Below are positions 1 through 64,000 of a stretch of DNA of 64,000 bases, in pieces. The notes under the pieces were generated by a model. The model was not told the origin of the DNA. It made no database searches and saw only the letters and a program-made list of their open reading frames with translations. The first letter of the stretch is position 1. Each line of letters opens with the position of its first letter. This stretch comes from Methylophaga sp. (lineage in GTDB: Bacteria; Pseudomonadota; Gammaproteobacteria; Nitrosococcales; Methylophagaceae): positions 24,689 through 88,688 of the forward strand of contig JAGXHJ010000065.1 of NCBI GenBank assembly GCA_024636315.1, in the 5' to 3' direction. Both the position numbers and the translations under genes were made by a program.

Positions 1-1
1 T

Positions 2-826
2 AATGAAGTATTAACAGGCACAGATGGCACTAATCAGGTGTTTGTATTAGCTAACTTCCCTGTTGTTCGTCCGCGTGCGATTTTTGACTTGCAAGGTAAT
101 GCTATTGGCAACGTGGCCAACGCGGTTAAAGTTGAATTTGATGTCAGTGGTTACACAACCTTGCAAGCGTTTGACGGTTCAGGCTCGCAAACTGCTGGCA
201 ATTATTACGTGTTGGACTACAACTTGGGTGAAGTCTATATCGTTAACCAAGCAGGTGCGATTCAAAAACCTGCAGCCATTGATAATGTGCGTGTGAGCTA
301 CAGCTACTCAACGAATGGTTATGCCTACAGCACTGACTTTACGGGTGATGCTGATATTGCATGGGATAACTTCCTGTACCGCTATGGCAAACGTAAAAAC
401 GTGATTGAAGACGACCGTTATCACATGGCTAACTTCGGCTTAATGTCGGGCGCGGTGATGACTGAAATTGAACGTGCTAAACAGTTTGGTGCTAATAACG
501 CACGTAATGGCACAAGCTTATCGACTGACGGTAATCTAGGTCGCGTTAAAGATGTACCTAACTTCAAAACATCAACACCTGGTCTAAACATGGGTGATCA
601 ACGCGTCGTTATCGGTGAACGTGGGCAAACACGTCTTCGCATGATGAAACCTTGGTCCATGGGTGAAATGCAAGATCAGAAAGATGCAAATGGTCGTTTC
701 ACAGGTAAGAAAGAAGCCTACGGCGATCAGTTCCTTGTTTTACACACACCAACGCAACTTAAAGCGGCCTACACATCAATTGTGTTGTATAGCGCTGCGG
801 GTCGAGTTGCTCGGGTTAATCCGTAG
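2..826 (+). CDS. Phage major head (capsid) protein, 5'-truncated by window edge
   Basis: The frame is open from base 2, so the start codon lies outside the window; the GTG at 38 is internal. The visible part begins with a beta-rich segment ending in a 'YYVLDYNLGEVYI' hairpin, followed by a region with DNFLYRYGKR and GAVMTEIERAKQFG. The C-terminus (GERGQTRLRMMKPWSMGE, then DQFLVLHTPTQLKAAYTSIV) is the kind of basic and beta-strand ending seen in phage coat proteins. Its place ahead of the connector and tail genes fits a coat protein. The same 'YxLxYxLGxV' hairpin occurs in the tail tube and tail tip proteins, so an Ig-like inserted domain is possible. A different head or decoration protein cannot be excluded. 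Confidence 0.55.
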   Translation, partial: NEVLTGTDGTNQVFVLANFPVVRPRAIFDLQGNAIGNVANAVKVEFDVSGYTTLQAFDGSGSQTAGNYYVLDYNLGEVYIVNQAGAIQKPAAIDNVRVSYSYSTNGYAYSTDFTGDADIAWDNFLYRYGKRKNVIEDDRYHMANFGLMSGAVMTEIERAKQFGANNARNGTSLSTDGNLGRVKDVPNFKTSTPGLNMGDQRVVIGERGQTRLRMMKPWSMGEMQDQKDANGRFTGKKEAYGDQFLVLHTPTQLKAAYTSIVLYSAAGRVARVNP

Positions 827-843
827 TTAACGGGTTAAACATC

Positions 844-868
844 GCCTCGGCTGCACGTTAGCCGAGGC
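844..868 (+). terminator. Hairpin after the head protein gene
   Basis: A perfect 9-bp stem (GCCTCGGCT at 844-852, AGCCGAGGC at 860-868) with a 7-base loop, 18 bases after the stop codon. It is followed by ATTGTTT, a weak U-tract, so it may be a partial terminator or an mRNA-protecting hairpin behind a highly expressed coat gene. Confidence 0.6.
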
Positions 869-896
869 ATTGTTTGTAATGAATGAGGAACCAACC

Positions 897-1295
897 ATGT
901 CAGACATAATTGCAATAAAAAATGATGAAAAGATACCGCGTTATATCGGCAGCACGATGATAGCGCCTGGTGAAACAAAACACTTTCATAAAAGCACCTT
1001 GCCAGCCTATTTGCGTGAGCCTACCGAACAGGTAGAGCAAGCAGTGATTGAAAACCCATTGTTAGTGATTCTTGCTCATAGCATCAAGGACATTGCTGAG
1101 ATATTTCCAACGCTAAGTGCTGAACAGTTAACAGAACTTGAAGCACTAGAGCTTGAAGGTGCTAATCGCTCAGGCCTTGCCAAGGCGATTCAAGAAGAAC
1201 GTTTAAAACGTGCTGATTTGTCATTGAGTGATTCTGATGAAGGCGGTGAAGGACTCATCACTGGTGTTGAAGCCTATATTCGTGAGCATGAATAA
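897..1295 (+). CDS. Hypothetical phage protein (post-capsid)
   Basis: A protein of 132 residues. The ATG at 897 was chosen because a GAGG Shine-Dalgarno sits just upstream; an in-frame upstream extension would lack one. The N-terminus (DEKIPRYIGSTMIAPGETKHF) looks like a small beta domain seen in phage proteins of the DUF7210 or 'head-completion' kind. The C-terminal half is acidic and helical (AEQLTELEALELEGANRSG). It overlaps the next gene by 8 bases. I do not recognise the family; position suggests a head-related or accessory late protein. Confidence 0.6.
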   Translation: MSDIIAIKNDEKIPRYIGSTMIAPGETKHFHKSTLPAYLREPTEQVEQAVIENPLLVILAHSIKDIAEIFPTLSAEQLTELEALELEGANRSGLAKAIQEERLKRADLSLSDSDEGGEGLITGVEAYIREHE

Positions 1296-1893
1296 GATGT
1301 CGCTCATTAACCAACTGACATCGAAGATCGTTATTGAAGCGCTACTTAGAAACGGTTATCCCGTTTTTGAGGGTGACTTCAATTTGACTTTGGTCGGTAT
1401 TCGGTCGAATAACAATGATGCTAACGAATTTAACGATGTGTTGGTTGTCCTGTTTTCGGTCGGTATTTGCCAGAATATTCTTATCTTTCCGATAACAACG
1501 GACCCGGGTGTGTACTACCGAGAAAACCCGATTAATCCAGATGGTACGGCAATTGTTGTTCCTGGTCATTTTTCACGTTGTTGGAAATTAGGCTTACATC
1601 GAGGTCAATATCCTGCGTTAGTGCAGGTTGGGCCGATGGATGTTTATCGTGATGGCGACAGAGATAACAAGCTTGATTTCGACCCTAAATCCATTCAAAA
1701 CGGCTTGTTCGGTATCAATCTTCACCGTTCAGCTAAAGACTACATTTCCAGCATCGTCGATCGTTGGTCTGCTGGGTGTCAGGTTATGGCTGATCCTGCT
1801 GACTTTGATGTGCTGATGGCGTTAATTGAAAAGTCGACAACACGCTACGGTGACCGATTCAGTTACACATTGTTAACTGAGGAGCAGCTTTAG
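1288..1893 (+). CDS. Probable phage endolysin / cell-wall hydrolase
   Basis: About 200 residues; the ATG at 1288 overlaps the preceding stop, and an ATG at 1297 is also possible. The body contains TTDPGVYYRENP, LGLHRGQYPALVQ, VYRDGDRDNKLDF and GINLHRS, then WSAGCQVM. The spaced GINLHR...SAGCQV pair resembles the His...Ser-x-Gly-Cys active site of L,D-transpeptidase-like folds, and I have seen this arrangement in phage lysis proteins. The next three genes encode small membrane or holin-type proteins, which supports a lysis role. The enzymatic bond specificity is not determinable from sequence, and the catalytic assignment is inference. Confidence 0.55.
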   Translation: MNKMSLINQLTSKIVIEALLRNGYPVFEGDFNLTLVGIRSNNNDANEFNDVLVVLFSVGICQNILIFPITTDPGVYYRENPINPDGTAIVVPGHFSRCWKLGLHRGQYPALVQVGPMDVYRDGDRDNKLDFDPKSIQNGLFGINLHRSAKDYISSIVDRWSAGCQVMADPADFDVLMALIEKSTTRYGDRFSYTLLTEEQL

Positions 1894-1895
1894 CT

Positions 1896-2063
1896 ATGAA
1901 TAGTTGGCGTTATTGGCTTATTGCTTTTGGTTCAATTTGTCTATTAGCGGGTTATTACCTGCGAGACAGACAAGATAATTATGAACCAGCAATAGAGGTT
2001 GAGATGACAGTACAGCTTCAGGCCAAAAATAATTGTATTTCACTTTATGAGGCACAGGTTTAG
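1896..2063 (+). CDS. Small single-TM protein in lysis cassette
   Basis: A 55-residue protein, starting two bases after the endolysin-like stop. An N-terminal hydrophobic stretch (YWLIAFGSICLLAGYYL, residues 6-22) is followed by charged RDRQDNYEP and a polar tail. The layout of one N-terminal membrane segment plus a short periplasmic tail would fit a small spanin-like or accessory lysis protein. There is no diagnostic motif, so the role is inferred from position only. Confidence 0.55.
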   Translation: MNSWRYWLIAFGSICLLAGYYLRDRQDNYEPAIEVEMTVQLQAKNNCISLYEAQV

Positions 2064-2065
2064 TT

Positions 2066-2488
2066 ATGAATTTAAATCCTTTAGCACCTATTTTCAGTAT
2101 TGGCGAAAAGCTGATTGATAAATTAATACCTGATCCAGAAGCTAAAGCAAAAGCGACGCAAGAACTACTAGTTTTGCAACAGCAAGGTGAATTGAAGGCG
2201 TTAGAAATAAGCATGAGTGCCATTTTGGCAGAAGCACAATCACCTGATCCATGGACTAGTCGTGCACGTCCTTCTTTCATGTATGTGTTTTATTTTGTGT
2301 TGATCTTATTAGTCATTGTTGCTCCATTCGTCGGTATTTTTTTCCCTGAGCAAATGGCACAGTTCTATATCAATGTTAATGCTGGATTTAAGGCTATCCC
2401 TGAAACATTGTGGTGGACATTTACTAGTGGCTTTTTAGGTTATGCCGGCGCAAGGACTTACGAAAAAACAAAAGGAGTGACTAAGTGA
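2066..2488 (+). CDS. Phage holin, 3-TM type (GTA_holin-like)
   Basis: 140 residues. The N-terminal third is an amphipathic helical region (IGEKLIDKLIPDPEAKAKAT, residues 13-32). It is followed by the typical DPWTSRARPSF segment and hydrophobic stretches at about 72-92 (VFYFVLILLVIVAPFVGIFF) and 115-127 (WWTFTSGFLGYAG). The 'xxDxWTxRARP' motif before the first strong membrane helix is characteristic of the 3-TM holin family known from gene transfer agents and phages. It would form inner-membrane lesions that release the endolysin. Its neighbours are an endolysin-like gene upstream and a tail-anchored coiled coil downstream. Confidence 0.75.
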   Translation: MNLNPLAPIFSIGEKLIDKLIPDPEAKAKATQELLVLQQQGELKALEISMSAILAEAQSPDPWTSRARPSFMYVFYFVLILLVIVAPFVGIFFPEQMAQFYINVNAGFKAIPETLWWTFTSGFLGYAGARTYEKTKGVTK

Positions 2489-2784
2489 GCGATGATATCG
2501 AGCGACTTAGATCGGACATTAATAACCAAATGAGTGCATTACGTGGCGATATAAAAGACATCTCAAAAGCATTATTGGAATTGGTTAGATTAGATAGCGT
2601 TATAAAAAATCAGGACATGTTAACCAAAAGGATTGGCACCCAAGTCGATGATCATGAAAATAGAATTCGAATTGGTGAGGTGAAAAACAGCGAACAGCAA
2701 TCGCGCATCAGCAGCTCAGAACGTATCGTGTGGCTTATCGTCACCTCTGTTTTTGCATTAGCTTTTTTCTTTATTCGAGGCTAA
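2485..2784 (+). CDS. Coiled-coil, tail-anchored lysis-associated protein (XhlA-like)
   Basis: 99 residues, starting at a GTG that overlaps the holin stop (GTGA). Heptad-rich helix from residue 5 to about 75 (IERLRSDINNQMSALRGDIK, then LLELVRLDSVIKNQDML), and a single C-terminal membrane helix (IVWLIVTSVFALAFFFI, about residues 81-97). This matches the architecture of haemolysin XhlA-type phage proteins and of some spanin components. Translational coupling to the holin supports a role in lysis. Exact function is inferred. Confidence 0.6.
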   Translation: MSDDIERLRSDINNQMSALRGDIKDISKALLELVRLDSVIKNQDMLTKRIGTQVDDHENRIRIGEVKNSEQQSRISSSERIVWLIVTSVFALAFFFIRG

Positions 2785-2786
2785 CC

Positions 2787-3401
2787 ATGCCAGGCACATT
2801 AAGCTTTTCTGATTTACAAGCCGATCACAAAGCCGCGTTAGGTAGTGCTGATAGTAAATTTAAGTCAGCTAATAATGCCGATTATGAGCGACATTTGAAT
2901 AATGCCGCCTTGGCTTTGTCACGTATTCGCCGGCGAACCTTGGTTGATACATTAACATTGGTGGCTGGTAAAAGTGATTATCCAGCCCCTAATGATTTAG
3001 TCTCGCCTAAAGTTTCAAGTTGGGGTCAGGGAAAACTTCAACCGTGGGAACCGGGTTACTGTAAGTTGCCACGAATGACAATGTTTGAAGGTGAATCAGG
3101 CTTAATGATTAATCTTAATCCTGCACCAACTGGCTCACAAATAAGCATGTTTGGCTCTGGTTATACTTATTTTTATTTAGCCGCACATCATATTGATGCA
3201 GATCCAACTAAAACGACATTCAAAGCCGCCGATCGTGATGTGTTTTTATTGTTTGCATTGATAGCGGCCATGACTGAACTAGCGGCTATGGGTGTCACTG
3301 AACCTTTGCAACTGCATCGCGGTATGGGCTCTATGCCTGCCAGTGGCACACCACAAGCATTAGTCGAACTATTAAGTAAACAAGTGGACTTGCGGCGATG
3401 A
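2787..3401 (+). CDS. Head-tail connector / adaptor protein
   Basis: 204 residues from ATG 2787, which directly follows the preceding stop. The N-terminal helical segment (KFKSANNADYERHLNNAALAL) and the later LVDTLTLVAGKSDYPAPNDL resemble phage head-tail connector (gp6-like or gp15-like) proteins: a helix bundle followed by 'L.LvaG.~YplP.d'. The following gene is a gp10-like protein and the one after a tail terminator candidate, the usual order in siphoviruses. It overlaps the next gene by 4 bases (ATGA). Confidence 0.6.
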   Translation: MPGTLSFSDLQADHKAALGSADSKFKSANNADYERHLNNAALALSRIRRRTLVDTLTLVAGKSDYPAPNDLVSPKVSSWGQGKLQPWEPGYCKLPRMTMFEGESGLMINLNPAPTGSQISMFGSGYTYFYLAAHHIDADPTKTTFKAADRDVFLLFALIAAMTELAAMGVTEPLQLHRGMGSMPASGTPQALVELLSKQVDLRR

Positions 3402-3895
3402 GTAGTTTTGTTGTTGAGGTGAATAATCGCGTTGTGGTCAATGCGTTGCAAAAGGCGACTAAATCGATGCCTTCAGATATTGATCATGCTGTACAACGAG
3501 CGGCGATTGAAGTTGGTCGCATGCTTAAACAAAATTCACCCAAGGCATTTTCAACGTTGACCAACAGCATTAAAGAAGATCAAGTCGCGTTAATGGAATG
3601 GCGTGTTGGACCACATGTTGATTATGCTCAATATGTTGAAGAGGGCACGAGCGGTGGCGGTAATGTGCCTTTCCCAGCTTTATTGTCCTGGATAAAAGTA
3701 AAAGGCATTCAGCCTCGTAATCCCGAATGGAATTTAGATGATCTTGCATGGGTTATCCAAAAATCAATACTGGCCAAAGGTACGCGTAAACAACCTTTTG
3801 TACAGCCCGTTATTGATAGTGGTTTTGCACAACAAAGGCTCAATCAACTTGTTGCTCAAGCAGCTGCAAGATCAATTGCTGAGGCTGGCTTGTAA
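3398..3895 (+). CDS. HK97 gp10-like head-tail joining protein
   Basis: 165 residues. The pattern 'VNALQKATKSMPSDIDHAV', 'AAIEVGRMLKQNSPK', 'VGPHVDYAQYVEEGT' and 'RKQPFVQPVIDSG' is that of the HK97 gp10 family (neck or tail-completion proteins). These carry a helix, then a beta sheet with a Y(A)xYVExGT motif, and a C-terminal P-F(x)xPA helix. Placed between the connector and the tail terminator candidate. The overlaps at both ends (ATGA and TAATG) show a tightly packed late operon. Confidence 0.75.
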   Translation: MSSFVVEVNNRVVVNALQKATKSMPSDIDHAVQRAAIEVGRMLKQNSPKAFSTLTNSIKEDQVALMEWRVGPHVDYAQYVEEGTSGGGNVPFPALLSWIKVKGIQPRNPEWNLDDLAWVIQKSILAKGTRKQPFVQPVIDSGFAQQRLNQLVAQAAARSIAEAGL

Positions 3896-4302
3896 TGTGG
3901 TTCGATATATTAATGGCTTTAAATAACCACTTGATAGCCACGTCCGAATTAAACGGCGTGGCCATTGTTGTGGGTTCTGATACTAAGATCCCGCAAGGTG
4001 CAACGGTAGTGCTTATTCGCGGTACGTTTGACCCAAAAACTACCGAGCCTAAATCGCGAGATAGTCAGCAACTCTATGTTGAATGTTGGCAATGGGACGA
4101 AAGCGAATCACCCACAAAAGGCTATGAGAAATTAGCAGAGCTCGAAGGTATTGTTATGAAAGCATTGAATGACTTTGGTGCTGGAAGTAACCGCGTTAAT
4201 AACAAACAAGTTCGAGTGATACTCGGACAAACAGAACCTGATGGCGATGCATTTCGTCCCAGCGTAGGCAGCCGAACTGCCGTTACCGTTCAATGGCAAT
4301 AG
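3895..4302 (+). CDS. Probable tail terminator protein
   Basis: 135 residues. The N-terminus (WFDILMALNNHLIATSELNG) is an amphipathic helix. A central beta strand pair follows (ATVVLIRGTFDPKT and QQLYVECWQWDE), then a helix (KGYEKLAELEGIVMKALND) and C-terminal strands (KQVRVILGQTEP...RTAVTVQW). Size, secondary-structure order and position between the gp10-like and tail tube genes fit the tail terminator fold. The residues themselves are not strongly diagnostic. Confidence 0.5.
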   Translation: MWFDILMALNNHLIATSELNGVAIVVGSDTKIPQGATVVLIRGTFDPKTTEPKSRDSQQLYVECWQWDESESPTKGYEKLAELEGIVMKALNDFGAGSNRVNNKQVRVILGQTEPDGDAFRPSVGSRTAVTVQWQ

Positions 4303-4313
4303 GAGACAATACC

Positions 4314-4466
4314 ATGCCTGAAAAAAAAGTAATAAAAGTAAAAGTGAAGCTTGTTGCACCTCACACCCATGCTGGTGAAAAGTGCAAAAAAGGCGACACT
4401 ATTGACGTCACCACAACACAAAAAACGTGGATGGCAAAACGTGGCTTAATTGAAGGAGAAGGCTAA
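4314..4466 (+). CDS. Small DUF7210-like phage protein
   Basis: A 50-residue ORF from ATG 4314 behind AGGAGA, ending in a stop that shares its last base with the ATG of the tail tube gene. The sequence reads VKLVAPHTHAGEKCKKGDTI followed by TWMAKRGLIEGEG. This is the pattern of a very short phage family ('PHTHAGxxxxxGDxIxV...WLxxxGxI') often found just before tail tube genes. Function unknown; probably a small structural or assembly factor. Confidence 0.75.
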   Translation: MPEKKVIKVKVKLVAPHTHAGEKCKKGDTIDVTTTQKTWMAKRGLIEGEG

Positions 4467-5218
4467 TGGCCGGTGTATTAGCGTCAGGTACGCTCTACCT
4501 AAATCGTATTATTAATGGTACTAAACAAGGCCGCGTAAAAGTGCCAGGTGTGGCCACCTTTAGTATCTCCCCTAAATCAGATAAAAAAGAAGCAACATCA
4601 AAAGACAAAAATAAATATGGCCAAGTGGTTGCCTCTGTTTTATTGCCACAACCTACAGAGTTTAAAGTCACCATTACCGATGTCGATGGCCCTGCATTAG
4701 CGATGGCCTTGATGGGTGACTTATCAGTGTTAACAGTAGGTGGCGGCACGGTTACTGGTGAAGCCGTGACAGCAAAACTTGATACCTTTGTTGATTTGGC
4801 TAACAAAAATCTCACTGCTTTGAGTGTTATTGTTAAAGATGCAGCCGATATCATTACGTATGTTGAAGGTACCGATTATGAATTGAACTATGCGTTAGGC
4901 TGGGTTAAGCCTATTTCTGGCGGTAGTATTGCTGCAGATGCTGTACTGCATATTGATTATGCGCATGGTGCGATTACAGGCCAAACTATCAACGGTTCAA
5001 CATTAGCCGAAGTACGTGGCGAATTTGTCTTGGACGGACAGAACTTAGCCGATGGCAAAGATTTAACCGTGTATGTGGATGAAGGTGTTGTCGCTACGGA
5101 TGGCGAAGTTGATTTTATGTCTGATGATTTCGTTGAACTATCTTTAGCGGGAACGATGGTTACACAAACAGGCAAAAACCAACCGTATGTGGTTGAACTT
5201 GGTAAAACATTGAGTTAA
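4466..5218 (+). CDS. Major tail tube protein
   Basis: 250 residues. It opens with LASGTLYLNRIINGTKQGRV and proceeds through alternating beta strands, typical of siphovirus tail tube proteins, with a C-terminal part FVELSLAGTMVTQTGKNQPY. The central insert (GTDYELNYALGWVKPISG...HIDYAHGAITG) resembles the beta hairpin also seen in the head and tail tip proteins of this element. It is followed by a strong terminator, consistent with being the last gene of the head/early-tail transcription unit. Confidence 0.7.
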   Translation: MAGVLASGTLYLNRIINGTKQGRVKVPGVATFSISPKSDKKEATSKDKNKYGQVVASVLLPQPTEFKVTITDVDGPALAMALMGDLSVLTVGGGTVTGEAVTAKLDTFVDLANKNLTALSVIVKDAADIITYVEGTDYELNYALGWVKPISGGSIAADAVLHIDYAHGAITGQTINGSTLAEVRGEFVLDGQNLADGKDLTVYVDEGVVATDGEVDFMSDDFVELSLAGTMVTQTGKNQPYVVELGKTLS

Positions 5219-5230
5219 CCAGCACTAGTG

Positions 5231-5253
5231 GTTGGTCGGGTTTTCCGACCAAC
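5231..5253 (+). terminator. Rho-independent-like terminator after tail tube gene
   Basis: Perfect 9-bp stem GTTGGTCGG (5231-5239) / CCGACCAAC (5245-5253) with a GTTTT loop, 12 bases after the tail tube stop. The following run is not T-rich, so efficiency is uncertain. It separates the structural unit from the accessory segment that follows. Confidence 0.6.
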
Positions 5254-5296
5254 TGAAATGTTAAACGATTTAGCCTGTTAGGGATGATGGGCTATT

Positions 5297-5869
5297 TTAC
5301 TGTGTTAATGCACCATTATAAGTGCCATCTAATGTATAGAAGCCAATCACTTCATCGAGGATAGTGGCGCCGAAAGCATTTTTCCCACGGTATGTCATTA
5401 CAACCATAATGTGATTTTCTTTATTAACGTAGCGTGTTGAAACGTGTTCAAAACTGCTGGGATCATTCATGACTGCTTTAGTTCTCTTCACAAAGTCTCG
5501 GTGAGAGCCATCCCACGCACTAAATTGGCTTTCTATCCTTTCTGTTGGTGTTATGAATTTTTCAACATAGACTGGCGCTGCCACTTCCTTGTCCGTAGTT
5601 TCTGAACCGCCAAACAATAAAATAAAAACCCAAACAACAACGGCGCTAGAGATTAGAATTATATTTCTTTTTGCTATCCCCATCTCTTTTGCGCTAAGGG
5701 TTTTTGAAGCTCCAATTGGTTTTCTAGTTTGGCTTTTTTGTGTTGATTTAGATTTCCCTAAAACACGTAATTCTTCTTCAGTAAATAAGACATTGCCACT
5801 GTCTTTTTCTTCTTTCATTTTGGCAACAGCCTCGGTGTAACTGAGGTTTGTTTCTTTCTTTTTAAACAT
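5297..5869 (-). CDS. Reverse-strand membrane moron protein
   Basis: 190 residues, transcribed against the late genes, a typical moron layout. A cytoplasmic N-terminal part (about 1-68) rich in K/E/S is followed by one membrane helix (IILISSAVVVWVFILLFGG, about residues 71-89) and a periplasmic C-terminal domain. That domain contains NDPSSFEHVSTRYV, HIMVVMTYRGKNAFGA and FYTLDGTYN. The same 'DPxSxxxx...vxxxYRxKNxxGA' motif occurs in the exported protein at 19178, so the phage carries two related periplasmic domains with different membrane attachment. Function unknown; an effect on the host envelope or on superinfection is conceivable but unproven. Confidence 0.65.
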   Translation of the reverse strand: MFKKKETNLSYTEAVAKMKEEKDSGNVLFTEEELRVLGKSKSTQKSQTRKPIGASKTLSAKEMGIAKRNIILISSAVVVWVFILLFGGSETTDKEVAAPVYVEKFITPTERIESQFSAWDGSHRDFVKRTKAVMNDPSSFEHVSTRYVNKENHIMVVMTYRGKNAFGATILDEVIGFYTLDGTYNGALTQ

Positions 5870-5920
5870 ACGATATTCCTTTATATTTGCACTGATGCAC
5901 TATAAATCAACAATGACTTG

Positions 5921-5950
5921 TTGACAACAAAAGCGCAGTTCAGATATGAT
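5921..5950 (+). promoter_or_regulatory. Sigma70-type promoter for the BRO-gene leader
   Basis: TTGACA at 5921-5926 and TATGAT at 5945-5950, separated by 18 bases: a perfect -35 and a near-perfect -10. Transcription would start near 5957, at the foot of the first leader hairpin, giving a leader of about 220 bases before the BRO gene. It lies in the gap behind the reverse-strand moron. Confidence 0.8.
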
Positions 5951-5956
5951 TCATTT

Positions 5957-6176
5957 GCACTGGCAAAATCCAGTGTCGGAGTTTGGAAGCTTCGGAATAT
6001 TACAGGACGCCCAATCAGCCGCGTCACGCGGTTTTTTTGTGCCATAATATTATGGTGGTTGTGCGTGGGGGAGCCTTCGGGTTCGCCGGTGCCTGTATCC
6101 GGTCTTCCAACTCTGCGTACAATCATCACCCTGTTTGGAAGTAGGGTGATGGTTTAATCCATACAGGAGATTAACC
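5957..6176 (+). ncRNA. Structured leader RNA with P4-immunity-like layout
   Basis: Elements in order: hairpin 5958-5975 (CACTGG/CCAGTG); box A GTTTGGAAG (5981-5989) and TACAGG (6001-6006); a terminator (6019-6038); a 14-bp palindrome (6042-6055); a UUCG-capped hairpin (6071-6084); box B with CCTGTA (6092-6097) and CTTCCAACTC (6104-6113). Last come hairpin 6124-6151 with 9-bp stem and box C GTTTGGAAG in its loop (6133-6141), then TACAGG (6162-6167) overlapping the Shine-Dalgarno. Box B is complementary, in the right antiparallel order, to both A and C. Phage P4 controls immunity through a small RNA (CI RNA) whose seqB pairs with seqA and seqC of the leader and causes premature termination. I infer the same kind of control here. 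Confidence 0.75.
6019..6038 (+). terminator. Terminator inside the BRO leader
   Basis: CCGCG-TCA-CGCGG (6019-6031) followed by seven T (6032-6038): a compact intrinsic terminator about 75 bases into the leader, upstream of the gene. Its place between the box A and box B elements makes it the probable decision point for transcription of the BRO gene. Confidence 0.8.
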
Positions 6177-6701
6177 ATGAACTATCATCTCAACCCGCTT
6201 TCTGTGGGGCAATTTTCCATTTCTGAATGCGCCATGGTCGATAATGTGCCGCATGTCACCCGTAAAGCGATGGGTGAATTTCTCGAATATGCCGATCCCC
6301 AAAATGCAATCGATAAAATTTTAGAGCGAAATCCATTCATTAATTCCTATTCAGTACCTGTCAATATGTCAGGTGGTGATGGAAAAAATTACGATATTCG
6401 CGTTTATCATCCGGTCGGTTTTATGTCAGTCGTATTATCTAGCAATCAACCCAAAGCTAAATTAGTGAAAGAAGCTGTTGCCAATTTGGTTTATGACTAT
6501 TCACGGCGCGATAAAATTTCAGCAGGGTTGGAGGTTCAGATCCGCTATCAGAAAATTTCGATCATCAACAAACTTGACCAAGTAAAAACACAGTTTGCCC
6601 GTGAAGGATTGATAGCGAGCCTTAGACAAGTGTGCCAGCAATTAGGTGAGCCAGTGCCCGATATTGGCCTATTAGGTCTGGGGGTGAGCCATGAACGCTG
6701 A
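6177..6701 (+). CDS. BRO-N domain phage antirepressor-like protein
   Basis: 174 residues, ATG 6177 behind CAGGAGA. Residues about 18-110 form a BRO-N type DNA-binding domain: VPHVTRKAMGEFLEYADP, NAIDKILERNPFINSYSVPV, YDIRVYHPVGFMSVVLSSNQ, KLVKEAVANLVYDY. A helical C-terminal part ends in VPDIGLLG, a tail that recurs in phage proteins of this type. BRO-N and related antirepressors bind DNA or repressor proteins and affect lysogeny. The gene sits behind a P4-like leader between tail tube and tape measure, where tail assembly chaperones are usual; so it looks like an inserted regulatory moron. It overlaps the next small gene. Confidence 0.75.
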   Translation: MNYHLNPLSVGQFSISECAMVDNVPHVTRKAMGEFLEYADPQNAIDKILERNPFINSYSVPVNMSGGDGKNYDIRVYHPVGFMSVVLSSNQPKAKLVKEAVANLVYDYSRRDKISAGLEVQIRYQKISIINKLDQVKTQFAREGLIASLRQVCQQLGEPVPDIGLLGLGVSHER

Positions 6702-6876
6702 TCAGTTACGAGACTGCGGTAAATTCTGCACCGTTTCACAAGGGCTAGCAGTGTTAAGTTATATGATGTTTGAGTTTCGTGACAACACGGATTCACAGAT
6801 TAATTTTGAATATCTTGTTGCACAAGTGCAGCTTATTAATATTTGTCTTAACGAGGCGATGGAGGTGTTTGACTAA
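6691..6876 (+). CDS. Small hypothetical protein coupled to BRO gene
   Basis: 61 residues, ATG 6691 overlapping the BRO stop by 11 bases. Helical, with LRDCGKFCTVSQGLAVLSYM and INFEYLVAQVQLINICLNEA. No family recognised. In P4-like satellites and prophages the antirepressor is often followed by a small helical partner; a joint function is inferred from overlap only. Confidence 0.55.
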   Translation: MNADQLRDCGKFCTVSQGLAVLSYMMFEFRDNTDSQINFEYLVAQVQLINICLNEAMEVFD

Positions 6877-6950
6877 GCCAATTTCCCCCCTGTTTTGCTT
6901 GACCAAAGCGTTGATAATGCCTAGCACTAACTAAAGGTAAAGCAATCGCG

Positions 6951-6988
6951 AAAAGCCACGGTTTCCATTATGGAACCGTGGCTTTTTT
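6951..6988 (+). terminator. Strong terminator before tape measure gene
   Basis: The arms AAAAGCCACGG and CCGTGGCTTTTTTT form a long stem (one bulged T) around TTTCCATTATGGAA, ending in a seven-T tract. It closes the BRO unit. The tape measure ATG follows 11 bases later, so that gene must rely on antitermination or on read-through, as is common in phages. Confidence 0.8.
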
Positions 6989-6999
6989 TGGGAGAAAGT

Positions 7000-9900
7000 A
7001 TGGCAGGCAAAGCGGTTGAGATTCTACTCAAAGCAAAAGACTTCGCTTCTGCACAAATTGCAAAAGTAAATGAACGTGTCCGAGCAATCGGCCCTGCTAG
7101 TGATAGCTCGGTGGCTGGCAATGAGCGTTTATCTTCATCCTTTTCAACGCTAACATCACGCATTGGTGCTTTTATTGGTGCGACAGCAGGCTTTATTGCT
7201 GTTAAAGGTTTTTTTGAAGGTGTAATTAATACTGGTAGCAAGTTTGAAACATTACAAACTCAGATCGACGCGGTAACTGGAAGTGCTAAAGCTGGTGAGG
7301 AAGCATTTTCATGGATAAAACAATTTGCTAAAGACACCCCGTTCCAGCTTGATGAGGTTGCTACTTCATTTATAAAACTCAAAGCGTTTGGTCTTGACCC
7401 ACTCGATGGCACCTTTCAAAAGTTAGTCGATCAATCATCCAAATTGGGTGGTGGCCAAGAAAAATTAAATGGCATTATTATCGCGGTAGGCCAAGCATGG
7501 GCTAAGCAAAAATTGCAGGCTGAAGAAACGCTGCAGTTAGTCGAGCGTGGTGTACCTGTTTATGATCTGCTTAGTAAAGCTTTAAGCAAGACAACGGCCG
7601 AAATACAGCAAATGAGTTTTGATGGTGAGTTGGGCCGAGATGCAATTAAGGCGCTCATTGATGAAATGGGTAGTAGCTCATTAGGTGCCGCCGCGGCACA
7701 GATGGAAAATGCTTCCAGTGTCGTTTCAAATTTAAAAGATCAAATTACTGAGTTTTTCGCTGAAATTTCTGATCAGGGCGCATTGGAATACTTCAAAAGC
7801 CAACTAAAAGAACTCTCAAGCACTATTAAGCAGATGGTTGCCGATGGCAGTTTGAAAGAGTTTGCCAAAGATATAGCTGACGGCATGATATCAATGGCCA
7901 AAGCAATCAAAACGACTGTTAGCACCGTCGTTTCTTTTACCTCAGAAATAAAAAGCATGGTCGCCGCTTTTATCACGGTTAAATTTGTTCAATATACCGC
8001 GGCTTTTTTTCAAATAGCTAAGGCTATAACAGCGGCCAAATTTGCACAGATAGGCTTAAACATTGCAATGCGTGCCAACCCGATTGGGCTTTTAGTTACT
8101 GCTATTGGTGCGTTGTACATTGGGATTGAAGCCTTAGTTAATAAATATTTTGACTGGTCGACAAGTGCTGAACGAGCAGCAAGAGATCAGCAATTAGTCG
8201 CCGATCAAGCTGAGGCCGCTGCTGAAAAATACCGAGCATTAACTGAGCAACTTGGCTTGCAGATCACTAGTGAAGAAGATTTGAAGGCGGCTGTTGATGC
8301 TGGTTTAATTTCACTCAATCAAAAAACACAGGAATATGAGCGCGTAAAAACAGCGGCTGAATTAGCCACACTTGCCCAGAATAACTATGTATCAGCCTTA
8401 ACCGGTGTTACGGCTGAAATTAACTTGCAAGCGAATCAGATGGTAGCGGGTGCATTTGCTGGCCAACAGTTCAAAGCCAAGCTAGATGAGATGACAGCAA
8501 GTAGTCAAGGGCTTGCTGGTTCATTATCGTCTATGTCGTCGGGCGTTTTTGCTGAATTTATGGCGGCATCTGAAGAAATGTTAGCTGGCAACTTTTTAAC
8601 AGATCTTGAAACGGCTGATCTAAAACTCGTATTAATGTCAGAGTCATTTAAACGGCTTGGCGTTGATACTGAATTACTACAATCTGGTTTAACTTCTGCT
8701 GGGTTGGCTGCGGTCAAGACTTTTGCATTTATTGCCAATCAAGCCGAAGCAACAGGTGACGTATTATTACTTTCAATTGATGCTGCATTAACTAAAATTA
8801 AAAATAATAGAGGTATTGATGCGATTACTGCCGAAGTAGTTAAGTTGGCAAATACAGGTCGTTACACAAGCGATCAAATCCTTGCAATGATGAGTAAGAT
8901 CGATGCCGCCGCTGAAAAACTCATAAAGCCAATTAAAGAAATAAATAACCTCCTATCAAACTTGGGAAAGGACATTGGTGCAGCGGATACCGTAGAAGCA
9001 CTTGAAGACTTAAGCATAGCTGCGACAGATGCTTTTTCACAGGGAAAGATTACAGCCGAAGAATATAATGATCTTATCGAAGCTATTCAAAATAGGTTGG
9101 CTGATGTTAATGCGTTATTAGAGAGGCAAATACAATTACAGCAACAATTGAACGGCGAAAATGCTGACGGTGACGAACAGCAAGACGATGCTGAACGAAA
9201 CCATCATCGCGAAAGAGAAAAATCAATACAAATAACGGGTCGATTGGGTGAAGCCACGGCGAAAGCACTCGACATATCAAACAAAGCCCGAGTTGGAACA
9301 ATTCTAGGTGTTCAAGCAATACGCCAATACTTTGCCGGCGTAAATACGTTGGCAGCTCGACTACTTGAAGCAAGTGAGAACGCTGATAAATTTGCAGATA
9401 GCGTACTTAATACAGTGGATAGTGGTAACGCATCAGAACAGCAAATGGCCGGCTATGTTAAGCGATTGGAGCAAATGATCGCCGGCGGAAAGAACCTAGA
9501 TAATCAATCACTCAGCAAACTACAAAATGCATTGTCAGCAGCCAAGAGCAAGATGGCAGCTCTTAAAGATGAAACAAAATCAGCTCAAGATGTGATAGCT
9601 GGGCTTGCAGGTGAGCTTGCCGGACTAGAAGGCGATCAATTGAAAGTTCAAGCGATAGAGGCTCAGCAACGGCGACTTGATCTGGAAGGAAAGATAGCTC
9701 AGGCACAGGCGGAAGGTAATGCAGAGGCGGTGGCTAGCTACAATAAAGCGCTGTCGTTGTTAGACAAGATAAACGCCAAAAAGAAACAGCAAATAATCGT
9801 GCAACAACAGGCTGACGCACAGCAAAACAATCAGCAGCAACAAAGCAGCACTAAGCAGAACGGCTCATCACCTATCTCTTCATCGACCAGCAATGGTGCT

Positions 9901-10038
9901 CAGGCAATACCCTCAGGCCGAACTGTGTCGATCAGTTTTGTTGATCCAAAAGGTGAGACTGTGACAGGCGTATTCCCTGAACGAGACGAAAACAAGATGA
10001 TCGATATTTTCCGTAAATCGGGGGCGGTAACACGATGA
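7000..10038 (+). CDS. Tail tape measure protein
   Basis: 1012 residues from ATG 7000, chosen for GGAGAAAG just upstream; an ATG at 6970 lies inside the terminator stem. The N-terminal region has the tape-measure domain (SKFETLQTQIDAVTGSAKAG, FAKDTPFQLDEVATSFIKL, LQLVERGVPVYDLLSKAL). Hydrophobic helices lie at about 315-375 (AAFITVKFVQYTAAFF, IGLLVTAIGALYIGIEALV). Long coiled-coil helices and a Gln-rich, low-complexity C-terminus follow (QQQADAQQNNQQQQSS). Tape measure length sets tail length; at the known 1.5 Å per helical residue this would give a tail of roughly 150 nm, an estimate only. Overlaps the next gene by 4 bases. Confidence 0.92.
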   Translation: MAGKAVEILLKAKDFASAQIAKVNERVRAIGPASDSSVAGNERLSSSFSTLTSRIGAFIGATAGFIAVKGFFEGVINTGSKFETLQTQIDAVTGSAKAGEEAFSWIKQFAKDTPFQLDEVATSFIKLKAFGLDPLDGTFQKLVDQSSKLGGGQEKLNGIIIAVGQAWAKQKLQAEETLQLVERGVPVYDLLSKALSKTTAEIQQMSFDGELGRDAIKALIDEMGSSSLGAAAAQMENASSVVSNLKDQITEFFAEISDQGALEYFKSQLKELSSTIKQMVADGSLKEFAKDIADGMISMAKAIKTTVSTVVSFTSEIKSMVAAFITVKFVQYTAAFFQIAKAITAAKFAQIGLNIAMRANPIGLLVTAIGALYIGIEALVNKYFDWSTSAERAARDQQLVADQAEAAAEKYRALTEQLGLQITSEEDLKAAVDAGLISLNQKTQEYERVKTAAELATLAQNNYVSALTGVTAEINLQANQMVAGAFAGQQFKAKLDEMTASSQGLAGSLSSMSSGVFAEFMAASEEMLAGNFLTDLETADLKLVLMSESFKRLGVDTELLQSGLTSAGLAAVKTFAFIANQAEATGDVLLLSIDAALTKIKNNRGIDAITAEVVKLANTGRYTSDQILAMMSKIDAAAEKLIKPIKEINNLLSNLGKDIGAADTVEALEDLSIAATDAFSQGKITAEEYNDLIEAIQNRLADVNALLERQIQLQQQLNGENADGDEQQDDAERNHHREREKSIQITGRLGEATAKALDISNKARVGTILGVQAIRQYFAGVNTLAARLLEASENADKFADSVLNTVDSGNASEQQMAGYVKRLEQMIAGGKNLDNQSLSKLQNALSAAKSKMAALKDETKSAQDVIAGLAGELAGLEGDQLKVQAIEAQQRRLDLEGKIAQAQAEGNAEAVASYNKALSLLDKINAKKKQQIIVQQQADAQQNNQQQQSSTKQNGSSPISSSTSNGAQAIPSGRTVSISFVDPKGETVTGVFPERDENKMIDIFRKSGAVTR

Positions 10039-10415
10039 CAATAACACTTGATGGCATCACGTTACCGGCGGATCTTGATTGGCCTGATCGTTACAGTTGG
10101 TCGCCCGTTGTTCAGTCACTTGATTATTCATTGACAGGTGCGCCCGTTATTCAAGAAGCGGCAAAAACGGCAGGTCGTGAAATTACCTTAGTCGGTGATA
10201 ACGAGTCGGCGTGGGTACTGAAATCGGTACTCGATCAGCTGTTAGCCAAAGCCAATACCGCCAATCTTGTGATGACATTAACGTACTACGGAACCTCGTT
10301 TAATGTGATGTTCCGTCGTAACACCAGCCCTATTGATGCTCAGCAAATCGTACCGTTTGCGAATCCACAAGATGATGATTATTACAGCCTGACACTCAGG
10401 TTTATTGAAGTTTAG
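10035..10415 (+). CDS. Tail protein (distal-tail/minor tail)
   Basis: 126 residues. It begins ITLDGITLPADLDWPDRYSWSPVVQ, a beta-rich pattern ('DGixLPddLxWxDeY.w~pv.qs') seen in small phage tail proteins between tape measure and tail tip. The C-terminus (DDDYYSLTLRFIEV) is also characteristic. Start overlaps the tape measure stop (ATGA). Probably sits at the distal tail ring or links the tube to the hub. Confidence 0.65.
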   Translation: MTITLDGITLPADLDWPDRYSWSPVVQSLDYSLTGAPVIQEAAKTAGREITLVGDNESAWVLKSVLDQLLAKANTANLVMTLTYYGTSFNVMFRRNTSPIDAQQIVPFANPQDDDYYSLTLRFIEV

Positions 10416-10424
10416 GAACTACTG

Positions 10425-13400
10425 ATGCCCATTCAAACGCAAGATATAAGAATATTAAAATCGGACACCATGAGTGACGTTCCCGAGGGCGGTGGCGGCA
10501 TGACAGGGAACGTAATTGTTGACGGCCAGAGTAATAATATATTTGAAGACATCAGCACGCTAGACAGAGTTTATGGCGCCGTTCACATGCGGAAGGTATT
10601 CCCAAGCGTCAACACGCAAACCCAGGACAAATACTTCGGTTCGCACGTTATCATCAGCAAGCTACCAGGCGACGGGAAGATCGGTGTCAATTTATTTAAT
10701 ACTGGCGATTGGTTCGACAGACGACCAGAAGCACAAAGCCGCGTCGAAAACTACCGGGCGAAAGGCGCAACATACAGTGGGTTTTTATGGGCAACGCAAT
10801 GGAAAGATAGCCGGATTATTTCAATCTTTCAATCAGAAACAGCACCAGTACCAGGTATCGGCGATGTTCTTTATTTAACGAATAAAGCGGCAACAACGAC
10901 GCAGTTTATAAAGATCACTAAGCTAGAGGAAAGCGTTCAAACATTTACCGATAATAGCGGAACATTCAGTCGTCGGATTTTATCGATTGAGATATCACAA
11001 ACGCTAAACTATGACTTTGTTGGTAGTGAAATAAGCCGATTTGACACGTTATCACCAGACGCATCGGTCAAGACGACAGTTGTGGCAAATGCCGCCAAAT
11101 ATTACTCAGCCAGACCGCTGGCCGTTCAAGCAAACGACACCGACCTATCCGTAAAAGTAGATACGGTTTATAGCCAAGTGATCCCAAGTTCACAGCAAGA
11201 ACTAGCCATCCTAGATGCAGACGCAAGCGGTGCAAGTGCTCAGTTAATTGACGCAGGGAATGGAAACGTAGCATTCTCAATAAGCACCAGTTTCGTGCCA
11301 GGGTTTAACCTTTACATGGGGAACCCGTGCCTGCCAGGAACACTATCGATCACCGTTCCAGGCGGCACGTTAACCGACAGCGGTGGCCAGGTGAAAAGCG
11401 GCGCCATATCAGTGGGAACCATTAACTACGCGGCAGGAACGATCAGCTTCGGAGCAACATCGCCAACATATTCAGGATCCAAAACGGTCACATTCAGACC
11501 GGCGGCGGCTCCTGTAAAAATAGCCGACACATCGATGCTTGCAGTTACTGCGGCAAATCGTGGCTTTGTTTGGGTGACCAATATTAACCCACCACCAGAG
11601 CCGGGATCGGTCGAGATCTCATTCATGGCGCTAGGGGAATGGTACTCACTATACGACAATGCAAGCGGCGGGTTATCCGGCCAGGAAGCAGGAATAGGCA
11701 CGGGAACAATTAACTACGTCACCGGATCGATTTCATTATCATTATCAGCAATGCCAGATGCAGATAGCGCGATCATGCTTTCATGGGGAATGCGGTCGAA
11801 TTACTTCAACCGTTCAAACTTCGCAGTGGAATCACCTAAATACAAATACACACTGGCAAACCAGGGTATCGCACGCGGAACGCTGACTATTGCATGGAAT
11901 GACGGAATAGCACGACTAGCAACGGCAGACAATAGCGGCAACTTAACGGGTGACGCAACAGGAAAGGTTAACCACGCAAAAGGAACAGTGGAATTTACAC
12001 CAACGACAATGCCACTAGGCGGTTCAAGTTTTACGATTGACTATCAGTACGGAACACCATTTGAGCAGACATTCCCATACCCAGCGAGAGACGGAAGTGG
12101 AAACCTTGCAATCGATTTATTGACGGCAGACGTATTGCCAAACAGCGTCGAGATTGAATGGAATACGTTTACTGATTTCACTGCACTAACAACAAGTGAA
12201 GAATTGATACCAGATCCAAGGGATCCGATAGAGTTAAGGGTTGATGACGGAGCGGGAGGATTTGTTAACGCGAGCAATGAGGTGCTAACGAAGACGGGCG
12301 GAACAGGGCTGGCCACGATCGATTACGTTAATTCGATAATCACATGGCAACCAGACGTGACAATCAGCATACCTAAGCCGGTTTATAATAAAGTGCTAGT
12401 CGGAACAAAGCCAGTAGATGGAACAGGGATGGGTGGCGGAATAGCGACTACGCCAGCACAGGTGCTGGGAACATTTAAGTACGTGCTGAGTAGTATCAGT
12501 TACGTGGAAGCACCATCGCTATACCCGAATGATACCAGCGGGTACGTTAAAATAAGATACCGAACGACTGACTCACCGGCGGCAGTTCAGGAAGTATTCA
12601 CAGCAAATAGTGTCGAGATTGACCTAACAAACCAATTCGCAGAAGACATCGTGCCAGGCTCGGTAAGTTTTGAATTCTCAGGCAAGCGATACTATGACGT
12701 TTTAGGCCAGGTGTTCTTTGATATAAATCGATTAAACGGATCAGGCATTTACGCCGGATCAATTGATTACACCACCGGCAATATAACCATTACAAACTGG
12801 AACCAGGGCGGAACAACAGCCGTGGCATTAAAATCACTAGTCACATCAATAGCGACACAGCCCGTGGATGAGGTGACATTCAGAATACCTGGATCACCGA
12901 TCAAAGTTCAGTCGTTCCAATTCCGGGTAAGCCCGCTCGATGGTGGCGGACAGCTTAACGGCGTTTCAGATGCTACTGGCCACATCACCGGAACCGATAT
13001 CCTGGGCTTTATTGTTTACGCAACAGGCGTGGTCACTATTCGGTTCGGGATCTGGGTTACAGCGGCAGGAAACGAGGCGGAAGATTGGTATAACGTAGAC
13101 GAGATAACTGCCGCCGGCGAGATATTCAAGCCGCGACTAGTTCACGCAGACACGATGCTTTATAACGCAGTAAGTCAGACGTTCCTGCCACTTGATAGCG
13201 CCATACTTGGACTTGATCCAGTTCGACTACCACAAGACGGCCGGATACCGGTATACGCACCAGGCGACGTAGTCGTCATTCTTCACGACCAGGCAACAAC
13301 GGGAACTTATGTAAACGCAACCCAGACCGACCTGGGACGAGGCCGGATCTCAAAACTGACTGTAAGGGATAGTGCAGACCAAGAAATACTGGCCACAAGA

Positions 13401-14054
13401 TACACGGCAGATCTCGATACTGGACTGATCGATTGGGTGGATCTCAGCGGGGTAGCACAACCACTAACCATCACCGATAGAATCGAAGACATGGCTATTT
13501 TGACAGACGTGCAGATAACCGGAACCTTGTCACTTTCTCAACCATTAACGCACGTTTTCCCTGTTGGCGAAACGCTGGTATCAAATGCGGTTATTTATGG
13601 GGATTTATTCGCCCATACATCGATACCATTTGACCAACAGACCTGGACAGGGGTATGGAGTAACACGCTCATCGGAAGCCAGGTATCGGCACAGTACAAC
13701 AACTCAGGGTTTCCAATTGAAGTTGATAACGCAAGTGCAATCCAGGAGCGCTGGCAGGTCATATTCACAGGAGCAACCACGGTCAATATCATCGGAGAAA
13801 GCGTGGGCCAAATCCTGACGGGGGTTAGCATAGGTACCGGAATCGCACCGATAAACCCAAACACTGGCCAGGCTTACTTCACTATACCAATAAGCGGCTG
13901 GGGCGCCGGCTGGTCATCAGGCAACGTACTCCGATTTAATACCATAGCGGCCAACGCACCGACATGGATAATTCAGAGCATAGCCCAGGGCGAAGCAACC
14001 GATACCGACTATACATTTTGCCTAGAAGTTCGTGGCGACATTGACACACCATAG
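10425..14054 (+). CDS. Large tail tip/fibre protein with repeated beta modules
   Basis: 1209 residues. The N-terminal ~200 residues (VYGAVHMRKVFPSVNTQT, FLWATQWKDSRIISIFQSE) look like a baseplate-attachment region. From about residue 280 to 880 there are at least five or six degenerate modules: a 'PGSVxIxF' strand, variable turns and a closing 'GTINYxTGxISf' hairpin (examples: GTINYAAGTISF, GTINYVTGSISLSL, AGSIDYTTGNITI). The C-terminal third differs. These are typical of receptor-contact fibres. Arg is mostly CGA/AGA and Gly GGA/GGC, unlike the upstream tail genes, so the gene may belong to an exchanged module. Confidence 0.7.
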   Translation: MPIQTQDIRILKSDTMSDVPEGGGGMTGNVIVDGQSNNIFEDISTLDRVYGAVHMRKVFPSVNTQTQDKYFGSHVIISKLPGDGKIGVNLFNTGDWFDRRPEAQSRVENYRAKGATYSGFLWATQWKDSRIISIFQSETAPVPGIGDVLYLTNKAATTTQFIKITKLEESVQTFTDNSGTFSRRILSIEISQTLNYDFVGSEISRFDTLSPDASVKTTVVANAAKYYSARPLAVQANDTDLSVKVDTVYSQVIPSSQQELAILDADASGASAQLIDAGNGNVAFSISTSFVPGFNLYMGNPCLPGTLSITVPGGTLTDSGGQVKSGAISVGTINYAAGTISFGATSPTYSGSKTVTFRPAAAPVKIADTSMLAVTAANRGFVWVTNINPPPEPGSVEISFMALGEWYSLYDNASGGLSGQEAGIGTGTINYVTGSISLSLSAMPDADSAIMLSWGMRSNYFNRSNFAVESPKYKYTLANQGIARGTLTIAWNDGIARLATADNSGNLTGDATGKVNHAKGTVEFTPTTMPLGGSSFTIDYQYGTPFEQTFPYPARDGSGNLAIDLLTADVLPNSVEIEWNTFTDFTALTTSEELIPDPRDPIELRVDDGAGGFVNASNEVLTKTGGTGLATIDYVNSIITWQPDVTISIPKPVYNKVLVGTKPVDGTGMGGGIATTPAQVLGTFKYVLSSISYVEAPSLYPNDTSGYVKIRYRTTDSPAAVQEVFTANSVEIDLTNQFAEDIVPGSVSFEFSGKRYYDVLGQVFFDINRLNGSGIYAGSIDYTTGNITITNWNQGGTTAVALKSLVTSIATQPVDEVTFRIPGSPIKVQSFQFRVSPLDGGGQLNGVSDATGHITGTDILGFIVYATGVVTIRFGIWVTAAGNEAEDWYNVDEITAAGEIFKPRLVHADTMLYNAVSQTFLPLDSAILGLDPVRLPQDGRIPVYAPGDVVVILHDQATTGTYVNATQTDLGRGRISKLTVRDSADQEILATRYTADLDTGLIDWVDLSGVAQPLTITDRIEDMAILTDVQITGTLSLSQPLTHVFPVGETLVSNAVIYGDLFAHTSIPFDQQTWTGVWSNTLIGSQVSAQYNNSGFPIEVDNASAIQERWQVIFTGATTVNIIGESVGQILTGVSIGTGIAPINPNTGQAYFTIPISGWGAGWSSGNVLRFNTIAANAPTWIIQSIAQGEATDTDYTFCLEVRGDIDTP

Positions 14055-14065
14055 GAAATACAAAC

Positions 14066-14485
14066 ATGGGTATAGGATTTTCAATAGCATTACGAACTGC
14101 ACGATCACAGGCAATCATTGATGCTTTAGATGGTGGAGTAGGCGCGAACGCAACCGTTCAGCTATACGGAGCAGGGGCAGGAAGACCAGCAACCGGAGTA
14201 GCGGTGACCGACCAGACGCTAATCGGCACGCTGACGCTTTCCAACCCAAGCGGAACGGCGACGGCTGGCGTTTTGACTTTTGATGTTATCGCAGATGACA
14301 GTAGCGGTGATGCAGACGAAGATATCGAATGGGCTAGGTTTTTTGATACAGACGGAGTGTTCGTAACCGATATGGGATGCGGGATAGCGGCAAGTGGTGA
14401 AGCAATCATATTCAACACGCTGACCGCCAGAATAGGTGGCGTTATTCAGATATTAAGCGGCTCACTGACAGAAGGTAATCCTTAA
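14066..14485 (+). CDS. Hypothetical tail-module protein
   Basis: 139 residues. MGIGFSIALRTARSQAIIDA then TVQLYGAGAGRPATG, TLTLSNPSGTATAGVLTFDV and DIEWARFFDTDGVFVTDMGC: a beta-rich protein of a type found beside phage tail fibres ('ATIRIYTGtrPa..g.at~~tLLatltls~P'). Codon choice matches the fibre gene before it. Stop overlaps the start of the LamG gene (TAATG). Structural role inferred. Confidence 0.6.
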   Translation: MGIGFSIALRTARSQAIIDALDGGVGANATVQLYGAGAGRPATGVAVTDQTLIGTLTLSNPSGTATAGVLTFDVIADDSSGDADEDIEWARFFDTDGVFVTDMGCGIAASGEAIIFNTLTARIGGVIQILSGSLTEGNP

Positions 14486-16782
14486 TGCCTATACCTTTAG
14501 ATCATGTTGCATTCTATACGATGGATAGCGTCACAGGCGCTGTTTTGAATGACGAGGCAAATTATTCAGATGGCACAATAAACGGTGATGTGACCCAAGT
14601 TGATGGCGCTATAAGAAAAGCATTGAGTTTTGGTGGACTAGACGCTGATTACGTTGACATTGGGAATTTGTGGGACTTTATAACCAACACCGGTATTTTT
14701 CACATATCGTTCAAACTGAGTCTCGATGCAATACCGCTTCCTAATAACGTAGTTATGGCCAATACACCCGCCGCGTCAGCAGAAAAGGGTTTTATGATTG
14801 CTGTCAATTCGGGTGGCGATATTAGGTTCGATATGGATAGGGGTGTCGGCACATCACCTATCATAACGACGACAACATCAGGGTTAGGTTTGATCTTGGA
14901 TATTTACTACGACATACAAATATCCGGCGATGGGGTTGACCTGCGAATTTATCTTGACGGAGTGTTACGTCACACAGCGTCTTACGCGCAAGCGTTCTCA
15001 ACAGGGGCAAATACACGATCACTACATCTAGGTAGAGCGAATCATACATCTTTATATCATGCAACAGCCTGCAAAATTGATCAGCTTAGATTTTTCGATA
15101 GAACATTATCAGTCGATGAAATAACATCACTGCTAAATGAGACTTATTATCTACCAACCGACTTCATCGCTCACTACACGATGGACAATATCATTGGCGA
15201 CCAACTCAAAGATGAATCCGGATCATTCGATGGGACTATAGTCGGTGCGCTACCAGTTGCGGGTTTGATTGGGAACGCTTTGAATTTTAATGCTGTAGGT
15301 GAATATGCTACGTTAGGTACTTCTAGTGATTTTGATTTCAGCACAGCAAGTTTCTCAATATCATTATGGTTATTTCAATCCACAGTACAAGATGCGGGCA
15401 TAATCTCAAAACGTATTGGTGGCTCTAGTGGATGGGTTTTAACGACAATGGCGACAGGTGCAGTGTGCTTTAGATCTGCAATTGGCGGCGCATGGGTTGA
15501 CACAAGGATGCCAACTGCATCTGGACTACTTACACCCAACACATGGCATCATTTAGTGCTAACTAGAAATGGAGCAAACTGGACTATATACGTCGATTCA
15601 GCAATAGGCTCGACGCTTACTATTGCTGGAGCATTGAGTAATGTTGGAACAGCAATTGAGCTTGCAAGATCGGATTCGGTCAACGAGTTACCTTATAATG
15701 GTTTATTAGACCAACTCCGCATTTATGACCGCATAGTAAGTCAAGCAGAAGTAGACTCGCTATACACAGAAGGATCACTTGTAAATGGCTTACTTTCCCA
15801 CTACACAATGGATAACATAAGCGGCACGACACTGTTCGACGAAACGGGAAATTACGACGGCACGTTAGTGGGAACGGAAGCAACGCAGGTTGATGGTTAT
15901 TTAGGAAAGGCTTTATCATTTGGTGGCGCTGGTTCCGTGACAACTACGCTTTTAGGATTAGCAGATATGTCACTATCATTCTGGCTAAATGTTCCTACGC
16001 TAGGGACGTTATTCTTATATTCATTTGGGGAAGAAGGGTACGAGGTACACATAAATTCAGCAGGATCCATTAGGATCTTAAACTACAATTCCACAACCCT
16101 ATGGGATGCACCCAATGCCACACTAACTACGGGTCTTTATTATCATGTCGTAATTATACATACAGCAACTCCCGCACTATTTGTTAATGGAGCGCCTGTT
16201 TCATTAACAATAAGCACTCTAACTACAAGCCCCCTCACTGCGACATTAGTGCTGGCAAGACGAAATGGTGTGACACCATTCTATTTAATTGCTGATATGG
16301 ATCAATTTAGAGTTTACAACCGACCATTAGCCCAAGTCGAAATAGACGCGCTATATTACGAGGAAATACTAACCAAAATTTTAGCCGGCACCATCACCGA
16401 AACACTCGGCGTAACAAACTGGCACGTCAGATGCTATCGAATTGATAACGGAATTTTGACAGGCACAATAGACACAACAAATGGAACGTTTAGCATTGAT
16501 GTAGGCTTTGCGAATGGCGTGCCACACATGATCACAGTCGTTGCAGACCAGGGTACGCCGTGGAAACAAAGCATGTCAGTGATTATAAATCAGCTTCGAT
16601 ACCCAACAGATCCGAATTCAACACCATATTATTACAAATCAACAGTGGGCGGGACAACAGGGGCAACGGAGCCAGCATGGGTGACAACGCCAGGACAGAC
16701 CGTCGTGGATGGGGAGGTTACATGGGAGTGCGTCGAACGAATGGTGCAACCGATAACACATAGCCCGCTTAATCCAGTTTAG
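14485..16782 (+). CDS. Triple LamG-domain tail fibre/adhesin
   Basis: 765 residues. Three LamG (concanavalin A-like lectin) domains start at about residues 6, 226 and 435, each opening with a variant of 'HYTMDNIxGxxLxDExGxxDGT'. Each also has LamG strands such as FSISLWLFQS, NTWHHLVLTRNGANWTIYVD, and ends in 'DQLRIYDRxLsxxEVDxLY'. After about residue 630 comes a carboxypeptidase-regulatory-like segment (GTITETLGVTNWHVRCYRID). A short 'YYYKSTVGGTTGATEPAW' module known from phage tail fibres follows. LamG domains bind glycans, so host or surface polysaccharide recognition is likely. The LamG part is more AT-rich than the C-terminal part, suggesting a cassette inserted into an existing fibre gene. 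Confidence 0.85.
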   Translation: MPIPLDHVAFYTMDSVTGAVLNDEANYSDGTINGDVTQVDGAIRKALSFGGLDADYVDIGNLWDFITNTGIFHISFKLSLDAIPLPNNVVMANTPAASAEKGFMIAVNSGGDIRFDMDRGVGTSPIITTTTSGLGLILDIYYDIQISGDGVDLRIYLDGVLRHTASYAQAFSTGANTRSLHLGRANHTSLYHATACKIDQLRFFDRTLSVDEITSLLNETYYLPTDFIAHYTMDNIIGDQLKDESGSFDGTIVGALPVAGLIGNALNFNAVGEYATLGTSSDFDFSTASFSISLWLFQSTVQDAGIISKRIGGSSGWVLTTMATGAVCFRSAIGGAWVDTRMPTASGLLTPNTWHHLVLTRNGANWTIYVDSAIGSTLTIAGALSNVGTAIELARSDSVNELPYNGLLDQLRIYDRIVSQAEVDSLYTEGSLVNGLLSHYTMDNISGTTLFDETGNYDGTLVGTEATQVDGYLGKALSFGGAGSVTTTLLGLADMSLSFWLNVPTLGTLFLYSFGEEGYEVHINSAGSIRILNYNSTTLWDAPNATLTTGLYYHVVIIHTATPALFVNGAPVSLTISTLTTSPLTATLVLARRNGVTPFYLIADMDQFRVYNRPLAQVEIDALYYEEILTKILAGTITETLGVTNWHVRCYRIDNGILTGTIDTTNGTFSIDVGFANGVPHMITVVADQGTPWKQSMSVIINQLRYPTDPNSTPYYYKSTVGGTTGATEPAWVTTPGQTVVDGEVTWECVERMVQPITHSPLNPV

Positions 16783-16791
16783 GCCGATATT

Positions 16792-19185
16792 GTGGCCGAT
16801 TACACGCCAATAACATCGTTTAGCTTTAATGGGACAACGTACACACCAAGTACAGCGTTTGATTTCACTGCTGGAGTCACGATTGATCCGACAGGAAATA
16901 TAGCAACAAACCTAGATAATGCAACGGCATCGTTCACAGCCTATAACGCGGCCCAGGCAACGATAAGCAGTACGCTGGATAACACAACAGCATCACTTTA
17001 TGGTTACGTCGCTGTGCAAGGCGATATAGAAGCAACGCTCGATGGTATAACGGCCGTTTTCGATGCTTACATTCCCAATATTGCCGACATAACCGCAACG
17101 CTTGAAGGACCGACAGCCAGCATTATCGGCAAGCTGATCCAGAACCGGGGTATCATTCAGAGCCTCACGCTAGACAATACCGTCGGCGGGATTATTGGCA
17201 ATTACGATCCAAACGTTACCCGGTGGATCACGGCAAACAAGAACGTGCTCTGGCAAGATACGGCGAAGATGCCACCCGTTAAAATAGCCATGCCGAGAAA
17301 CCAGGGCGAGAGAATCGATCACCAGGCACGGGATCAGCAATCAGATGGAACACTGCAGACAACAAAAACCGGGATAGATATCGAGCAGGGAACCCGGATC
17401 GACATTGCCGATATTGCATCGCAGGACCAAGGGTCTGAACTCACGACTAAAACAGCAATCGCCAGGGACCAGGGAACCAGAACTGACATGGGGATAATTC
17501 ATGCCAGCATTGACGACGGGGCGATATTCAATACAGCGACCGAAGTAATAGCACAGCAAATGACGAAGGTCTACCCTAGCGATTGGCACGCTCGCATTCA
17601 AGATAGCGGAGCAAATCAGCATGACTTCCTGCACTCGACACATGCCGAGCCACCGCTAGAGTTCCAGTACACCCCTGATCGATGGGATACGATATCCTTT
17701 GATTATTCACCAGGCGAATACGCAGTCACAAACGCGTTCGACTTTAGCTTTGGTGTCCAGGTGAACATGGCGACCGGCCATAGCTTCGGGGTAGCGAGAT
17801 CAGAGTTTTACTCACCAAGCCAACAAGTAACAAAATCACGCGAAAATAAAGAATGCGTAATAGTAGAAGAATCAAGACGGCCGCCACGCGGAAAATCAGT
17901 CTGGATTGATTATCCAAGACCAGACCCAGATCCGTTACCGCCAACAGGAACGACGATCACAATCCCATCAAAAGGGGCCTACATTATGGAAAACACGACA
18001 AGCGTCACGCTGGAAGATTTAACCGACATCGAGATGGACAGCATATCGCTCAAATTCGATGCGGACAGTTTTGCGTGGCAGTTCAGCGGGACGTTGCTAG
18101 ATCCTGCCCAATTGCCATTAGTGAAAAAGTTACCAGATGGCAGCACCATTAAATTGATTATTACCATTAATGGTAAAGTCTTTCATGTATTTGTTGAAGA
18201 AAAAGCGAAAAAACGCCGTTTTGGTAAGACAGAAATTACCATTTCAGGTCGATCACTCAGTGCCAAACTAGCATGGCCATACTTTCAACCATCAACCGGT
18301 ACCCAAGGTTCGTTATTAACGGTTCAGCAATTGGCGGATCTGCATTTGCCTGCAGGTTGGACTATTAACTGGTCGGCGGTTACATGGAATGTCACTGCCG
18401 GTGCCTATAGTTACCAAAACAGAACACCCATTCAAGCTATTGCAGATATTGCACTGACCATGGGCGCAATGATTGTGCCGTCGACCGAAAGCCAAGAGCT
18501 AAATATCATGCCGCGTTATCCGGTTTTGCCGTGGAATTTTGCCGCCACGACGGTTGATGTAGCCATTCCTGAAGCCGCTATTTTAGAACTCACCGAGCGT
18601 GATACCAGCAGGCAATATGCCAACGGTATTTATATTCATGGTGCTGAAATTGGTGGTGTACTTGGGTTTTGTCGTTTGAACGGCACGGCGGGCGATGTGT
18701 TATTGCAAACCGTCAGCAATCCGATCATGACGGATGTGATCGGGCTTCGTGCTGCTGGCGAACGTTATCTTGCCGGTGAATATACTCAACCTGAAATTAG
18801 TGCGGTGAAAACCGCGATGGATGGCACAACCATACCGTTTATTGATGTTGGTACTTTTGTGGGTGTGACCGTTGATGGTGTGGAAACAAAAGCGATTGTC
18901 AGTGGCGTGACCATCGAGACTAAATTTCCTGATGTGTTCCAAGAAATAAAACTAGGTGAAGACACTCAAAACAGCTGGCTGGCGTTTCAATCATTATTGC
19001 CCAAAGACCCACTATTAGTGGGAACGCTCACCAGTACTGATGGCACAACTTCGATCATTCAACTCATCGATGGGGGTATTGTCAGAGTGCGTGGCACCGG
19101 CACCGTGAACAATAAATACTATATTCGTTCAGGCCAGATCCAAGGTGATGCACCGAATATGGTGCAGAATGATATTGTTATTTAA
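16792..19185 (+). CDS. Tail hub / tip protein
   Basis: 797 residues from GTG 16792; the ribosome-binding site is weak. Residues 35-118 hold four exact-length 21-residue repeats ('xIxxTLDNxTASxxxY'), followed by Gln/Asp-rich repeats around 'DQGTRxD'. The C-terminal half, from about residue 400, is a different, hub-like region: TSVTLEDLTDIEMDSISLKF, IKLIITINGKVFHVFVEEK, TEITISGRSLSAKLAWPYFQ, NRTPIQAIADIALTMGAMIV. Codon choice changes near base 18,100 from a CGA/GGA style to the CGT/GGT style of the rest of the phage, so a recombination joint inside the gene is likely. Confidence 0.65.
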   Translation: MADYTPITSFSFNGTTYTPSTAFDFTAGVTIDPTGNIATNLDNATASFTAYNAAQATISSTLDNTTASLYGYVAVQGDIEATLDGITAVFDAYIPNIADITATLEGPTASIIGKLIQNRGIIQSLTLDNTVGGIIGNYDPNVTRWITANKNVLWQDTAKMPPVKIAMPRNQGERIDHQARDQQSDGTLQTTKTGIDIEQGTRIDIADIASQDQGSELTTKTAIARDQGTRTDMGIIHASIDDGAIFNTATEVIAQQMTKVYPSDWHARIQDSGANQHDFLHSTHAEPPLEFQYTPDRWDTISFDYSPGEYAVTNAFDFSFGVQVNMATGHSFGVARSEFYSPSQQVTKSRENKECVIVEESRRPPRGKSVWIDYPRPDPDPLPPTGTTITIPSKGAYIMENTTSVTLEDLTDIEMDSISLKFDADSFAWQFSGTLLDPAQLPLVKKLPDGSTIKLIITINGKVFHVFVEEKAKKRRFGKTEITISGRSLSAKLAWPYFQPSTGTQGSLLTVQQLADLHLPAGWTINWSAVTWNVTAGAYSYQNRTPIQAIADIALTMGAMIVPSTESQELNIMPRYPVLPWNFAATTVDVAIPEAAILELTERDTSRQYANGIYIHGAEIGGVLGFCRLNGTAGDVLLQTVSNPIMTDVIGLRAAGERYLAGEYTQPEISAVKTAMDGTTIPFIDVGTFVGVTVDGVETKAIVSGVTIETKFPDVFQEIKLGEDTQNSWLAFQSLLPKDPLLVGTLTSTDGTTSIIQLIDGGIVRVRGTGTVNNKYYIRSGQIQGDAPNMVQNDIVI

Positions 19186-19708
19186 TTCTGTACCAATTTA
19201 CTTTATCTGAATCTTTATTCCAGAGAACTTTGCCATCAAGGTTCGTTCTATATGTTTGGTCAGATAAGCCGCCATATGCCCCATAACCATTCTTTGCACG
19301 ATAACTCAATCTAACTCGATAGCCATCGCCATTTGTACGCGCAGCTAACCAGGTTAAATCTTTAAGTGAATCAGGATCTTTTAAGGCTAAATCTAAGTAA
19401 GAAAGAATACTGGTTTTTATGTGTTCGGGAATATCTGTATCTTGCCAAGCTCTTTCTGCTTCTTGCTCAGCCATAAATTGATCAGAGGCACGTTGAGCAG
19501 ATAAAAGGCGTTCTTCCTCTAAACGTTGCTGTTTCTTCTCTTGCTCGGTTACCTTTGACCATTCAGTGATTTGTTCAGATGAGCAGGGATTTTGCTGAAA
19601 GCTGATGCTGCCATCTTGAGTTTTGCATTTGAACATTGTTGCCGACGCATTAGCGCTAATAGCCAGAGCAAAAAACAGCATGACCAAAGATAATGTGTGC
19701 CTCATCAT
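19178..19708 (-). CDS. Exported DUF4124-type moron protein
   Basis: 176 residues with a clear signal peptide (LVMLFFALAISANASA, cleavage near residue 23-24). The next segment (MFKCKTQDGSISFQQNPCSS) matches the DUF4124 fold with two cysteines. It continues as a charged coiled coil and a C-terminal domain with KDPDSLKDLTW, YRVRLSYRAKNGYGAYGG and NLDGKVLW. That C-terminal domain resembles the periplasmic domain of the protein at 5297. Last gene of a reverse operon with the nuclease and RHH genes, 2 bases after the nuclease stop, and convergent with the tail genes. Function unknown. Confidence 0.65.
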   Translation of the reverse strand: MMRHTLSLVMLFFALAISANASATMFKCKTQDGSISFQQNPCSSEQITEWSKVTEQEKKQQRLEEERLLSAQRASDQFMAEQEAERAWQDTDIPEHIKTSILSYLDLALKDPDSLKDLTWLAARTNGDGYRVRLSYRAKNGYGAYGGLSDQTYRTNLDGKVLWNKDSDKVNWYRIK

Positions 19709-19710
19709 GG

Positions 19711-20853
19711 TTATTTCACGCGTTTAAAATTATCGTCATTCTCACAATAGGCTAGGGCATCGAAACAAAGCCCTGTTAGTCTCATGATGTCGGATGGTTC
19801 AGGTAAGTTTATGTGGTCATTAGGCTCAATGGTTAGGCCTGAACGCTCAACTTCTTGTCGATGTTTGGCTGTTAATTCAATGCCAAAGTGGACTGTGGGG
19901 CTCTTTTTATCGCCATGATAATGCAATAACCAGCGATTGTTTTTGCCTTGAAATACAATACCAAAATAGCTCGCCGTATCTTTTGCTTCGATATTTTCAA
20001 CCGCTGTTTTTGTTTTCAAAATAGTCTGGGTATGTGCCAATAATTCGCGTTCTTGATGGGTGGAAACAATATTTGAATTATTGGGGTCAACGACTGCGGC
20101 AAGTGGGTCAAATGGTATTTCTTCTATCTCTTGAGCTGGTTCGGTGGATGATAAGCTATCAACAACCAATGAGCTTAGGACGTCTTTAACGGCTTTTTTA
20201 ACGATTGGCGTCATGTTATCGAGAGTTTTTTGTGTCATTCGTAATGTGGGATCGGCTTGATTGGCCACAAATTTAACGAAGTCAGGATCGAGATTTTTTA
20301 GGCTATTTCGAATGACCGCCTTAAAGCTGGTTAGATAGGTTAAATCTTCAGCTAGTGTTCGCATGTTTTCTGTCTTCAGATAACCATAACGGAATTTAGC
20401 CAATTCAGATGAATCCAAAATACCCAAGTTTTTGAAGTCAATTTCAAGGAAAGGTTTTTCATCCATGATGTTGTTGTTAGAGAGATCAGTGTAAAAGGCC
20501 CATTGATGGCCATTGGTTACCGCACCAATGCAGACACTGGGGGTTGCATTGAAATAGCGAGACAGTTGTGGCATGTGTTTGGGCAGTTTTTGATCAAAAG
20601 GTTTAGCCTCAATGAACATGACTAATTCACCTTCGGAGTAAAGTGCATAATCAACACGCTCACTATTTTTGGCGCCGGTGAAATCAGCACAGTATTCAGC
20701 TCTGACCATAAGCGGATTAAACGGGCTATAACCTAAGATGTCTAGCAACGGCAGAATAAGTGCCTGTTTCGTTGTTTCTTCGGTTTTGCAGTGAGGCCCA
20801 GCTTCTGCAATATGCTCGCTATGTTCTTTTATTCGTTGTGTAAAATTATCCAT
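19711..20853 (-). CDS. HsdR N-terminal-type nuclease domain protein
   Basis: 380 residues from the ATG at 20853 (MDNFTQRIKEH), chosen for AAGGAAG just upstream; an upstream ATG at 20877 is possible. The N-terminal ~150 residues match the type I restriction HsdR nuclease domain: KTEETTKQALILPLLDILGY, then NSERVDYALYSEGELVMFIE with AKPF, giving the D...ExK core of a PD-(D/E)xK nuclease, all three residues intact. No helicase motor or HsdM/HsdS partner is nearby. The C-terminal part (SYFGIVFQGKNNRWLLHYHG) is unassigned. Lies in one reverse operon with a tandem-RHH protein. Possibly an anti-competitor nuclease; this is inference. Confidence 0.75.
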   Translation of the reverse strand: MDNFTQRIKEHSEHIAEAGPHCKTEETTKQALILPLLDILGYSPFNPLMVRAEYCADFTGAKNSERVDYALYSEGELVMFIEAKPFDQKLPKHMPQLSRYFNATPSVCIGAVTNGHQWAFYTDLSNNNIMDEKPFLEIDFKNLGILDSSELAKFRYGYLKTENMRTLAEDLTYLTSFKAVIRNSLKNLDPDFVKFVANQADPTLRMTQKTLDNMTPIVKKAVKDVLSSLVVDSLSSTEPAQEIEEIPFDPLAAVVDPNNSNIVSTHQERELLAHTQTILKTKTAVENIEAKDTASYFGIVFQGKNNRWLLHYHGDKKSPTVHFGIELTAKHRQEVERSGLTIEPNDHINLPEPSDIMRLTGLCFDALAYCENDDNFKRVK

Positions 20854-20869
20854 CACCACTTCCTTATTA

Positions 20870-21328
20870 TTAATCACTCAAATCCCGAATTAAATTCATT
20901 ACTGCTTTTTTGTGTTTAGGCGAGAGCTTCTTAAACATGATCGTTAAAGCAGCGTCTTCAAAGTCGTTGACCTTGCTTTCTTGTATGCCATGGTGCTTGG
21001 TTGGGCTAGATTCCCATCGTTGAGCAAAAAACAATCGCATGACGATTTCTTGATTTAGGCTATTTCTATGCACAGTGCCGTGCATGCGTAACGATTCCTT
21101 TAGTTTTTCATCTAAGCGGAACTGGAACACCTCAGTATTAAGTTTTGTCGGGCTTGATTGTTTAAACAGCGCAACATCCTGTTCTGAAAACTCCTTATCT
21201 AAGACTGAATTAAGCTTAAATATAACTTCACTATTATTACTTCGTCGGCTTTCTTTAGCCGACAAAATCAACCAGTCCAATGTCTGGACAGGTAAACGCA
21301 GACTGTAGGAAACCGTTTTATTTTTCAT
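20870..21328 (-). CDS. Tandem ribbon-helix-helix (Arc-like) DNA-binding protein
   Basis: 152 residues from the ATG at 21328; a TTG at 21337 could extend it by three residues. Two RHH units are visible: VSYSLRLPVQTLDWLILSAK with NSEVIFKLNSVL, and VFQFRLDEKLKESLRMHG with NSLNQEIVMRLF. Each has the strand, helix A, N-S turn and helix B of Arc/MetJ repressors. A single chain carrying both halves of the usual dimer is unusual. A helical C-terminal tail follows (IMFKKLSPKHKKAVMNLIRD). It opens the reverse operon with the nuclease and stands divergent to the 54-residue Arc-like gene at 21417. Confidence 0.8.
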   Translation of the reverse strand: MKNKTVSYSLRLPVQTLDWLILSAKESRRSNNSEVIFKLNSVLDKEFSEQDVALFKQSSPTKLNTEVFQFRLDEKLKESLRMHGTVHRNSLNQEIVMRLFFAQRWESSPTKHHGIQESKVNDFEDAALTIMFKKLSPKHKKAVMNLIRDLSD

Positions 21329-21400
21329 TAGATGCAAAGTGTAGCTATTTTATGTTGACGTAAATAGATGCAATCTGTATTGTGAATCCATATTGCATTT
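21329..21400. promoter_or_regulatory. Divergent promoter/operator between two RHH genes
   Basis: TAGATGCAA occurs at 21329-21337 and again at 21365-21373, 36 bases apart, and an inverted TTGCAT lies at 21393-21398. A forward promoter TTGACG (21355-21360), 17-base spacer, TATTGT (21378-21383) straddles the second copy, which would be an ideal place for repression. Arc-type repressors bind short repeated half-sites of this kind. The left copy touches the start codon of the reverse RHH gene. One or both RHH proteins are the likely binders; this is inference. Confidence 0.6.
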
Positions 21401-21416
21401 ATAAGGAAGTCGGGAC

Positions 21417-21581
21417 ATGACTACATCAACAGAGAATAAAGTGAAATCTTCATCTATTAGGTTCCCTATAGAATTACTGGATGAGCTTACTGTCGCTGCT
21501 AAGAAAAACTTACGGTCAACAAACAGCGAGATAGTGCTTAGATTGAAACGAAGCTTAGTCGCTGGCCGCGATAAAAATTAA
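21417..21581 (+). CDS. Arc-like ribbon-helix-helix repressor (54 aa)
   Basis: ATG 21417 follows AAGGAAG. 54 residues: basic N-terminal arm, SSIRFPIELLDELTVAAKKN, then STNSEIVLRLKRSL. The RFP strand, helix A, 'STNSEIV' turn and helix B are classical Arc/Mnt features. Divergent from the tandem RHH gene with candidate operators between them. By analogy with P22 Arc/Mnt it may control early genes or the accessory operon. Confidence 0.85.
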   Translation: MTTSTENKVKSSSIRFPIELLDELTVAAKKNLRSTNSEIVLRLKRSLVAGRDKN

Positions 21582-21594
21582 AAGAAGTGTAGTT

Positions 21595-21624
21595 GTCTGA
21601 TCAGGGTTGCACCCCTGATCAGAC
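21595..21624. terminator. 12-bp perfect inverted repeat after the Arc-like gene
   Basis: GTCTGATCAGGG (21595-21606) and CCCTGATCAGAC (21613-21624) around TTGCAC. It begins 14 bases after the Arc-like stop. No T-tract follows (GGTTTGAGG), so it is either a weak terminator or an operator for a regulator acting on the CII-like gene downstream. Confidence 0.5.
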
Positions 21625-21722
21625 GGTTTGAGGCTCTGGCTTTTCGGTCACCTTTTGCACTCGTTGCAAAGCATACCCCAGATGCCTCTTTAGTTGATAG
21701 TCGATTAAAGCAGGTAAACAAC

Positions 21723-22181
21723 ATGAGTAACATGTACGACCCAATTGAAACAGCCATGTATGACATGGTGCATGATTTCCCCGGCGGCGCTGTCAAGCTG
21801 GCTGCCCGTGTCAATATGAATGCTGGCACGCTCAATAACAAAATTAACCCCTCCATGGAATCTCATCATTTGACGCTGAAAGAAGCCGTCAACCTGATGC
21901 TCGCGACCAATGACCTTCGTTTACTACACGCAATAGGCACCGAACTCGGTTTTGTATGTGTGCCTGTTGGGCATTTGGCTGGCGTTTCTGATATTGAATT
22001 TTTGTCTGTTTTTAGCAGAGCAATGTCAGAAGTCGGCGATATGAGTCAAGCCGTTTACGAGGCTTTCAGCGATGGGAAAATCACGCGAAAGGAAGTGGAG
22101 TTAGTGCGTAAAGAAACGGTTGAAGCTATGGCTGCACTGGCTGAACTGCCGTCTCGACTTGAATCAATGTGTGATGAGTAA
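21723..22181 (+). CDS. Phage regulatory CII-family protein
   Basis: 152 residues. It starts YDPIETAMYDMVHDFPGGAVKLA, then ARVNMNAGTLNNKINPSMESHHLTLKEA and a C-terminal helical part (DGKITRKEVELVRKETVEAM). The pattern 'a.~~~v~dfpGG...LA~~~G~~~~tL~nKlNP....~~ltl~Ea' is the phage regulatory CII family (a lambda-repressor-like helix-turn-helix). In lambda CII activates the lysogeny promoters. Ends at a strong terminator, so it forms its own transcription unit. Confidence 0.85.
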   Translation: MSNMYDPIETAMYDMVHDFPGGAVKLAARVNMNAGTLNNKINPSMESHHLTLKEAVNLMLATNDLRLLHAIGTELGFVCVPVGHLAGVSDIEFLSVFSRAMSEVGDMSQAVYEAFSDGKITRKEVELVRKETVEAMAALAELPSRLESMCDE

Positions 22182-22186
22182 GTGTT

Positions 22187-22226
22187 GCCCAGCCTAAATT
22201 CAGCTAGTTAGGTTGGGCTTTTTTTT
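22187..22226 (+). terminator. Intrinsic terminator after the CII-like gene
   Basis: GCCCAGCCTAA (22187-22197) pairs with TTAGGTTGGGC (22208-22218), one G-T pair, followed by eight T. It sits 6 bases after the CII-like stop and ahead of the tyrosine recombinase. Confidence 0.9.
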
Positions 22227-22250
22227 GAGATTTATTTTCTGGGGTGCGTT

Positions 22251-22844
22251 ATGGAAATGAAAAGATATTTAACGGTTAGTGAAGAAAAAACATTGTTTAA
22301 AACGGTCGATGGCGTGGCGGGTGTATTGGCTCAGCGCGATGGTGCTTGGATGTTATTGCTTCGTCAAACTGGCATGCGTATTGGTTCATTAGCCGGATTA
22401 ACGGTTGCTGATGCGAGACATGGCCTTGCGACTAATTATTTAGAACTAAAAGATGAACATGCCAAAGGTGGGAATGGTTACCAGATATTTTTAAACAAAA
22501 CATCAAAGGCCTGTTTACGAGTTTTGTTAAGCAACCGTATCGAAATGGGTTACACCGCCGAACCTGATATGCCGTTAGTGATGGGCCGTAATAATCAAGG
22601 TTTGAGCATTCGTAGTTTTCAAAGTCGTATGCGAATTTGGGTTGATAAATCATGCATTGCCATGCCTGCTTCGCCACACTGGTTTCGGCATACGTTGGCA
22701 ATGCGAATTATGAGCCAATCCACTGCCACTAATAAATTGGGCGTTGTGCAAGCAGCATTGGGCCATTCAACCGCTGATGCAACGATGATTTATACCCGTC
22801 CAAATCGTGAAGATGTTGCTTTAGCAATGGAGGAAGCGTCATGA
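22251..22844 (+). CDS. Short tyrosine recombinase (catalytic domain only)
   Basis: 197 residues. The catalytic set is visible: R in TGMRIGSLAGL, the K-containing beta hairpin region (KGGNGYQIFLNKT), H-x-x-R in PHWFRHTLAMRI, H in LGHSTADATM, and the Tyr nucleophile in IYTRPN. It lacks the N-terminal SAM-like core-binding domain of ordinary integrases, which normally adds 100 or more residues. It may act as an auxiliary invertase or resolvase, or a regulator. The element also has a large serine recombinase at its end, so this is probably not the integrase. Overlaps the next gene by 4 bases (ATGA). Confidence 0.8.
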   Translation: MEMKRYLTVSEEKTLFKTVDGVAGVLAQRDGAWMLLLRQTGMRIGSLAGLTVADARHGLATNYLELKDEHAKGGNGYQIFLNKTSKACLRVLLSNRIEMGYTAEPDMPLVMGRNNQGLSIRSFQSRMRIWVDKSCIAMPASPHWFRHTLAMRIMSQSTATNKLGVVQAALGHSTADATMIYTRPNREDVALAMEEAS

Positions 22845-23086
22845 CTTGCACCTTCATCAGCATCGATACGGATGGGAAGGCAATCACTTCAGCTTTTGGC
22901 AACTTGCACCGTCACCCTAGAAATTACTGTGAAATGGCGAATATTGACCTAAAAGTGGGTGATGCGCGTATCGGAATTAGGTTTAAAACATGGCAAGAAA
23001 TGATCTCTTTTTGTGACGAGCATAATTTTACTTATAAAGATGATCGAACCGGTGTTGATAAGTACATCAGCCGCATGAGTATCTAA
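22841..23086 (+). CDS. Hypothetical early phage protein
   Basis: 81 residues, coupled to the recombinase by ATGA overlap. Contains FGNLHRHPRNYCEMANIDLK, VGDARIGIRFKTWQEMISFC and DEHNFTYKDDRTGVDKY. No family recognised; a small mixed alpha/beta protein. Part of a run of small overlapping genes leading to the primase. Confidence 0.6.
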   Translation: MTCTFISIDTDGKAITSAFGNLHRHPRNYCEMANIDLKVGDARIGIRFKTWQEMISFCDEHNFTYKDDRTGVDKYISRMSI

Positions 23087-23088
23087 CC

Positions 23089-23277
23089 ATGATTGCCATT
23101 TCGATCATCATCTACATCGTGCTGGGCGTGATTGCGATTTTATCCGATTCGCTCACCGTACAAACCGAGGCTAAAGCTGTTTTCACTAATAATTTTACCT
23201 TTATGTTGGCGACATTGCTGTGGCCGCTGGTAGTGATATGGGCGAAATACAAATGGTATCAACGACTAAAAGGGTAA
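23089..23277 (+). CDS. Small two-TM membrane protein
   Basis: 62 residues. Hydrophobic segments at residues 2-20 (IAISIIIYIVLGVIAILSD) and about 35-52 (FMLATLLWPLVVIWAKY), basic C-terminus KWYQRLKG. Two bases separate it from the previous stop. Function unknown. Confidence 0.55.
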   Translation: MIAISIIIYIVLGVIAILSDSLTVQTEAKAVFTNNFTFMLATLLWPLVVIWAKYKWYQRLKG

Positions 23278-23444
23278 ACCTAAGCCGTTTACCGCCTGAC
23301 CGTAAACGATCGGCGTGGGCTTGGGTTCAAAAAAATAGACCGGAACAGGCTGGGCTTATTCAATCAGCTTCGTTTCAGCAACTACTAACAACGTTCAATG
23401 GTGAGGTCATTATTGAAATGGAGATTAACAATGAGAAAAATTGA
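23253..23444 (+). CDS. Small basic hypothetical protein
   Basis: 63 residues from ATG 23253, overlapping the end of the membrane protein by 25 bases in another frame. Sequence features: TKRVNLSRLPPDRKRSAWAW, VQKNRPEQAGLIQSASFQQL. Basic N-terminus with a Trp cluster and an acidic C-terminus. An earlier start (ATG 23238 or GTG 23220) is possible. Its own stop lies inside the next gene. No family recognised. Confidence 0.45.
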   Translation: MVSTTKRVNLSRLPPDRKRSAWAWVQKNRPEQAGLIQSASFQQLLTTFNGEVIIEMEINNEKN

Positions 23445-23652
23445 ACAACTACAAGAAACAGCTTTGTTTATTTTGGAATCAGAAGGCGATATGCAAACCC
23501 ATCAAATCGCCTCGATGTGTCAGCCCGCTTGTTCGGTTGCAGCTATGACCATTGCTCTCAATCAGTTGCGTGAAGAAGGCGAAATCAAAAAACGAGGTTT
23601 GAATTGGACCTTAGTTGCAGACGAGGAGGCTGCAAATGCAGACGCGGCTTGA
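23431..23652 (+). CDS. Small winged-helix-like protein
   Basis: 73 residues from ATG 23431. IEQLQETALFILESEGDMQT, then HQIASMCQPACSVAAMTIAL and NQLREEGEIKKRGLNWTLV: a helix, a helix-turn-helix ('tH.IA....~s...m..aL~~L~~~G.i') and a wing. DNA binding is plausible. Overlaps its neighbours at both ends. Confidence 0.6.
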   Translation: MRKIEQLQETALFILESEGDMQTHQIASMCQPACSVAAMTIALNQLREEGEIKKRGLNWTLVADEEAANADAA

Positions 23653-23872
23653 ATCGGTGTTGGAGTCAACCGCGAACATCGCCACCGGCATGATGGTGTC
23701 ATTCCTCATGGGCATGTTGGTGTACCCATTATTTGGTTTTGATGTGTCACCTTCCCAAAATTTTTGGATTGTGATCATTTTTACGATTGTTTCTTTTGCA
23801 CGTTCATATGCATGGCGTCGTTGGTTTAACGGCCGTTTAGTGCGGAGGCTCAATCGTGGCATCAATAGCTGA
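23636..23872 (+). CDS. DUF7220-like small membrane protein
   Basis: 78 residues from ATG 23636, chosen for GAGGAGG 8 bases upstream. RLESVLESTANIATGMMVSF, GMLVYPLFGFDVSPSQNFWI, VIIFTIVSFARSYAWRRWFN: two membrane helices with the 'vEs.~NI~~G~~vs~~~~~~vfPlfG~~vs~~qn~~I~~iFT~vS~~RsYa~RR~FN' pattern common in phages. Function unknown. Confidence 0.75.
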   Translation: MQTRLESVLESTANIATGMMVSFLMGMLVYPLFGFDVSPSQNFWIVIIFTIVSFARSYAWRRWFNGRLVRRLNRGINS

Positions 23873-26576
23873 ACTTAAATCACGGATTGATCTGCATGAC
23901 TTAGCAGACAAATTAGGCATGAGCCGCCCAGGTGGCCGTGGTAATTATCGTAGCCCTCATCATGATGATAAATCACCCAGCCTGTCTATTTTTGAAAAAG
24001 AAGGTAGTCAAGGCTGGAAGGATCACTCTAATGGTGATGGTGGCAGTTGCGTCGATTTAGTCATGTACACACATGCGCTTGATGTTGCTGAAGCCGTGGT
24101 TTTTTTGCATGAACTGTATGGCCTTCCACTGGATAAACCTAATTCAGATCAACCCAGACAGGAGACAACGCGTGCAGAATACATCGCTGACAAATGTTTT
24201 GAACAAACTGAAGAAACGGTTCGTTACCTCACCGGTCGTGGCATTAATGAAGACGTGGTTCGTGGCGCCATCAAGCGTCGATCAGTGGGATGGAATAGTT
24301 GGATCTCAACCCAAGTTGGACCTGGCAATTTTGGTCATGGTGGCCCTGCTTGTGCTTTTATCGTAAAAACGCTTAATCCTGGTCGCGTAGTGGCCGTTGA
24401 TTTGCGATATGAAAATAAAGACTTAAACGGCGGCACTAAAACACAATGCCAAGGCGAAAAATCGGGTCATGTTTGGTATGACGATTTAAAAGCGATTAAG
24501 GCCGCACATACTATATATATAGTGGAATCACCGATTAACGCCTTGTCCGTTGCATCGGCAAAAATACCCGGTGCACAGGCTGTGGCGGTGCGTGGTTTAA
24601 ATGTGCGTGCTATCGATTGGTCATTTTTAATCGGCAAGCGTGTTTTGATTTGCCTTGATGCTGATTTACCTAATGACAAAAACGAACGCCCGGGGCCAGA
24701 AGCAGGCTGGACATTACACGAAATATTACTTGGCTTAAATATATCGGCGATGATGGTCGACCAGATGGATTGGGCTGAAAATAAGTGGAATGATGTAAAT
24801 GATATTTTGATGAATGATTCTGCTTCAGCCTGTCATTCAGCTTTACGCAAGATTGAGCCTTGGATTATTTCAGGTTTACCAGGTAAAGATAGCGTAGGTC
24901 GTTCTCGACTCTATTTGCCACCACATGATTTTGGTCAATATTGGCGTTATCGTGCAAAAGAAGACTTCACTACCTACGTAAAATCGTTTGAAAAAAGCGA
25001 AGAGGGTATGGATGAAGAACAATTTAGCGATGTAGCAGGCTTTAGAGTGGCCGGTATTTCCCGTGTGACCATTGCCAGTGCAACAGCCACTATGACCGGC
25101 GAAAAAGACACACAACCTAACACCACCTTTGCCGTTTCTGTACAAACCCCTCGACATGGCGCCAAGTTAATTCGGCGTGTGTTTGAAGATGAAAAACTGC
25201 ACAACCTTGACCAGTGGCGTAAGTTTGGTCCAGTATTCAATCAAGCCGTATTTTCAAGGATGATAAATGTGCTGGAACGGAGTTCACATCTTGGTTCGCG
25301 TAATGCCGCCAATTTTGTCGGCCTATGCTGGCGCGATGGTCAGTTGATTATCAATGAAGGACCGGATACCTATTTCACCGATCCCGATAAACAATGCCCG
25401 TATCACAATCTGATTTTTCCCACGGGCAGTTTGTTCGATGCCAGAAAAGTCGTGGCAGCCTATCAAGAAACATTCAGGCACAACGCCGCATCAATGATGT
25501 TGGTGTGGAGCTTAGGCGCTCATCTTAAAAACTTGCTTGGTTTTTGGCCTCACATGACCTTGCAGGCCGATAAAGGCGCGGGTAAATCAACTTTGATCAA
25601 ACGCCTTGAACGTACCATCGGTTTTACGATGTTTTCAGGCCAATCGCTGCAGACTGAGTTTCGTTTATTAACCTCAATTTCGCACACCTCGCACCCCGTT
25701 GGATGGGAAGAACTGTCGGCACGTCGGCAAGATGTTATCGATAAAGCAGTGGCCATGTTACAAGAAAATTACCAATATACCGTCAGTCGTCGTGGATCAG
25801 ATATGACGGAATACGTGTTATCAGCACCCGTATTATTAGCCGGTGAAGATGTACCGGTTCGGTCATTGTTAGGTAAATTGATTCGCTCTGAGCTCACTGG
25901 CAAACGCGGCCCGTTAATGGCTGATGATTTACCTCGTTTCCCCGTTAAACAATGGTTGCAGTTTTTAACCACAAAATCACGCCAAGAAGTCAACGCTATT
26001 TATGGCAAAGCACGGCAATTTTGTTTTGATAATTCACGTGCCAAAGGTGAAGACGATGGCGCGGTGCGTATGGCTGGTAATTATGCCGCGATCATGACGG
26101 CATGGCGTTTGTTGTGTGACTTTATGGATATCCCCAAAGAATCCGGCAATTTTATTGGTGATTGTTTGGCTGAAATGAATAGCCATGTCAGTGAAACCAG
26201 TTCAGATCGTGAACCGTGGGTGTGGATTTTAGAAACAATCCTTTCTGAAATGGATAGTGGCCAATATCGCCACCCATTCAAGTTTGATCGCGTGACCTTA
26301 GTACCAGGTGAAGATGATGTCGAATGCCTACTCATTAGAACTGGCCACGTTATGGATCACATCAGCCATTCCCCTGCATTACGTGAAAAGTGGAATGCCT
26401 TGCCGGTGAAATCTGATCGTGTATTCAAAAAACAATGCAAGCAAGCAGGCGTGATCTTAAAAGATGACGTTGAAAAAATTATTAATGGAAAACGGGTGTG
26501 TCACATGGTGGCATTTAGTTTAGAAAATTTGGCGAAGTATGGACTGTATACATCAGCGCCGGAGCATATTGTATGA
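23856..26576 (+). CDS. Phage primase-helicase (TOPRIM + AAA ATPase)
   Basis: 906 residues, GTG or ATG-equivalent start at 23856 overlapping the preceding gene by 17 bases. The N-terminal domain (DLHDLADKLGMSRPGGRGNY, then SPHHDDKSPSLSIF and WKDHSNGDGGSCVDLV) is a primase zinc-binding-like domain with a reduced cysteine set. Residues about 205-290 are TOPRIM (IYIVESPINALSVAS; LICLDAD). Residues about 545-600 carry a Walker A (QADKGAGKSTLIKRLE) and a following ATPase region with PVLLAGEDVP. Acts in prophage replication, priming and unwinding. The methyltransferase gene follows with ATGA overlap. Confidence 0.85.
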   Translation: MASIAELKSRIDLHDLADKLGMSRPGGRGNYRSPHHDDKSPSLSIFEKEGSQGWKDHSNGDGGSCVDLVMYTHALDVAEAVVFLHELYGLPLDKPNSDQPRQETTRAEYIADKCFEQTEETVRYLTGRGINEDVVRGAIKRRSVGWNSWISTQVGPGNFGHGGPACAFIVKTLNPGRVVAVDLRYENKDLNGGTKTQCQGEKSGHVWYDDLKAIKAAHTIYIVESPINALSVASAKIPGAQAVAVRGLNVRAIDWSFLIGKRVLICLDADLPNDKNERPGPEAGWTLHEILLGLNISAMMVDQMDWAENKWNDVNDILMNDSASACHSALRKIEPWIISGLPGKDSVGRSRLYLPPHDFGQYWRYRAKEDFTTYVKSFEKSEEGMDEEQFSDVAGFRVAGISRVTIASATATMTGEKDTQPNTTFAVSVQTPRHGAKLIRRVFEDEKLHNLDQWRKFGPVFNQAVFSRMINVLERSSHLGSRNAANFVGLCWRDGQLIINEGPDTYFTDPDKQCPYHNLIFPTGSLFDARKVVAAYQETFRHNAASMMLVWSLGAHLKNLLGFWPHMTLQADKGAGKSTLIKRLERTIGFTMFSGQSLQTEFRLLTSISHTSHPVGWEELSARRQDVIDKAVAMLQENYQYTVSRRGSDMTEYVLSAPVLLAGEDVPVRSLLGKLIRSELTGKRGPLMADDLPRFPVKQWLQFLTTKSRQEVNAIYGKARQFCFDNSRAKGEDDGAVRMAGNYAAIMTAWRLLCDFMDIPKESGNFIGDCLAEMNSHVSETSSDREPWVWILETILSEMDSGQYRHPFKFDRVTLVPGEDDVECLLIRTGHVMDHISHSPALREKWNALPVKSDRVFKKQCKQAGVILKDDVEKIINGKRVCHMVAFSLENLAKYGLYTSAPEHIV

Positions 26577-27310
26577 GTGTTCAGTTATTCCATGGCGATT
26601 GCTTAGATATCATGAATGAAATACCTAGTAACTCAATTGATATGGTACTGGCAGACCCACCATACGGCACAACTCATTGCGATTGGGATTCGTGTTTGGA
26701 TTTGGAAATCATGTGGGGTCATTTAAAGCGAGTCATTAAACCAAATGGTGCCATCGTTTTAACAGCACAAACACCGTTCGATAAGGTATTGGGCGCATCT
26801 AATCTAAAAATGCTCAGGTATGAATGGATTTTAGAAAAGCCTGCAGCGACGGGGTTCTTTAACGCTAAAAAGATGCCGTTGAAAGCGCATGAGAACATCT
26901 TGGTTTTTTATAAGAAGTTACCTACCTATAACCCTCAGATAACACATGGCCACCCACGAAAAACATCGGGTCGACTGGATATCGGTTCTGAGATATATGG
27001 CAAACCTGTGAAAAAAACAAATTATGACTCTACTAGTCGGTACCCAAGAAGTATTCAAAAATTCAAAAGTGATAAGCAAAAAAAGAAGCTGCACCCAACA
27101 CAAAAGCCGGAAGCATTAATGGAGTATTTAATTAATACATATACCAATAGTGGTGAGTGCGTGCTTGATTTCGTAATGGGTAGCGGCACAACAGGCGTGG
27201 CAGCTAAAAGACTAAACCGAAAATTCATCGGTATTGAGTTGAAAAAGATTCATTTTGATGCTGCCACAAGAAGAATCGAAAGTACTACCGCTGCGGATCG
27301 CTCGGGCTAA
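26573..27310 (+). CDS. Phage DNA methyltransferase (beta-class, amino-group)
   Basis: 245 residues. Motif IV DPPY is in MVLADPPYGTTHCDWD near the N-terminus, and motif I is near the C-terminus (VLDFVMGSGTTGVAAKRLNR, then FIGIEL). This order (IV before I) defines beta-class N6-adenine or N4-cytosine methyltransferases. A conserved HPTQKPEALMEYLI segment lies between. No cognate restriction gene is adjacent, so it is an orphan phage methyltransferase, likely protecting phage DNA or controlling expression. The target sequence cannot be read from the protein. Confidence 0.9.
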   Translation: MSVQLFHGDCLDIMNEIPSNSIDMVLADPPYGTTHCDWDSCLDLEIMWGHLKRVIKPNGAIVLTAQTPFDKVLGASNLKMLRYEWILEKPAATGFFNAKKMPLKAHENILVFYKKLPTYNPQITHGHPRKTSGRLDIGSEIYGKPVKKTNYDSTSRYPRSIQKFKSDKQKKKLHPTQKPEALMEYLINTYTNSGECVLDFVMGSGTTGVAAKRLNRKFIGIELKKIHFDAATRRIESTTAADRSG

Positions 27311-27320
27311 TAAGCACCGC

Positions 27321-27416
27321 GTTAGGAAGATGGGCCTTAGGACTCCACCATCATAGCCTAACCGACTCGCCGGCGTAAGCGGCCCAACAAATAACTTAAA
27401 GCAATGTAAAGGATGA
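27321..27416 (+). promoter_or_regulatory. Candidate CsrA-binding leader
   Basis: A hairpin with outer stem GTTAGG (27321-27326) / CCTAAC (27357-27362) and inner stem GATGG (27329-27333) / CCATC (27348-27352). It presents AGGA (27339-27342) in its 14-base loop; a second GGA (27325-27327) lies on the outer stem. A third GGA (27411-27413) is in the csrA Shine-Dalgarno, in the context AAAGGATG. CsrA binds GGA in hairpin loops and over ribosome-binding sites, so autoregulation is a fair inference. Confidence 0.5.
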
Positions 27417-27421
27417 TGAAA

Positions 27422-27625
27422 ATGTTGATATTAACCAGAAGAGTTGGTGAAAAATTAATGATTGGTGATGATGTCGAGATACATGTACTCGGCGTTAAAG
27501 GTAATCAAGTGAGAATCGGTGTTAATGCACCTAAAGAAGTAGCTGTTCACCGTGAGGAAATTTACGATCAAATTCAGTTAGAAAAAGAAGCTGAAGAGCA
27601 ATCAGATAAGGATGGTGAATCATGA
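27422..27625 (+). CDS. csrA: Phage-encoded CsrA translational regulator
   Basis: 67 residues, ATG 27422 with AAAGGA 8 bases upstream; ATGs at 27413 and 27416 would add up to three residues. The sequence ([55 protein letters not shown]) is a canonical CsrA dimer: it keeps L4, R6, R7, the [10 protein letters not shown] loop and the VHREEIY helix with its RNA-binding Arg44-equivalent. CsrA binds GGA in mRNA leaders. A phage copy could reprogramme host translation or regulate its own late genes. Overlaps the next small gene (ATGA). Confidence 0.93.
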
Positions 27626-27768
27626 TTGCAGAGCCTGAAAAATGCTGCCAAAGCTGCAGACAATATAAACCTGTATCACTGATGAGCAAACGAAAAGTAA
27701 CGGGGTATGACGGCGTTAAACGTTCGATTCTTCGTTGTAACCAGTGTTGGGAAATAAGGGGTAAATGA
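27622..27768 (+). CDS. Small Cys-rich (zinc ribbon-like) protein
   Basis: 48 residues, ATG 27622 overlapping the csrA stop. Two cysteine pairs: [10 protein letters not shown] near the N-terminus and [10 protein letters not shown] near the C-terminus, the layout of a four-Cys zinc ribbon. Basic between them ([13 protein letters not shown]). Its stop overlaps the next start. Function unknown. Confidence 0.6.
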
Positions 27769-27959
27769 TGACTATTGATATCGGTCGCTGTACTTCTTGC
27801 CAACGTGATGAATGCATTAAGCCTAAAGCGCGTGATTTATATCCTGAACTTGGCTGTGCTGATTGGGAAACGAAAGAAGTTTGCAATATCGATGCATCAT
27901 GGCCTGAGACGTTATCAAAAGAAGTTGATCAGGCGATGGCTGGTAATGCTAATGGCTGA
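27768..27959 (+). CDS. Second small Cys-rich protein
   Basis: 63 residues from ATG 27768, sharing its first base with the preceding stop; ATG 27765 would add one Met. Cysteines in RCTSCQRDECIKPKARD and ELGCADWETKEVCN suggest metal binding. Tight coupling to the previous gene suggests a shared role. Family not recognised. Confidence 0.55.
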   Translation: MTIDIGRCTSCQRDECIKPKARDLYPELGCADWETKEVCNIDASWPETLSKEVDQAMAGNANG

Positions 27960-28104
27960 CGTTGTTGTCGAAACTAGGGGCGAGATCGACATAGATGCAG
28001 TATCTGACTTCTTGTTACCGTTGCTCTTTAAGCATCTAACTGATAATAAAATTAATGAAAAACCAAGCCGCCCTTTATCTGAGATCCAGCAAAGACCGCA
28101 GTGA
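27952..28104 (+). CDS. Small hypothetical protein ahead of serine recombinase
   Basis: 50 residues (MADVVVETRGEIDIDAVSDF then LLPLLFKHLTDN). ATG 27952 overlaps the end of the preceding gene by 8 bases; ATG 27946 is an alternative. It overlaps the recombinase start by 50 bases. The coupling resembles small excision factors next to serine integrases, but the sequence gives no proof. Confidence 0.5.
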   Translation: MADVVVETRGEIDIDAVSDFLLPLLFKHLTDNKINEKPSRPLSEIQQRPQ

Positions 28105-29572
28105 TGTAAGCATTTCTGCACAACGACGAGAGTTATATTCGCTGGCTAAACAGCGAAATTTAGTTATCGTTGATGAGTATGTCGATGCGGTTGAGTCTGG
28201 TTCAACAGAAAACCGCCCAGGCTTTCAAGAAATGTTTAATGCGATTAAGTCTCGTGATCGTGCATGGGATACTATTTTACTGCTTGATACGAGTCGATTA
28301 TCGCGCCGGCAATACATTTCCCATTTCTTTGAATATGAGTGCGAAAAAAAGAACATTACGCTTATATATAAGAGTCTACCTGTTGAAGATCCTATCAGTG
28401 CCATGATGCTGAAGGCTGTATTGCAAGCAATGGACCAATGGCATTCAATGATCAGCAAGCAAAAAGGGCTTGCTGGCATGTCTGAGAATGTTAAACAGGG
28501 TTTTCGTGCCGGTGGCAGTGCACCTCGAGGTTATTCTCTTGAGAAAGTCACCACTAAAACGATTCGTGATGGTGTCGCTGTGACTAAATCACGATTGGTC
28601 CCTAATGATGATGCTGAATTAGTGGGCGAGTTATTGTCATATCGAGCAAAAGGTCTACCTCGTCAACGTGTTCATGACAGCCTTGATATTAAGTGGCCAA
28701 CAAATTCAACGTTGTCGATGGAATGGAATGCATTAACGTATGCTGGCCATACGGTATGGAATGTTCATGCTGAGCGACGTGAAGGTAAAAGCATTACAGG
28801 AATGAAGCGCCGGCCACGAAGTGAATGGCATATAAAAGAAAATACACACCAGGCATTAATCTCTCACCAACAAGCTGAAATGATACTGTCTCAATTAGAG
28901 TCTAAACAGCGTAAATCTAAGCCAACCAAGGCTATTTACTTACTCTCAGGTCTGCTTTATTCAGCTGAGACAGGTGAGAAGTATCACGGTGATCGCGCTA
29001 AATATTATCGGCTTGGTAAATCAAAACGCATCCCGTGTGACACGATAGACGATGCAATAATGAAACAGATCCTTTCGGATTTGCAATCAAATTACTTTAT
29101 CAAGGCCATTACCAACAAAGCACGCGAAAAACTAAATCCACAAACTCGTAATGTGAAACGTGGCGCCATCACTCGAAAAGTTGACGATATCTCGAAAAAG
29201 ATAATAAAACTGATGGATTTGATTACAGAAGTCGATGATACCGCGCCCTATATGGCCAGAATTAAAGATCTGAACACGCAGCGTGATGAACTTGAACTGA
29301 AGGTATATGAGATGAACCGGCTGGAAATGGACTCTAAAGACATCAATGAGTTTGATATTAAGCGTGCTTTAGCGTCATTGGCTACTGAATTACAAACATT
29401 GGATAGGGATCAGCTGAAGGATATGCTTTCCGTAATAATTAGCAAAATCAACGTTTTAGAGTCAACCCCCCAAAAGAGGGAACCCCCTAGAGCTGAAATT
29501 CACTATAGAATCAACTCTAGGGGGGTTGTAATGGCGTCCCCAAGGGGGTTCGAACCCCTGTTACCGCCGTGA
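28055..29572 (+). CDS. Large serine recombinase (phage integrase)
   Basis: 505 residues. Resolvase domain at 5-150: AALYLRSSKDRSDVSISAQ (catalytic Ser12 in the Y-x-R-x-S context) and LLLDTSRLSRRQYIS with the conserved Arg residues. A Recombinase domain follows at about 155-270 (AGGSAPRGYSLEKV). The zinc-ribbon region is degenerate: the usual 'GLLxCxxCG' reads GLLYSAETGEKYHG, with no Cys pair. A C-terminal coiled coil follows (RIKDLNTQRDELELKVYEMN). The last 14 codons (MASPRGFEPLLPP) are read from the antisense of tRNA-Glu, so the natural C-terminus depends on the attachment site. Presumed integrase of the prophage. Confidence 0.9.
   Translation: MKNQAALYLRSSKDRSDVSISAQRRELYSLAKQRNLVIVDEYVDAVESGSTENRPGFQEMFNAIKSRDRAWDTILLLDTSRLSRRQYISHFFEYECEKKNITLIYKSLPVEDPISAMMLKAVLQAMDQWHSMISKQKGLAGMSENVKQGFRAGGSAPRGYSLEKVTTKTIRDGVAVTKSRLVPNDDAELVGELLSYRAKGLPRQRVHDSLDIKWPTNSTLSMEWNALTYAGHTVWNVHAERREGKSITGMKRRPRSEWHIKENTHQALISHQQAEMILSQLESKQRKSKPTKAIYLLSGLLYSAETGEKYHGDRAKYYRLGKSKRIPCDTIDDAIMKQILSDLQSNYFIKAITNKAREKLNPQTRNVKRGAITRKVDDISKKIIKLMDLITEVDDTAPYMARIKDLNTQRDELELKVYEMNRLEMDSKDINEFDIKRALASLATELQTLDRDQLKDMLSVIISKINVLESTPQKREPPRAEIHYRINSRGVVMASPRGFEPLLPP
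29481..29526. repeat. 12-bp perfect inverted repeat beside the attachment tRNA
   Basis: AACCCCCTAGAG (29481-29492) and CTCTAGGGGGTT (29515-29526) with a 22-base centre, inside the recombinase coding end and five bases short of the tRNA-Glu copy. It could be a recombinase binding arm at the phage end of the attachment site, or an mRNA hairpin. Confidence 0.5.
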
Positions 29573-29607
29573 AAGGGCAGTGTCCTAGGCCTCTAGACGA
29601 TGGGGAC
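29532..29607 (-). tRNA. tRNA-Glu (TTC), copy at prophage junction
   Basis: 76 bases on the reverse strand, encoded CCA included. Acceptor stem GTCCCCA / TGGGGAC, anticodon loop CTTTCAC giving TTC, and T-loop GGTTCGAACCCC. Identical to the copy at 29682 over the tRNA and similar for about 15 bases beyond its 5' end. The prophage abuts its 3' end, and the serine recombinase reads into it on the opposite strand. Confidence 0.95.
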
Positions 29608-29641
29608 CTAAACTGTTTTTTCTTACTACATTGTCGAACTA

Positions 29642-29675
29642 AAATAAAAAGGCTTAGAACTTACTTCTAAGCCTT
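29642..29675 (-). terminator. Terminator between two tRNA-Glu copies
   Basis: On the reverse strand AAGGCTTAGAA / TTCTAAGCCTT (29649-29659 with 29665-29675) with a 5-base loop, followed by TTTTTATTTT. It would stop transcription coming from tRNA-Ala and the proximal tRNA-Glu before the distal copy is reached. Confidence 0.85.
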
Positions 29676-29681
29676 CATATA

Positions 29682-29757
29682 TGGCGTCCCCAAGGGGGTT
29701 CGAACCCCTGTTACCGCCGTGAAAGGGCAGTGTCCTAGGCCTCTAGACGATGGGGAC
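29682..29757 (-). tRNA. tRNA-Glu (TTC), proximal copy
   Basis: Same 76-base sequence as the copy at 29532. It stands 25 bases after tRNA-Ala in the reverse direction, followed by an intrinsic terminator. This is probably the original Ala-Glu transcription unit. Confidence 0.97.
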
Positions 29758-29782
29758 CTAAAACTGTTTTCTTTCGGTTAAC

Positions 29783-29858
29783 TGGTGGAGCTAGACGGGA
29801 TCGAACCGTCGACCTCTTCACTGCCAGCGAAGCGCTCTCCCAGCTGAGCTATAGCCCC
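29783..29858 (-). tRNA. tRNA-Ala (GGC)
   Basis: 76 bases on the reverse strand: acceptor GGGGCTA, D-arm AGCTCAGCTGGGAGAGC, anticodon loop CTGGCAG (GGC), T-loop GGTTCGATCCC, CCA encoded. First gene of the tRNA-Ala-Glu unit. The 285 bases between here and lptD hold no gene; a TATACT box lies at 30043-30048 as a possible lptD -10. Confidence 0.97.
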
Positions 29859-30143
29859 CCGAAAGGAAGCGCATACTATAGGGACTTGAGCTTTAAGTGT
29901 CAACTAACTTTCAAAAATAAAGTTAGTTGCATTGTTCACTGCGACGGGATTTGTCATTGTATCGAGTAATTACGATATCACAATGTTATCGCTAACTTAT
30001 TGATGTTACTTGCTCTATGATCGATAAGCCTTATTAATTGGGTATACTATTTGATGAAAAGTGCTTTCTATGCGATAAATTAGCGGTTATTAAATGCTTT
30101 ACCGAATTTATTTTCTGACTTCGGTAGCACCTTGAGGATAGTC

Positions 30144-32372
30144 ATGCGCAAACTGATTATATTTTCCACTGTCACACTGACATGTTTTAGTTCCTTGGTT
30201 CGTGCTGAGGTTAGTTGGCCGCTGTGTGATATAAGCAACGATGCCGATTTCCTCCCCTTTGTGGAAAGCACTGAAGAAACGGCAGTGGATGTTAAGGCCG
30301 ATGATGCACAGCTGACAGAAGGGGGGCTCTCTGTCTTTACCGGTAATGTAATTGTTAATCGGGCTGGTCAAGAATTAACAGCAAGCCGTGCAACGTATGA
30401 TCAAAACACTGGCGACGTCACGGCGCAGGGTGATGTTAATTTGCGTGATAGTGAAATGATTGTAAAGTCACAACAAGCTGAATGGTCGATGTCTAAAGAT
30501 GAAGGTACTTTAGAACATGCTCAGTATCGTATTCGTGAAATGCATGCTCGCGGCGAAGCCAGTCATGTTCATCGTCAAGGACAAATTAAAACTGAGTTAA
30601 CAGATGCCACCTATACAACGTGTGCACCAGGTGATGATGCGTGGTTATTACAAGCTTCAAAAGTAAATTTAGATCATGAAGAAGCCGTAGGTTCGGCACG
30701 TAATGTAGTCGTGCGTTTAGGCGGGATTCCCGTTTTTTATACACCCTACATAAGTTTCCCATTAAATGATGAACGTAAATCTGGGTTTTTAATACCATCA
30801 CTTGGCAGTAGTGATAAAACAGGGTTTGATGTCAGTACACCCTATTACTGGAATATCTCACCTAATACTGATGCAACATTAACGCCGCGTTATATGGCAG
30901 ATCGGGGGCTAATGTTAAATGGTGAATTTCGCTATTTGGATGAGCTTGGACAAGGCGTGGTAGATGCAGGCTTTCTTTCCAGTGATAATTTGAAGACTGA
31001 TGGTTCAAACGTTAATCCAAATTACCAAGAAGATCGTAAGCATTTTTCATGGCAAAATACTAGCCAGCTATCTTCACGCTGGAATTCCACTATAGATTAC
31101 AACTATGTGTCAGATTCTGCCTATCTTGAAGATTTTGGCACTAGTCTAAGTTTATCGAGTACAACCCACTTAAATCGTGAATTAACTGCAGCTTATAATG
31201 CTGATAATTGGAATTTTACAGGACGCCTAAAAGGCTATCAAACGTTAACTGACGATGTGAAACCCTATCAACAATTGCCACAATTACTATTTAACGGTGT
31301 ATTACCTGATCAGGCGATGGGCTTAAGTTATGGTATGACTGCTGAATATGTTGATTTCCAGCATGATGAATTGATTGCGGGGCAGCGTTTCGATATTGAA
31401 CCTTCAGTGAGTTTACCTTGGCGAAATGCTGCAGGATTTATTACGCCACGTTTAGCATTACGACATACGCAATATAATTTGACTGAGAACGGAACTACAG
31501 TAACCAATAAAACACCGAGTCGTACGCTGCCGATTACAAGCATAGATAGTGGCCTGTTTTTTGACCGTGATATGACGATAGCAGGTAATAGTTACACTCA
31601 TACCCTAGAGCCTCGCGTATTTTATTTGTATATTCCTGAGCGGAATCAAGCTGATATACCTGTTTTTGATAGCGGATTACGCACCTTTAATATGGGGCAG
31701 ATGTTTGCTTATGACCGTTTTTCAGGTGCTGATCGTGTGGGTGATGCCAACCAAGTCACCACGGGCTTAACGTCACGGATTATTGAACAACAATCGGGAC
31801 GTGAGCTATTACGCGTTAGCCTTGGTCAGATCCATTATTTTCAAGATCGTAAAGTATCCATTACCAATAATACTGTTGAGACGCGATCGGATTCAGACAT
31901 GGTTGCTGAGATAGTGGCATCGATTGCAAAAGAGTGGACCGCTCGTGGTGAGATCCAATGGGACCCTAATGGCAATACGAATAATATGTCAGCATTAAGC
32001 CTGCGCTACCGTGGCGATAGCGGCCAATTGTTTAATATATCCCATCGCTATCGTCGTGATGCCATCAATACTACAGATGGTTTAGAGCAACTGGATATTT
32101 CTGCACGTATTCCCTTTAATCAGCAATGGAGCATGATCGGTCGCTGGTATCACTCATTACAAGATAATCGTACACTTGAGGGATTAGCGGGTATTGAATA
32201 TGGTAGTTGCTGTTGGGCTACTCGATTGGTGCTAAGAGATTATGTTAATAGTGCCACTGATATGGACCGAACTGTCGCTATATTCTTCCAGATAGAGCTG
32301 AAGGGATTAGGTAATTTTGGTCAAAATTCAGATTCGTTATTAGAAAAAAGTGTTTTGGGTTATGGCTCATAA
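30144..32372 (+). CDS. lptD: LPS-assembly protein LptD
   Basis: 742 residues from ATG 30144 (GAGGA 5 bases upstream). Signal peptide MRKLIIFSTVTLTCFSSLVRA-like. N-terminal OstA/LptA-like jellyroll (about 60-190: ADDAQLTEGGLSVFTGNVIV, ASRATYDQNTGDVTAQGDV), then a large beta-barrel. The conserved disulphide cysteines are present: one near the N-terminus (WPLCDIS), one in TYTTCAPGDDAW and the adjacent pair in YGSCCWATRL, matching the E. coli arrangement. Inserts LPS into the outer membrane with LptE. Heads the common lptD-surA-pdxA-rsmA cluster. Confidence 0.97.
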   Translation: MRKLIIFSTVTLTCFSSLVRAEVSWPLCDISNDADFLPFVESTEETAVDVKADDAQLTEGGLSVFTGNVIVNRAGQELTASRATYDQNTGDVTAQGDVNLRDSEMIVKSQQAEWSMSKDEGTLEHAQYRIREMHARGEASHVHRQGQIKTELTDATYTTCAPGDDAWLLQASKVNLDHEEAVGSARNVVVRLGGIPVFYTPYISFPLNDERKSGFLIPSLGSSDKTGFDVSTPYYWNISPNTDATLTPRYMADRGLMLNGEFRYLDELGQGVVDAGFLSSDNLKTDGSNVNPNYQEDRKHFSWQNTSQLSSRWNSTIDYNYVSDSAYLEDFGTSLSLSSTTHLNRELTAAYNADNWNFTGRLKGYQTLTDDVKPYQQLPQLLFNGVLPDQAMGLSYGMTAEYVDFQHDELIAGQRFDIEPSVSLPWRNAAGFITPRLALRHTQYNLTENGTTVTNKTPSRTLPITSIDSGLFFDRDMTIAGNSYTHTLEPRVFYLYIPERNQADIPVFDSGLRTFNMGQMFAYDRFSGADRVGDANQVTTGLTSRIIEQQSGRELLRVSLGQIHYFQDRKVSITNNTVETRSDSDMVAEIVASIAKEWTARGEIQWDPNGNTNNMSALSLRYRGDSGQLFNISHRYRRDAINTTDGLEQLDISARIPFNQQWSMIGRWYHSLQDNRTLEGLAGIEYGSCCWATRLVLRDYVNSATDMDRTVAIFFQIELKGLGNFGQNSDSLLEKSVLGYGS

Positions 32373-32520
32373 ACCATAATTGAACCATTCGTATTGTTTA
32401 TTGTCATTGGATAAAGTGTGATTTTTATCCACATCGCTTAAATAATGTTTATCAAGCCATGTTTATGGCTGCTGTTGTTTATATAATAGAACAATCATTT
32501 GTTTTTTTGTTGGGATTTTC

Positions 32521-33801
32521 ATGATTAGAATTTTACTGCTTACCTTTTTAATGGTTAATACCTTAATGGTTAATGCCGCATGGGCTGAACCTATGGATCG
32601 AATTGTGGCGGTGGTTAACAATGAGGTGTTGCTTGAAAGTGAATTAGTGGATATGGAACAAACTGTTCGCCAACAATTACGGCAGCGTAATGCTGCTATG
32701 CCACCTTCAGATGTGCTACGTAAACAAGTTATGGAACGACTGATATTGCAACGAGTGCAATTACAAAAAGCAGATAGTATTGGTATACGTGTTGGTGATG
32801 ATGCCTTGAACGCAGCATTAAAGCAGATTGCAGAAAACAATAAAATTACCTTACGTGAATTTCGAGATGTGTTAGCAAAAGATGGTTATGATTTTGCTGA
32901 TTTTCGTGACTCAATTCGTGAAGAAATGATTATCAGTCGATTACGTAAGAGTCAGGTAGAAGACCGAGTAGTAGTATCGGATAGAGAAATTGATACTTAT
33001 TTAACCACCCAAGCAGTCCAAGGCGGCAGTGAAACCAGTTATCACTTACTGCATATGTTAATTAATGTACCAGAAGCCGCTTCCCCAGAGCAGGTACAAA
33101 CTGCCCAAGCTAAACTCGACAAGATTCAAGTATTACTGAATGCCGGTGGCGATTTTTCAGAAGTCGCGGCTGGTTATTCTGACGGTCAAAATGCATTGGA
33201 AGGCGGCGATTTAGGCTGGCGTAAAAAAGGCGAATTACCTTCATTATTTTCTGATGTTGTACCTAGTTTAAAAGTGGGTGAAGTAAGCAAGCCTTTACGC
33301 AGTGGCAGTGGATATCATTTAGTGATGGTGAAAGATAAAAAAAGTGAAGAAACGCACTTGGTTAAGCAAACTTTAGCCAGTCATATATTGATTAAGACCA
33401 ATGAATTAACGACAGACAACGATGCACAAAAACGTTTAGAACAGTTACGTGAACGAATTCTAAATGGTGATGATTTTGCAGAGTTAGCACGTGCTCATTC
33501 TGATGATACTGGCTCTGCTATCGCAGGCGGTAGTTTAGGCTGGACTAGTCCTGGCGCAATGGTGCCAGAGTTTGAAGAGAAAATGAATGCATTACCGATT
33601 GGTGGCATTAGTGAAGTTTTCAAAAGTCGCTTTGGTTGGCATTTGATTAAGATCGATGACCGTCGTGAGCAAAATATGGCGGAAGAATTTAAACGTAACA
33701 AAGCAAGAGCGGCAATTCGTCAACGTAAAATTGAAGAAGATCTCGAAAGTTGGTTGCGCGAACTTCGTGATGAATCCTATGTAGAGTACCGTGACTCTTG
33801 A
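32521..33801 (+). CDS. surA: Periplasmic chaperone/PPIase SurA
   Basis: 426 residues. Signal peptide ([22 protein letters not shown]), then the N-terminal chaperone domain beginning [20 protein letters not shown]. Two parvulin domains follow: [15 protein letters not shown]...GGDLGW and [13 protein letters not shown]...[10 protein letters not shown] with [16 protein letters not shown]. Escorts outer-membrane proteins such as LptD to the BAM complex. Its TGA overlaps the pdxA start (TTGA). Confidence 0.97.
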
Positions 33802-34769
33802 ATGCATGCCATAGAATAGCGCTCACTTCTGGTGAGCCAGCAGGCATTGGCCCTGATCTCTGTGTACAGCTAGCGCAACAACAGCTAACGTGTGAATTAG
33901 TAGTCATCGCCGACCCTCAATTGTTAGAGCAACGTGCTCAGCAATTGGGACTGCCAATTAAGCTAGAATTAACCGATCTTTCTAAACCAGCACGCGCGCC
34001 AGAAAAAGGTACATTACGCTATCTGCCTATAGCTTTAGCGGAATCGGTGACCGCTGGTGTATTAAATAGCCGCAATTCGACCTATGTCTTAAATACCCTT
34101 CAGCTAGCTTTGGATGGCTGTCTGGAAGGAACCTTTGATGCCGTAGTCACTGCACCCGTCCATAAAGGTATTATTAACGATGCCGGATTTGCGTTTAGTG
34201 GTCACACAGAATTTTTTGCTGATGGCGCAGGTGTTGAGCAAGTAGTGATGATGCTGGCGACGCCGACATTGCGTGTCGCATTAGCAACCACGCATTTACC
34301 GTTAAAAATGGTGAGCCAAGCAATTACGCAAGTCTCATTAACACGCGTTATAGAAATTATTCATCATGGACTGTCTTCACCTCGGATTGCCGTTTGTGGC
34401 TTAAACCCACATGCTGGAGAAGGCGGACACCTAGGTACGGAAGAAATAGAGGTTATTTCACCTGTGATAGAGCGGTTAACTAAACTGGGCATCAATTTAT
34501 CTGGCCCATGGCCAGCCGATACCATATTCGTACAGGAAAAATTACACGATTTTGATGTCGTGCTAGCGATGTATCATGATCAAGGATTGCCAGTGCTTAA
34601 GCATCAAGGCTTTGGGCGGGCAGTTAATGTCACGCTAGGCTTACCCTTCATTCGAACTTCAGTAGACCATGGTACGGCGCTAGATATCGCTGGAACGGGT
34701 AAGGCAACTATAAGTAGCTTACAGGCCGCGATTGATATGGCTATTACAATGATAAAGAGTAAACAATAA
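33798..34769 (+). CDS. pdxA: 4-hydroxythreonine-4-phosphate dehydrogenase
   Basis: 323 residues starting at a TTG that overlaps the surA stop; no in-frame ATG precedes it. N-terminal [15 protein letters not shown] is typical, as are [40 protein letters not shown] and [14 protein letters not shown], which supply the metal-binding histidines. Oxidises 4-phosphohydroxy-L-threonine in pyridoxal 5'-phosphate synthesis. Coupled to surA and followed after 2 bases by rsmA. Confidence 0.96.
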
Positions 34770-34771
34770 TA

Positions 34772-35575
34772 ATGAGCGAAAAACGTTATCCGAAAGCACG
34801 AAAACGATTTGGTCAGAATTTTTTACAAGACCAAAGTGTCATTGATGATATTGTCGCCGCATTTGATCCACAGCCAGGGCAACACTTAATTGAAATTGGC
34901 CCTGGACGAGCAGCATTGACAATTCCGTTATTACAACAAGGTGACCAGCTAGATGTTATCGAATTGGATCGGGATCTAGTACCGTTATTAGAAGCTCGCT
35001 TAGCGATTTACCCACATTTGACCATTCATCAAGCGGATGCGTTGACATTTAATTTCCGAACTTTACAACATCAGCAGGAAAAATTGCGGATCATTGGCAA
35101 CTTACCCTATAACATTACTACACCGTTATTGTTTCATTTACTTGACCAATCTGACTGCATTCAAGATATGTTCTTCATGCTTCAACGTGAAGTTGTAGAA
35201 CGTATCTGTGCGCAACCAGGCACTAAGCGATATGGACGTTTGAGTATTATGGTGCAATATCGATGTCAGGCAGAATTATTATTTATAGTGCCACCTGAAG
35301 CTTTTGACCCTATTCCTAAAGTTGAATCGGCTATAATTTACCTACATCCCTTAGCTGAACGTATTGGTGGAAATGTCGATATACAAGCATTAGGACAAGT
35401 AGTCACTCAGGCGTTTTCTCAGCGACGTAAAACTATTGCTAACACCTTGAAAAACCTAGTCGGACTCGATATTTTGTTAGCATCAGGAATCGATCTAGAA
35501 CAGCGACCAGAAACCATAACTGTCGTGCAGTATGTAGAAATAACCCGTACATGGCTGGAATCAACAAAAGATTAA
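34772..35575 (+). CDS. rsmA: 16S rRNA dimethyladenosine transferase RsmA (KsgA)
   Basis: 267 residues. KRFGQNFLQD start, SAM-binding motif I LIEIGPGRAALTIPLL (usual GPGLGALT reads GPGRAALT), acidic VIELDRDLVPLLEARL and the catalytic NLPYNITTPLLFHLL. C-terminal VTQAFSQRRKTIANTLKNL. Dimethylates two adenines near the 3' end of 16S rRNA. Last gene of the lptD cluster; apaG and apaH, often next, are absent here. Confidence 0.96.
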   Translation: MSEKRYPKARKRFGQNFLQDQSVIDDIVAAFDPQPGQHLIEIGPGRAALTIPLLQQGDQLDVIELDRDLVPLLEARLAIYPHLTIHQADALTFNFRTLQHQQEKLRIIGNLPYNITTPLLFHLLDQSDCIQDMFFMLQREVVERICAQPGTKRYGRLSIMVQYRCQAELLFIVPPEAFDPIPKVESAIIYLHPLAERIGGNVDIQALGQVVTQAFSQRRKTIANTLKNLVGLDILLASGIDLEQRPETITVVQYVEITRTWLESTKD

Positions 35576-35658
35576 GTATTTGCTGATAATATCGTGGGTA
35601 GAATACTCCCACACAAATAGGGAGTTTATCTAATACAGTAAGTAATATGAGCAAAGAC

Positions 35659-35688
35659 TTGACACTCTGATTTTGCTGTAGTTAGATA
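35659..35688 (+). promoter_or_regulatory. Promoter for HU gene
   Basis: TTGACA at 35659-35664 and TAGATA at 35683-35688, 18-base spacer, about 78 bases before the HU start. Fits strong constitutive transcription of a nucleoid protein. Confidence 0.6.
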
Positions 35689-35765
35689 GCCATTCCCTAT
35701 TAGGCCATTCGGCTTGGGTCGACACAATAATATAATTAAGTATTAACGAGATGAGGAATTGAATT

Positions 35766-36038
35766 TTGAATAAATCTGAATTGATTGATGCTATTGCAAC
35801 TGCTGCTGATATTTCAAAAGCGAAAGCGGCTCTAGCTGTAGATGGTATGACTGGTGCAGTAACAAAAGCACTTAGTTCTGGTGATCAAGTAACATTGGTT
35901 GGCTTTGGAACATTCTCTGTACGTGACCGTGCTGCACGCACTGGTCGTAACCCGCGTACAGGTGAAGAGATTCAAATTGCAGCTGCAAAAATTCCAGCAT
36001 TTAAAGCTGGCAAAGCGTTAAAGGATGCTGTAAACTAG
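35766..36038 (+). CDS. hupB: DNA-binding protein HU
   Basis: 90 residues starting at TTG 35766 behind GATGAGG; no ATG is available in frame. [60 protein letters not shown]: complete HU with the beta-arm RNPRTG tip. Position before tRNA-Val/Asp and ppiD matches the hupB-ppiD order of gammaproteobacteria. TTG start for an abundant protein is unusual. Confidence 0.96.
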
Positions 36039-36050
36039 TTTTTTTTCTTG

Positions 36051-36126
36051 GGGTGCTTAGCTCAGCTGGGAGAGCATCGCCCTTACAAGGCGAGGGTCGG
36101 GGGTTCGAACCCCTCAGCACCCACCA
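36051..36126 (+). tRNA. tRNA-Val (TAC)
   Basis: 76 bases with encoded CCA: acceptor GGGTGCT / AGCACCC, D-arm TAGCTCAGCTGGGAGAGCA, anticodon loop CTTACAA (TAC), T-loop GGTTCGAACCC. Twelve bases after HU, behind a T8 tract. Confidence 0.97.
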
Positions 36127-36134
36127 AGAAAAAT

Positions 36135-36211
36135 GGAGCGGTAGTTCAGCTGGTTAGAATGCTGGCCTGTCACGCCGGAGGTCGCGGGTTCGAGTCCCGT
36201 CCGCTCCGCCA
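36135..36211 (+). tRNA. tRNA-Asp (GTC)
   Basis: 77 bases with encoded CCA: acceptor GGAGCGG, anticodon loop CTGTCAC (GTC), T-loop GGTTCGAGTCC. Eight bases after tRNA-Val; a shared transcript ends at the terminator below. Confidence 0.97.
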
Positions 36212-36220
36212 TACATCGAA

Positions 36221-36248
36221 AAGGCGCATTTTATGCGCCTTTTTTTTT
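36221..36248 (+). terminator. Terminator after tRNA-Val/Asp
   Basis: AAGGCGCAT / ATGCGCCTT with a TTT loop and a run of nine T after the stem: a strong intrinsic terminator 10 bases after tRNA-Asp, upstream of ppiD. Confidence 0.93.
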
Positions 36249-36301
36249 GCATCTTTTTTGGGTGTAAATTTACAACACTTTTTTACTGAAGGTCCTATTC
36301 T

Positions 36302-38188
36302 ATGTTGCATTTTATTCGTGAACGAGCCCAAGGTTGGGTTGCATGGTTTATTGTAGGCTTAATTAGTATTCCATTTGCTTTATGGGGAGTTAACTCCTAT
36401 TTGACAGGTCCATCTGATGTCATTGTGGCCAAAGTTAACGGCCAACCAATCCAGCAAGTCGAGTATCAAAAAGCGTTACAGCAATATCGTGATCGTATGA
36501 GAAATATGATGGGAGAAAATTTTGACCCGGCGATGTTTGATGGTATTGCAGTAAAACAGAACGTCCTTGAAGGTCTTATAGAACAAAAACTGCTCATATT
36601 GGCTGGACATGATTTAGGACAGCGAGTTACTGATCAGGCACTATTTGAGATTATTAAATCAACCGCCGCATTTCAAAAGAATGGTCAATTTGATAATGAC
36701 GTTTATTCAATGACACTTGCCCGTGTTGGTATGAATCCGGCGCAATACGAATCGCAATTACGTTTCGATGTATTAACACAAGAATTAGCTGAAAATACAC
36801 AGCGCTCGGTAATTGTTACTGATTATGATTTGAATACAATTTTGCGATTAGAAAATCAAACACGTGAGATTGCTTATGGTGTTGTGGCAGCCCAAGACCA
36901 ATTAGACCAGGTTGTCGTTACGGATGAGGCCGTGCGTAGTTATTATGATGAGCATTTAGCTGACTATATGGCACCTGAACAGATGGTGGTGGACTATGTT
37001 GAATTATCCGTTGATGAGTTAACTAAAAATATTACAGTTGATGACGAATCACTCAAAGCCTTTTATGAAAAAGATAAAGACCAGTTCGTAGGTCCAGAGC
37101 AACGCCGAGCGAGTCATATCTTAATTGAAGGTGATGAGGCTGAAGCAAAAGCAACATTAGAATCGATAACAAAACGGCTTGAGCAAGGCGAAGATTTTGC
37201 CGCTCTAGCTACTGAATTATCTCAAGATACAGGTTCTGCTTCAGAAGGCGGTGACTTAGGCTTATTTCAGCGGGGTGTAATGGATCCTATATTTGAAGAA
37301 GCTGTATTTTCGATGACAAAGATCGGTGAAGTGAGTGAGCCTGTTAAAACTGACTTCGGATATCACCTAATCAAATTGACCGCGATTCAAGAATCTGAAG
37401 GTAAGTCTTTTGAAGAAGCACGTGATCAGGTTGAAGCACTTTATCGTCGTCAAAAAGCAGAAGATTTATTTTTTGAACAAGCAGAAAAATTTGCTAATTT
37501 AAGTTATGAAAATCCTGATAACCTAGACGTGGTGGCTGAAGAGTTATCCTTAACAGTCAAAACAAGCCAAGCATTCATGCGTGATGGCAATACCACAGGA
37601 ATTGCAACGAATAAAAAAGTTGCCAGTGTGGCCTTTAGTGAAGATGTATTAGTAAATAATTTAAATAGTGCAGTGATTGAACTGAGTAAATCTGATTTTG
37701 TCGTATTGCATAAAAACAAACACATCATTGCAAGCCAACTACCATACGAGTCTGTTGCACCGACTATAACTGAACAATTACGTTATGCAGGCGCTAGAGA
37801 CAAAGCACGTGAAATTGGTGAAGTTATCTTAGCTAAATTAAAAGCAGGTACGCCAGCTGAGGGCTTGTTCGCCGAAAATCAGTGGCATACAGGTCAATCA
37901 TATACTCGCATGAGTAAAGAACTTAGCTCTCAAATACTAGAGCGTGCTTTTGCTGTAGCTAGACCTCGTTCAGAAACGTCATTTATTGGGTTCACAGCAA
38001 GTAATGCGAATTATATTGTGGCTAATATTATCTCTGCAAAAGATGGCGTGGCTACTGATGCGTCACTAGAAGAGCGTGATGGCCTAAAGTCTCATTTGGC
38101 TCGAACTTATGGTACCAGTGAGTTACAAGCATTGATTGATAGCTTAAAAGAAGAAGCAGATATTAAATTGTTTAAAGAAAATCTATAA
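36302..38188 (+). CDS. ppiD: Periplasmic folding chaperone PpiD
   Basis: 628 residues. One N-terminal membrane helix (GWVAWFIVGLISIPFALWGV, residues 11-30), a SurA-like chaperone N-domain (VIVAKVNGQPIQQVEYQKAL), and a parvulin domain around 265-360 (RRASHILIEGDEAEAKATLE, GGDLGLFQRG, VKTDFGYHLIKLTAIQ). Anchored in the inner membrane facing the periplasm; helps outer-membrane protein folding together with SurA and at the Sec translocon. Position after HU is the standard one. Confidence 0.95.
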   Translation: MLHFIRERAQGWVAWFIVGLISIPFALWGVNSYLTGPSDVIVAKVNGQPIQQVEYQKALQQYRDRMRNMMGENFDPAMFDGIAVKQNVLEGLIEQKLLILAGHDLGQRVTDQALFEIIKSTAAFQKNGQFDNDVYSMTLARVGMNPAQYESQLRFDVLTQELAENTQRSVIVTDYDLNTILRLENQTREIAYGVVAAQDQLDQVVVTDEAVRSYYDEHLADYMAPEQMVVDYVELSVDELTKNITVDDESLKAFYEKDKDQFVGPEQRRASHILIEGDEAEAKATLESITKRLEQGEDFAALATELSQDTGSASEGGDLGLFQRGVMDPIFEEAVFSMTKIGEVSEPVKTDFGYHLIKLTAIQESEGKSFEEARDQVEALYRRQKAEDLFFEQAEKFANLSYENPDNLDVVAEELSLTVKTSQAFMRDGNTTGIATNKKVASVAFSEDVLVNNLNSAVIELSKSDFVVLHKNKHIIASQLPYESVAPTITEQLRYAGARDKAREIGEVILAKLKAGTPAEGLFAENQWHTGQSYTRMSKELSSQILERAFAVARPRSETSFIGFTASNANYIVANIISAKDGVATDASLEERDGLKSHLARTYGTSELQALIDSLKEEADIKLFKENL

Positions 38189-38210
38189 CGACTCGTTTAA
38201 TCTGTTCGAA

Positions 38211-38236
38211 AAAAAGGCGCTTCTAGCGCCTTTTTT
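38211..38236 (+). terminator. Terminator between ppiD and fabI
   Basis: AAAAAGGCGC (38211-38220), TTCTA loop, GCGCC and six T. Because of the A-rich left flank it can act in both directions between the convergent genes. Confidence 0.9.
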
Positions 38237-38295
38237 GTTTGTTCATCCTGAGTAGTAAATTTGAAACTAGTCAGTATGAAGATCCCTGCCGTTAT

Positions 38296-39081
38296 TTAAC
38301 CTGAAATACCCACAATGTTGTAACCACTGTCGACATAGGTAATTTCACCAGTAATACCTGAGGCTAAATCTGAACACATAAATGCTGCAACATTACCCAC
38401 TTCTTCTATAGTAACATTACGACGAAGTGGTGACACTTGCTCACCCATGGCCATTTTTTTACTAAAGTCTGCAATACCGGCAGAAGCAAGCGTTTTAATT
38501 GGTCCAGCAGATACGGCATTAACGCGTGTGCCATCAGGACCCAATGAATAGGCCATGTAGCGTACGTTAGCTTCTAAACTCGCCTTAGCCACGCCCATAA
38601 CATTGTAGTTATCAATTGCCCGTTCTGCGCCCAAGTAGCTCAAGGTTAATAATGAACCTTTACGTCCAGCCATCATGTCTTTTCCTGCTTTGGCTAAAGC
38701 TACAAAGCTGTAAGAACTGATGTCATGTGCTGTCGCAAAGCCTTCACGGGTTACACTGTCAACATAGCTACCTTGTAATTGATCACGGGGCGCAAACGCG
38801 ACAGAGTGAACAATGGTATCCAAGCCATCCCAATGTTGTGCTAATTGTTCAAACACGGTTGCGATTTCTGTATCACTAGCAACATCGCAAGGAAATAATA
38901 GCGCGGGATCAGAACCACATTCTGCAGCAATTTTTTCGACGCGAGATTTTAATTTATCGTTTTGATAAGTAAATGCTAGTTCGGCACCTTCACGTGCCAT
39001 TGCTAGGGCGATACCTGATGCAATTGACCGCGCACTCGCAACCCCGACAATCAAAACACGTTTGCCTTGTAAAAATCCCAT
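38296..39081 (-). CDS. fabI: Enoyl-[acyl-carrier-protein] reductase FabI
   Basis: 261 residues. [20 protein letters not shown] with the altered Gly-rich NAD-binding loop of the FabI type, [31 protein letters not shown], and the catalytic Y-x6-K in [19 protein letters not shown]-terminal [14 protein letters not shown]. Catalyses the last reduction in each fatty acid elongation cycle, cytoplasmic. Convergent with ppiD. Confidence 0.97.
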
Positions 39082-39177
39082 AGTTTATCCTTAAAGTAAT
39101 TTTATGTTCGAAAACGCTATAAAGTACCGTAAATTACTTATTTCTGAAAGAGGCAACATCACATATAACTAGATATA

Positions 39178-41352
39178 ATGAAGTACATTTGTAAATTGGC
39201 GGGTTATTCCATGCGATTTGTATCGTATTTTAGTATTATTTTATTTTTTTTGGTGGGCTGTGAATTGCCTGCCGTGAACTCGCCGTATCCACAACAAGCT
39301 GATGATGATGAGATTTTGTACACTTCATTTTCGTTACGACCAAAACATTTAGACCCCGCTAAATCATATAGTGCTAATGAAGCGAGTTTTACGGGTCAGA
39401 TTTATGAGCCACCATTCCAGTATCACTATCTAAAACGACCATACACATTAGTACCTCTGACAGCCACTAGTTTGCCCTCAATTCGTTATTTTAATAAACA
39501 AGGTATGGAACTTAGTGAGGAAGATACGTCTAGTGAGGTGGCCTATAGTGTTTATCAAATAACGATTAAACCGGGTATTCTTTATCAACCACATCCAGCT
39601 TTTGCAAAAGATGATAAAGGGATATTTTTATATCATCAACTGACTGACGATGAATTAGATGATATTGATAACCTTTCTGATTTTAGCCAACAAGATAGTA
39701 GGGAGTTAATTGCTGAAGATTATGTGTATCAAATTAAACGGCTAGCTCATCCGGATATTCATTCACCAATATTGGGGGTTATGAGTGAATACATCGAGGG
39801 CTTAGCTGATTATGCGGACCTATTACGAGATGAAAGTAAATCAGGACAGGCAATAGATTTGCGAACCTCTGCTATTTCAGGTGTATCGGCAATTGATCGC
39901 TATACTTATCAAATTAAGGTCATCGGAAAATATCCTCAGCTACGTTATTGGTTAGCCATGCCTTTTTTTGCACCTGTTCCGTGGGAAGCGGATGAGTTTT
40001 ATGCTCAAGCGGGATTGATTAAAAAGAATATTACACTGGACTGGTATCCCGTTGGAACGGGTCCTTATCAATTAACAGAGAACGACCCAAATAGACGTAT
40101 GGTGTTAGAAAAAAACTCAAATTATCATCCTGAATATTATCCCGATGAAGGTGAGTCAACCGATTTAGCATTAGGGCTATTAGAGGATAAAGGTAAAAAA
40201 CTACCATTTATTGATAAAGTTGTTTTTACTTTAGAAAAAGAAAATACCTCGTATTGGAACAAATTTCTTCAAGGTTATTATGATATTAGTGGTATTAGTT
40301 CGGACAGTTTCGATCAAGCGATTCAAGTCGCATCGCAGGGTGAATTTTCGTTGAGTGACGCGATGAAAGAAAAGGGGGTAGCCCTTAGAACGGCAATCGC
40401 CGCTTCAACTTCCTATATTGGATTTAATATGCAAGATCCTATAATAGGCGGATATAGTGATGCTTCAAAAAAATTACGTCAGGCAATTTCCATTACGGTA
40501 GATTACGAGGAATATATTTCAATATTTCTAAATGGGCGTGGTATCCCCGCTCAAGGACCTATCCCTCCTGGAATCTTTGGTTATATTGATGGGGAAGCGG
40601 GCCTTAATCATAATGTCTATGATTGGGCTGAAAATGTTGCGAAGCGTAAAACGTTAGATAAAGCTCGTGAATTATTAGTAGAAGCTGGTTATCCAGCAGG
40701 CAGGTCACAGGAAACAGGTGAGCCATTAACGTTGTATTTTGACGTGCCTGCAAGTGGACCTGACGCTAAGGCGCAGTTTGATTGGTTACGGAAACAATTC
40801 ACAAAATTAGGGCTACAACTGGTTATTCGCAGTACTGACTATAATCGTTTTCAGGATAAAATGCGCAATGGCCAAGCCCAGCTTTTTCAATGGGGCTGGA
40901 ATGCCGACTATCCTGATCCTGAGAACTTCCTGTTTCTACTATATGGTCCTAATAGTAAGGCCGTTACAGGAGGTGAAAATGCCGCTAATTATCAAAATGA
41001 CAAGTTTGATAAGTTATTCGAGCAGATGCGAGTGATGCCGGATAACAAGGATAGACAAGTCATAATCAAACAAATGTTAAACTTACTCACTGACGACTCG
41101 CCGTGGATATGGGGCTTTCATCCGAAACAATTTTCTTTGTACCACTCATGGAATAAAAATGTAAAACCTAATTTAATGGCAAATAACACCATCAAATATC
41201 GACGAGTAGATGCACAGCAACGACTAAGTTTACAACACCAGTGGAATCAGCCCACTCTATGGCCTTTGTTCGCGGTAGCCGTGTTATTTTTTTTACTGTT
41301 ATTGCCTGCATGGATACTATATCGCCAAAAATTAAAGAAAAAATACTATTAA
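39178..41352 (+). CDS. Extracellular solute-binding lipoprotein with C-terminal TM anchor
   Basis: 724 residues from ATG 39178; ATG 39211 is an alternative that better frames the signal. A lipoprotein signal is seen (FVSYFSIILFFLVGCELP, lipobox LVGC). The body is SBP family 5 (peptide/nickel type): ASFTGQIYEPPFQYHY, YPVGTGPYQLTENDPNRRMV, FDQAIQVASQG, RQAISITVDYEEYISIFLNG, FQWGWNADYPDPENFLFLLY. A second hydrophobic helix lies at the C-terminus (LWPLFAVAVLFFLLLLPAWI) ending in KLKKKYY, so the protein seems anchored at both ends. No permease or ATPase gene is adjacent. Substrate unknown. Confidence 0.88.
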   Translation: MKYICKLAGYSMRFVSYFSIILFFLVGCELPAVNSPYPQQADDDEILYTSFSLRPKHLDPAKSYSANEASFTGQIYEPPFQYHYLKRPYTLVPLTATSLPSIRYFNKQGMELSEEDTSSEVAYSVYQITIKPGILYQPHPAFAKDDKGIFLYHQLTDDELDDIDNLSDFSQQDSRELIAEDYVYQIKRLAHPDIHSPILGVMSEYIEGLADYADLLRDESKSGQAIDLRTSAISGVSAIDRYTYQIKVIGKYPQLRYWLAMPFFAPVPWEADEFYAQAGLIKKNITLDWYPVGTGPYQLTENDPNRRMVLEKNSNYHPEYYPDEGESTDLALGLLEDKGKKLPFIDKVVFTLEKENTSYWNKFLQGYYDISGISSDSFDQAIQVASQGEFSLSDAMKEKGVALRTAIAASTSYIGFNMQDPIIGGYSDASKKLRQAISITVDYEEYISIFLNGRGIPAQGPIPPGIFGYIDGEAGLNHNVYDWAENVAKRKTLDKARELLVEAGYPAGRSQETGEPLTLYFDVPASGPDAKAQFDWLRKQFTKLGLQLVIRSTDYNRFQDKMRNGQAQLFQWGWNADYPDPENFLFLLYGPNSKAVTGGENAANYQNDKFDKLFEQMRVMPDNKDRQVIIKQMLNLLTDDSPWIWGFHPKQFSLYHSWNKNVKPNLMANNTIKYRRVDAQQRLSLQHQWNQPTLWPLFAVAVLFFLLLLPAWILYRQKLKKKYY

Positions 41353-41506
41353 GCTAATAGAAAAGATTTTTTGGTTGGTATTGGGTAGAATCACCCTTTA
41401 AAATTAAAGGATCAGGGAATGGTCACATGAAAGCTTTTATACTTTTATGTTCTGTTGCTGAGTCATATATTTCAACTACACGGCACTCATCTAAGGGGAT
41501 TGATTT

Positions 41507-42271
41507 GTGGATTTAGCTACGTTAATAGGGTTTTTAGTAGCCTGGACGCTCATTATTGCGACGATTGCCCTCGGATCGGGCGCATTGGTCTTTATCAATG
41601 CTCCCTCATTCATGATAGTAATAGGCGGCGTTATAGGCGTTGTTTTAATGCGATTCACCTTAGGACAGTTTATTGGCTCAATGAAAACGGCATTGAAAGC
41701 GTTTTTATATAAAGCTGAAAGCCCTGAAGTCTTAATTGCCAGCGTTGTTGAATTGGCGGGTATTGCACGAAAAGAAGGCCTGTTAGCTTTAGAAGGGCAG
41801 GATATTGCCAATCCAGTATTATCGAGAGGCATTAGTATGCTGGTTGATGGTCATGAAGCTTTTGTAGTAAAAAAAGCACTATCGACAGAAATGAATGAAA
41901 TGGTCTCGCGTCATAAAATGGGACAAGATATTTTCAAACAAATTGGTGATGCGGGTCCTGCTATGGGTATGATCGGTACGCTCGTCGGGTTGGTGCAAAT
42001 GCTATCCAATATGTCTGATCCTAAATCAATTGGTCCTGCAATGGCTGTCGCGTTATTGACGACGCTTTACGGTGCGATGATAGCCAACATGTTTGCATTA
42101 CCGATATCAGACAAACTGGCATTACGTAGCGCTGAAGAACAGATGAATAAAAATATCATTATACAAAGTGTGCTGGCTATTCAAGAAGGTCAAAACCCGA
42201 AAGTATTAGATGAGTTATTGAAAAACTTCTTACCTCCATCTAAACGTGAAAACGTTGAGGCCGCTGAATAA
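41507..42271 (+). CDS. pomA: Flagellar motor stator subunit PomA
   Basis: 254 residues from GTG 41507 behind AAGGGGA. Four membrane helices, including ATLIGFLVAWTLIIATIALG, APSFMIVIGGVIGVVLMRF, and the conserved MIGTLVGLVQMLSNMSDP with AMAVALLTTLYGAMIANMFALPI. PomA/MotA family with the sodium-type TLYG motif. Forms the ion channel with PomB. Upstream 154 bases contain only the leader. Confidence 0.93.
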   Translation: MDLATLIGFLVAWTLIIATIALGSGALVFINAPSFMIVIGGVIGVVLMRFTLGQFIGSMKTALKAFLYKAESPEVLIASVVELAGIARKEGLLALEGQDIANPVLSRGISMLVDGHEAFVVKKALSTEMNEMVSRHKMGQDIFKQIGDAGPAMGMIGTLVGLVQMLSNMSDPKSIGPAMAVALLTTLYGAMIANMFALPISDKLALRSAEEQMNKNIIIQSVLAIQEGQNPKVLDELLKNFLPPSKRENVEAAE

Positions 42272-42296
42272 TTAGCCATGGAAGGAATGAATTCAA

Positions 42297-43205
42297 ATGA
42301 GTGAAGAGTTAGAAGATGATGCTGTAGAACAAGACTGTCCACCCGTCGGTCTACCTGCCTACATGGGTACTTTTGCTGATCTAATGTCACTATTAATGTG
42401 TTTTTTTGTTTTGCTACTCTCTTTTGCCGAAATGGATGCGTTAAAATACAAAATGGTGGTCAAATCCTTAGATAATGCATTTGGGGTACAACGTGAAGTA
42501 GCAGCCAATGAAATTCCAAAAGGTACGAGTATAATTGCCCAAGACTTCAGCCCCGGTGAACCACGGCCTACACCACTAAAAGAAGTACGACAAGATACTA
42601 TTGATGAGACCAGGGATGCTTTAGAAGTAAAAATGGATGCTAAAGCGGTGGTGGCGGCCAAAAAACAAGAAGAACAAATTGCGGAAGAATCATTGAAGTT
42701 TCAAGAAGCGTTAAAAGAAGAGATTAAAGAGGGCTTAATTGATGTTGAAACGCAATTCGATAGAATTGTAATTAGAATACGGGAAAAAGGATCTTTCCAA
42801 TCTGGGGATGCTAACTTGAATAAAGCATTTTTGCCTATTCTTGATAAAATACGATTTGTATTAAGTAAAACTGATGGAATGATAGTCGTCGCTGGCCACA
42901 CCGATGATATACCCATTCATACACCTAGGTACCGCTCTAATTGGGAGCTATCAACTTCTCGGGCAACATCCGTGGTGCATCAATTATTGGCTGATGGTGA
43001 AATGCCTCCAGAACGTTTCGTGCTTGAAGGACATGCAGAAACACAGCCGCTCATGACCAATGATACGGCTGAGAATAGGGCCCGGAATAGACGTGTGGAA
43101 ATTATCGTGCTTAAATCTACATCTCAGCAAGATGTAACGGATTCCATTGAGCGCCTTAATAAAGACTATGAATCGGTTGATGGTGAAGTCACTACTGCCG
43201 AATAA
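42297..43205 (+). CDS. pomB: Flagellar motor stator subunit PomB
   Basis: 302 residues. Single membrane helix near residue 25-45 with the ion-carrying Asp (TFADLMSLLMCFFVLLLSFA), a linker with a long acidic helix, and an OmpA/MotB peptidoglycan-binding domain (IVVAGHTDDIPIHTPRYRSN, WELSTSRATSVVHQLL, GHAETQPLMTNDTAENRARN). Anchors the stator to the cell wall. 26 bases after pomA; the FFVLLLSFAEMD segment is typical of the sodium-driven type. Confidence 0.93.
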   Translation: MSEELEDDAVEQDCPPVGLPAYMGTFADLMSLLMCFFVLLLSFAEMDALKYKMVVKSLDNAFGVQREVAANEIPKGTSIIAQDFSPGEPRPTPLKEVRQDTIDETRDALEVKMDAKAVVAAKKQEEQIAEESLKFQEALKEEIKEGLIDVETQFDRIVIRIREKGSFQSGDANLNKAFLPILDKIRFVLSKTDGMIVVAGHTDDIPIHTPRYRSNWELSTSRATSVVHQLLADGEMPPERFVLEGHAETQPLMTNDTAENRARNRRVEIIVLKSTSQQDVTDSIERLNKDYESVDGEVTTAE

Positions 43206-43220
43206 CTAAAGGAGATTCGA

Positions 43221-43817
43221 ATGAACATATTAAAATTAACAAAAATAGTAGTAGTAGGACTGGGTTTATCTATAAGCTCAATCTCGGCTTATGCTATTGA
43301 TTGGGTTATAGATGGTCATAATTCTCAGCTGAATTTCGTTTCAATCAAAAAAATTAATATTGCTGAAGTTCATGAATTCAAAAAACTACAAGGTAGTTAT
43401 GATTCTCAAGGTCAATTTATATTAGACATCGACTTGGCAAGTGTAGACACGCATATCCCTATTCGTGACGATCGACTCAAGAACGACTTCTTTGAGGTCA
43501 GTAAGTTTTCATCAGCAAAAATCACTGCAATGATCGACACGGATCTCGTTGATGCGATTGCTGAAGGTGCAAGCGAACGGTTTACAGTAGATGCAAACCT
43601 CGATTTACATGGTGTATCAAAACCATTAACGCTAGATGTTATAGTGACTCGTTTGGTTGGTGCCAAATTATCTGTGGTCAGTATGCAACCGGTTATTATT
43701 AATGCCGATAATTTTGGATTAGCCGCTGGCATTAGCAAATTAATGGAATTAGCCTCGCTTCCAAGTATTAGTCAGGCTGTGCCAGTCAGCTTTTATTTAA
43801 CATTAAAGCTAAAATAA
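43221..43817 (+). CDS. YceI family periplasmic protein
   Basis: 198 residues with signal peptide (IVVVGLGLSISSISAYA, cleavage near residue 25). YceI fold: WVIDGHNSQLNFVSIKK, QFILDIDLASVDTHIPIRDD, RLKNDFFEVSKFSSAKITAM, LDLHGVSKPLTLDVIVTRL. The family binds isoprenoid-type lipids in some members. Thirty-odd bases separate it from leuD, suggesting co-transcription by chance of position. Confidence 0.88.
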   Translation: MNILKLTKIVVVGLGLSISSISAYAIDWVIDGHNSQLNFVSIKKINIAEVHEFKKLQGSYDSQGQFILDIDLASVDTHIPIRDDRLKNDFFEVSKFSSAKITAMIDTDLVDAIAEGASERFTVDANLDLHGVSKPLTLDVIVTRLVGAKLSVVSMQPVIINADNFGLAAGISKLMELASLPSISQAVPVSFYLTLKLK

Positions 43818-43843
43818 ACTCAGTCAAAGTGAAGAAATAAGCA

Positions 43844-44482
43844 ATGCAAGTATTTTCAGTAGAAAAAGGTATCGTAATCCCATTAGATAGACCTAATGTA
43901 GACACTGATGCCATTATTCCTAAGCAGTTTTTAAAATCCATTCAACGCAGTGGGTTTGGACCTAATCTATTTGATGAATGGCGTTATTTAGATCTCGGTG
44001 AGCCAGGTCAGGATTGCTCGCATCGACCGCTAAATGAAAAGTTTGAATTAAATCAACCACGCTATCAAGGTGGGACGATATTATTGGCGCGAGAAAATTT
44101 TGGTTGCGGCTCTAGTCGTGAGCATGCCGTTTGGGCATTAGATGATTTTGGTATCCGAGTTATTATTGCGCCGAGTTTTGCCGATATATTTTTTAATAAC
44201 ACAAGCAAAAATGGCATTTTAGCCATTAAGCTTGCTGAAAATATAGTAGAAAGCTTGTTTACTGAGGTTAAAGCCCAACCTGGATATCAGTTAACTGTCG
44301 ACTTACAGGCCGAGCTAATCACGATGCCTAATGGTGAGACTATCGAATTTGATATAGATCCTTTTAAAAAACATTGCTTACTGAACGGCTTAGACGATAT
44401 AGGCCTTACCTTGCAACATACCGATGAAATACAGAGCTACGAACAAAATAGGCAGAAACAATCGCCATGGTTGTTTTCGTAA
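43844..44482 (+). CDS. leuD: 3-isopropylmalate dehydratase small subunit
   Basis: 212 residues. [59 protein letters not shown]: the aconitase swivel-domain signature. Converts isopropylmalate isomers with LeuC in leucine synthesis. The large subunit gene leuC is not next to it, although leuC-leuD are usually adjacent; leuB follows after 51 bases. Confidence 0.96.
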
Positions 44483-44533
44483 GTCAATTCTCGGCACACA
44501 TTAATTTTAAATTTTAGTTTAGTGAAATAAATA

Positions 44534-45604
44534 ATGACAAAAAAAATTGCAGTATTACCCGGTGATGGTATCGGTCCAGAAATTGTTGCTGAAGCGATAA
44601 AAGTCTTAAATGCACTTAAAAAAGATGGCTTAGATATCGAGTTTGAATATGGTTTGATTGGCGGAGCGGCCTATGATGAAACAGGAACTCCATTTCCTGA
44701 TGAAACATTAGCTTTATCAAAATCGGCAGATGCTATTTTATTAGGTGCGGTCGGTGGTTATAAATGGGAGTCACTGGATATCAGTGTGCGACCAGAAAAA
44801 GGCTTGTTAGCTATCCGTAGTGCGTTAAATTTATTCGCCAATTTACGTCCGGCAATTTTATATCCACAATTGGCAGATGCTTCGACTTTGAAACCTGAGG
44901 TTGTTGCGGGTTTAGATTTGATGATTGTTCGTGAATTAACGGGGGGCATTTATTTTGGCCAACCTCGCGGTATTCGCACACTCGACAATGGTGAGAAAGA
45001 AGGTTTTAATACACTTGTATATCGTGAAAGTGAAGTGCAACGAATTGGTAAAGTGGCTTTTGACATTGCTCAAAAAAGACAAGGTCGATTGTGTTCAGTA
45101 GATAAAGCGAATGTATTAGAAAGTACCGAATTGTGGCGTGAAACAATGATTGATCTTGCTAAAGACTATGCTGATGTTAAATTGAGCCACATGTATGTTG
45201 ATAATGCGGCAATGCAACTAGTACGGGCGCCAAAACAATTCGATGTTATGGTCACCACAAATATGTTTGGTGATATTTTGTCAGATTGTGCTTCAATGTT
45301 AACAGGATCAATTGGCATGCTACCATCAGCATCGTTAGATGAAAGCGGTAAAGGCATGTATGAACCGATTCATGGTTCAGCTCCAGATATAGCCGGAAAA
45401 AATATTGCTAATCCTTTAGCTACTATTCTATCTGTAGCGATGATGTTACGTTACACTTTAAATGAAGCTGAAATGGCTGAACGGATAGAGCTTGCCGTGG
45501 GTAAGGTACTGGATAAAGGCCTCCGTACCGCAGATATTTATTCTGATGGCATGACTAAAATAGGTACCTCGGAAATGGGCGATGCGGTAGTCGCAGCTCT
45601 TTGA
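44534..45604 (+). CDS. leuB: 3-isopropylmalate dehydrogenase
   Basis: 356 residues. [52 protein letters not shown], and the NAD-binding [20 protein letters not shown]. Oxidative decarboxylation step of leucine biosynthesis. Between leuD and asd, as in Pseudomonas-type genomes. Confidence 0.97.
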
Positions 45605-45640
45605 GAAACATTAATATAAATTTTATAGATTGGATTCCTT

Positions 45641-46663
45641 GTGAATAAGAAAGTAGATGTTGCAGTAGTAGGTGCTACCGGTGCGGTAGGCGAAACAATG
45701 TTAGATATTTTGCATAAACGGAAATTTCCGGTGGGCAAGGTCTACGCTTTAGCGAGTGAACGTTCGGCTGGTTCTACGGTTAGTTTTGGTAATAAAACAT
45801 TGATTGTTGAAGATTTAGCGACATTTGACTTTTCTAAAGTACAAATTGGCTTGTTTTCACCTGGTGCGAGTATTTCAAAAATATATGCACCTATTGCTGC
45901 GGCAGCTGGTTGCGTAGTTATAGATAATACGTCTGAATTTCGCTATGTAGACGATATTCCATTGGTCGTACCAGAAGTAAATCCTGAAGCGATTGCTAAT
46001 TATAAAACTCATGGCATTATCGCTAACCCGAATTGTTCAACCATTCAAATGATGGTGGCATTAAAACCTATTTATGATGCGGTAGGAATAACCCGTATTA
46101 ATGTTTGTACCTATCAGGCTGTATCTGGAACAGGTAAGCCAGCTATGGATGAATTAGCTAAACAAACCGCTGCTTTATTAAACGGACGTCCTGTTGAAGC
46201 TAGCGTTTATCCAAAACAGATTGCATTTAATGTGATCCCCCAAATTGATGTGTTTGAAGAGAATGGTTACACCAAAGAAGAAATGAAAATGGTGTGGGAA
46301 ACTAAAAAGATTATGGGTGACGAATCTATTCAAGTTAATCCTACGGCTGTTCGAGTCCCTGTATTTTATGGGCATTCTGAAGCAATTCATATCGAAACTC
46401 GCGATAAGATTACAGCAGAACAAGCAAAAAAATTACTGTCAGAAACTGATGGTATTGTAGTCATAGATGAACATATTGATGGTGGTTATCCTACTGCAGT
46501 ATCAGAAGCTTCTGGTACAGATCCTGTTTATGTCGGTCGTATTCGTGAAGACATTTCACATCCAACAGGTTTGAATATATGGGTAGTAGCCGATAACGTA
46601 CGTAAGGGTGCTGCATTAAATAGTATTCAAATTGCAGAAGTGTTGGTTGAAAAATATCTGTAA
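45641..46663 (+). CDS. asd: Aspartate-semialdehyde dehydrogenase
   Basis: 340 residues from GTG 45641. KKVDVAVVGATGAVGETMLD with GxxGxxG nucleotide motif, catalytic Cys in IIANPNCSTIQMMVAL, and PVFYGHSEAIHIETRD. Makes aspartate semialdehyde for lysine, threonine and methionine. leuB-asd-fimV order is conserved in gammaproteobacteria. Confidence 0.97.
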   Translation: MNKKVDVAVVGATGAVGETMLDILHKRKFPVGKVYALASERSAGSTVSFGNKTLIVEDLATFDFSKVQIGLFSPGASISKIYAPIAAAAGCVVIDNTSEFRYVDDIPLVVPEVNPEAIANYKTHGIIANPNCSTIQMMVALKPIYDAVGITRINVCTYQAVSGTGKPAMDELAKQTAALLNGRPVEASVYPKQIAFNVIPQIDVFEENGYTKEEMKMVWETKKIMGDESIQVNPTAVRVPVFYGHSEAIHIETRDKITAEQAKKLLSETDGIVVIDEHIDGGYPTAVSEASGTDPVYVGRIREDISHPTGLNIWVVADNVRKGAALNSIQIAEVLVEKYL

Positions 46664-46708
46664 ATGATCGAGCTTTATGGACATGAGCATTAAACAAGGG
46701 GTTTTGAG

Positions 46709-49168
46709 ATGATGACACGAACAATTGCCAGTGTTGCGGTAATGGCTACATTGGGGCTTTTAGCTCCTATGCAGGTTAATGCTTTTGGTTTGGGTAAACT
46801 TGAGTTGTCGTCAGCACTCAATGAGCCCTTCAAGGCGGAAATTGGTGTTACCGCCTTGAAGGGAGATGATGCTAATAATTTACAAGTACGTTTGGCATCA
46901 AGCAAGGAATTTGAGCAAGCCGGAATTGAACGAAATTTTTTACTGACACAACTCAAATTTGATGTGGTTGAAAAGGCAGGTAATGTAAAAATTATTATCA
47001 GTTCTCAACAGCCAATTCGAGAGCCCTTTATTGATTTCTTATTGACGGCAACAACAACCGGTTCAGGTCGCCTAATTCGTGAATACACAGTACTGCTTGA
47101 TCCTCCAAAAAGTATATTCAATAAGCCAGCCATGTCACAGGTTCAAAGCCCAGCGGAAACCTCGGTTAAAACCAGTACTACCACTAGCGCAACAACCACT
47201 AATTATAAGTCGGCATCATTTGCCGGTGATAGTTATGGCCCAGTAATCCGTAGAGATACCCTCTGGGACGTAGCATTAAAAACTAGGCCAGAAAGTAATA
47301 TCACCGTTCATCAAATGATGATGGCCTTGTTAAAGGCCAATCCAGGTGCATTTCAACATGACAATGTGAATGGATTAAAAGCGGGTTATACATTATCGAT
47401 TCCTAGCAAAAATGATATTTATAAGCTAACTAAACAACAAGCGATTAATGCCTTTACTGAGCAAAATGATTTATGGAAAAATCGAAATAAACGTCCAACA
47501 ATTCCGACAATTGAAGCCGATACCGCTGATAAAACTATTACACCAATAGCTGAAAAAACGCCTGCTATTGGTAAAACTGTTGCTACAGACACAACAGCGC
47601 CGACCACCGAAGTTAATGATACGGCTCGATTGAAATTAGTCGTTCCTAGTGATGAGCCGTCGTTAAACGATGAAGCTTTATCACCATTGGGTGCAGAAAA
47701 AATTAAAGTACTCAGTGAACAATTGACCTTAGCTCAAGAAACAATTGAAGGACAAACACAAGAGAATATCGATTTCAAAGCACGTATGGATGCGTTAGAA
47801 GTGCAAATGGAGACGATGCGTCGCTTGATCTCACTGAAAGATGCAGATCTAGCCCGATTACAAAGCATGTTGGAAAAAGACCAACAGCCGGATAAAAATA
47901 CACTCCCGGCAGATGCTACAAATGTCGACAGTGCTGAAATAGATACAAAAAATGAGCCTTTAGATTCAACCACTGACATCAACGCTATTGAAGATGAATT
48001 AGAATCGATGTTTGTTATGGCACAAAAAATTGTGACTAACAATAAACTCGAAATCGCTATAGCTGCTGGAGGTCTATTATTACTATTAGTTGTGCTCTTA
48101 ATCGTCAAACGTCGTAAGGAGTCAGATGAAGCAGAAGAGTGGGATGAATCTCAAAATCTAGTAAATAACGACGATGAAGATTTAGTCGTTTCTCGGCCTT
48201 CTAATCTTGCTGAAGTTCAACAAACAGTTGAGACGGAAGTAATTGATGAGAAAACAGTAGCAGAACTGATTGAACAAGCGGATATGTTAGTTGCTTATAG
48301 TGATTACGAAAACGCTATGGCATCGCTTGAACAGGCAAAACAACAAGAACCTGAAAATGAATTAGTATTAAGCAAATTGTTGTATGTGTTGTTCAAACAA
48401 CGGGCAAAAGAGCGCTTTATAACGTTAGCTGGTAGCCTTAATATTGATAAAGCGTCGCCTGAATGGTTGGAAATTGCATCGTGGGGTAGAGAACTTGCGC
48501 CATTAAATTCACTTTTCCAACTTGCTACAGATGATAATGAACCTGCAAGCGCCTTGACTCTCGATTCTTTTAGCGATGTTAAAGATGATGAGTTGTTATC
48601 TGAGCCTACTTTAGCTCAAGAAGTCGATGAGATTGAAGATGAGGTGTCTAACACCATTGAATTCAATCTGGATGATTATTCGTCAGATGAACGTGTAAGT
48701 AGTGCTGAGAGTTCAATCGCATCACTCGACGAAATAAATGATGATTCTGACTCTTTGAGCTTTGATACTTCATTTCCTCTTGATGATGAAGATAAAAAGC
48801 CAGCTTTTGATGTGCCATTAAACTTTGAAACTGACTTGGACAAAGATGAAGATGTTTTGTCATTAAATGATGAACCGGTATCATTAGATTTGACTGAGGA
48901 AGCTTATCCAGCTGAACTATTGTCGACGGAAGATAATCTCCAAGATTTTGATACCGAGCTAAATTTAGAATCTGAAAACAATGACATTGAATTTGACATC
49001 AGTGGTTATGATGAAATTGATGAAGCTGAAACTAAGTTAGATCTGGCTTCTGCCTATGCTGATATGGGCGATCCTGACGGCGCGAGAAATATTTTAGAAG
49101 AAGTGCTTAAAGAAGGTAATGCTGAGCAAAAGTCCAAAGCGCAAGCTTTATTAAAGGGCTTATCATAA
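46709..49168 (+). CDS. fimV: FimV-like pilus/motility assembly protein
   Basis: 819 residues. Signal peptide (TIASVAVMATLGLLAPMQVNA), FimV N-terminal domain (FGLGKLELSSALNEPFKAEI), LysM-like segment at about 170-230 (YGPVIRRDTLWDVALKTR, LKAGYTLSIPS), coiled coil (TLAQETIEGQTQENIDFKAR), one membrane helix near residue 445-462 (IAIAAGGLLLLLVVLLIVKR), and a very acidic cytoplasmic tail with the TPR-like FimV C-terminal domain (ETKLDLASAYADMGDPDGAR). Needed for type IV pili and polar localisation in relatives. In the asd-fimV-truA order. Confidence 0.93.
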   Translation: MMTRTIASVAVMATLGLLAPMQVNAFGLGKLELSSALNEPFKAEIGVTALKGDDANNLQVRLASSKEFEQAGIERNFLLTQLKFDVVEKAGNVKIIISSQQPIREPFIDFLLTATTTGSGRLIREYTVLLDPPKSIFNKPAMSQVQSPAETSVKTSTTTSATTTNYKSASFAGDSYGPVIRRDTLWDVALKTRPESNITVHQMMMALLKANPGAFQHDNVNGLKAGYTLSIPSKNDIYKLTKQQAINAFTEQNDLWKNRNKRPTIPTIEADTADKTITPIAEKTPAIGKTVATDTTAPTTEVNDTARLKLVVPSDEPSLNDEALSPLGAEKIKVLSEQLTLAQETIEGQTQENIDFKARMDALEVQMETMRRLISLKDADLARLQSMLEKDQQPDKNTLPADATNVDSAEIDTKNEPLDSTTDINAIEDELESMFVMAQKIVTNNKLEIAIAAGGLLLLLVVLLIVKRRKESDEAEEWDESQNLVNNDDEDLVVSRPSNLAEVQQTVETEVIDEKTVAELIEQADMLVAYSDYENAMASLEQAKQQEPENELVLSKLLYVLFKQRAKERFITLAGSLNIDKASPEWLEIASWGRELAPLNSLFQLATDDNEPASALTLDSFSDVKDDELLSEPTLAQEVDEIEDEVSNTIEFNLDDYSSDERVSSAESSIASLDEINDDSDSLSFDTSFPLDDEDKKPAFDVPLNFETDLDKDEDVLSLNDEPVSLDLTEEAYPAELLSTEDNLQDFDTELNLESENNDIEFDISGYDEIDEAETKLDLASAYADMGDPDGARNILEEVLKEGNAEQKSKAQALLKGLS

Positions 49169-49180
49169 CGTGGTGATTAG

Positions 49181-49960
49181 GTGAAAGTTGCCTTAGGCGT
49201 TGAATATGATGGAACTCGATTTTCAGGATGGCAGGTACAACCATCACAAATAACGGTTCAAGGCTGTCTAGAGCGAGCATTAAGTCTTGTTGCTAATCAC
49301 CCAGTAAAAACAGTTGCTGCAGGTCGTACTGATTCTGGGGTTCATGCCCTGCAACAAGTGGTACATTTTGAAACAACTGTACAACGTGGTGAGCGAAACT
49401 GGATTTTAGGACTTAATACTAATCTACCCTCCGATATAAATGTCACATGGGCTCGACCCGTGGATGATGATTTTAGTGCACGATTTTCAGCCCTAAATCG
49501 CAGTTATCGTTACGTTATTATGAATCGTGTCAGTCGTTCAGCTCTTCATGCCCACAAAATGTGGTGGATCTTTAGCCCCTTAGATGTAGAACTGATGCAA
49601 GCGGCAGCAGATCTATTAGTAGGACATCATGATTTTTCTGCATTTAGAGCAAAAGAGTGTCAAGCGCATAGTCCGTTTAAAACCGTCGAAAAAATAAAGG
49701 TGACACGTCAGGGAGATTGCATTGCTATTGATGTGAAAGCGCAATCTTTTTTGCATCACATGGTTAGAAACTTAGTGGGTGTATTAGTGCCAATTGGTGA
49801 AGGTAGAAAACCGGTTGAGTGGGCTAAGGAAGTCTTGGAGGGCCGAGTCCGCTGTCATGGCGGAATAACGTCACCACCAGATGGTTTATATTTCATAAAA
49901 GTTGAATACCCAGAGCAATATAAGTTACCAACAGTGTCAGCTTTTCCTGTGGTCTGGTAA
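49181..49960 (+). CDS. truA: tRNA pseudouridine synthase A
   Basis: 259 residues from GTG 49181. [20 protein letters not shown], catalytic Asp in [58 protein letters not shown]. Converts uridines 38-40 in tRNA anticodon arms to pseudouridine. Twelve bases after fimV. Confidence 0.97.
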
Positions 49961-49995
49961 AGTATCAAGTTAGATTTTTCCTGAAAAGCGATTTC

Positions 49996-50610
49996 ATGCG
50001 AACACGTGTAAAAATTTGTGGCATTACTCGTCGCCAAGATGCTGAATTTGCAGTTGAAATGGGCGCAGATGCCTTGGGGCTAGTATTTTATCCTCCGAGT
50101 CCTAGAGCGATTTCTATTGCGCAAGCAAAAGAGATTGTTAGCGGCTTACCGCCATTTGTCAGCATAGTTGCATTATTTGTTGATGCAGATCCAAATGAGG
50201 TCTATGCATGTATAAATGAATTGCCGATGGTGTTATTGCAATTCCATGGTGACGAGTCGGCCGAATATTGTGAACAGTTTGGCAGACCATATTTAAAAGC
50301 GGTTAGGGTGCAAGTTGATACGGACTTAGTTCGTATTGCTAATGAATACGATACTGCCTCTGCGATATTGCTAGATAGTTACCAGCCAGGTGTACCAGGG
50401 GGAACTGGTCAGGTGTTTGATTGGTCATTAATCGAGTCAATTAATAAACCTATAATTCTTGCCGGTGGCTTGAATGTGGCTAATGTGGCGAACGCGATAG
50501 AACAAGTGCAACCTTATGCGGTTGATGTCAGTGGTGGCGTTGAGCAAGCTAAAGGGATAAAAGATAAACAAAAAATAACTGCTTTTATGCAAGAGGTAGC
50601 AAATGGCTGA
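49996..50610 (+). CDS. trpF: Phosphoribosylanthranilate isomerase
   Basis: 204 residues. [20 protein letters not shown] with catalytic Cys, [74 protein letters not shown]. Third step of tryptophan synthesis. Overlaps trpB by 8 bases. Confidence 0.97.
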
Positions 50611-51823
50611 ACAATTGGATAAAGATTATTACGACACATACCCTGATGATAAAGGTCATTTTGGACCTTATGGTGGACGTTTCGTAGGCGAAACCTTGAT
50701 GGAAGCCATTTATGCGCTTGAAGAGGCTTATAATCACTATAAAAACGATCCTGAATTTCAAGCTGAAATGGATAAAGACTTAGCTGATTTTGTTGGTCGT
50801 CCATCACCGATTTATTTAGCAGAAAATTGGACCCAAAAATTGGGCGGGGCACAAATTTACCTGAAGCGTGAAGATTTAAATCACACGGGTGCTCACAAGA
50901 TTAATAATACAATTGGTCAAGCGTTATTGGCTAAACGTATGGGGAAAAAACGAATTATTGCTGAAACAGGTGCTGGCCAACATGGTGTGGCGACTGCTAC
51001 GGTTGCTGCTCGTTTAGGTATGGAATGTGTTATTTATATGGGCGCTGAAGATGTTCAACGTCAAGCACAAAATGTCTATCGGATGAAATTATTGGGTGCA
51101 ACCGTGGTACCGGTTGAATCTGGTTCACGTACTCTAAAAGATGCACTGAATGAAGCTTTACGTGATTGGGTAACCAACGTCGATGAGACCTTTTACATCA
51201 TTGGTACCGTTGCGGGCCCACATCCTTATCCTGCGATGGTACGTGATTTTCAAACGATCATTGGTCGCGAAGCACGCAGTCAAATTCTAAAAGCGACGGG
51301 CCGTTTACCTGATGCATTAATTGCATGTATCGGGGGGGGGTCTAATGCCATAGGTTTATTCCATCCCTTTATTGCCGATACCGAAGTGGCGATGTATGGG
51401 GTTGAAGGTGCTGGGCATGGTATAGAAACAGGTAAACATTCAGCACCGCTATCTGCAGGTTCACCGGGCGTATTACACGGTAACCGTACCTATTTAATGC
51501 AAGATAAAAATGGTCAAATTATTGAAACCCATTCTATTTCTGCTGGTTTAGATTATCCGGGTGTTGGTCCTGAACATGCTTGGTTAAAAGATATCGGTCG
51601 TGCTCAGTATGTGTCAGTAACTGATGATGAAGCATTACAGGCATTTCATGATTTAACACGTACGGAAGGTATCATTCCCGCACTGGAATCGAGTCATGCT
51701 CTAGCGTATGCGACTAAATTAGCGCCAACCATGTCACCCGACCAAATTTTGATGATCAATCTCTCTGGTCGAGGTGATAAAGATATGCATACTGTAGCCG
51801 AAATGGCTGGTTTAAGTTTCTGA
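50603..51823 (+). CDS. trpB: Tryptophan synthase beta chain
   Basis: 406 residues. [23 protein letters not shown]-binding Lys in [39 protein letters not shown], phosphate-binding loop [15 protein letters not shown]. Condenses indole and serine. Forms the complex with TrpA encoded 10 bases downstream. Confidence 0.98.
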
Positions 51824-51833
51824 GGGATAACAG

Positions 51834-52652
51834 ATGAGTCGTATTAAACAATGTTTCGATAAGTTAAAGGCTGATGGTCAAACCGCGCTTATCCCTTATA
51901 TTACTGCCGGAGATCCTGAACCGTGGGTAACCGTACCGATGTTGCATGCTTTGGTTAGCGCTGGTGCAAACATCTTAGAATTAGGTATTCCTTTTTCTGA
52001 TCCAATGTCTGATGGTCCCGTTATTCAAAAAGCATGCGAGCGTGCGTTAGAAAATGGTGTCTCACTTCATCATGTATTAGATATGGTAAACCAGTTCAGA
52101 CAAAAAGATAAAGATACACCGATAGTGTTAATGGGTTACGCCAATCCATTGGAAGCAATGGGCTATCAGGCTTTTGCTGAAAGAGCGCAACAAGTGGGTG
52201 TAGATGGCATTTTGACCGTTGATATGCCGCCTGAAGAATCAGATGAGTTCTTGTCAATTATGGATGAGCATGAAATTGATACAATCTTCTTGGTAGCACC
52301 AACAACGTCTATAGAGCGTATGGCGAAAATTGCTAAGTATGCAAAAGGCTTCATTTATTATGTATCTATTAAAGGTGTGACAGGTACGGCTAATCTTGAT
52401 GTATCTGAAGTAACGGAAAAATTATCTATGTTGCGATCGCTAACGGATCTTCCACTAGGCGTTGGTTTTGGTATTCGTAATGGTGTCTCTGCTGCCGCAG
52501 TATCTGAAGTTGCAAATGCGGTCGTTGTAGGAAGTTCACTGGTAAATTGTATTGCAGACCATGCTGATAGACCAGAAGAGTTACCCGCAGCAGTTGCTAA
52601 TGTATTGGCAGAAATGCGACATGCCATTAATGCGCGTGATATGGCTAAATAA
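51834..52652 (+). CDS. trpA: Tryptophan synthase alpha chain
   Basis: 272 residues. ALIPYITAGDPEPWVTVPML, LELGIPFSDPMSDGPVIQKA with catalytic Glu and Asp, VDGILTVDMPPEESDEF, YYVSIKGVTGTANLDVSEV, VGFGIRNGVSAAAVSEVANA. Splits indole-3-glycerol phosphate. End of the trpFBA cluster. Confidence 0.98.
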   Translation: MSRIKQCFDKLKADGQTALIPYITAGDPEPWVTVPMLHALVSAGANILELGIPFSDPMSDGPVIQKACERALENGVSLHHVLDMVNQFRQKDKDTPIVLMGYANPLEAMGYQAFAERAQQVGVDGILTVDMPPEESDEFLSIMDEHEIDTIFLVAPTTSIERMAKIAKYAKGFIYYVSIKGVTGTANLDVSEVTEKLSMLRSLTDLPLGVGFGIRNGVSAAAVSEVANAVVVGSSLVNCIADHADRPEELPAAVANVLAEMRHAINARDMAK

Positions 52653-52684
52653 CTCGTCGAAAATAAAAACAATAGGTGACAAAT

Positions 52685-53542
52685 ATGAGTTGGTTTGAAA
52701 AATTAATTCCTTCGAAAATTCGCACAACAGTTCGCAATCGTTCAGTACCTGAAGGCGTCTGGTGTAAGTGCCCCGAATGCGACAGTGTTCTTTACCGTGC
52801 TGAATTAGTGCGCAATCTGCATGTTTGTCCTAAATGTGCTCATCATCAACGGATTAATGCGCGTACTCGACTCGCTAGCTTTTTAGATGAAGGTGAACGA
52901 AAAGAAATCGCCGCTGATGTTAAACCTGTCGACACGCTGAAATTTAGAGATAGTAAAAAATATAAAGACCGTATTCATCAAGCACAAAAAACAACGGGTG
53001 AAAATGATGCCTTATTGGCGATGCAGGGCACTGTTAATGACTTGCCTATTGTTGCTGTATCATTTGACTTCACCTTCATGGGCGGCTCTATGGGCTCAGT
53101 GGTTGGAGAAAAATTTGTTCGGGCAGCACAAGTAGCTCTAGAAAAGAAAATCCCATTGGTTTGTTTTTCTGCCAGTGGTGGTGCACGTATGCAAGAAGGC
53201 TTATTTTCGTTGATGCAGATGGCGAAAACGAGCGCCATTTTGGCTCAACTTAGTAAAGCTGGAATACCCTTTATTTCGGTATTAACCGATCCAACTATGG
53301 GCGGCGTTTCAGCAAGTTTGGCGATGTTAGGTGATCTTAATGTAGCAGAACCCAAAGCACTAATCGGTTTTGCCGGCCCTCGAGTTATTGAGCAAACGGT
53401 AAGAGAAACATTGCCAGAAGGCTTTCAACGCAGTGAGTTTTTAGTTGAGCATGGAGCTGTAGATATGATTATTGACCGCCGAGATATGCGAGATCGACTA
53501 TCAAGTATCTTGTCGGTGTTACAAAAGCGCCAAGCCGCTTAA
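52685..53542 (+). CDS. accD: Acetyl-CoA carboxylase carboxyltransferase subunit beta
   Basis: 285 residues from ATG 52685 behind AGGTGA; a GTG at 52676 would add three residues. Zinc ribbon [20 protein letters not shown] and [10 protein letters not shown], then the crotonase-like core: [80 protein letters not shown]. Transfers carboxyl from biotin to acetyl-CoA with AccA. truA/trp-accD-folC order is standard. Confidence 0.97.
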
Positions 53543-53556
53543 GACCGTCTGAATCG

Positions 53557-54822
53557 ATGCGTTTTCAAACTCTGCCACAATGGTTAAAGTGGCAGGAGTC
53601 ACTCCATTTCACCGAAGTTGATCCAGGCCTTGAACGAGTAGGTCAGGTATGGCAACAGCTCGGCGGTATTTCAAAGCTACCTTTTACCGTGGTCACAATT
53701 GCTGGTACGAATGGCAAGGGGTCCTCGGTGGCAATGCTGGAGTCGATTCTTCGTGCAGCAGGTTATCGTACTGGTACCTACACCTCACCGCATTTATTAC
53801 AGTATAACGAACGTATCTGTATGGATGGCAAGACATGTGATGATAAAACGATCTGCGAAGCTTTTGATCGTATAGATAAAGCGCGTGATGATATATCGCT
53901 GACTTATTTTGAATTTGCAACTTTAGCTGCTGTCGATATCTTTAGCCGTAATAAAATTGATATTGCCATTTTAGAAGTCGGCATGGGTGGGCGATTAGAC
54001 GCGGTTAATCTCTTTGATACTGATATTGCTCTAATTACCCCGATTAGCCTTGATCATACCGCCTGGTTAGGGACTACCCGCGAAGCTATAGGTTTTGAAA
54101 AAGCGGGCGTTATACGGCAGGATAAACCTGTTGTTTGCTCTGAAAAAATGCCGCCACAGAGTCTAATAAGTTATTCGACTTCACTTCAAGCACCTACTTA
54201 TATGGCAGGTAAAGAATTTAATATTGTCGTAAATAAAGACCAATGGCATTGGTCCAATAGCCATGTTCAATTTAAAAACCTACCTTTTCCTGCATTGATG
54301 GGAGCTTATCAGCTTCAGAATGCTGCCGCTGTACTTCAGGTTATAAGTTTATTAAATCATCAGCGTTATGCTATTTCTGAAGATGCTATCAAAAGCGGTT
54401 TAGCAACGGTGCAACTTGCAGGGCGATTCCAACAAATTCACGGTGATATCACAACTATTTTAGATGTCACACATAATCAACAAGGTGCAGAGAATTTAGC
54501 ACAATTATTAGTTGAAATACCTTGCCAAGGGCAAACGTTTGCTGTGTTATCGATGTTGAAAGACAAAGATGTAGTCAGCGTAGCCTCTATATTAAAACCC
54601 GTTATTGACGTTTGGTATGTTGCTGGTCTTGAAGGTAGTAGGGGAATGACCAGTGATACATTAGCGGCACAGCTCACTAATATCATTGATGAAGATAACA
54701 TCAGGCCCTTTTCAACAGTGATTGAGGCTTATGACCAAGCTATGAACTGTGCTAAGAAAGGTGACCGAGTGTTGGTGTTTGGCTCGTTTCATACTGTTGA
54801 AGCAGTGTTAACACGGCTTTAA
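53557..54822 (+). CDS. folC: Dihydrofolate/folylpolyglutamate synthase FolC
   Basis: 421 residues. P-loop FTVVTIAGTNGKGSSVAMLE, YTSPHLLQYNERI, LEVGMGGRLDAVNLFDTDIA, ITPISLDHTAWLGTTREAIG, ILDVTHNQQGAENLAQLL. Adds glutamate to dihydropteroate and folates. Follows accD by 14 bases. The usual dedD, cvpA and purF genes of the E. coli order do not follow; the next gene is convergent. Confidence 0.95.
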   Translation: MRFQTLPQWLKWQESLHFTEVDPGLERVGQVWQQLGGISKLPFTVVTIAGTNGKGSSVAMLESILRAAGYRTGTYTSPHLLQYNERICMDGKTCDDKTICEAFDRIDKARDDISLTYFEFATLAAVDIFSRNKIDIAILEVGMGGRLDAVNLFDTDIALITPISLDHTAWLGTTREAIGFEKAGVIRQDKPVVCSEKMPPQSLISYSTSLQAPTYMAGKEFNIVVNKDQWHWSNSHVQFKNLPFPALMGAYQLQNAAAVLQVISLLNHQRYAISEDAIKSGLATVQLAGRFQQIHGDITTILDVTHNQQGAENLAQLLVEIPCQGQTFAVLSMLKDKDVVSVASILKPVIDVWYVAGLEGSRGMTSDTLAAQLTNIIDEDNIRPFSTVIEAYDQAMNCAKKGDRVLVFGSFHTVEAVLTRL

Positions 54823-54868
54823 ATACTGGCAGAACACTACATCATTTTCTACGATAAGCTATTCTAAA

Positions 54869-56728
54869 TTAGCGATACATTTCCTTGATTTCAGCCTGAT
54901 GAAACTCAAGTACTTTACTACGTTTAATTTTCATAGTTGGTGTCATTAAATCGTTTTCGATAGTCCAAGGTTCCAGCATTAGCGTGACGCGACGAATTTT
55001 TGCATAGGCAGGGAAGTCATGTAATAAACTTCTTAAGCGTTGGAGCACGTTAGCCTTTAAGGCTTTATTAGCGAGGCTGTTTCGATCAAACACATCTAAG
55101 CCATGTTCTTTGGCTAAACTAAACCAATGATCAGCATTGAGTACTAATAAGGCCGCTAGGTGTGATTCACCTTCGCCTACCACCAATGCTTGTTCAAAAA
55201 TTTCATCCATCAATATCGCCGCTTCAATGTCGCTAGGTGGTACTTTTTCACCATTATTTAAAATTAGAATATCTTTTATGCGTCCAGTTATGTAGACATG
55301 TCCATTTTTACCGATACGTGCTTGATCACCTGTGTGCAACCAGCCTTCAGTGTTAATGATTTGAGCCGTAGCTTTGTGATTATTCCAATAACCCAGCATA
55401 TTACCTGGGCCACGAGATAACAATTCATCATTCTCGCCGATCATAACGCTAACGCCTGGAATAGGTATTCCAACACTAGCAGGATCATTACTATCTGGCT
55501 TATTTACACTAATGACAGGACTGGTTTCAGTCATGCCATAGCCTTGCAATAAACAAAAGCCAAGACCAATAAATAATTTAGAGACGGGCAGAGGTAACGC
55601 GGCTCCTCCACTAACAATGAGGCGCATATTTCCGCCTAATCGTTCTTGTACTTTTGATGCTACAAGCTTTTCCAGCAGTGGCCACATCATAAAACTTGGT
55701 TGCCACTTACAATTACCTTGTTGGTGTTGAAAGCGAGCCCAGCCGGTGGTTACCGTAGTTTGAAATAAGGCTTTGGCGATAAATGATTTCGTTGATAATT
55801 GAGATTTTAAGCGGCAATAAATTCGCTCAAAAATACGTGGTACAGCGATCATGATGGTCGGTTTTACATATTGCATATCCTCTGCAAGCTGGGGAATACC
55901 ACGAGCATAGGCAACAGTAGCACCGGCCATCATCGGTAAATAATAGCCTGCTGTACGTTCTAAAGTATGAGACAACGGTAAAAAAGATAGAAATATGTCA
56001 CTAGGTAATACGTCAATATATTGTAATGAGCTAGCGGCCACAGATAACATATTGTAGTGACTAAGCATCACGCCTTTAGGACGGCCAGTTGTACCAGAAG
56101 TGTATATGATCGATGCTAATTGATCGGGCTTTGCATTGCTAGCATGTATCGCTCCACTATTGCTGGGCAACCAGTATTTCGCATAGATAGCGGGATCTGA
56201 TAACACCTCATCATCATAGTTATTAATAATGACGCGTTGAATATTATGCGCTTCCGTTAGCGATGGTTCTAGCCGTTTCCACTGAGCTGCATTTTGTAGA
56301 AAAAGCAGCTTAACATCGGCATCCTGCAAGATATAAGCAACGCTGTCCGGACGATCATCTGGATACAAAGGAACAACAACCAACCCCAAGCCCATTGCTG
56401 CTTGATCAAAAAACACCCATTCTTTACAGTTTTTTAAGTTAATTGCCACCCGATCGCCAGGCGCTAAATTTTGTTTGGCTAAGGCATCTTGCCAGCGTGC
56501 TACCTGAATTGCTACTTCCTGCCAAGAAATGTCATACCATTCTTTTCGTGAATTAGAATAGCTACGGTAGGCGGTATGTTGAGGGCTACGTTTTAGTCGC
56601 TCTTGGAATAAACCATAGAGTGTTCCAGCTTGTTCTGGTGGAATGGAATCATTATGCGTCGAAACGACCACTGTGTTTTCTGGTGGTATGAAATCAGTGT
56701 TCGTTGTGACAGTCATGGGATAAACCAT
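54869..56728 (-). CDS. Long-chain acyl-CoA synthetase (AMP-forming)
   Basis: 619 residues, ATG 56728; an ATG at 56716 is also in frame. AMP-binding signature SIIYTSGTTGRPKGVMLSHY, LLQGYGMTETSPVISVNKP, ITGRIKDILILNNGEKVPPS, and an N-terminal segment SNSRKEWYDISWQEVAIQVA. It has the extended C-terminal part of long-chain FadD15-like ligases (LLHDFPAYAKIRRVTLMLEP, LMTPTMKIKRSKVLEFHQ). Activates fatty acids. Adjacent to fadL, so uptake and activation of fatty acids are linked. Confidence 0.92.
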   Translation of the reverse strand: MVYPMTVTTNTDFIPPENTVVVSTHNDSIPPEQAGTLYGLFQERLKRSPQHTAYRSYSNSRKEWYDISWQEVAIQVARWQDALAKQNLAPGDRVAINLKNCKEWVFFDQAAMGLGLVVVPLYPDDRPDSVAYILQDADVKLLFLQNAAQWKRLEPSLTEAHNIQRVIINNYDDEVLSDPAIYAKYWLPSNSGAIHASNAKPDQLASIIYTSGTTGRPKGVMLSHYNMLSVAASSLQYIDVLPSDIFLSFLPLSHTLERTAGYYLPMMAGATVAYARGIPQLAEDMQYVKPTIMIAVPRIFERIYCRLKSQLSTKSFIAKALFQTTVTTGWARFQHQQGNCKWQPSFMMWPLLEKLVASKVQERLGGNMRLIVSGGAALPLPVSKLFIGLGFCLLQGYGMTETSPVISVNKPDSNDPASVGIPIPGVSVMIGENDELLSRGPGNMLGYWNNHKATAQIINTEGWLHTGDQARIGKNGHVYITGRIKDILILNNGEKVPPSDIEAAILMDEIFEQALVVGEGESHLAALLVLNADHWFSLAKEHGLDVFDRNSLANKALKANVLQRLRSLLHDFPAYAKIRRVTLMLEPWTIENDLMTPTMKIKRSKVLEFHQAEIKEMYR

Positions 56729-56732
56729 AACG

Positions 56733-58064
56733 TTACAGGAATAACCAGCGCATTTGCATGCCTAGAATATCAACACTGGCATTGTAGTCACCTTTTAACG
56801 TGTAACCGTTATTATCAGTATCATTAATCGTCGGATCGCTGACAAATATATGGGTATAGCCAGCATCGAGGGTAATATTATCTGAATATTTATAGCTAGC
56901 ACCTATTGCAAGCCATTTACGATCTTCATCGGGAATGCGTGGTGTTCGATATTGATCAGAAACAGGTGTTTGATCATAAGCGACCCCGCCACGGAAAGTC
57001 CAAGTATCATTATGAACGTAAGTAAGACCTAGACCATAGCGCATATTATTGTCCCAGTTTTCTTCTTTGCTACTATTGAGACGTACCGAATCGGTTGAGT
57101 TAATTGTTAAATCTTCGAAGCGACTCCATCGCGTCCAACTCGCATCACCCATGATGGCCCATTTATTATTAATTTGATGGTGGACGGCAAAAGAGGCTGT
57201 TTCGGGTAAGGTCACTTTGCCATCTAGATCACCGTTGGCAAACCCAGCGATGTTTGCCGCGTTTTGTACTGCGCCATTATTGGGTATATCAAAGGTTCCC
57301 TTTCCGTGTAGATGATGAGAGATCTTTGAGCGGTATGCTAAGGCAATTCGTGTTGCCTCAGTAGCTTGAAATATTAAACCAAGATTGTAACCCCAGCTCC
57401 AATCATCAGCCGTTATATTTGCTTTACCATCATGAGACTGAGGAGCGGCACAGCCTGCTTCGGATACTTTGGCACAAACGGCACCAAAATCAACAGCCTG
57501 AGTAAGCTCCAGATCAGCATATTGCAGATTGATACCAAAACCTAATGACAATTTTTCAGTTGTTTGAAATGCAAATGATGGATTGATATTAACGGTTTTT
57601 AAATCAGATTTAACTGCATGGTAACGACCCACCCAATTATCATCATATTCAGTTACTAGGCCAAAAGGTGCATTAACTCCGATCCCGGCAACCATGCGGT
57701 CATTAAGTCGGTGGGCATAATAGAAATTTGGAACAATAGCTAGTTTTCCGCCATTATCACCATCCCCACTAATTGCAGTACCACCGAGAGTTGATGGCAG
57801 AGTCGAACCTCCATTAGCAAAGTCACTTTCAGGCTTTATGAAGTTCAGACCTGTAGCAAATTCAGAATGCGATAAATAGGTTAAGCCCGCTGGATTAAAA
57901 AATATTGTGCTTGCATCTTCTGCAACTGCGGCACTACCTGCAAAAGCACGGCCTAGACCAGTAACACTTTGTTCGATAATCGCAAAACCAGAGGCATAGC
58001 TCATTGAGCTAAGTGTTGAGGCAATTAAAAAGCTGCCGAGTTTTAATTTATAGTGCTGTGCCAT
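56733..58064 (-). CDS. fadL: Outer-membrane long-chain fatty acid transporter FadL family
   Basis: 443 residues, signal peptide (FLIASTLSSMSYASG), then the FadL N-terminal hatch pattern GFAIIEQSVTGLGRAFAGSA and the NPA motif in TIFFNPAGLTYLS, followed by beta-barrel strands to a C-terminal aromatic residue (MQMRWLFL). Long-chain fatty acid or hydrophobic compound uptake across the outer membrane. Four bases separate it from the ligase, so the two are an operon. Confidence 0.93.
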   Translation of the reverse strand: MAQHYKLKLGSFLIASTLSSMSYASGFAIIEQSVTGLGRAFAGSAAVAEDASTIFFNPAGLTYLSHSEFATGLNFIKPESDFANGGSTLPSTLGGTAISGDGDNGGKLAIVPNFYYAHRLNDRMVAGIGVNAPFGLVTEYDDNWVGRYHAVKSDLKTVNINPSFAFQTTEKLSLGFGINLQYADLELTQAVDFGAVCAKVSEAGCAAPQSHDGKANITADDWSWGYNLGLIFQATEATRIALAYRSKISHHLHGKGTFDIPNNGAVQNAANIAGFANGDLDGKVTLPETASFAVHHQINNKWAIMGDASWTRWSRFEDLTINSTDSVRLNSSKEENWDNNMRYGLGLTYVHNDTWTFRGGVAYDQTPVSDQYRTPRIPDEDRKWLAIGASYKYSDNITLDAGYTHIFVSDPTINDTDNNGYTLKGDYNASVDILGMQMRWLFL

Positions 58065-58147
58065 GCGCAGCTTTCCTCTTCATATAGTTGTTATAGATGT
58101 GAAAACTAGCCCAAGCATTTAAATGGTGCAAGTTTTAATTACGTTAC

Positions 58148-58834
58148 CTAACGGCGTTTAAATAATAGATCCCACACGCCATGGCCTAATTTATGGCCGC
58201 GTTGCTCGAATTTGGTGAGTGGACGATAATCTGGGCGAGGGATGTATCCTGAGCTATCAGCGCAATTTATAAATTCATCACTATTAGATAACTCTTCTAA
58301 CATCTGTTCAGCATAATGTTGCCAATCCGTCGCCATATGCAAATGACCACCCGGTTTTATTTTAGCGGCTAAAATATCGACAAATGTGGGTTGAATAATA
58401 CGACGTTTATGATGACGTTTTTTATGCCATGGATCAGGGAAATAGAGCTGCACGCGATCTAATGCATTATCAGCAAGACGGTTATTTAGTAATTCGACAG
58501 CATCGGTACAAGCAACACGTAAATTAGTTAAACCTTGTTGCTCAATAGCCTTTAGCAATTGGCCTACACCAGGCCGATGTACTTCAACACCTAAAAAGTC
58601 CTGTTCAGGTTGTTCAGCTGCCATTTGGGCAAGCGTAGCGCCATTGCCAAAACCTATTTCCAATACTTTCGGTGCATCACGACCAAAAAGTTGATTGAGA
58701 TCAATCATTGAATCAGCTTCATCAATGGCAAATTGCGGCCAAAGCTCATCAATAGCGCGTTGTTGTCCAGGGGTTAAGCGACCTTCACGGCGGACAAAGC
58801 TACGTACGGTACGTAGTGGTTTTCCTTCAATCAT
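58148..58834 (-). CDS. trmB: tRNA (guanine-N7-)-methyltransferase TrmB
   Basis: 228 residues. RSFVRREGRLTPGQQRAIDE, VLEIGFGNGATLAQMAAEQP, FLGVEVHRPGVGQLLKAIEQ, and the signature LYFPDPWHKKRHHKRRIIQP. C-terminal FEQRGHKLGHGVWDLLF. Makes m7G46 in tRNA. Reverse strand; a palindrome lies just upstream of its start. Confidence 0.97.
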   Translation of the reverse strand: MIEGKPLRTVRSFVRREGRLTPGQQRAIDELWPQFAIDEADSMIDLNQLFGRDAPKVLEIGFGNGATLAQMAAEQPEQDFLGVEVHRPGVGQLLKAIEQQGLTNLRVACTDAVELLNNRLADNALDRVQLYFPDPWHKKRHHKRRIIQPTFVDILAAKIKPGGHLHMATDWQHYAEQMLEELSNSDEFINCADSSGYIPRPDYRPLTKFEQRGHKLGHGVWDLLFKRR

Positions 58835-58862
58835 TATAATGTTGCTACCTAAAATGTATGGT

Positions 58863-58880
58863 TTAACTATATATAGTTAA
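58863..58880. promoter_or_regulatory. 18-bp perfect palindrome upstream of trmB
   Basis: TTAACTATATATAGTTAA, 29 bases upstream of the trmB start codon on the reverse strand. Symmetry and position suggest a repressor operator over the trmB promoter; the binder is not identifiable. Confidence 0.45.
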
Positions 58881-59508
58881 TGTAAATATCGCGTACGATC
58901 ATACATTAAACTTTTGGATTGATGTGTCATCTACTGTGGCCACAGTTAGTGAACGACTAAGTTGTTGTGATGACGAATTCTCCCAAAAATATCATCATAA
59001 CCGTATAATTCATCGTTGACCTTAGTTTTAGTGAGTGGCACTCATGTTTTAGCTTTCGTTTGAGTTGAGGTGTTTTTTGCTCTCTTTATTAGAACGCTGA
59101 TATTGCCATTCGCAACTTAATGAATAAAAGGTGAAACGACTTAGTTGTCGGAATTGTTTTTGTCGTTGTATTAGCAGGTAATGCAATTATATCAAGGCTG
59201 GTCAGCTTAGGTATAGCAACAGATTATTCTGATACCATGCCATTGTGTGAAACAGCAGAATCTTCAATAATGGCCTTGTTTCTACTAGTAGTCATCGTGT
59301 CACAAGTTGTCTTAATTACGATGAATGATGAATGTTACTAGTAGAGGAAACTGATAAATTTGAATTGCTAGTCGTGCGAAAAAAGCCTATTCGAGTTAGA
59401 ATGTAAGGTGAATTTAAGAATTTATAGCGGGTTTGACTTTTGTTGAGCCTTACATAACGAGCATTTTGCTTGTTTAAATCAAGCAAAGCACAGAGAGAGA
59501 AAGTATAT
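58881..59508. other. Gene-poor gap before edd with possible degraded ORF
   Basis: No complete gene is visible. Around 59141-59340 one frame reads like two hydrophobic helices (VVGIVFVVVLAGNAIIS and IMALFLLVVIVSQVVLITM), but it lacks a start codon and is preceded by a stop. A nearby second frame reads VFFALFIRTLILPFAT. This looks like a decayed membrane protein. The rest probably contains the edd promoter; I see no clear RNA gene or terminator. Confidence 0.3.
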
Positions 59509-61332
59509 ATGGTTCATCCAGTATTAGAAGCAGTTACTAACGACATAATTGAGCGAAGCCGTGTTAGCCGTGCGGCCTATTTAGCACGGATTGATGCCGC
59601 AGTTGAAACTGGGCCTCACCGGGCGCAATTAGAATGTGGTAATTTGGCACATGCTTTTGCTGCCAGTGCTGCTGGTGAAAAAACGGATTTAACTGCTAAT
59701 GTTAAAGCTAACATTGGCATCATCTCTTCTTATAATGATATGTTATCCGCACATCAACCGTATAAAACCTACCCTGATTTAATAAAAAGAGCGGCACTTT
59801 TAGCCGGCGGCGTTGCACAATTTGCTGGTGGTGTACCTGCTATGTGTGATGGTGTAACCCAAGGTCAGCCAGGCATGGAGTTATCATTGTTCAGCCGCGA
59901 TGTGATTGCGATGGCATCAGCCATTGGCTTAAGTCACAACATGTTTGATGGCGCTTTGTTTTTAGGTATTTGTGACAAAATCGTGCCGGGATTATTAATT
60001 TCAGCATTGAGTTTTGGTCACTTACCTGCGATCTTCGTACCTGGTGGACCAATGCCAAGTGGCTTACCAAACAAAGAAAAAGTCCGTATCCGTCAGCTTT
60101 ATGCCGAAGGTAAGGTGGATCGAAATGCTTTGTTAAAAGCTGAGTCTGAGTCTTATCATAGTCCTGGTACATGTACTTTTTATGGTACGGCCAATAGCAA
60201 TCAAATGATGGTTGAAATGATGGGGCTACATTTACCGGGTAGCTCATTTATTAACCCTAACACGCCATTACGTGATGCATTGACTGTGAGTGCTACCGAG
60301 CAAGTATTAAAATTTACCGCTATGGGCGATGATTTCCGGCCAATAGGCTATATGATTGATGAAAAAGCGATCGTGAATGCCATGATAGGTTTAATGGCAA
60401 CAGGTGGTTCAACTAACCATACCATGCATTTAGTGGCTATTGCCCGTGCCGCAGGGATCAGTATCAATTGGGACGATTTCGACAAGATTGGTAGGATCAT
60501 TCCATTACTTACGCGAATCTATCCAAATGGTGATGCAGATATCAATCATTTCCAAGCTGCAGGTGGCATGGGCGTATTGATTGGTGAGTTGTTATCAAAA
60601 GGCTTGTTGCACGAAGACATTATGACTGTTGCATCAACACGTGGCATGAGTACTTATACTCAAGAACCAAAATTAGTTGAAGGCAAATTGATTTGGGAAG
60701 AAGGTCCAGGAAAATCGTTAGACCTTAGTGTTATCGGTACATTTGATAAACCTTTCTCTGCCACAGGCGGCTTGCATTTGATTCACGGTAATTTAGGTCG
60801 AGGTGTGTCAAAGATCTCTGCGGTAGCTGAAGAGCATCAAATTGTAGAGGCACCCGCAATGGTGTTTGATGATCAAGATGACGTAGTAGCTGCATTCAAA
60901 CGTGGTGAAATGCAAAAAGATTTGATCGTGGTCCTACGTTTCCAAGGTCCGAAAGCAAACGGCATGCCTGAACTGCATAAATTGACACCAATATTAGGTA
61001 TCTTACAAGATAAAGGTTTCCACGTGGCACTTGTGACGGATGGTCGTATGTCCGGTGCATCAGGTAAGGTGCCTTCAGCCATTCATATGTGTCCAGAATG
61101 TGAAATTGGTGGCCCATTAACGCGTGTTCGTACCGGTGATATGCTACATTTAAATACACAGACAGGTGATTTAAACATTTTGATTGATGACGAGGTATTT
61201 AATAATCGCACACAATGCATCAAAGGCAGTATCGAACATCATTATGGTATGGGACGAGAATTATTTGATAGTTTCCGTCGCGGTGTTTCATCTGCAGAAA
61301 CCGGTGCCATCAATATGTTTAACGTTGAATAA
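59509..61332 (+). CDS. edd: 6-phosphogluconate dehydratase
   Basis: 607 residues from ATG 59509 with GAGAGAGAAAG upstream; a TTG at 59470 would add 13 unlikely residues. [100 protein letters not shown], with the three iron-sulphur cysteines of the dihydroxy-acid dehydratase family. Converts 6-phosphogluconate to KDPG. In methylotrophs the KDPG route cleaves RuMP-pathway sugars. eda follows after 30 bases. Confidence 0.97.
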
Positions 61333-61362
61333 ATAATTATTTAAAACTTTGGAAAAAATACA

Positions 61363-61995
61363 ATGAGCCTAACCATTAAAGAAATTATGACTATTTCACC
61401 AATTGTACCGGTGATGGTTATTAATAACGTTGAACATGCTGTGCCATTAGCCAAAGCTTTGGTTAAAGGTGGTTTGAAAGTATTAGAAATTACCTTACGG
61501 ACGCCTGCAGCTTTAGAATCTATTAGACGTATTAAAGCAGAAGTACCAGATGCCATCGTCGGCGCAGGTACTATCATTAATATCGAAACATTAAATCAAG
61601 CAATTGAAGCTGGCGCTCAATTTATTGTTAGCCCAGGCACAACTGATAAATTAATAGATGCTGCTTTAGCAACTGGCGTGCCTTTATTGCCGGGTATTGC
61701 TAATCCTAGTGATGCAATGCGTTTGCTAGAAAAAGGCATTACGGCAATGAAGTTTTTCCCTGCAGAAGCCGCAGGTGGCGTGCCAATGCTTAAATCAATT
61801 GGCGCACCGATTCCACAAATTACATTTTGCCCAACTGGTGGCGTAAGCCAAAAGAATGTTAAAGAATACTATAGCTTGCCAAATGTGGCGTGTGTAGGTG
61901 GTTCTTGGATGTGTGCGGCAAATTTAGTTGATGCTGAAGATTGGGATGAAATTACCCGTTTATCTGCTGAAGCGGTGCAATTAGCAACTAGCTAG
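61363..61995 (+). CDS. eda: KDPG aldolase
   Basis: 210 residues. IVPVMVINNVEHAVPLAKAL, GGLKVLEITLRTPAALESI, AGTIINIETLNQAIEAGAQF, IVSPGTTDKLIDAALATGVP, and the Schiff-base Lys in GITAMKFFPAEAAGGVPML. Cleaves KDPG to pyruvate and glyceraldehyde 3-phosphate. Operon with edd. Confidence 0.97.
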   Translation: MSLTIKEIMTISPIVPVMVINNVEHAVPLAKALVKGGLKVLEITLRTPAALESIRRIKAEVPDAIVGAGTIINIETLNQAIEAGAQFIVSPGTTDKLIDAALATGVPLLPGIANPSDAMRLLEKGITAMKFFPAEAAGGVPMLKSIGAPIPQITFCPTGGVSQKNVKEYYSLPNVACVGGSWMCAANLVDAEDWDEITRLSAEAVQLATS

Positions 61996-62012
61996 TTAAT
62001 TTTTCGCCAAAG

Positions 62013-62062
62013 AGGGGCTGGGAGCATCGAGTTAATATCTCGGGGTTCCCTGTCCCTTTTTT
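62013..62062 (+). terminator. Terminator after eda
   Basis: AGGGG and GGGA on the left pair with TCCC and CCCT on the right, with an inner CGAG/CTCG stem, ending in six T. About 18 bases after the eda stop; it also faces the convergent DUF2063 gene. Confidence 0.65.
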
Positions 62063-62106
62063 GTTGCTGAGTTCATTTATAAACATATTTCGTTTTATAT
62101 AAACTT

Positions 62107-62865
62107 CTAGTTTAAAATTAATATTTCACGTTGTAACCAGTCATCAATCAAGGCACGGGCACCATCGATTACAACTTGTGGGTTGGGATGTTTTAATTCA
62201 GTAGCAATTGTTTCTGCAGCCATTTGGCCTGCTAGTCCATCATTAAGTAAATTGATAAGACGTACGCTCACAGGGTTTAATTCCAAAAAGGTGATGCTGT
62301 CCTCTTTGTTGCGATAGACAAGTAAGTGAACGGGACTGTTGCTTGCTTCATTGGGTTGAAAGTCGGGACCAATCTGATGAACAGGATAGTTGTAAACTAA
62401 AGGCCATGCCAGCGGCGAAGTCTTAAAGCTAATGTCTAAAATGTCTTGGCTTGAATTGATCTTTGCAGGTTCTACCTCATCATCTAAAACACTTAATGCT
62501 AATTCTACCCATTCATAATGTGCGAGCTCTTGAATGAAAATGGGATCATTGGCATTGTCACGATCATTTTCAAGGTAAGCCATAAATTCGCGGCCAATCT
62601 GATGAAATAAGGGCGTTTTACAATGGTGTTTTATCATGAAATCACGAATCATGCTGTGCCAAGCTTCATCGGAGATGATTTGCCGTAAAACAGGAAAGCC
62701 ATTGGCGATAAAGCCTTCTATATTGTTGTAAAAAAGTTCACGATAAATCGCCATGCGCCGTGGTTCTATGTTGTCAGGCACAGGTTGGTTATCAGGATCG
62801 CGTAGGAAGGCCGCAAACTGGTATTGGGTATCGATAAAACTCGGCGGTTTAGGCTGTTGCGACAT
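62107..62865 (-). CDS. DUF2063 family protein (BufC/HvfC-like)
   Basis: 252 residues. IDTQYQFAAFLRDPDNQPVP, RRMAIYRELFYNNIEGFIAN, GFPVLRQIISDEAWHSMIRD, FLELNPVSVRLINLLNDGL: the DUF2063 'putative DNA-binding' family. Its partners with DUF692 act as a modification complex for small cysteine-rich metal-binding peptides (bufferins and HvfA-type peptides). Overlaps the DUF692 gene by 17 bases. The function in this strain is inferred from the pairing. Confidence 0.88.
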   Translation of the reverse strand: MSQQPKPPSFIDTQYQFAAFLRDPDNQPVPDNIEPRRMAIYRELFYNNIEGFIANGFPVLRQIISDEAWHSMIRDFMIKHHCKTPLFHQIGREFMAYLENDRDNANDPIFIQELAHYEWVELALSVLDDEVEPAKINSSQDILDISFKTSPLAWPLVYNYPVHQIGPDFQPNEASNSPVHLLVYRNKEDSITFLELNPVSVRLINLLNDGLAGQMAAETIATELKHPNPQVVIDGARALIDDWLQREILILN

Positions 62866-63697
62866 GGGCTTGTTCCTGAATCGACTGGTAATGACGAATT
62901 TTATCTACTTCAGTGATTAATGTATCAAGTGATGGGATATTAAAATCACGCTCTAACAGTGTTGGTAGGACACCGTGATGTCGATAGGTGAGTTCTAATA
63001 ATTCCCATACGGGATCGATGATATCAGCACCGTGAGTATCTACTTTTAGATCATCTGCTTCATCATAGTGTCCTGCGATATGTAGGTAGGCAATTCGATC
63101 ACTCGCTACGGATTTAATATAACTGGCGGCATCATAACCGTGGTTAATACTGTTGACGTAAATATTATTAACATCAAGTAATAAGTCACAATTTGCTTGT
63201 TCAAGTACACCGTTTAAAAAGTCAATTTCAGACATTTCCTGCCCTGGCGCAGCATAATACGAGACATTTTCAATGATTAAAGGTCGTTCTAAAATTTCTT
63301 GGACACGTCGGATACGTTTGGCAACATGACTGACGGCTTGTTCTGTGAAGGGTATAGGCATTAAGTCATACAGATGACCATCATCACTACAATAGCTTAG
63401 ATGTTCGCTATAAGATTGTATGTTGTGTTTATCAAAGAACTTTTTCAAGCGGATTAAAAAGTCTTCATCCAATGGCGCTGGGCTACCTATTGATAATGAT
63501 AGACCATGACAGATCATTGGATAACGTTCAGCAAAATGTGCAAATTTCTTACCTAAGAGGCCGCCCATTTCCATCCAGTTTTCAGGCGCAACTTCAAGGA
63601 AGTCAGCAGGGTTATGGTCAAGTGCATCGAGCTCATTCATGAAGCTTCTGCGGAGCCCTAAACCTGCACCAGATATTGGGCATGAGGCCGTATTCAT
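62849..63697 (-). CDS. DUF692 family enzyme (MbnB/BufB/HvfB-like)
   Basis: 282 residues. ISGAGLGLRRSFMNELDALD, FLEVAPENWMEMGGLLGKKF, ICHGLSLSIGSPAPLDEDFL, YSEHLSYCSDDGHLYDLMPI, RPLIIENVSYYAAPGQEMSE, LLLDVNNIYVNSINHGYD, IAYLHIAGHYDEADDLKVD, and DTHGADIIDPVWELLELTYR. The His/Asp/Glu pattern is the TIM-barrel with a di- or tri-iron site of this family, which oxidises Cys in precursor peptides. A precursor gene (BufA/HvfA) is normally just upstream; none is seen in the remaining 300 bases. Confidence 0.9.
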   Translation of the reverse strand: MNTASCPISGAGLGLRRSFMNELDALDHNPADFLEVAPENWMEMGGLLGKKFAHFAERYPMICHGLSLSIGSPAPLDEDFLIRLKKFFDKHNIQSYSEHLSYCSDDGHLYDLMPIPFTEQAVSHVAKRIRRVQEILERPLIIENVSYYAAPGQEMSEIDFLNGVLEQANCDLLLDVNNIYVNSINHGYDAASYIKSVASDRIAYLHIAGHYDEADDLKVDTHGADIIDPVWELLELTYRHHGVLPTLLERDFNIPSLDTLITEVDKIRHYQSIQEQAHVATA

Positions 63698-63722
63698 TAA
63701 TTATCTCCTGATTATCTTTCTG

Positions 63723-63738
63723 TCATTATGACTAATGA
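63723..63738. promoter_or_regulatory. Inverted repeat upstream of DUF692 gene
   Basis: TCATTA-TGAC-TAATGA, a perfect 6-bp inverted repeat 26 bases upstream of the DUF692 start on the reverse strand, continuing into TAATGGG. It loosely resembles half of a Fur-type box (GATAATGATAAT...), but the match is partial. Candidate operator only. Confidence 0.35.
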
Positions 63739-63856
63739 TAATGGGAAATGTTACATATTGATTTATGTTTTAAGCGTTATTCCAAAATTAGCTAGACTGA
63801 TTAGGTGTGTATTTTTGTTTTAAACAGAATCGTCATTTTTTTGGTAGGAGACGTAC

Positions 63857-64000
63857 TTAGAGACCTTTGCACGAACCACTTTTATTAGTGCCAGATTAGC
63901 TGAAAGCTACTTTTTTGAATAAATTTAGAAAAAAGTGACGTCACACGTTCATTTTTCTCCAATTTACGGGTTATTTACCCGCTATCTCCCTTTTTTAGGC
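63857..64000. mobile_element. Possible insertion-sequence end at window edge
   Basis: TTAG at 63857-63860 is followed by AGACCTTTGCACGAACC. The TTAG would fit the YTAR target duplication of IS5-family elements, and GAGACCTTTGCA-type ends recur in such elements as I recall them. No transposase is in view and the other end is outside the window, so this is weak. Confidence 0.3.

Follow-up and report, generated by a model that had tools for sequence, protein, structure and literature searches.

The question raised by this locus is whether the leader of a phage gene in Methylophaga is an RNA-based immunity switch and, if so, which of the known systems it resembles. The locus lies in a stretch of 64,000 nucleotides, here called the window, and an earlier note on its sequence had proposed a switch like that of phage P4 immunity, in a prophage of a non-enteric gammaproteobacterium; the host genus bears out the latter designation. 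We consider it highly probable that this leader forms an immunity element of the C4/isrK type and that a phage antirepressor is under its control. The features on which the analysis draws are the following.

5918 to 5930, no strand assigned: perfect palindrome TTGTTGACAACAA over the -35 box, a possible operator (direct reading)
5921 to 5950, plus strand: sigma70-type promoter, TTGACA-18-TATGAT (direct reading; 11 of 12 consensus positions)
5957 to 6038, plus strand: isrK-like terminated leader RNA with boxes A1 and B1 (RF01394, 59.4 bits, cut-off 50)
5981 to 5989, plus strand: box A1, GTTTGGAAG, within a hairpin (sequence, fold, covariation)
6001 to 6006, plus strand: box B1, TACAGG (sequence, covariation)
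6017 to 6038, plus strand: intrinsic terminator, 7-bp stem at 6017-6033 and T-run to 6038
6048 to 6133, plus strand: C4-type antisense RNA (RF01695, 65.2 bits, cut-off 45; family fold)
6092 to 6097, plus strand: box B', CCTGTA, in a C4 hairpin loop (alignment to RF01695, fold)
6104 to 6111, plus strand: box A', CTTCCAAC, in the unpaired C4 junction (alignment to RF01695, fold)
6121 to 6154, plus strand: hairpin presenting box A2, arms 6121-6132 and 6143-6154, 92% complementary
6133 to 6141, plus strand: box A2, GTTTGGAAG (sequence, covariation)
6162 to 6167, plus strand: box B2, TACAGG, overlapping the Shine-Dalgarno of the antirepressor gene (sequence; position kept in most loci)
6177 to 6701, plus strand: Bro-N-like putative antirepressor, 174 aa (Pfam Bro-N, PHROG Ant families, gene of the related locus L099)
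6691 to 6876, plus strand: small ORF, 61 aa, overlapping the end of the Bro-N-like gene (40% identical homologue 3' of the C4 locus of genome G017)

The strong promoter described in the earlier note is present, with its -35 element at 5921-5926, a spacer of 18 nt and its -10 element at 5945-5950. The likely transcription start, at about 5957, corresponds to model position 1 of isrK and sets the ATG at 6177 behind a leader of about 220 nt, which contains the terminator, as that note had also claimed. The terminator stem and T-run are identical in three related leaders (L085, L086 and L099). The leader as a whole folds with z=-4.95, and the minimum-energy fold of 5957-6190 pairs A1/B1 in cis with B'/A'. 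The palindrome over the -35 box was considered as a shared operator and dropped, as TTGTTGACAACAA occurs in a single exact copy within the window; with no second site there, it was therefore not tied to a repressor.

At the curated Rfam cut-offs, only C4, isrK and tRNAs were matched in the whole 64-kb window. The C4 match is full length (model positions 1-87) with an E-value of 2e-10 over the window, and the corresponding value for isrK is 3e-10; the isrK assignment is based on both a score above the cut-off and an end in an intrinsic terminator. Taken alone, the C4 stretch folds at -37.6 kcal/mol (z=-4.1), and its minimum-energy fold is the family structure, an outer stem with two hairpins that leaves A' and B' unpaired. 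Its targets flank it, with A1/B1 upstream and A2/B2 downstream, B2 being at the ribosome-binding site. A similarity to the Mu-gpT-DE model at 6129-6179 (15 bits against a cut-off of 49) was taken as chance similarity around the hairpin and the Shine-Dalgarno and set aside. The C4 family already has its entry in Rfam, and Weinberg 2010 (PMC2864571) lists both c4 and c4-a1b1. The Methylophaga prophage locus adds a new, well-formed member to a known kind of RNA switch and is not a new device.

The arrangement of the boxes is that read in the earlier note: two copies of GTTTGGAAG, each followed by TACAGG, surround a single complementary element made of CCTGTA and CTTCCAAC, and the second TACAGG lies over the Shine-Dalgarno of the Bro-N-like gene. 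The direct repeat and the A2 hairpin were also recovered independently. The second GTTTGGAAG does sit in a hairpin loop, as had been claimed, but its stem exceeds the 9 bp given there. This hairpin is conserved, exceeding the shuffle mean in 56 of 63 loci, and its left arm doubles as the 3' strand of the outer stem of C4; C4 folding and the presentation of A2 would thus compete.

Among known systems, the c4-icd-ant (immI) region of phages P1 and P7 resembles the window in RNA family (68.8 bits for P1 c4 with RF01695), in box order (A1-B1-[B'-A']-A2-B2), in the position of B2 just 5' of the first gene start and in having an antirepressor operon as target. It differs in that icd stands before ant in P1, whereas no icd-like short gene was found between C4 and the putative antirepressor gene in the window, the Bro-N-like ORF at 6177 being the first gene after the leader; by direct reading, P1 also has a weak terminator-like hairpin in place of the strong terminator of the window. 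In satellite phage P4 (seqA/seqB/seqC), the CI RNA scores 74.9 bits with the C4 model, and the seqA region scores 60.8 bits with that of isrK. The likeness to P4 is thus one at the level of homology, because P4 and the window match the same two models above cut-off. A correction to the earlier note concerns the functional prototype: the P4 replication genes are controlled by premature termination (PMC4825925), while the window has a candidate antirepressor, and the nearest prototypes are P1/P7 c4-icd-ant and Gifsy-1 isrK-anrP because their target is an antirepressor.

Gifsy-1 isrK-orf45-anrP, with STnc1160, shows isrK (79.3 bits) followed by C4 (69.0 bits), the order seen in the window, and an antirepressor-like gene downstream. 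It differs in being described as a dual sRNA/mRNA with coupling through orf45 (PMC4825925), the window being without a comparable coupling ORF with a Shine-Dalgarno. The IsrK paper (PMC4825925) treats P4 SeqA as a structural homologue and STnc1160 as a processed RNA; a text search of that paper found no mention of c4 RNA or phage P1. In the Gifsy-1 locus (L090, 34131-34214, minus strand), the orf45 reading frame overlaps the C4 RNA, and the first AUG of orf45 seems to coincide with the conserved AUGG at the 5' end of C4. The nucleotides of orf45 are reported to be better conserved than its protein (review PMC12197685), a pattern that this overlap may explain. Finally, c4-a1b1 (RF03163, Weinberg 2010) covers the A1/B1 leader of C4 and overlaps isrK, but the window reaches only 20.4 bits with this model, below its cut-off of 46.7.

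In order to place the locus among its relatives, 369 sampled genomes of the class Gammaproteobacteria were scanned with the C4 and isrK models. C4 was found in 24 genomes, isrK in 25 and both in 23, and 39 of the 43 isrK matches lie 7-55 nt upstream of a C4 match on the same strand; the hypergeometric figure for this association is to be read only as far from chance, because matches within a genome are not independent. The four isrK matches without an adjoining C4 match (L083 on contig C126 of genome G255, L087, L088 and L089) could be next to diverged C4 copies or at contig ends. On contig C9 of genome G321 (L064, 1201-2593), four C4 units lie close together; three of them share a B box, and the A box differs in all four.

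Complementarity was assessed in 61 gammaproteobacterial loci by a swap test, in which the longest word shared by each leader box with the C4 of its own locus was compared with that shared with the C4s of other loci. The mean word lengths, own versus swapped, were 7.36 and 4.56 at A1, 6.57 and 4.21 at A2, 7.25 and 4.76 at B1, and 6.98 and 4.57 at B2, and none of 10,000 permutations reached the observed mean at any of the four boxes. As the loci are not all unrelated, this outcome represents a strong pattern and not an exact probability. Words of at least 6 nt were absent at A2 in 15 and at B2 in 20 of the 61 loci, and in most of the 61 B2 lies a few bases 5' of the start codon. The boxes of the window are modest taken alone, with 7 contiguous bp and a bulge for A and 6-7 bp for B; its shared words of 7, 7, 6 and 7 nt are equalled or exceeded by some foreign C4s, and the statistical force comes from the family-wide test. 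An unpositioned duplex-score version of the swap test, significant for the set and weak for the window alone, was replaced by the box-anchored words.

Pairs of closely related leaders display the same pattern directly. Those of G041 and of L099, a viral contig, are 92% identical outside the boxes and differ in box A in a concerted manner at A1, A' and A2: one leader has TTTAGCAG/CTGCTAA/TTTAGCAG, its counterpart TTTGGAAG/CTTCCAA/TTTGGAAG. Likewise, G017 (Methylophaga sp. NORP53, same genus) has the terminator and most of the C4 backbone in common with the window, and the two are 83% identical outside the boxes versus 60% inside. Compensatory change, on which the earlier note had made its proposal depend, is hence what the 61 loci exhibit: the boxes change in step at all three places, and the homologous leaders have, as a set, kept the complementarity among them.

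The gene behind the leader is a putative antirepressor. Its product scores 19.0 bits with Pfam Bro-N (PF02498), below the cut-off of 25.6, matches several PHROG Ant families at E=0.003-0.01, and is 25% identical (E=3e-12) to the product of the second gene after the related L099 leader. The 174-aa frame is intact and has an identical copy in IMG/VR UViG_3300033553_000796; a tblastn search of phages with the protein and a blastn search of phages and plasmids with region 3400-10040 found nothing. Among 36 proteins scanned, the products of the first genes after leaders of the family include Bro-N (8), AntA (3), Rha (2), ORF6N (2), P22_AR_N (1) and KilA-N (1), and other related leaders precede small unassigned proteins.

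The prophage begins after lptG on the contig, a gene identified by eye through its place and its sequence, and reaches to about 29,570 in the window, where a serine recombinase gene (28055-29607) ends over a tRNA-Glu that is the likely attachment site. Two other recombinase genes, of the tyrosine type, are located within this prophage or next to it (window 22251-22844; L101, 12881-13882). The switch is preceded by the major tail protein gene (4466-5218) and followed by the tape measure gene (6970-10038), and it adjoins an opposite-strand ORF at 5297-5869. In G017 this module is found upstream of the capsid gene; position is therefore not part of the element, and insertion in the tail cluster was dropped as a defining feature. 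When the early region was viewed for repressors, Arc-like genes turned up and no CI homologue. These are divergent ribbon-helix-helix genes at 20870-21337 (minus strand) and 21417-21581 (plus strand), the smaller judged by eye, followed by a CII-like gene at 21723; together they form a candidate lysogeny switch, with the Arc-like proteins near 21.3 kb as candidate repressors. Downstream of the Arc-like gene, at 19711-20877 on the minus strand, is an endonuclease-like gene that includes the N-terminal domain of a type I restriction R subunit (phrog_4225, 402 bits).

The mechanism that appears best supported has C4 acting in trans and in cis on both A2/B2 and A1/B1; the analysis shows the family membership, the anatomy and the concerted box changes, and what the mechanism says of RNA production, processing, repression and the target of the antirepressor is inferred from them. 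Transcription from about 5957 would mostly end at the terminator near 6038, yielding a short isrK-like RNA with A1 and B1, and read-through would produce a long mRNA from which a C4 RNA of about 80 nt (6048-6133) is released. The C4 RNA of P1 is processed by RNase P, and we infer a release of the RNase P type here by analogy. Pairing of B'/A' with A2 and B2 would cover the Shine-Dalgarno of the Bro-N-like gene and block translation, and pairing with A1/B1 of nascent leaders would favour termination. The antirepressor would thereby be kept silent in the lysogen, and a superinfecting phage whose boxes are the same would be subject to C4 in trans. The short A1/B1 leader RNA may compete for C4 and so push towards expression. 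This decoy idea agrees with the activation that IsrK is reported to exert in Gifsy-1 (PMC4825925), a single Salmonella study on which the decoy role depends; there, the IsrK effect was no weaker when STnc1160 was co-expressed constitutively.

Two other accounts of the control overlap with this explanation, and the confidence given to them is not exclusive of it. Premature termination of transcription could be the main output, as in P4, with the translation block secondary. The terminator between A1/B1 and C4, identical in related leaders, is consistent with such control, as are the canonical terminators in 31 of 63 loci, compared with 0.6 in shuffles, and the membership of the P4 CI RNA in the same family. 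The placement of B2 over the Shine-Dalgarno in most of the family, however, points to translation, and P1 works with only its weak terminator-like hairpin by direct reading; we regard dominance of termination as rather unlikely.

Control of the Gifsy-1 type is unlikely as well, and somewhat more so. A1/B1 of the long RNA would lock a silent structure with C4 in cis, which the short isrK would open in trans; a small orf45-like ORF would be translated from the conserved AUGG of C4, and C4 need not be a free repressor. The cis pairing in the minimum-energy fold of 5957-6190 is what such a lock would require, Hershko-Shalev 2016 reports a cis lock for Gifsy-1 with compensatory mutants, and a 30-codon frame from the ATG at 6052, within the ORF listed at 5983-6144, ends inside or next to A2. 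Nevertheless, no Shine-Dalgarno is visible 5' of 6052, the 6052 frame stops about 32 nt 5' of the start of the Bro-N-like gene, whose Shine-Dalgarno is overlapped by B2 and not by the upstream ORF, and P1 c4 is described as an antisense RNA that acts in trans (Citron and Schuster 1990, cited in PMC8201110; PMC8546580). These accounts and the best-supported one differ in the relative weight that they give to translation block, termination and coupling of the Gifsy-1 type.

That the locus is a decayed passenger, its motif inherited and its function lost in this prophage, is very improbable: it does lie among clustered tail genes, next to an ORF on the opposite strand and not in the early region, and the host genome is a draft assembly, but it has kept an intact promoter, terminator and C4 fold as well as all six matching boxes, these boxes differ in concert from those of G017 despite the 83% backbone identity, and the downstream frame is intact here and in its identical IMG/VR copy.

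The C4/isrK assignment bears on systems that are usually treated apart, since a single C4 model matches P1 c4, P4 CI RNA, Gifsy-1 IsrK/STnc1160 and the Methylophaga locus, with the isrK match nearly always just upstream. The less obvious part is that isrK and C4 may be halves of one element. We tentatively propose, with somewhat less than even confidence, that they are halves of one widespread phage element, that its six boxes form a fast-changing recognition code in which all three copies of a box vary in concert on a stable backbone, that the short terminated isrK leader is a built-in C4 decoy, and that related prophages, including those of the same genome, are mutually blind. Only 1 of 49 same-genome C4 pairs with similar backbones has both boxes in common, which would fit mutual blindness; the higher sharing of box A among same-genome pairs (6.3%, versus 1.0% among different-genome pairs) cuts across it. 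A common family lets results pass between systems, as in the coincidence of orf45 with the C4 RNA, and the box code would make immunity groups predictable from sequence.

Follow-up and report, generated by a model that had tools for sequence, protein, structure and literature searches.

The window, by which we mean the whole 64,000-nucleotide stretch analysed (G000:C93:24689-88688), comes from a contig with a tailed prophage of about 42 kb. The left end of the prophage lies directly past lipopolysaccharide export genes, with the preceding ORFs read as lptF/lptG, and its right end is occupied by a large serine recombinase (window 28055-29572) and tRNA-Glu genes adjoining lptD. Nearly all prophage genes are oriented rightward, and the main leftward cluster consists of the genes for an RHH protein, a nuclease and a DUF4124 protein. 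The cluster and its surroundings contain the following features.

16792-19185, plus strand: tail protein; its gene converges on the cargo genes and marks the left border of the slot (phrog_6079, E 6.9e-73)
19178-19708, minus strand: exported DUF4124 protein, optional cargo (PF13511, E 2.7e-5)
19711-20853, minus strand: lone HsdR-N nuclease (PD-(D/E)xK, QxxxY) of 380 aa (PF04313, E 6.9e-12; phrog_4225, E 3.7e-120)
20870-21337, minus strand: tandem-RHH protein, candidate lysogenic repressor (Arc PF03869, E 1.4e-7, residues 11-49)
21329-21343, plus strand: third copy of the operator half-site (TAGATGCAAAGTGTA), adjoining the repressor start codon (repeat search)
21364-21402, no strand assigned: operator-like inverted repeat between the divergent RHH genes (15 of 18 positions paired; dinucleotide shuffles)
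21417-21581, plus strand: small Arc-like RHH protein of 54 aa, Cro-slot regulator and first gene of the rightward early operon (PF03869 Arc, E 1.6e-7)
21723-22181, plus strand: CII-like activator (Phage_CP76; PF06892, E 2e-39)

The three reverse-strand genes described in an earlier note on this DNA are all ORFs with domain matches (Pfam, PHROG), and the small Arc-like RHH gene and the CII-like gene, both divergent from the operon, were absent from that note. Its view of the site as a cargo slot between tail and early genes holds as far as prophage cargo is concerned, and the slot itself is better read as a leftward lysogeny operon with Cro-like and CII-like genes opposite it. Elsewhere in the prophage, a tyrosine integrase at the left end (L184:8182-9183) and the serine recombinase at the right end occur in a single element, and a second small integrase-like gene (22251-22844) follows the CII-like gene. 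Probable attachment sites are marked by ATATATGGYGTCCCCAAGGGG, which is common to L184 at about 7451-7471 and the window at about 29532-29700 and matches the 3′ end of tRNA-Glu; the tRNA-Glu genes near the right-hand site are in tandem. A further leftward gene in the tail region (5297-5869; phrog_3403, function not assigned) is possibly a second lysogeny-expressed cargo gene, and the early region encodes an orphan N6/N4 DNA methyltransferase (26573-27310; PF01555, E 3e-33), which might mark the DNA of the prophage against the nuclease.

The tandem-RHH protein is 152 aa long when started at ATG 21328 and 155 aa from TTG 21337. Two RHH units had been proposed in its single chain, which is supported, with the second unit scoring poorly in the window protein (FitA-like, E 0.009) and clear in a sister prophage of the same genus (G017), whose counterpart has two Arc stretches with a total E of 6e-15. 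Between this gene and the small divergent RHH gene, inverted-repeat arms at 21364-21381 and 21385-21402 form a structure that none of 1000 dinucleotide shuffles reached, and exact TAGATGCAA occurs only twice in window positions 1-30000, both times at the operator region. The repeat overlaps a promoter-like site (21355-21383) for the rightward operon, in a sigma-70 scan that as a whole performed no better than shuffles. The sister prophage contains similar TTTCACA/TGTGAAA elements at its operator repeats, which were not significant (135/500), and encodes a small RHH counterpart of 62 aa in the same position. This arrangement has the layout of a CI/Cro-type switch, with two divergent regulators across an operator region and a CII gene in the rightward operon. 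A switch of that type also has an HTH repressor with S24 autocleavage, and here the regulator is RHH instead; no HTH_3, S24 or other HTH repressor was found within the window prophage. In another prophage of the genus (G025), an HTH CI-type protein faces CP76 in the place where the tandem RHH faces it in the window. The gene arrangement suggests that the tandem-RHH protein is better read as the candidate lysogenic repressor of the phage, sitting in the CI slot, and in the simplest model the small RHH protein would take the role of Cro.

No relatives of the window or sister tandem-RHH proteins were found in phage records. A comparison of the C-terminal helix with the C-termini of HTH phage repressors gave no significant match beyond the two RHH proteins themselves, and other Arc matches in the genus (G021:C71 and G017:C39) proved to be unrelated TA-like genes. 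On the latter contig, an RHH/PIN-like (FitAB-type) pair lies inside an apparent Wadjet jetABC operon (L234, 5196-11658). Among the tail genes of the window, the gene at 6177-6701 has weak similarity to the antirepressor Ant (phrog_245, E 0.003) and could be an inducer for a non-cleavable RHH repressor.

The ORF of the nuclease extends over 19711-20877, and its likeliest start is the ATG at 20853, which agrees with the starts of homologues, is preceded by AAGGA and lies 16 bp past the RHH stop codon. The protein is a full-length match to phrog_4225 (residues 9-381 on profile positions 1-357 of 357). The D68...E82-A-K84 residues are intact, as had been claimed for this orphan HsdR-N nuclease, and E25, D68, E82, K84, Q96, R99 and Y100 are invariant in an alignment of 52 of 52 homologues, so that the loss of active-site conservation that the note had named as refuting its proposal was not seen. 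They correspond to the PD-(D/E)xK residues and to the QxxxY motif found in HsdR and RecB-type nucleases. Per-residue confidence of the AlphaFold2 (AF2) model is high (pLDDT 91.5, pTM 0.56), and among solved structures Foldseek matches it best to the HsdR fragment 3h1t (prob 1.00, E 0.022); a sequence search of solved structures returned only chance coiled-coil matches. As the earlier note stated, there is no motor, methylase or specificity subunit nearby, the neighbors being the RHH, DUF4124 and tail genes, and a helicase motor is absent from the 380-aa protein in both Pfam matches and predicted structure. The locus thus differs from type I restriction-modification, in which an HsdR with a motor is encoded beside HsdM and HsdS. 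The possibility that the protein acts as an alternative restriction subunit for host HsdM/HsdS is very remote, as type I cleavage requires DNA translocation, the protein has no motor and the family spans phyla irrespective of neighbors, although type I HsdS and long HsdR genes of the host are present on other contigs.

In the model, a long helical stretch follows the nuclease domain, and the C-terminal part (residues ~258-380) forms a domain of its own. Structure prediction of this half, which had been proposed as a check, gave a confident fold for the domain alone (pLDDT 94.7, pTM 0.87), for which the nearest solved folds are the C-terminal DNA-binding domain of T4 MotA (5jlt, 1kaf; prob 0.97-0.99, TM 0.5-0.56, Foldseek E 0.015, 12% identity). 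The match is suggestive only of a domain that may read DNA, and DUF1801/YdhG-like proteins score similarly. If the nuclease acts in restriction, the reading favored below, this domain might recognize modified bases on phage DNA in the manner of modification-dependent, type IV-like enzymes. The lack of a cognate methylase means that self DNA has to be told apart in some other way. The well-predicted domain and its nearest fold are in keeping with such a specificity, but with an E-value of 0.015, a TM near 0.5 and similar scores for DUF1801/YdhG-like proteins we consider this version of the restriction reading rather unlikely, if still the best placed of the alternatives.

Relatives of the nuclease are numerous, with at least 560 confirmed in a genome scan and at least 576 in a scan of viral contigs, and 29 of 369 genomes of the host's class have a match with an E-value no higher than 1e-3, which is a strong one in 13 genomes. 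Members of the family occur in phages of Proteobacteria, Firmicutes, Fusobacteria, Bacteroidetes and Actinobacteria, and are usually annotated as "endonuclease", "type I restriction enzyme related" protein or DUF450. From 178 loci with a nuclease ORF, 96 non-redundant loci (<90% identical) were retained, and upstream genes were scored when on the same strand as the nuclease and within 1 kb of it. An HTH repressor-like gene was upstream in 17 of the 96, which is a lower bound since annotated repressors such as that of the Klebsiella phage KpF5 type escaped our home-made profile. A divergent CP76 CII-like gene was present at 9 of 44 proteobacterial loci. The nuclease lies right after a CI-type repressor, or a short way downstream of one, in five of six annotated phages, sometimes with at least one gene between; the exception is the Porphyromonas phages, in which it follows HicAB near tail genes. 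Other copies are found among late tail genes (L115, L129, L162 and L007), in tail regions of prophages, at chromosomal sites such as one in Acinetobacter (L041 and L043) that adjoins what is probably the aminotransferase gene serC, on plasmids and outside prophages.

This placement bears on whether the nuclease might serve the phage itself, in recombination, repair, DNA processing or host DNA degradation, and not in defense. Its PHROGs category, DNA, RNA and nucleotide metabolism, would suit such a role, as would the copies among late tail genes. However, here and at most switch-linked loci the nuclease is transcribed with the repressor and opposite to the lytic genes, and a phage-only role makes little sense for copies on plasmids or outside prophages, so that we regard this explanation as improbable.

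The earlier note had paired the RHH protein with the lone HsdR-N domain as a two-gene module that it could match to no named system. The nuclease does belong to a catalogued family, phrog_4225, and the module is not borne out. In the proposed survey for RHH and HsdR-N pairs, an RHH gene preceded the nuclease at only 2 of 96 non-redundant loci, the window prophage and its sister in the same genus, compared with 17 for HTH; this is close to the complete lack of co-occurrence in other genomes that the note itself had named as fatal to the idea, and we reject a conserved RHH and HsdR-N module on the basis of this neighborhood survey. Because of its distribution and placement, the nuclease is instead mobile single-gene cargo and not half of an RHH module.

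Comparison with the sister prophage points the same way. The two nucleases share 80.9% amino acid identity (dN 0.12, dS saturated) and are the most conserved of five genes compared, followed by the integrase-like (59%), CII-like (58%) and tail (54%) genes, and the tandem-RHH proteins are the least conserved (35% identity, dN 0.76). This is the pattern that a constrained enzyme beside a diversifying immunity repressor would be expected to show, and the strong purifying selection on the nuclease indicates that it is used. The sister has no DUF4124 gene at the matching place, the nuclease and the convergent tail gene being immediate neighbors there, and no DUF4124 protein was found in phage records.

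These data also weigh against reading the pair as a type II toxin-antitoxin or addiction module, with an RHH antitoxin that binds a nuclease toxin and autoregulates through the palindromic operator. RHH antitoxins are common, and the locus has an operator-like palindrome and coupled genes with the RHH gene first and a 16-bp gap. But the nuclease has no RHH partner at 94 of the 96 loci where a toxin-antitoxin system would keep a conserved pair, the divergence of RHH to 35% against 81% for the nuclease is unlike an obligate pair, and a second divergent RHH gene with CII makes a phage switch and not a toxin-antitoxin layout. We judge this explanation to have little chance of being correct.

The best reading of the locus from its gene content is therefore that of a lysogeny operon in which a putative RHH-type repressor replaces CI, with a known but unstudied phage nuclease as cargo. 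In the mechanism that we favor, the tandem RHH would bind the repeats between itself and the small divergent RHH gene, would silence the early operon on its right (small RHH, CII-like and replication genes) and would regulate its own leftward transcript. That transcript would also supply the lone nuclease, here together with DUF4124, during prophage dormancy, as co-transcription with the repressor implies expression in lysogeny. The HsdR-like PD-(D/E)xK domain would cut DNA and the helical and C-terminal domains would probably decide which DNA gets cut, such that incoming competitor phage DNA is degraded and host and prophage are spared. Protection from incoming DNA is the best explanation for a DNA-cutting enzyme that a prophage retains in lysogeny, and the nuclease is probably lysogeny-expressed cargo acting as a single-gene restriction or superinfection defense. 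We consider this account as a whole, from tandem-RHH repressor to co-transcribed single-polypeptide restriction-type nuclease, the probable one by a modest degree. Counted against it are the many nuclease loci outside lysogeny operons, in tail regions and at chromosomal sites, the promoter scan at the level of shuffles, the non-significant operator repeats of the sister, the weak and general PADLOC match, and the fact that the RHH proteins lack an S24 cleavage domain through which induction could be explained.

The earlier suggestion of prophage cargo with defense or exclusion as its likely role is supported, and we infer the role from placement in the lysogenic operon, because the literature search found no paper that names the phrog_4225-type family or tests its function by experiment. 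The COG that applies to the window nuclease is presumably COG4748. In PMC8649781 and PMC12429752, this COG is mentioned only in lists, as a restriction endonuclease. PADLOC returned a weak general PD_DExK match alone (E 6.6e-4), and no specific system model matched. Elsewhere, a remnant of a related prophage (G060) has the genes ZorA, ZorB and ZorE of type II Zorya, an established defense system, in the stretch after a homolog of the window tail protein, and defense cargo therefore occurs there. In that remnant (L235, G060:C2:999000-1012000), ZorE, ZorB and ZorA are found with a P22_AR_N antirepressor at 8628-12303 on the minus strand.

In phage P22, immI provides secondary immunity and controls an antirepressor; the primary repressor of P22 is the HTH protein c2. 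The window resembles immI (Arc, Mnt) in having two RHH regulators with operator repeats. It differs in that one protein carries two RHH units, and in that the RHH pair faces a CII-like gene and early operon with no HTH repressor found; no antirepressor gene adjoins the RHH genes, and there is only the weak Ant match at 6177-6701. BstA is a prophage-encoded abortive infection protein with a DNA self-immunity element, aba (PMC8585504). The nuclease would work like BstA, as a prophage-borne single gene protecting the lysogen, but is not related to it: the domains differ, and no counterpart of aba was identified at the window locus. With type I HsdR (3h1t, PF04313), the nuclease has in common the PD-(D/E)xK core and the QxxxY motif, and is set apart by its separate C-terminal domain as well as by the missing motor, HsdM and HsdS. 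T4 MotA offers the nearest fold for that domain (5jlt), which in the window protein is joined to a nuclease, at low identity and with a weak E-value. The phrog_4225 "endonuclease" proteins show the same full-length match and catalytic residues and also follow prophage repressors, usually of the HTH type in switch regions, whereas the window copy is under a tandem RHH. The possible new elements are thus an RHH-only switch and a putative DNA-reading C-terminal domain on the nuclease.

More tentatively, and with the odds somewhat against it, phrog_4225-type proteins may form an unrecognized, widespread single-gene restriction or defense family, in which a motorless HsdR-like nuclease with a MotA-like, potentially DNA-reading domain is placed under lysogenic repressors of the unrelated HTH and RHH types and protects lysogens against competing phages, here with an RHH-only switch. 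If so, these nucleases would be compact stand-alone defense enzymes that discriminate DNA without a methylase, motor or specificity subunit. If the switch is as proposed, temperate phages can build a primary immunity switch from RHH proteins without an HTH/S24 repressor, which would raise the question of how such prophages induce.
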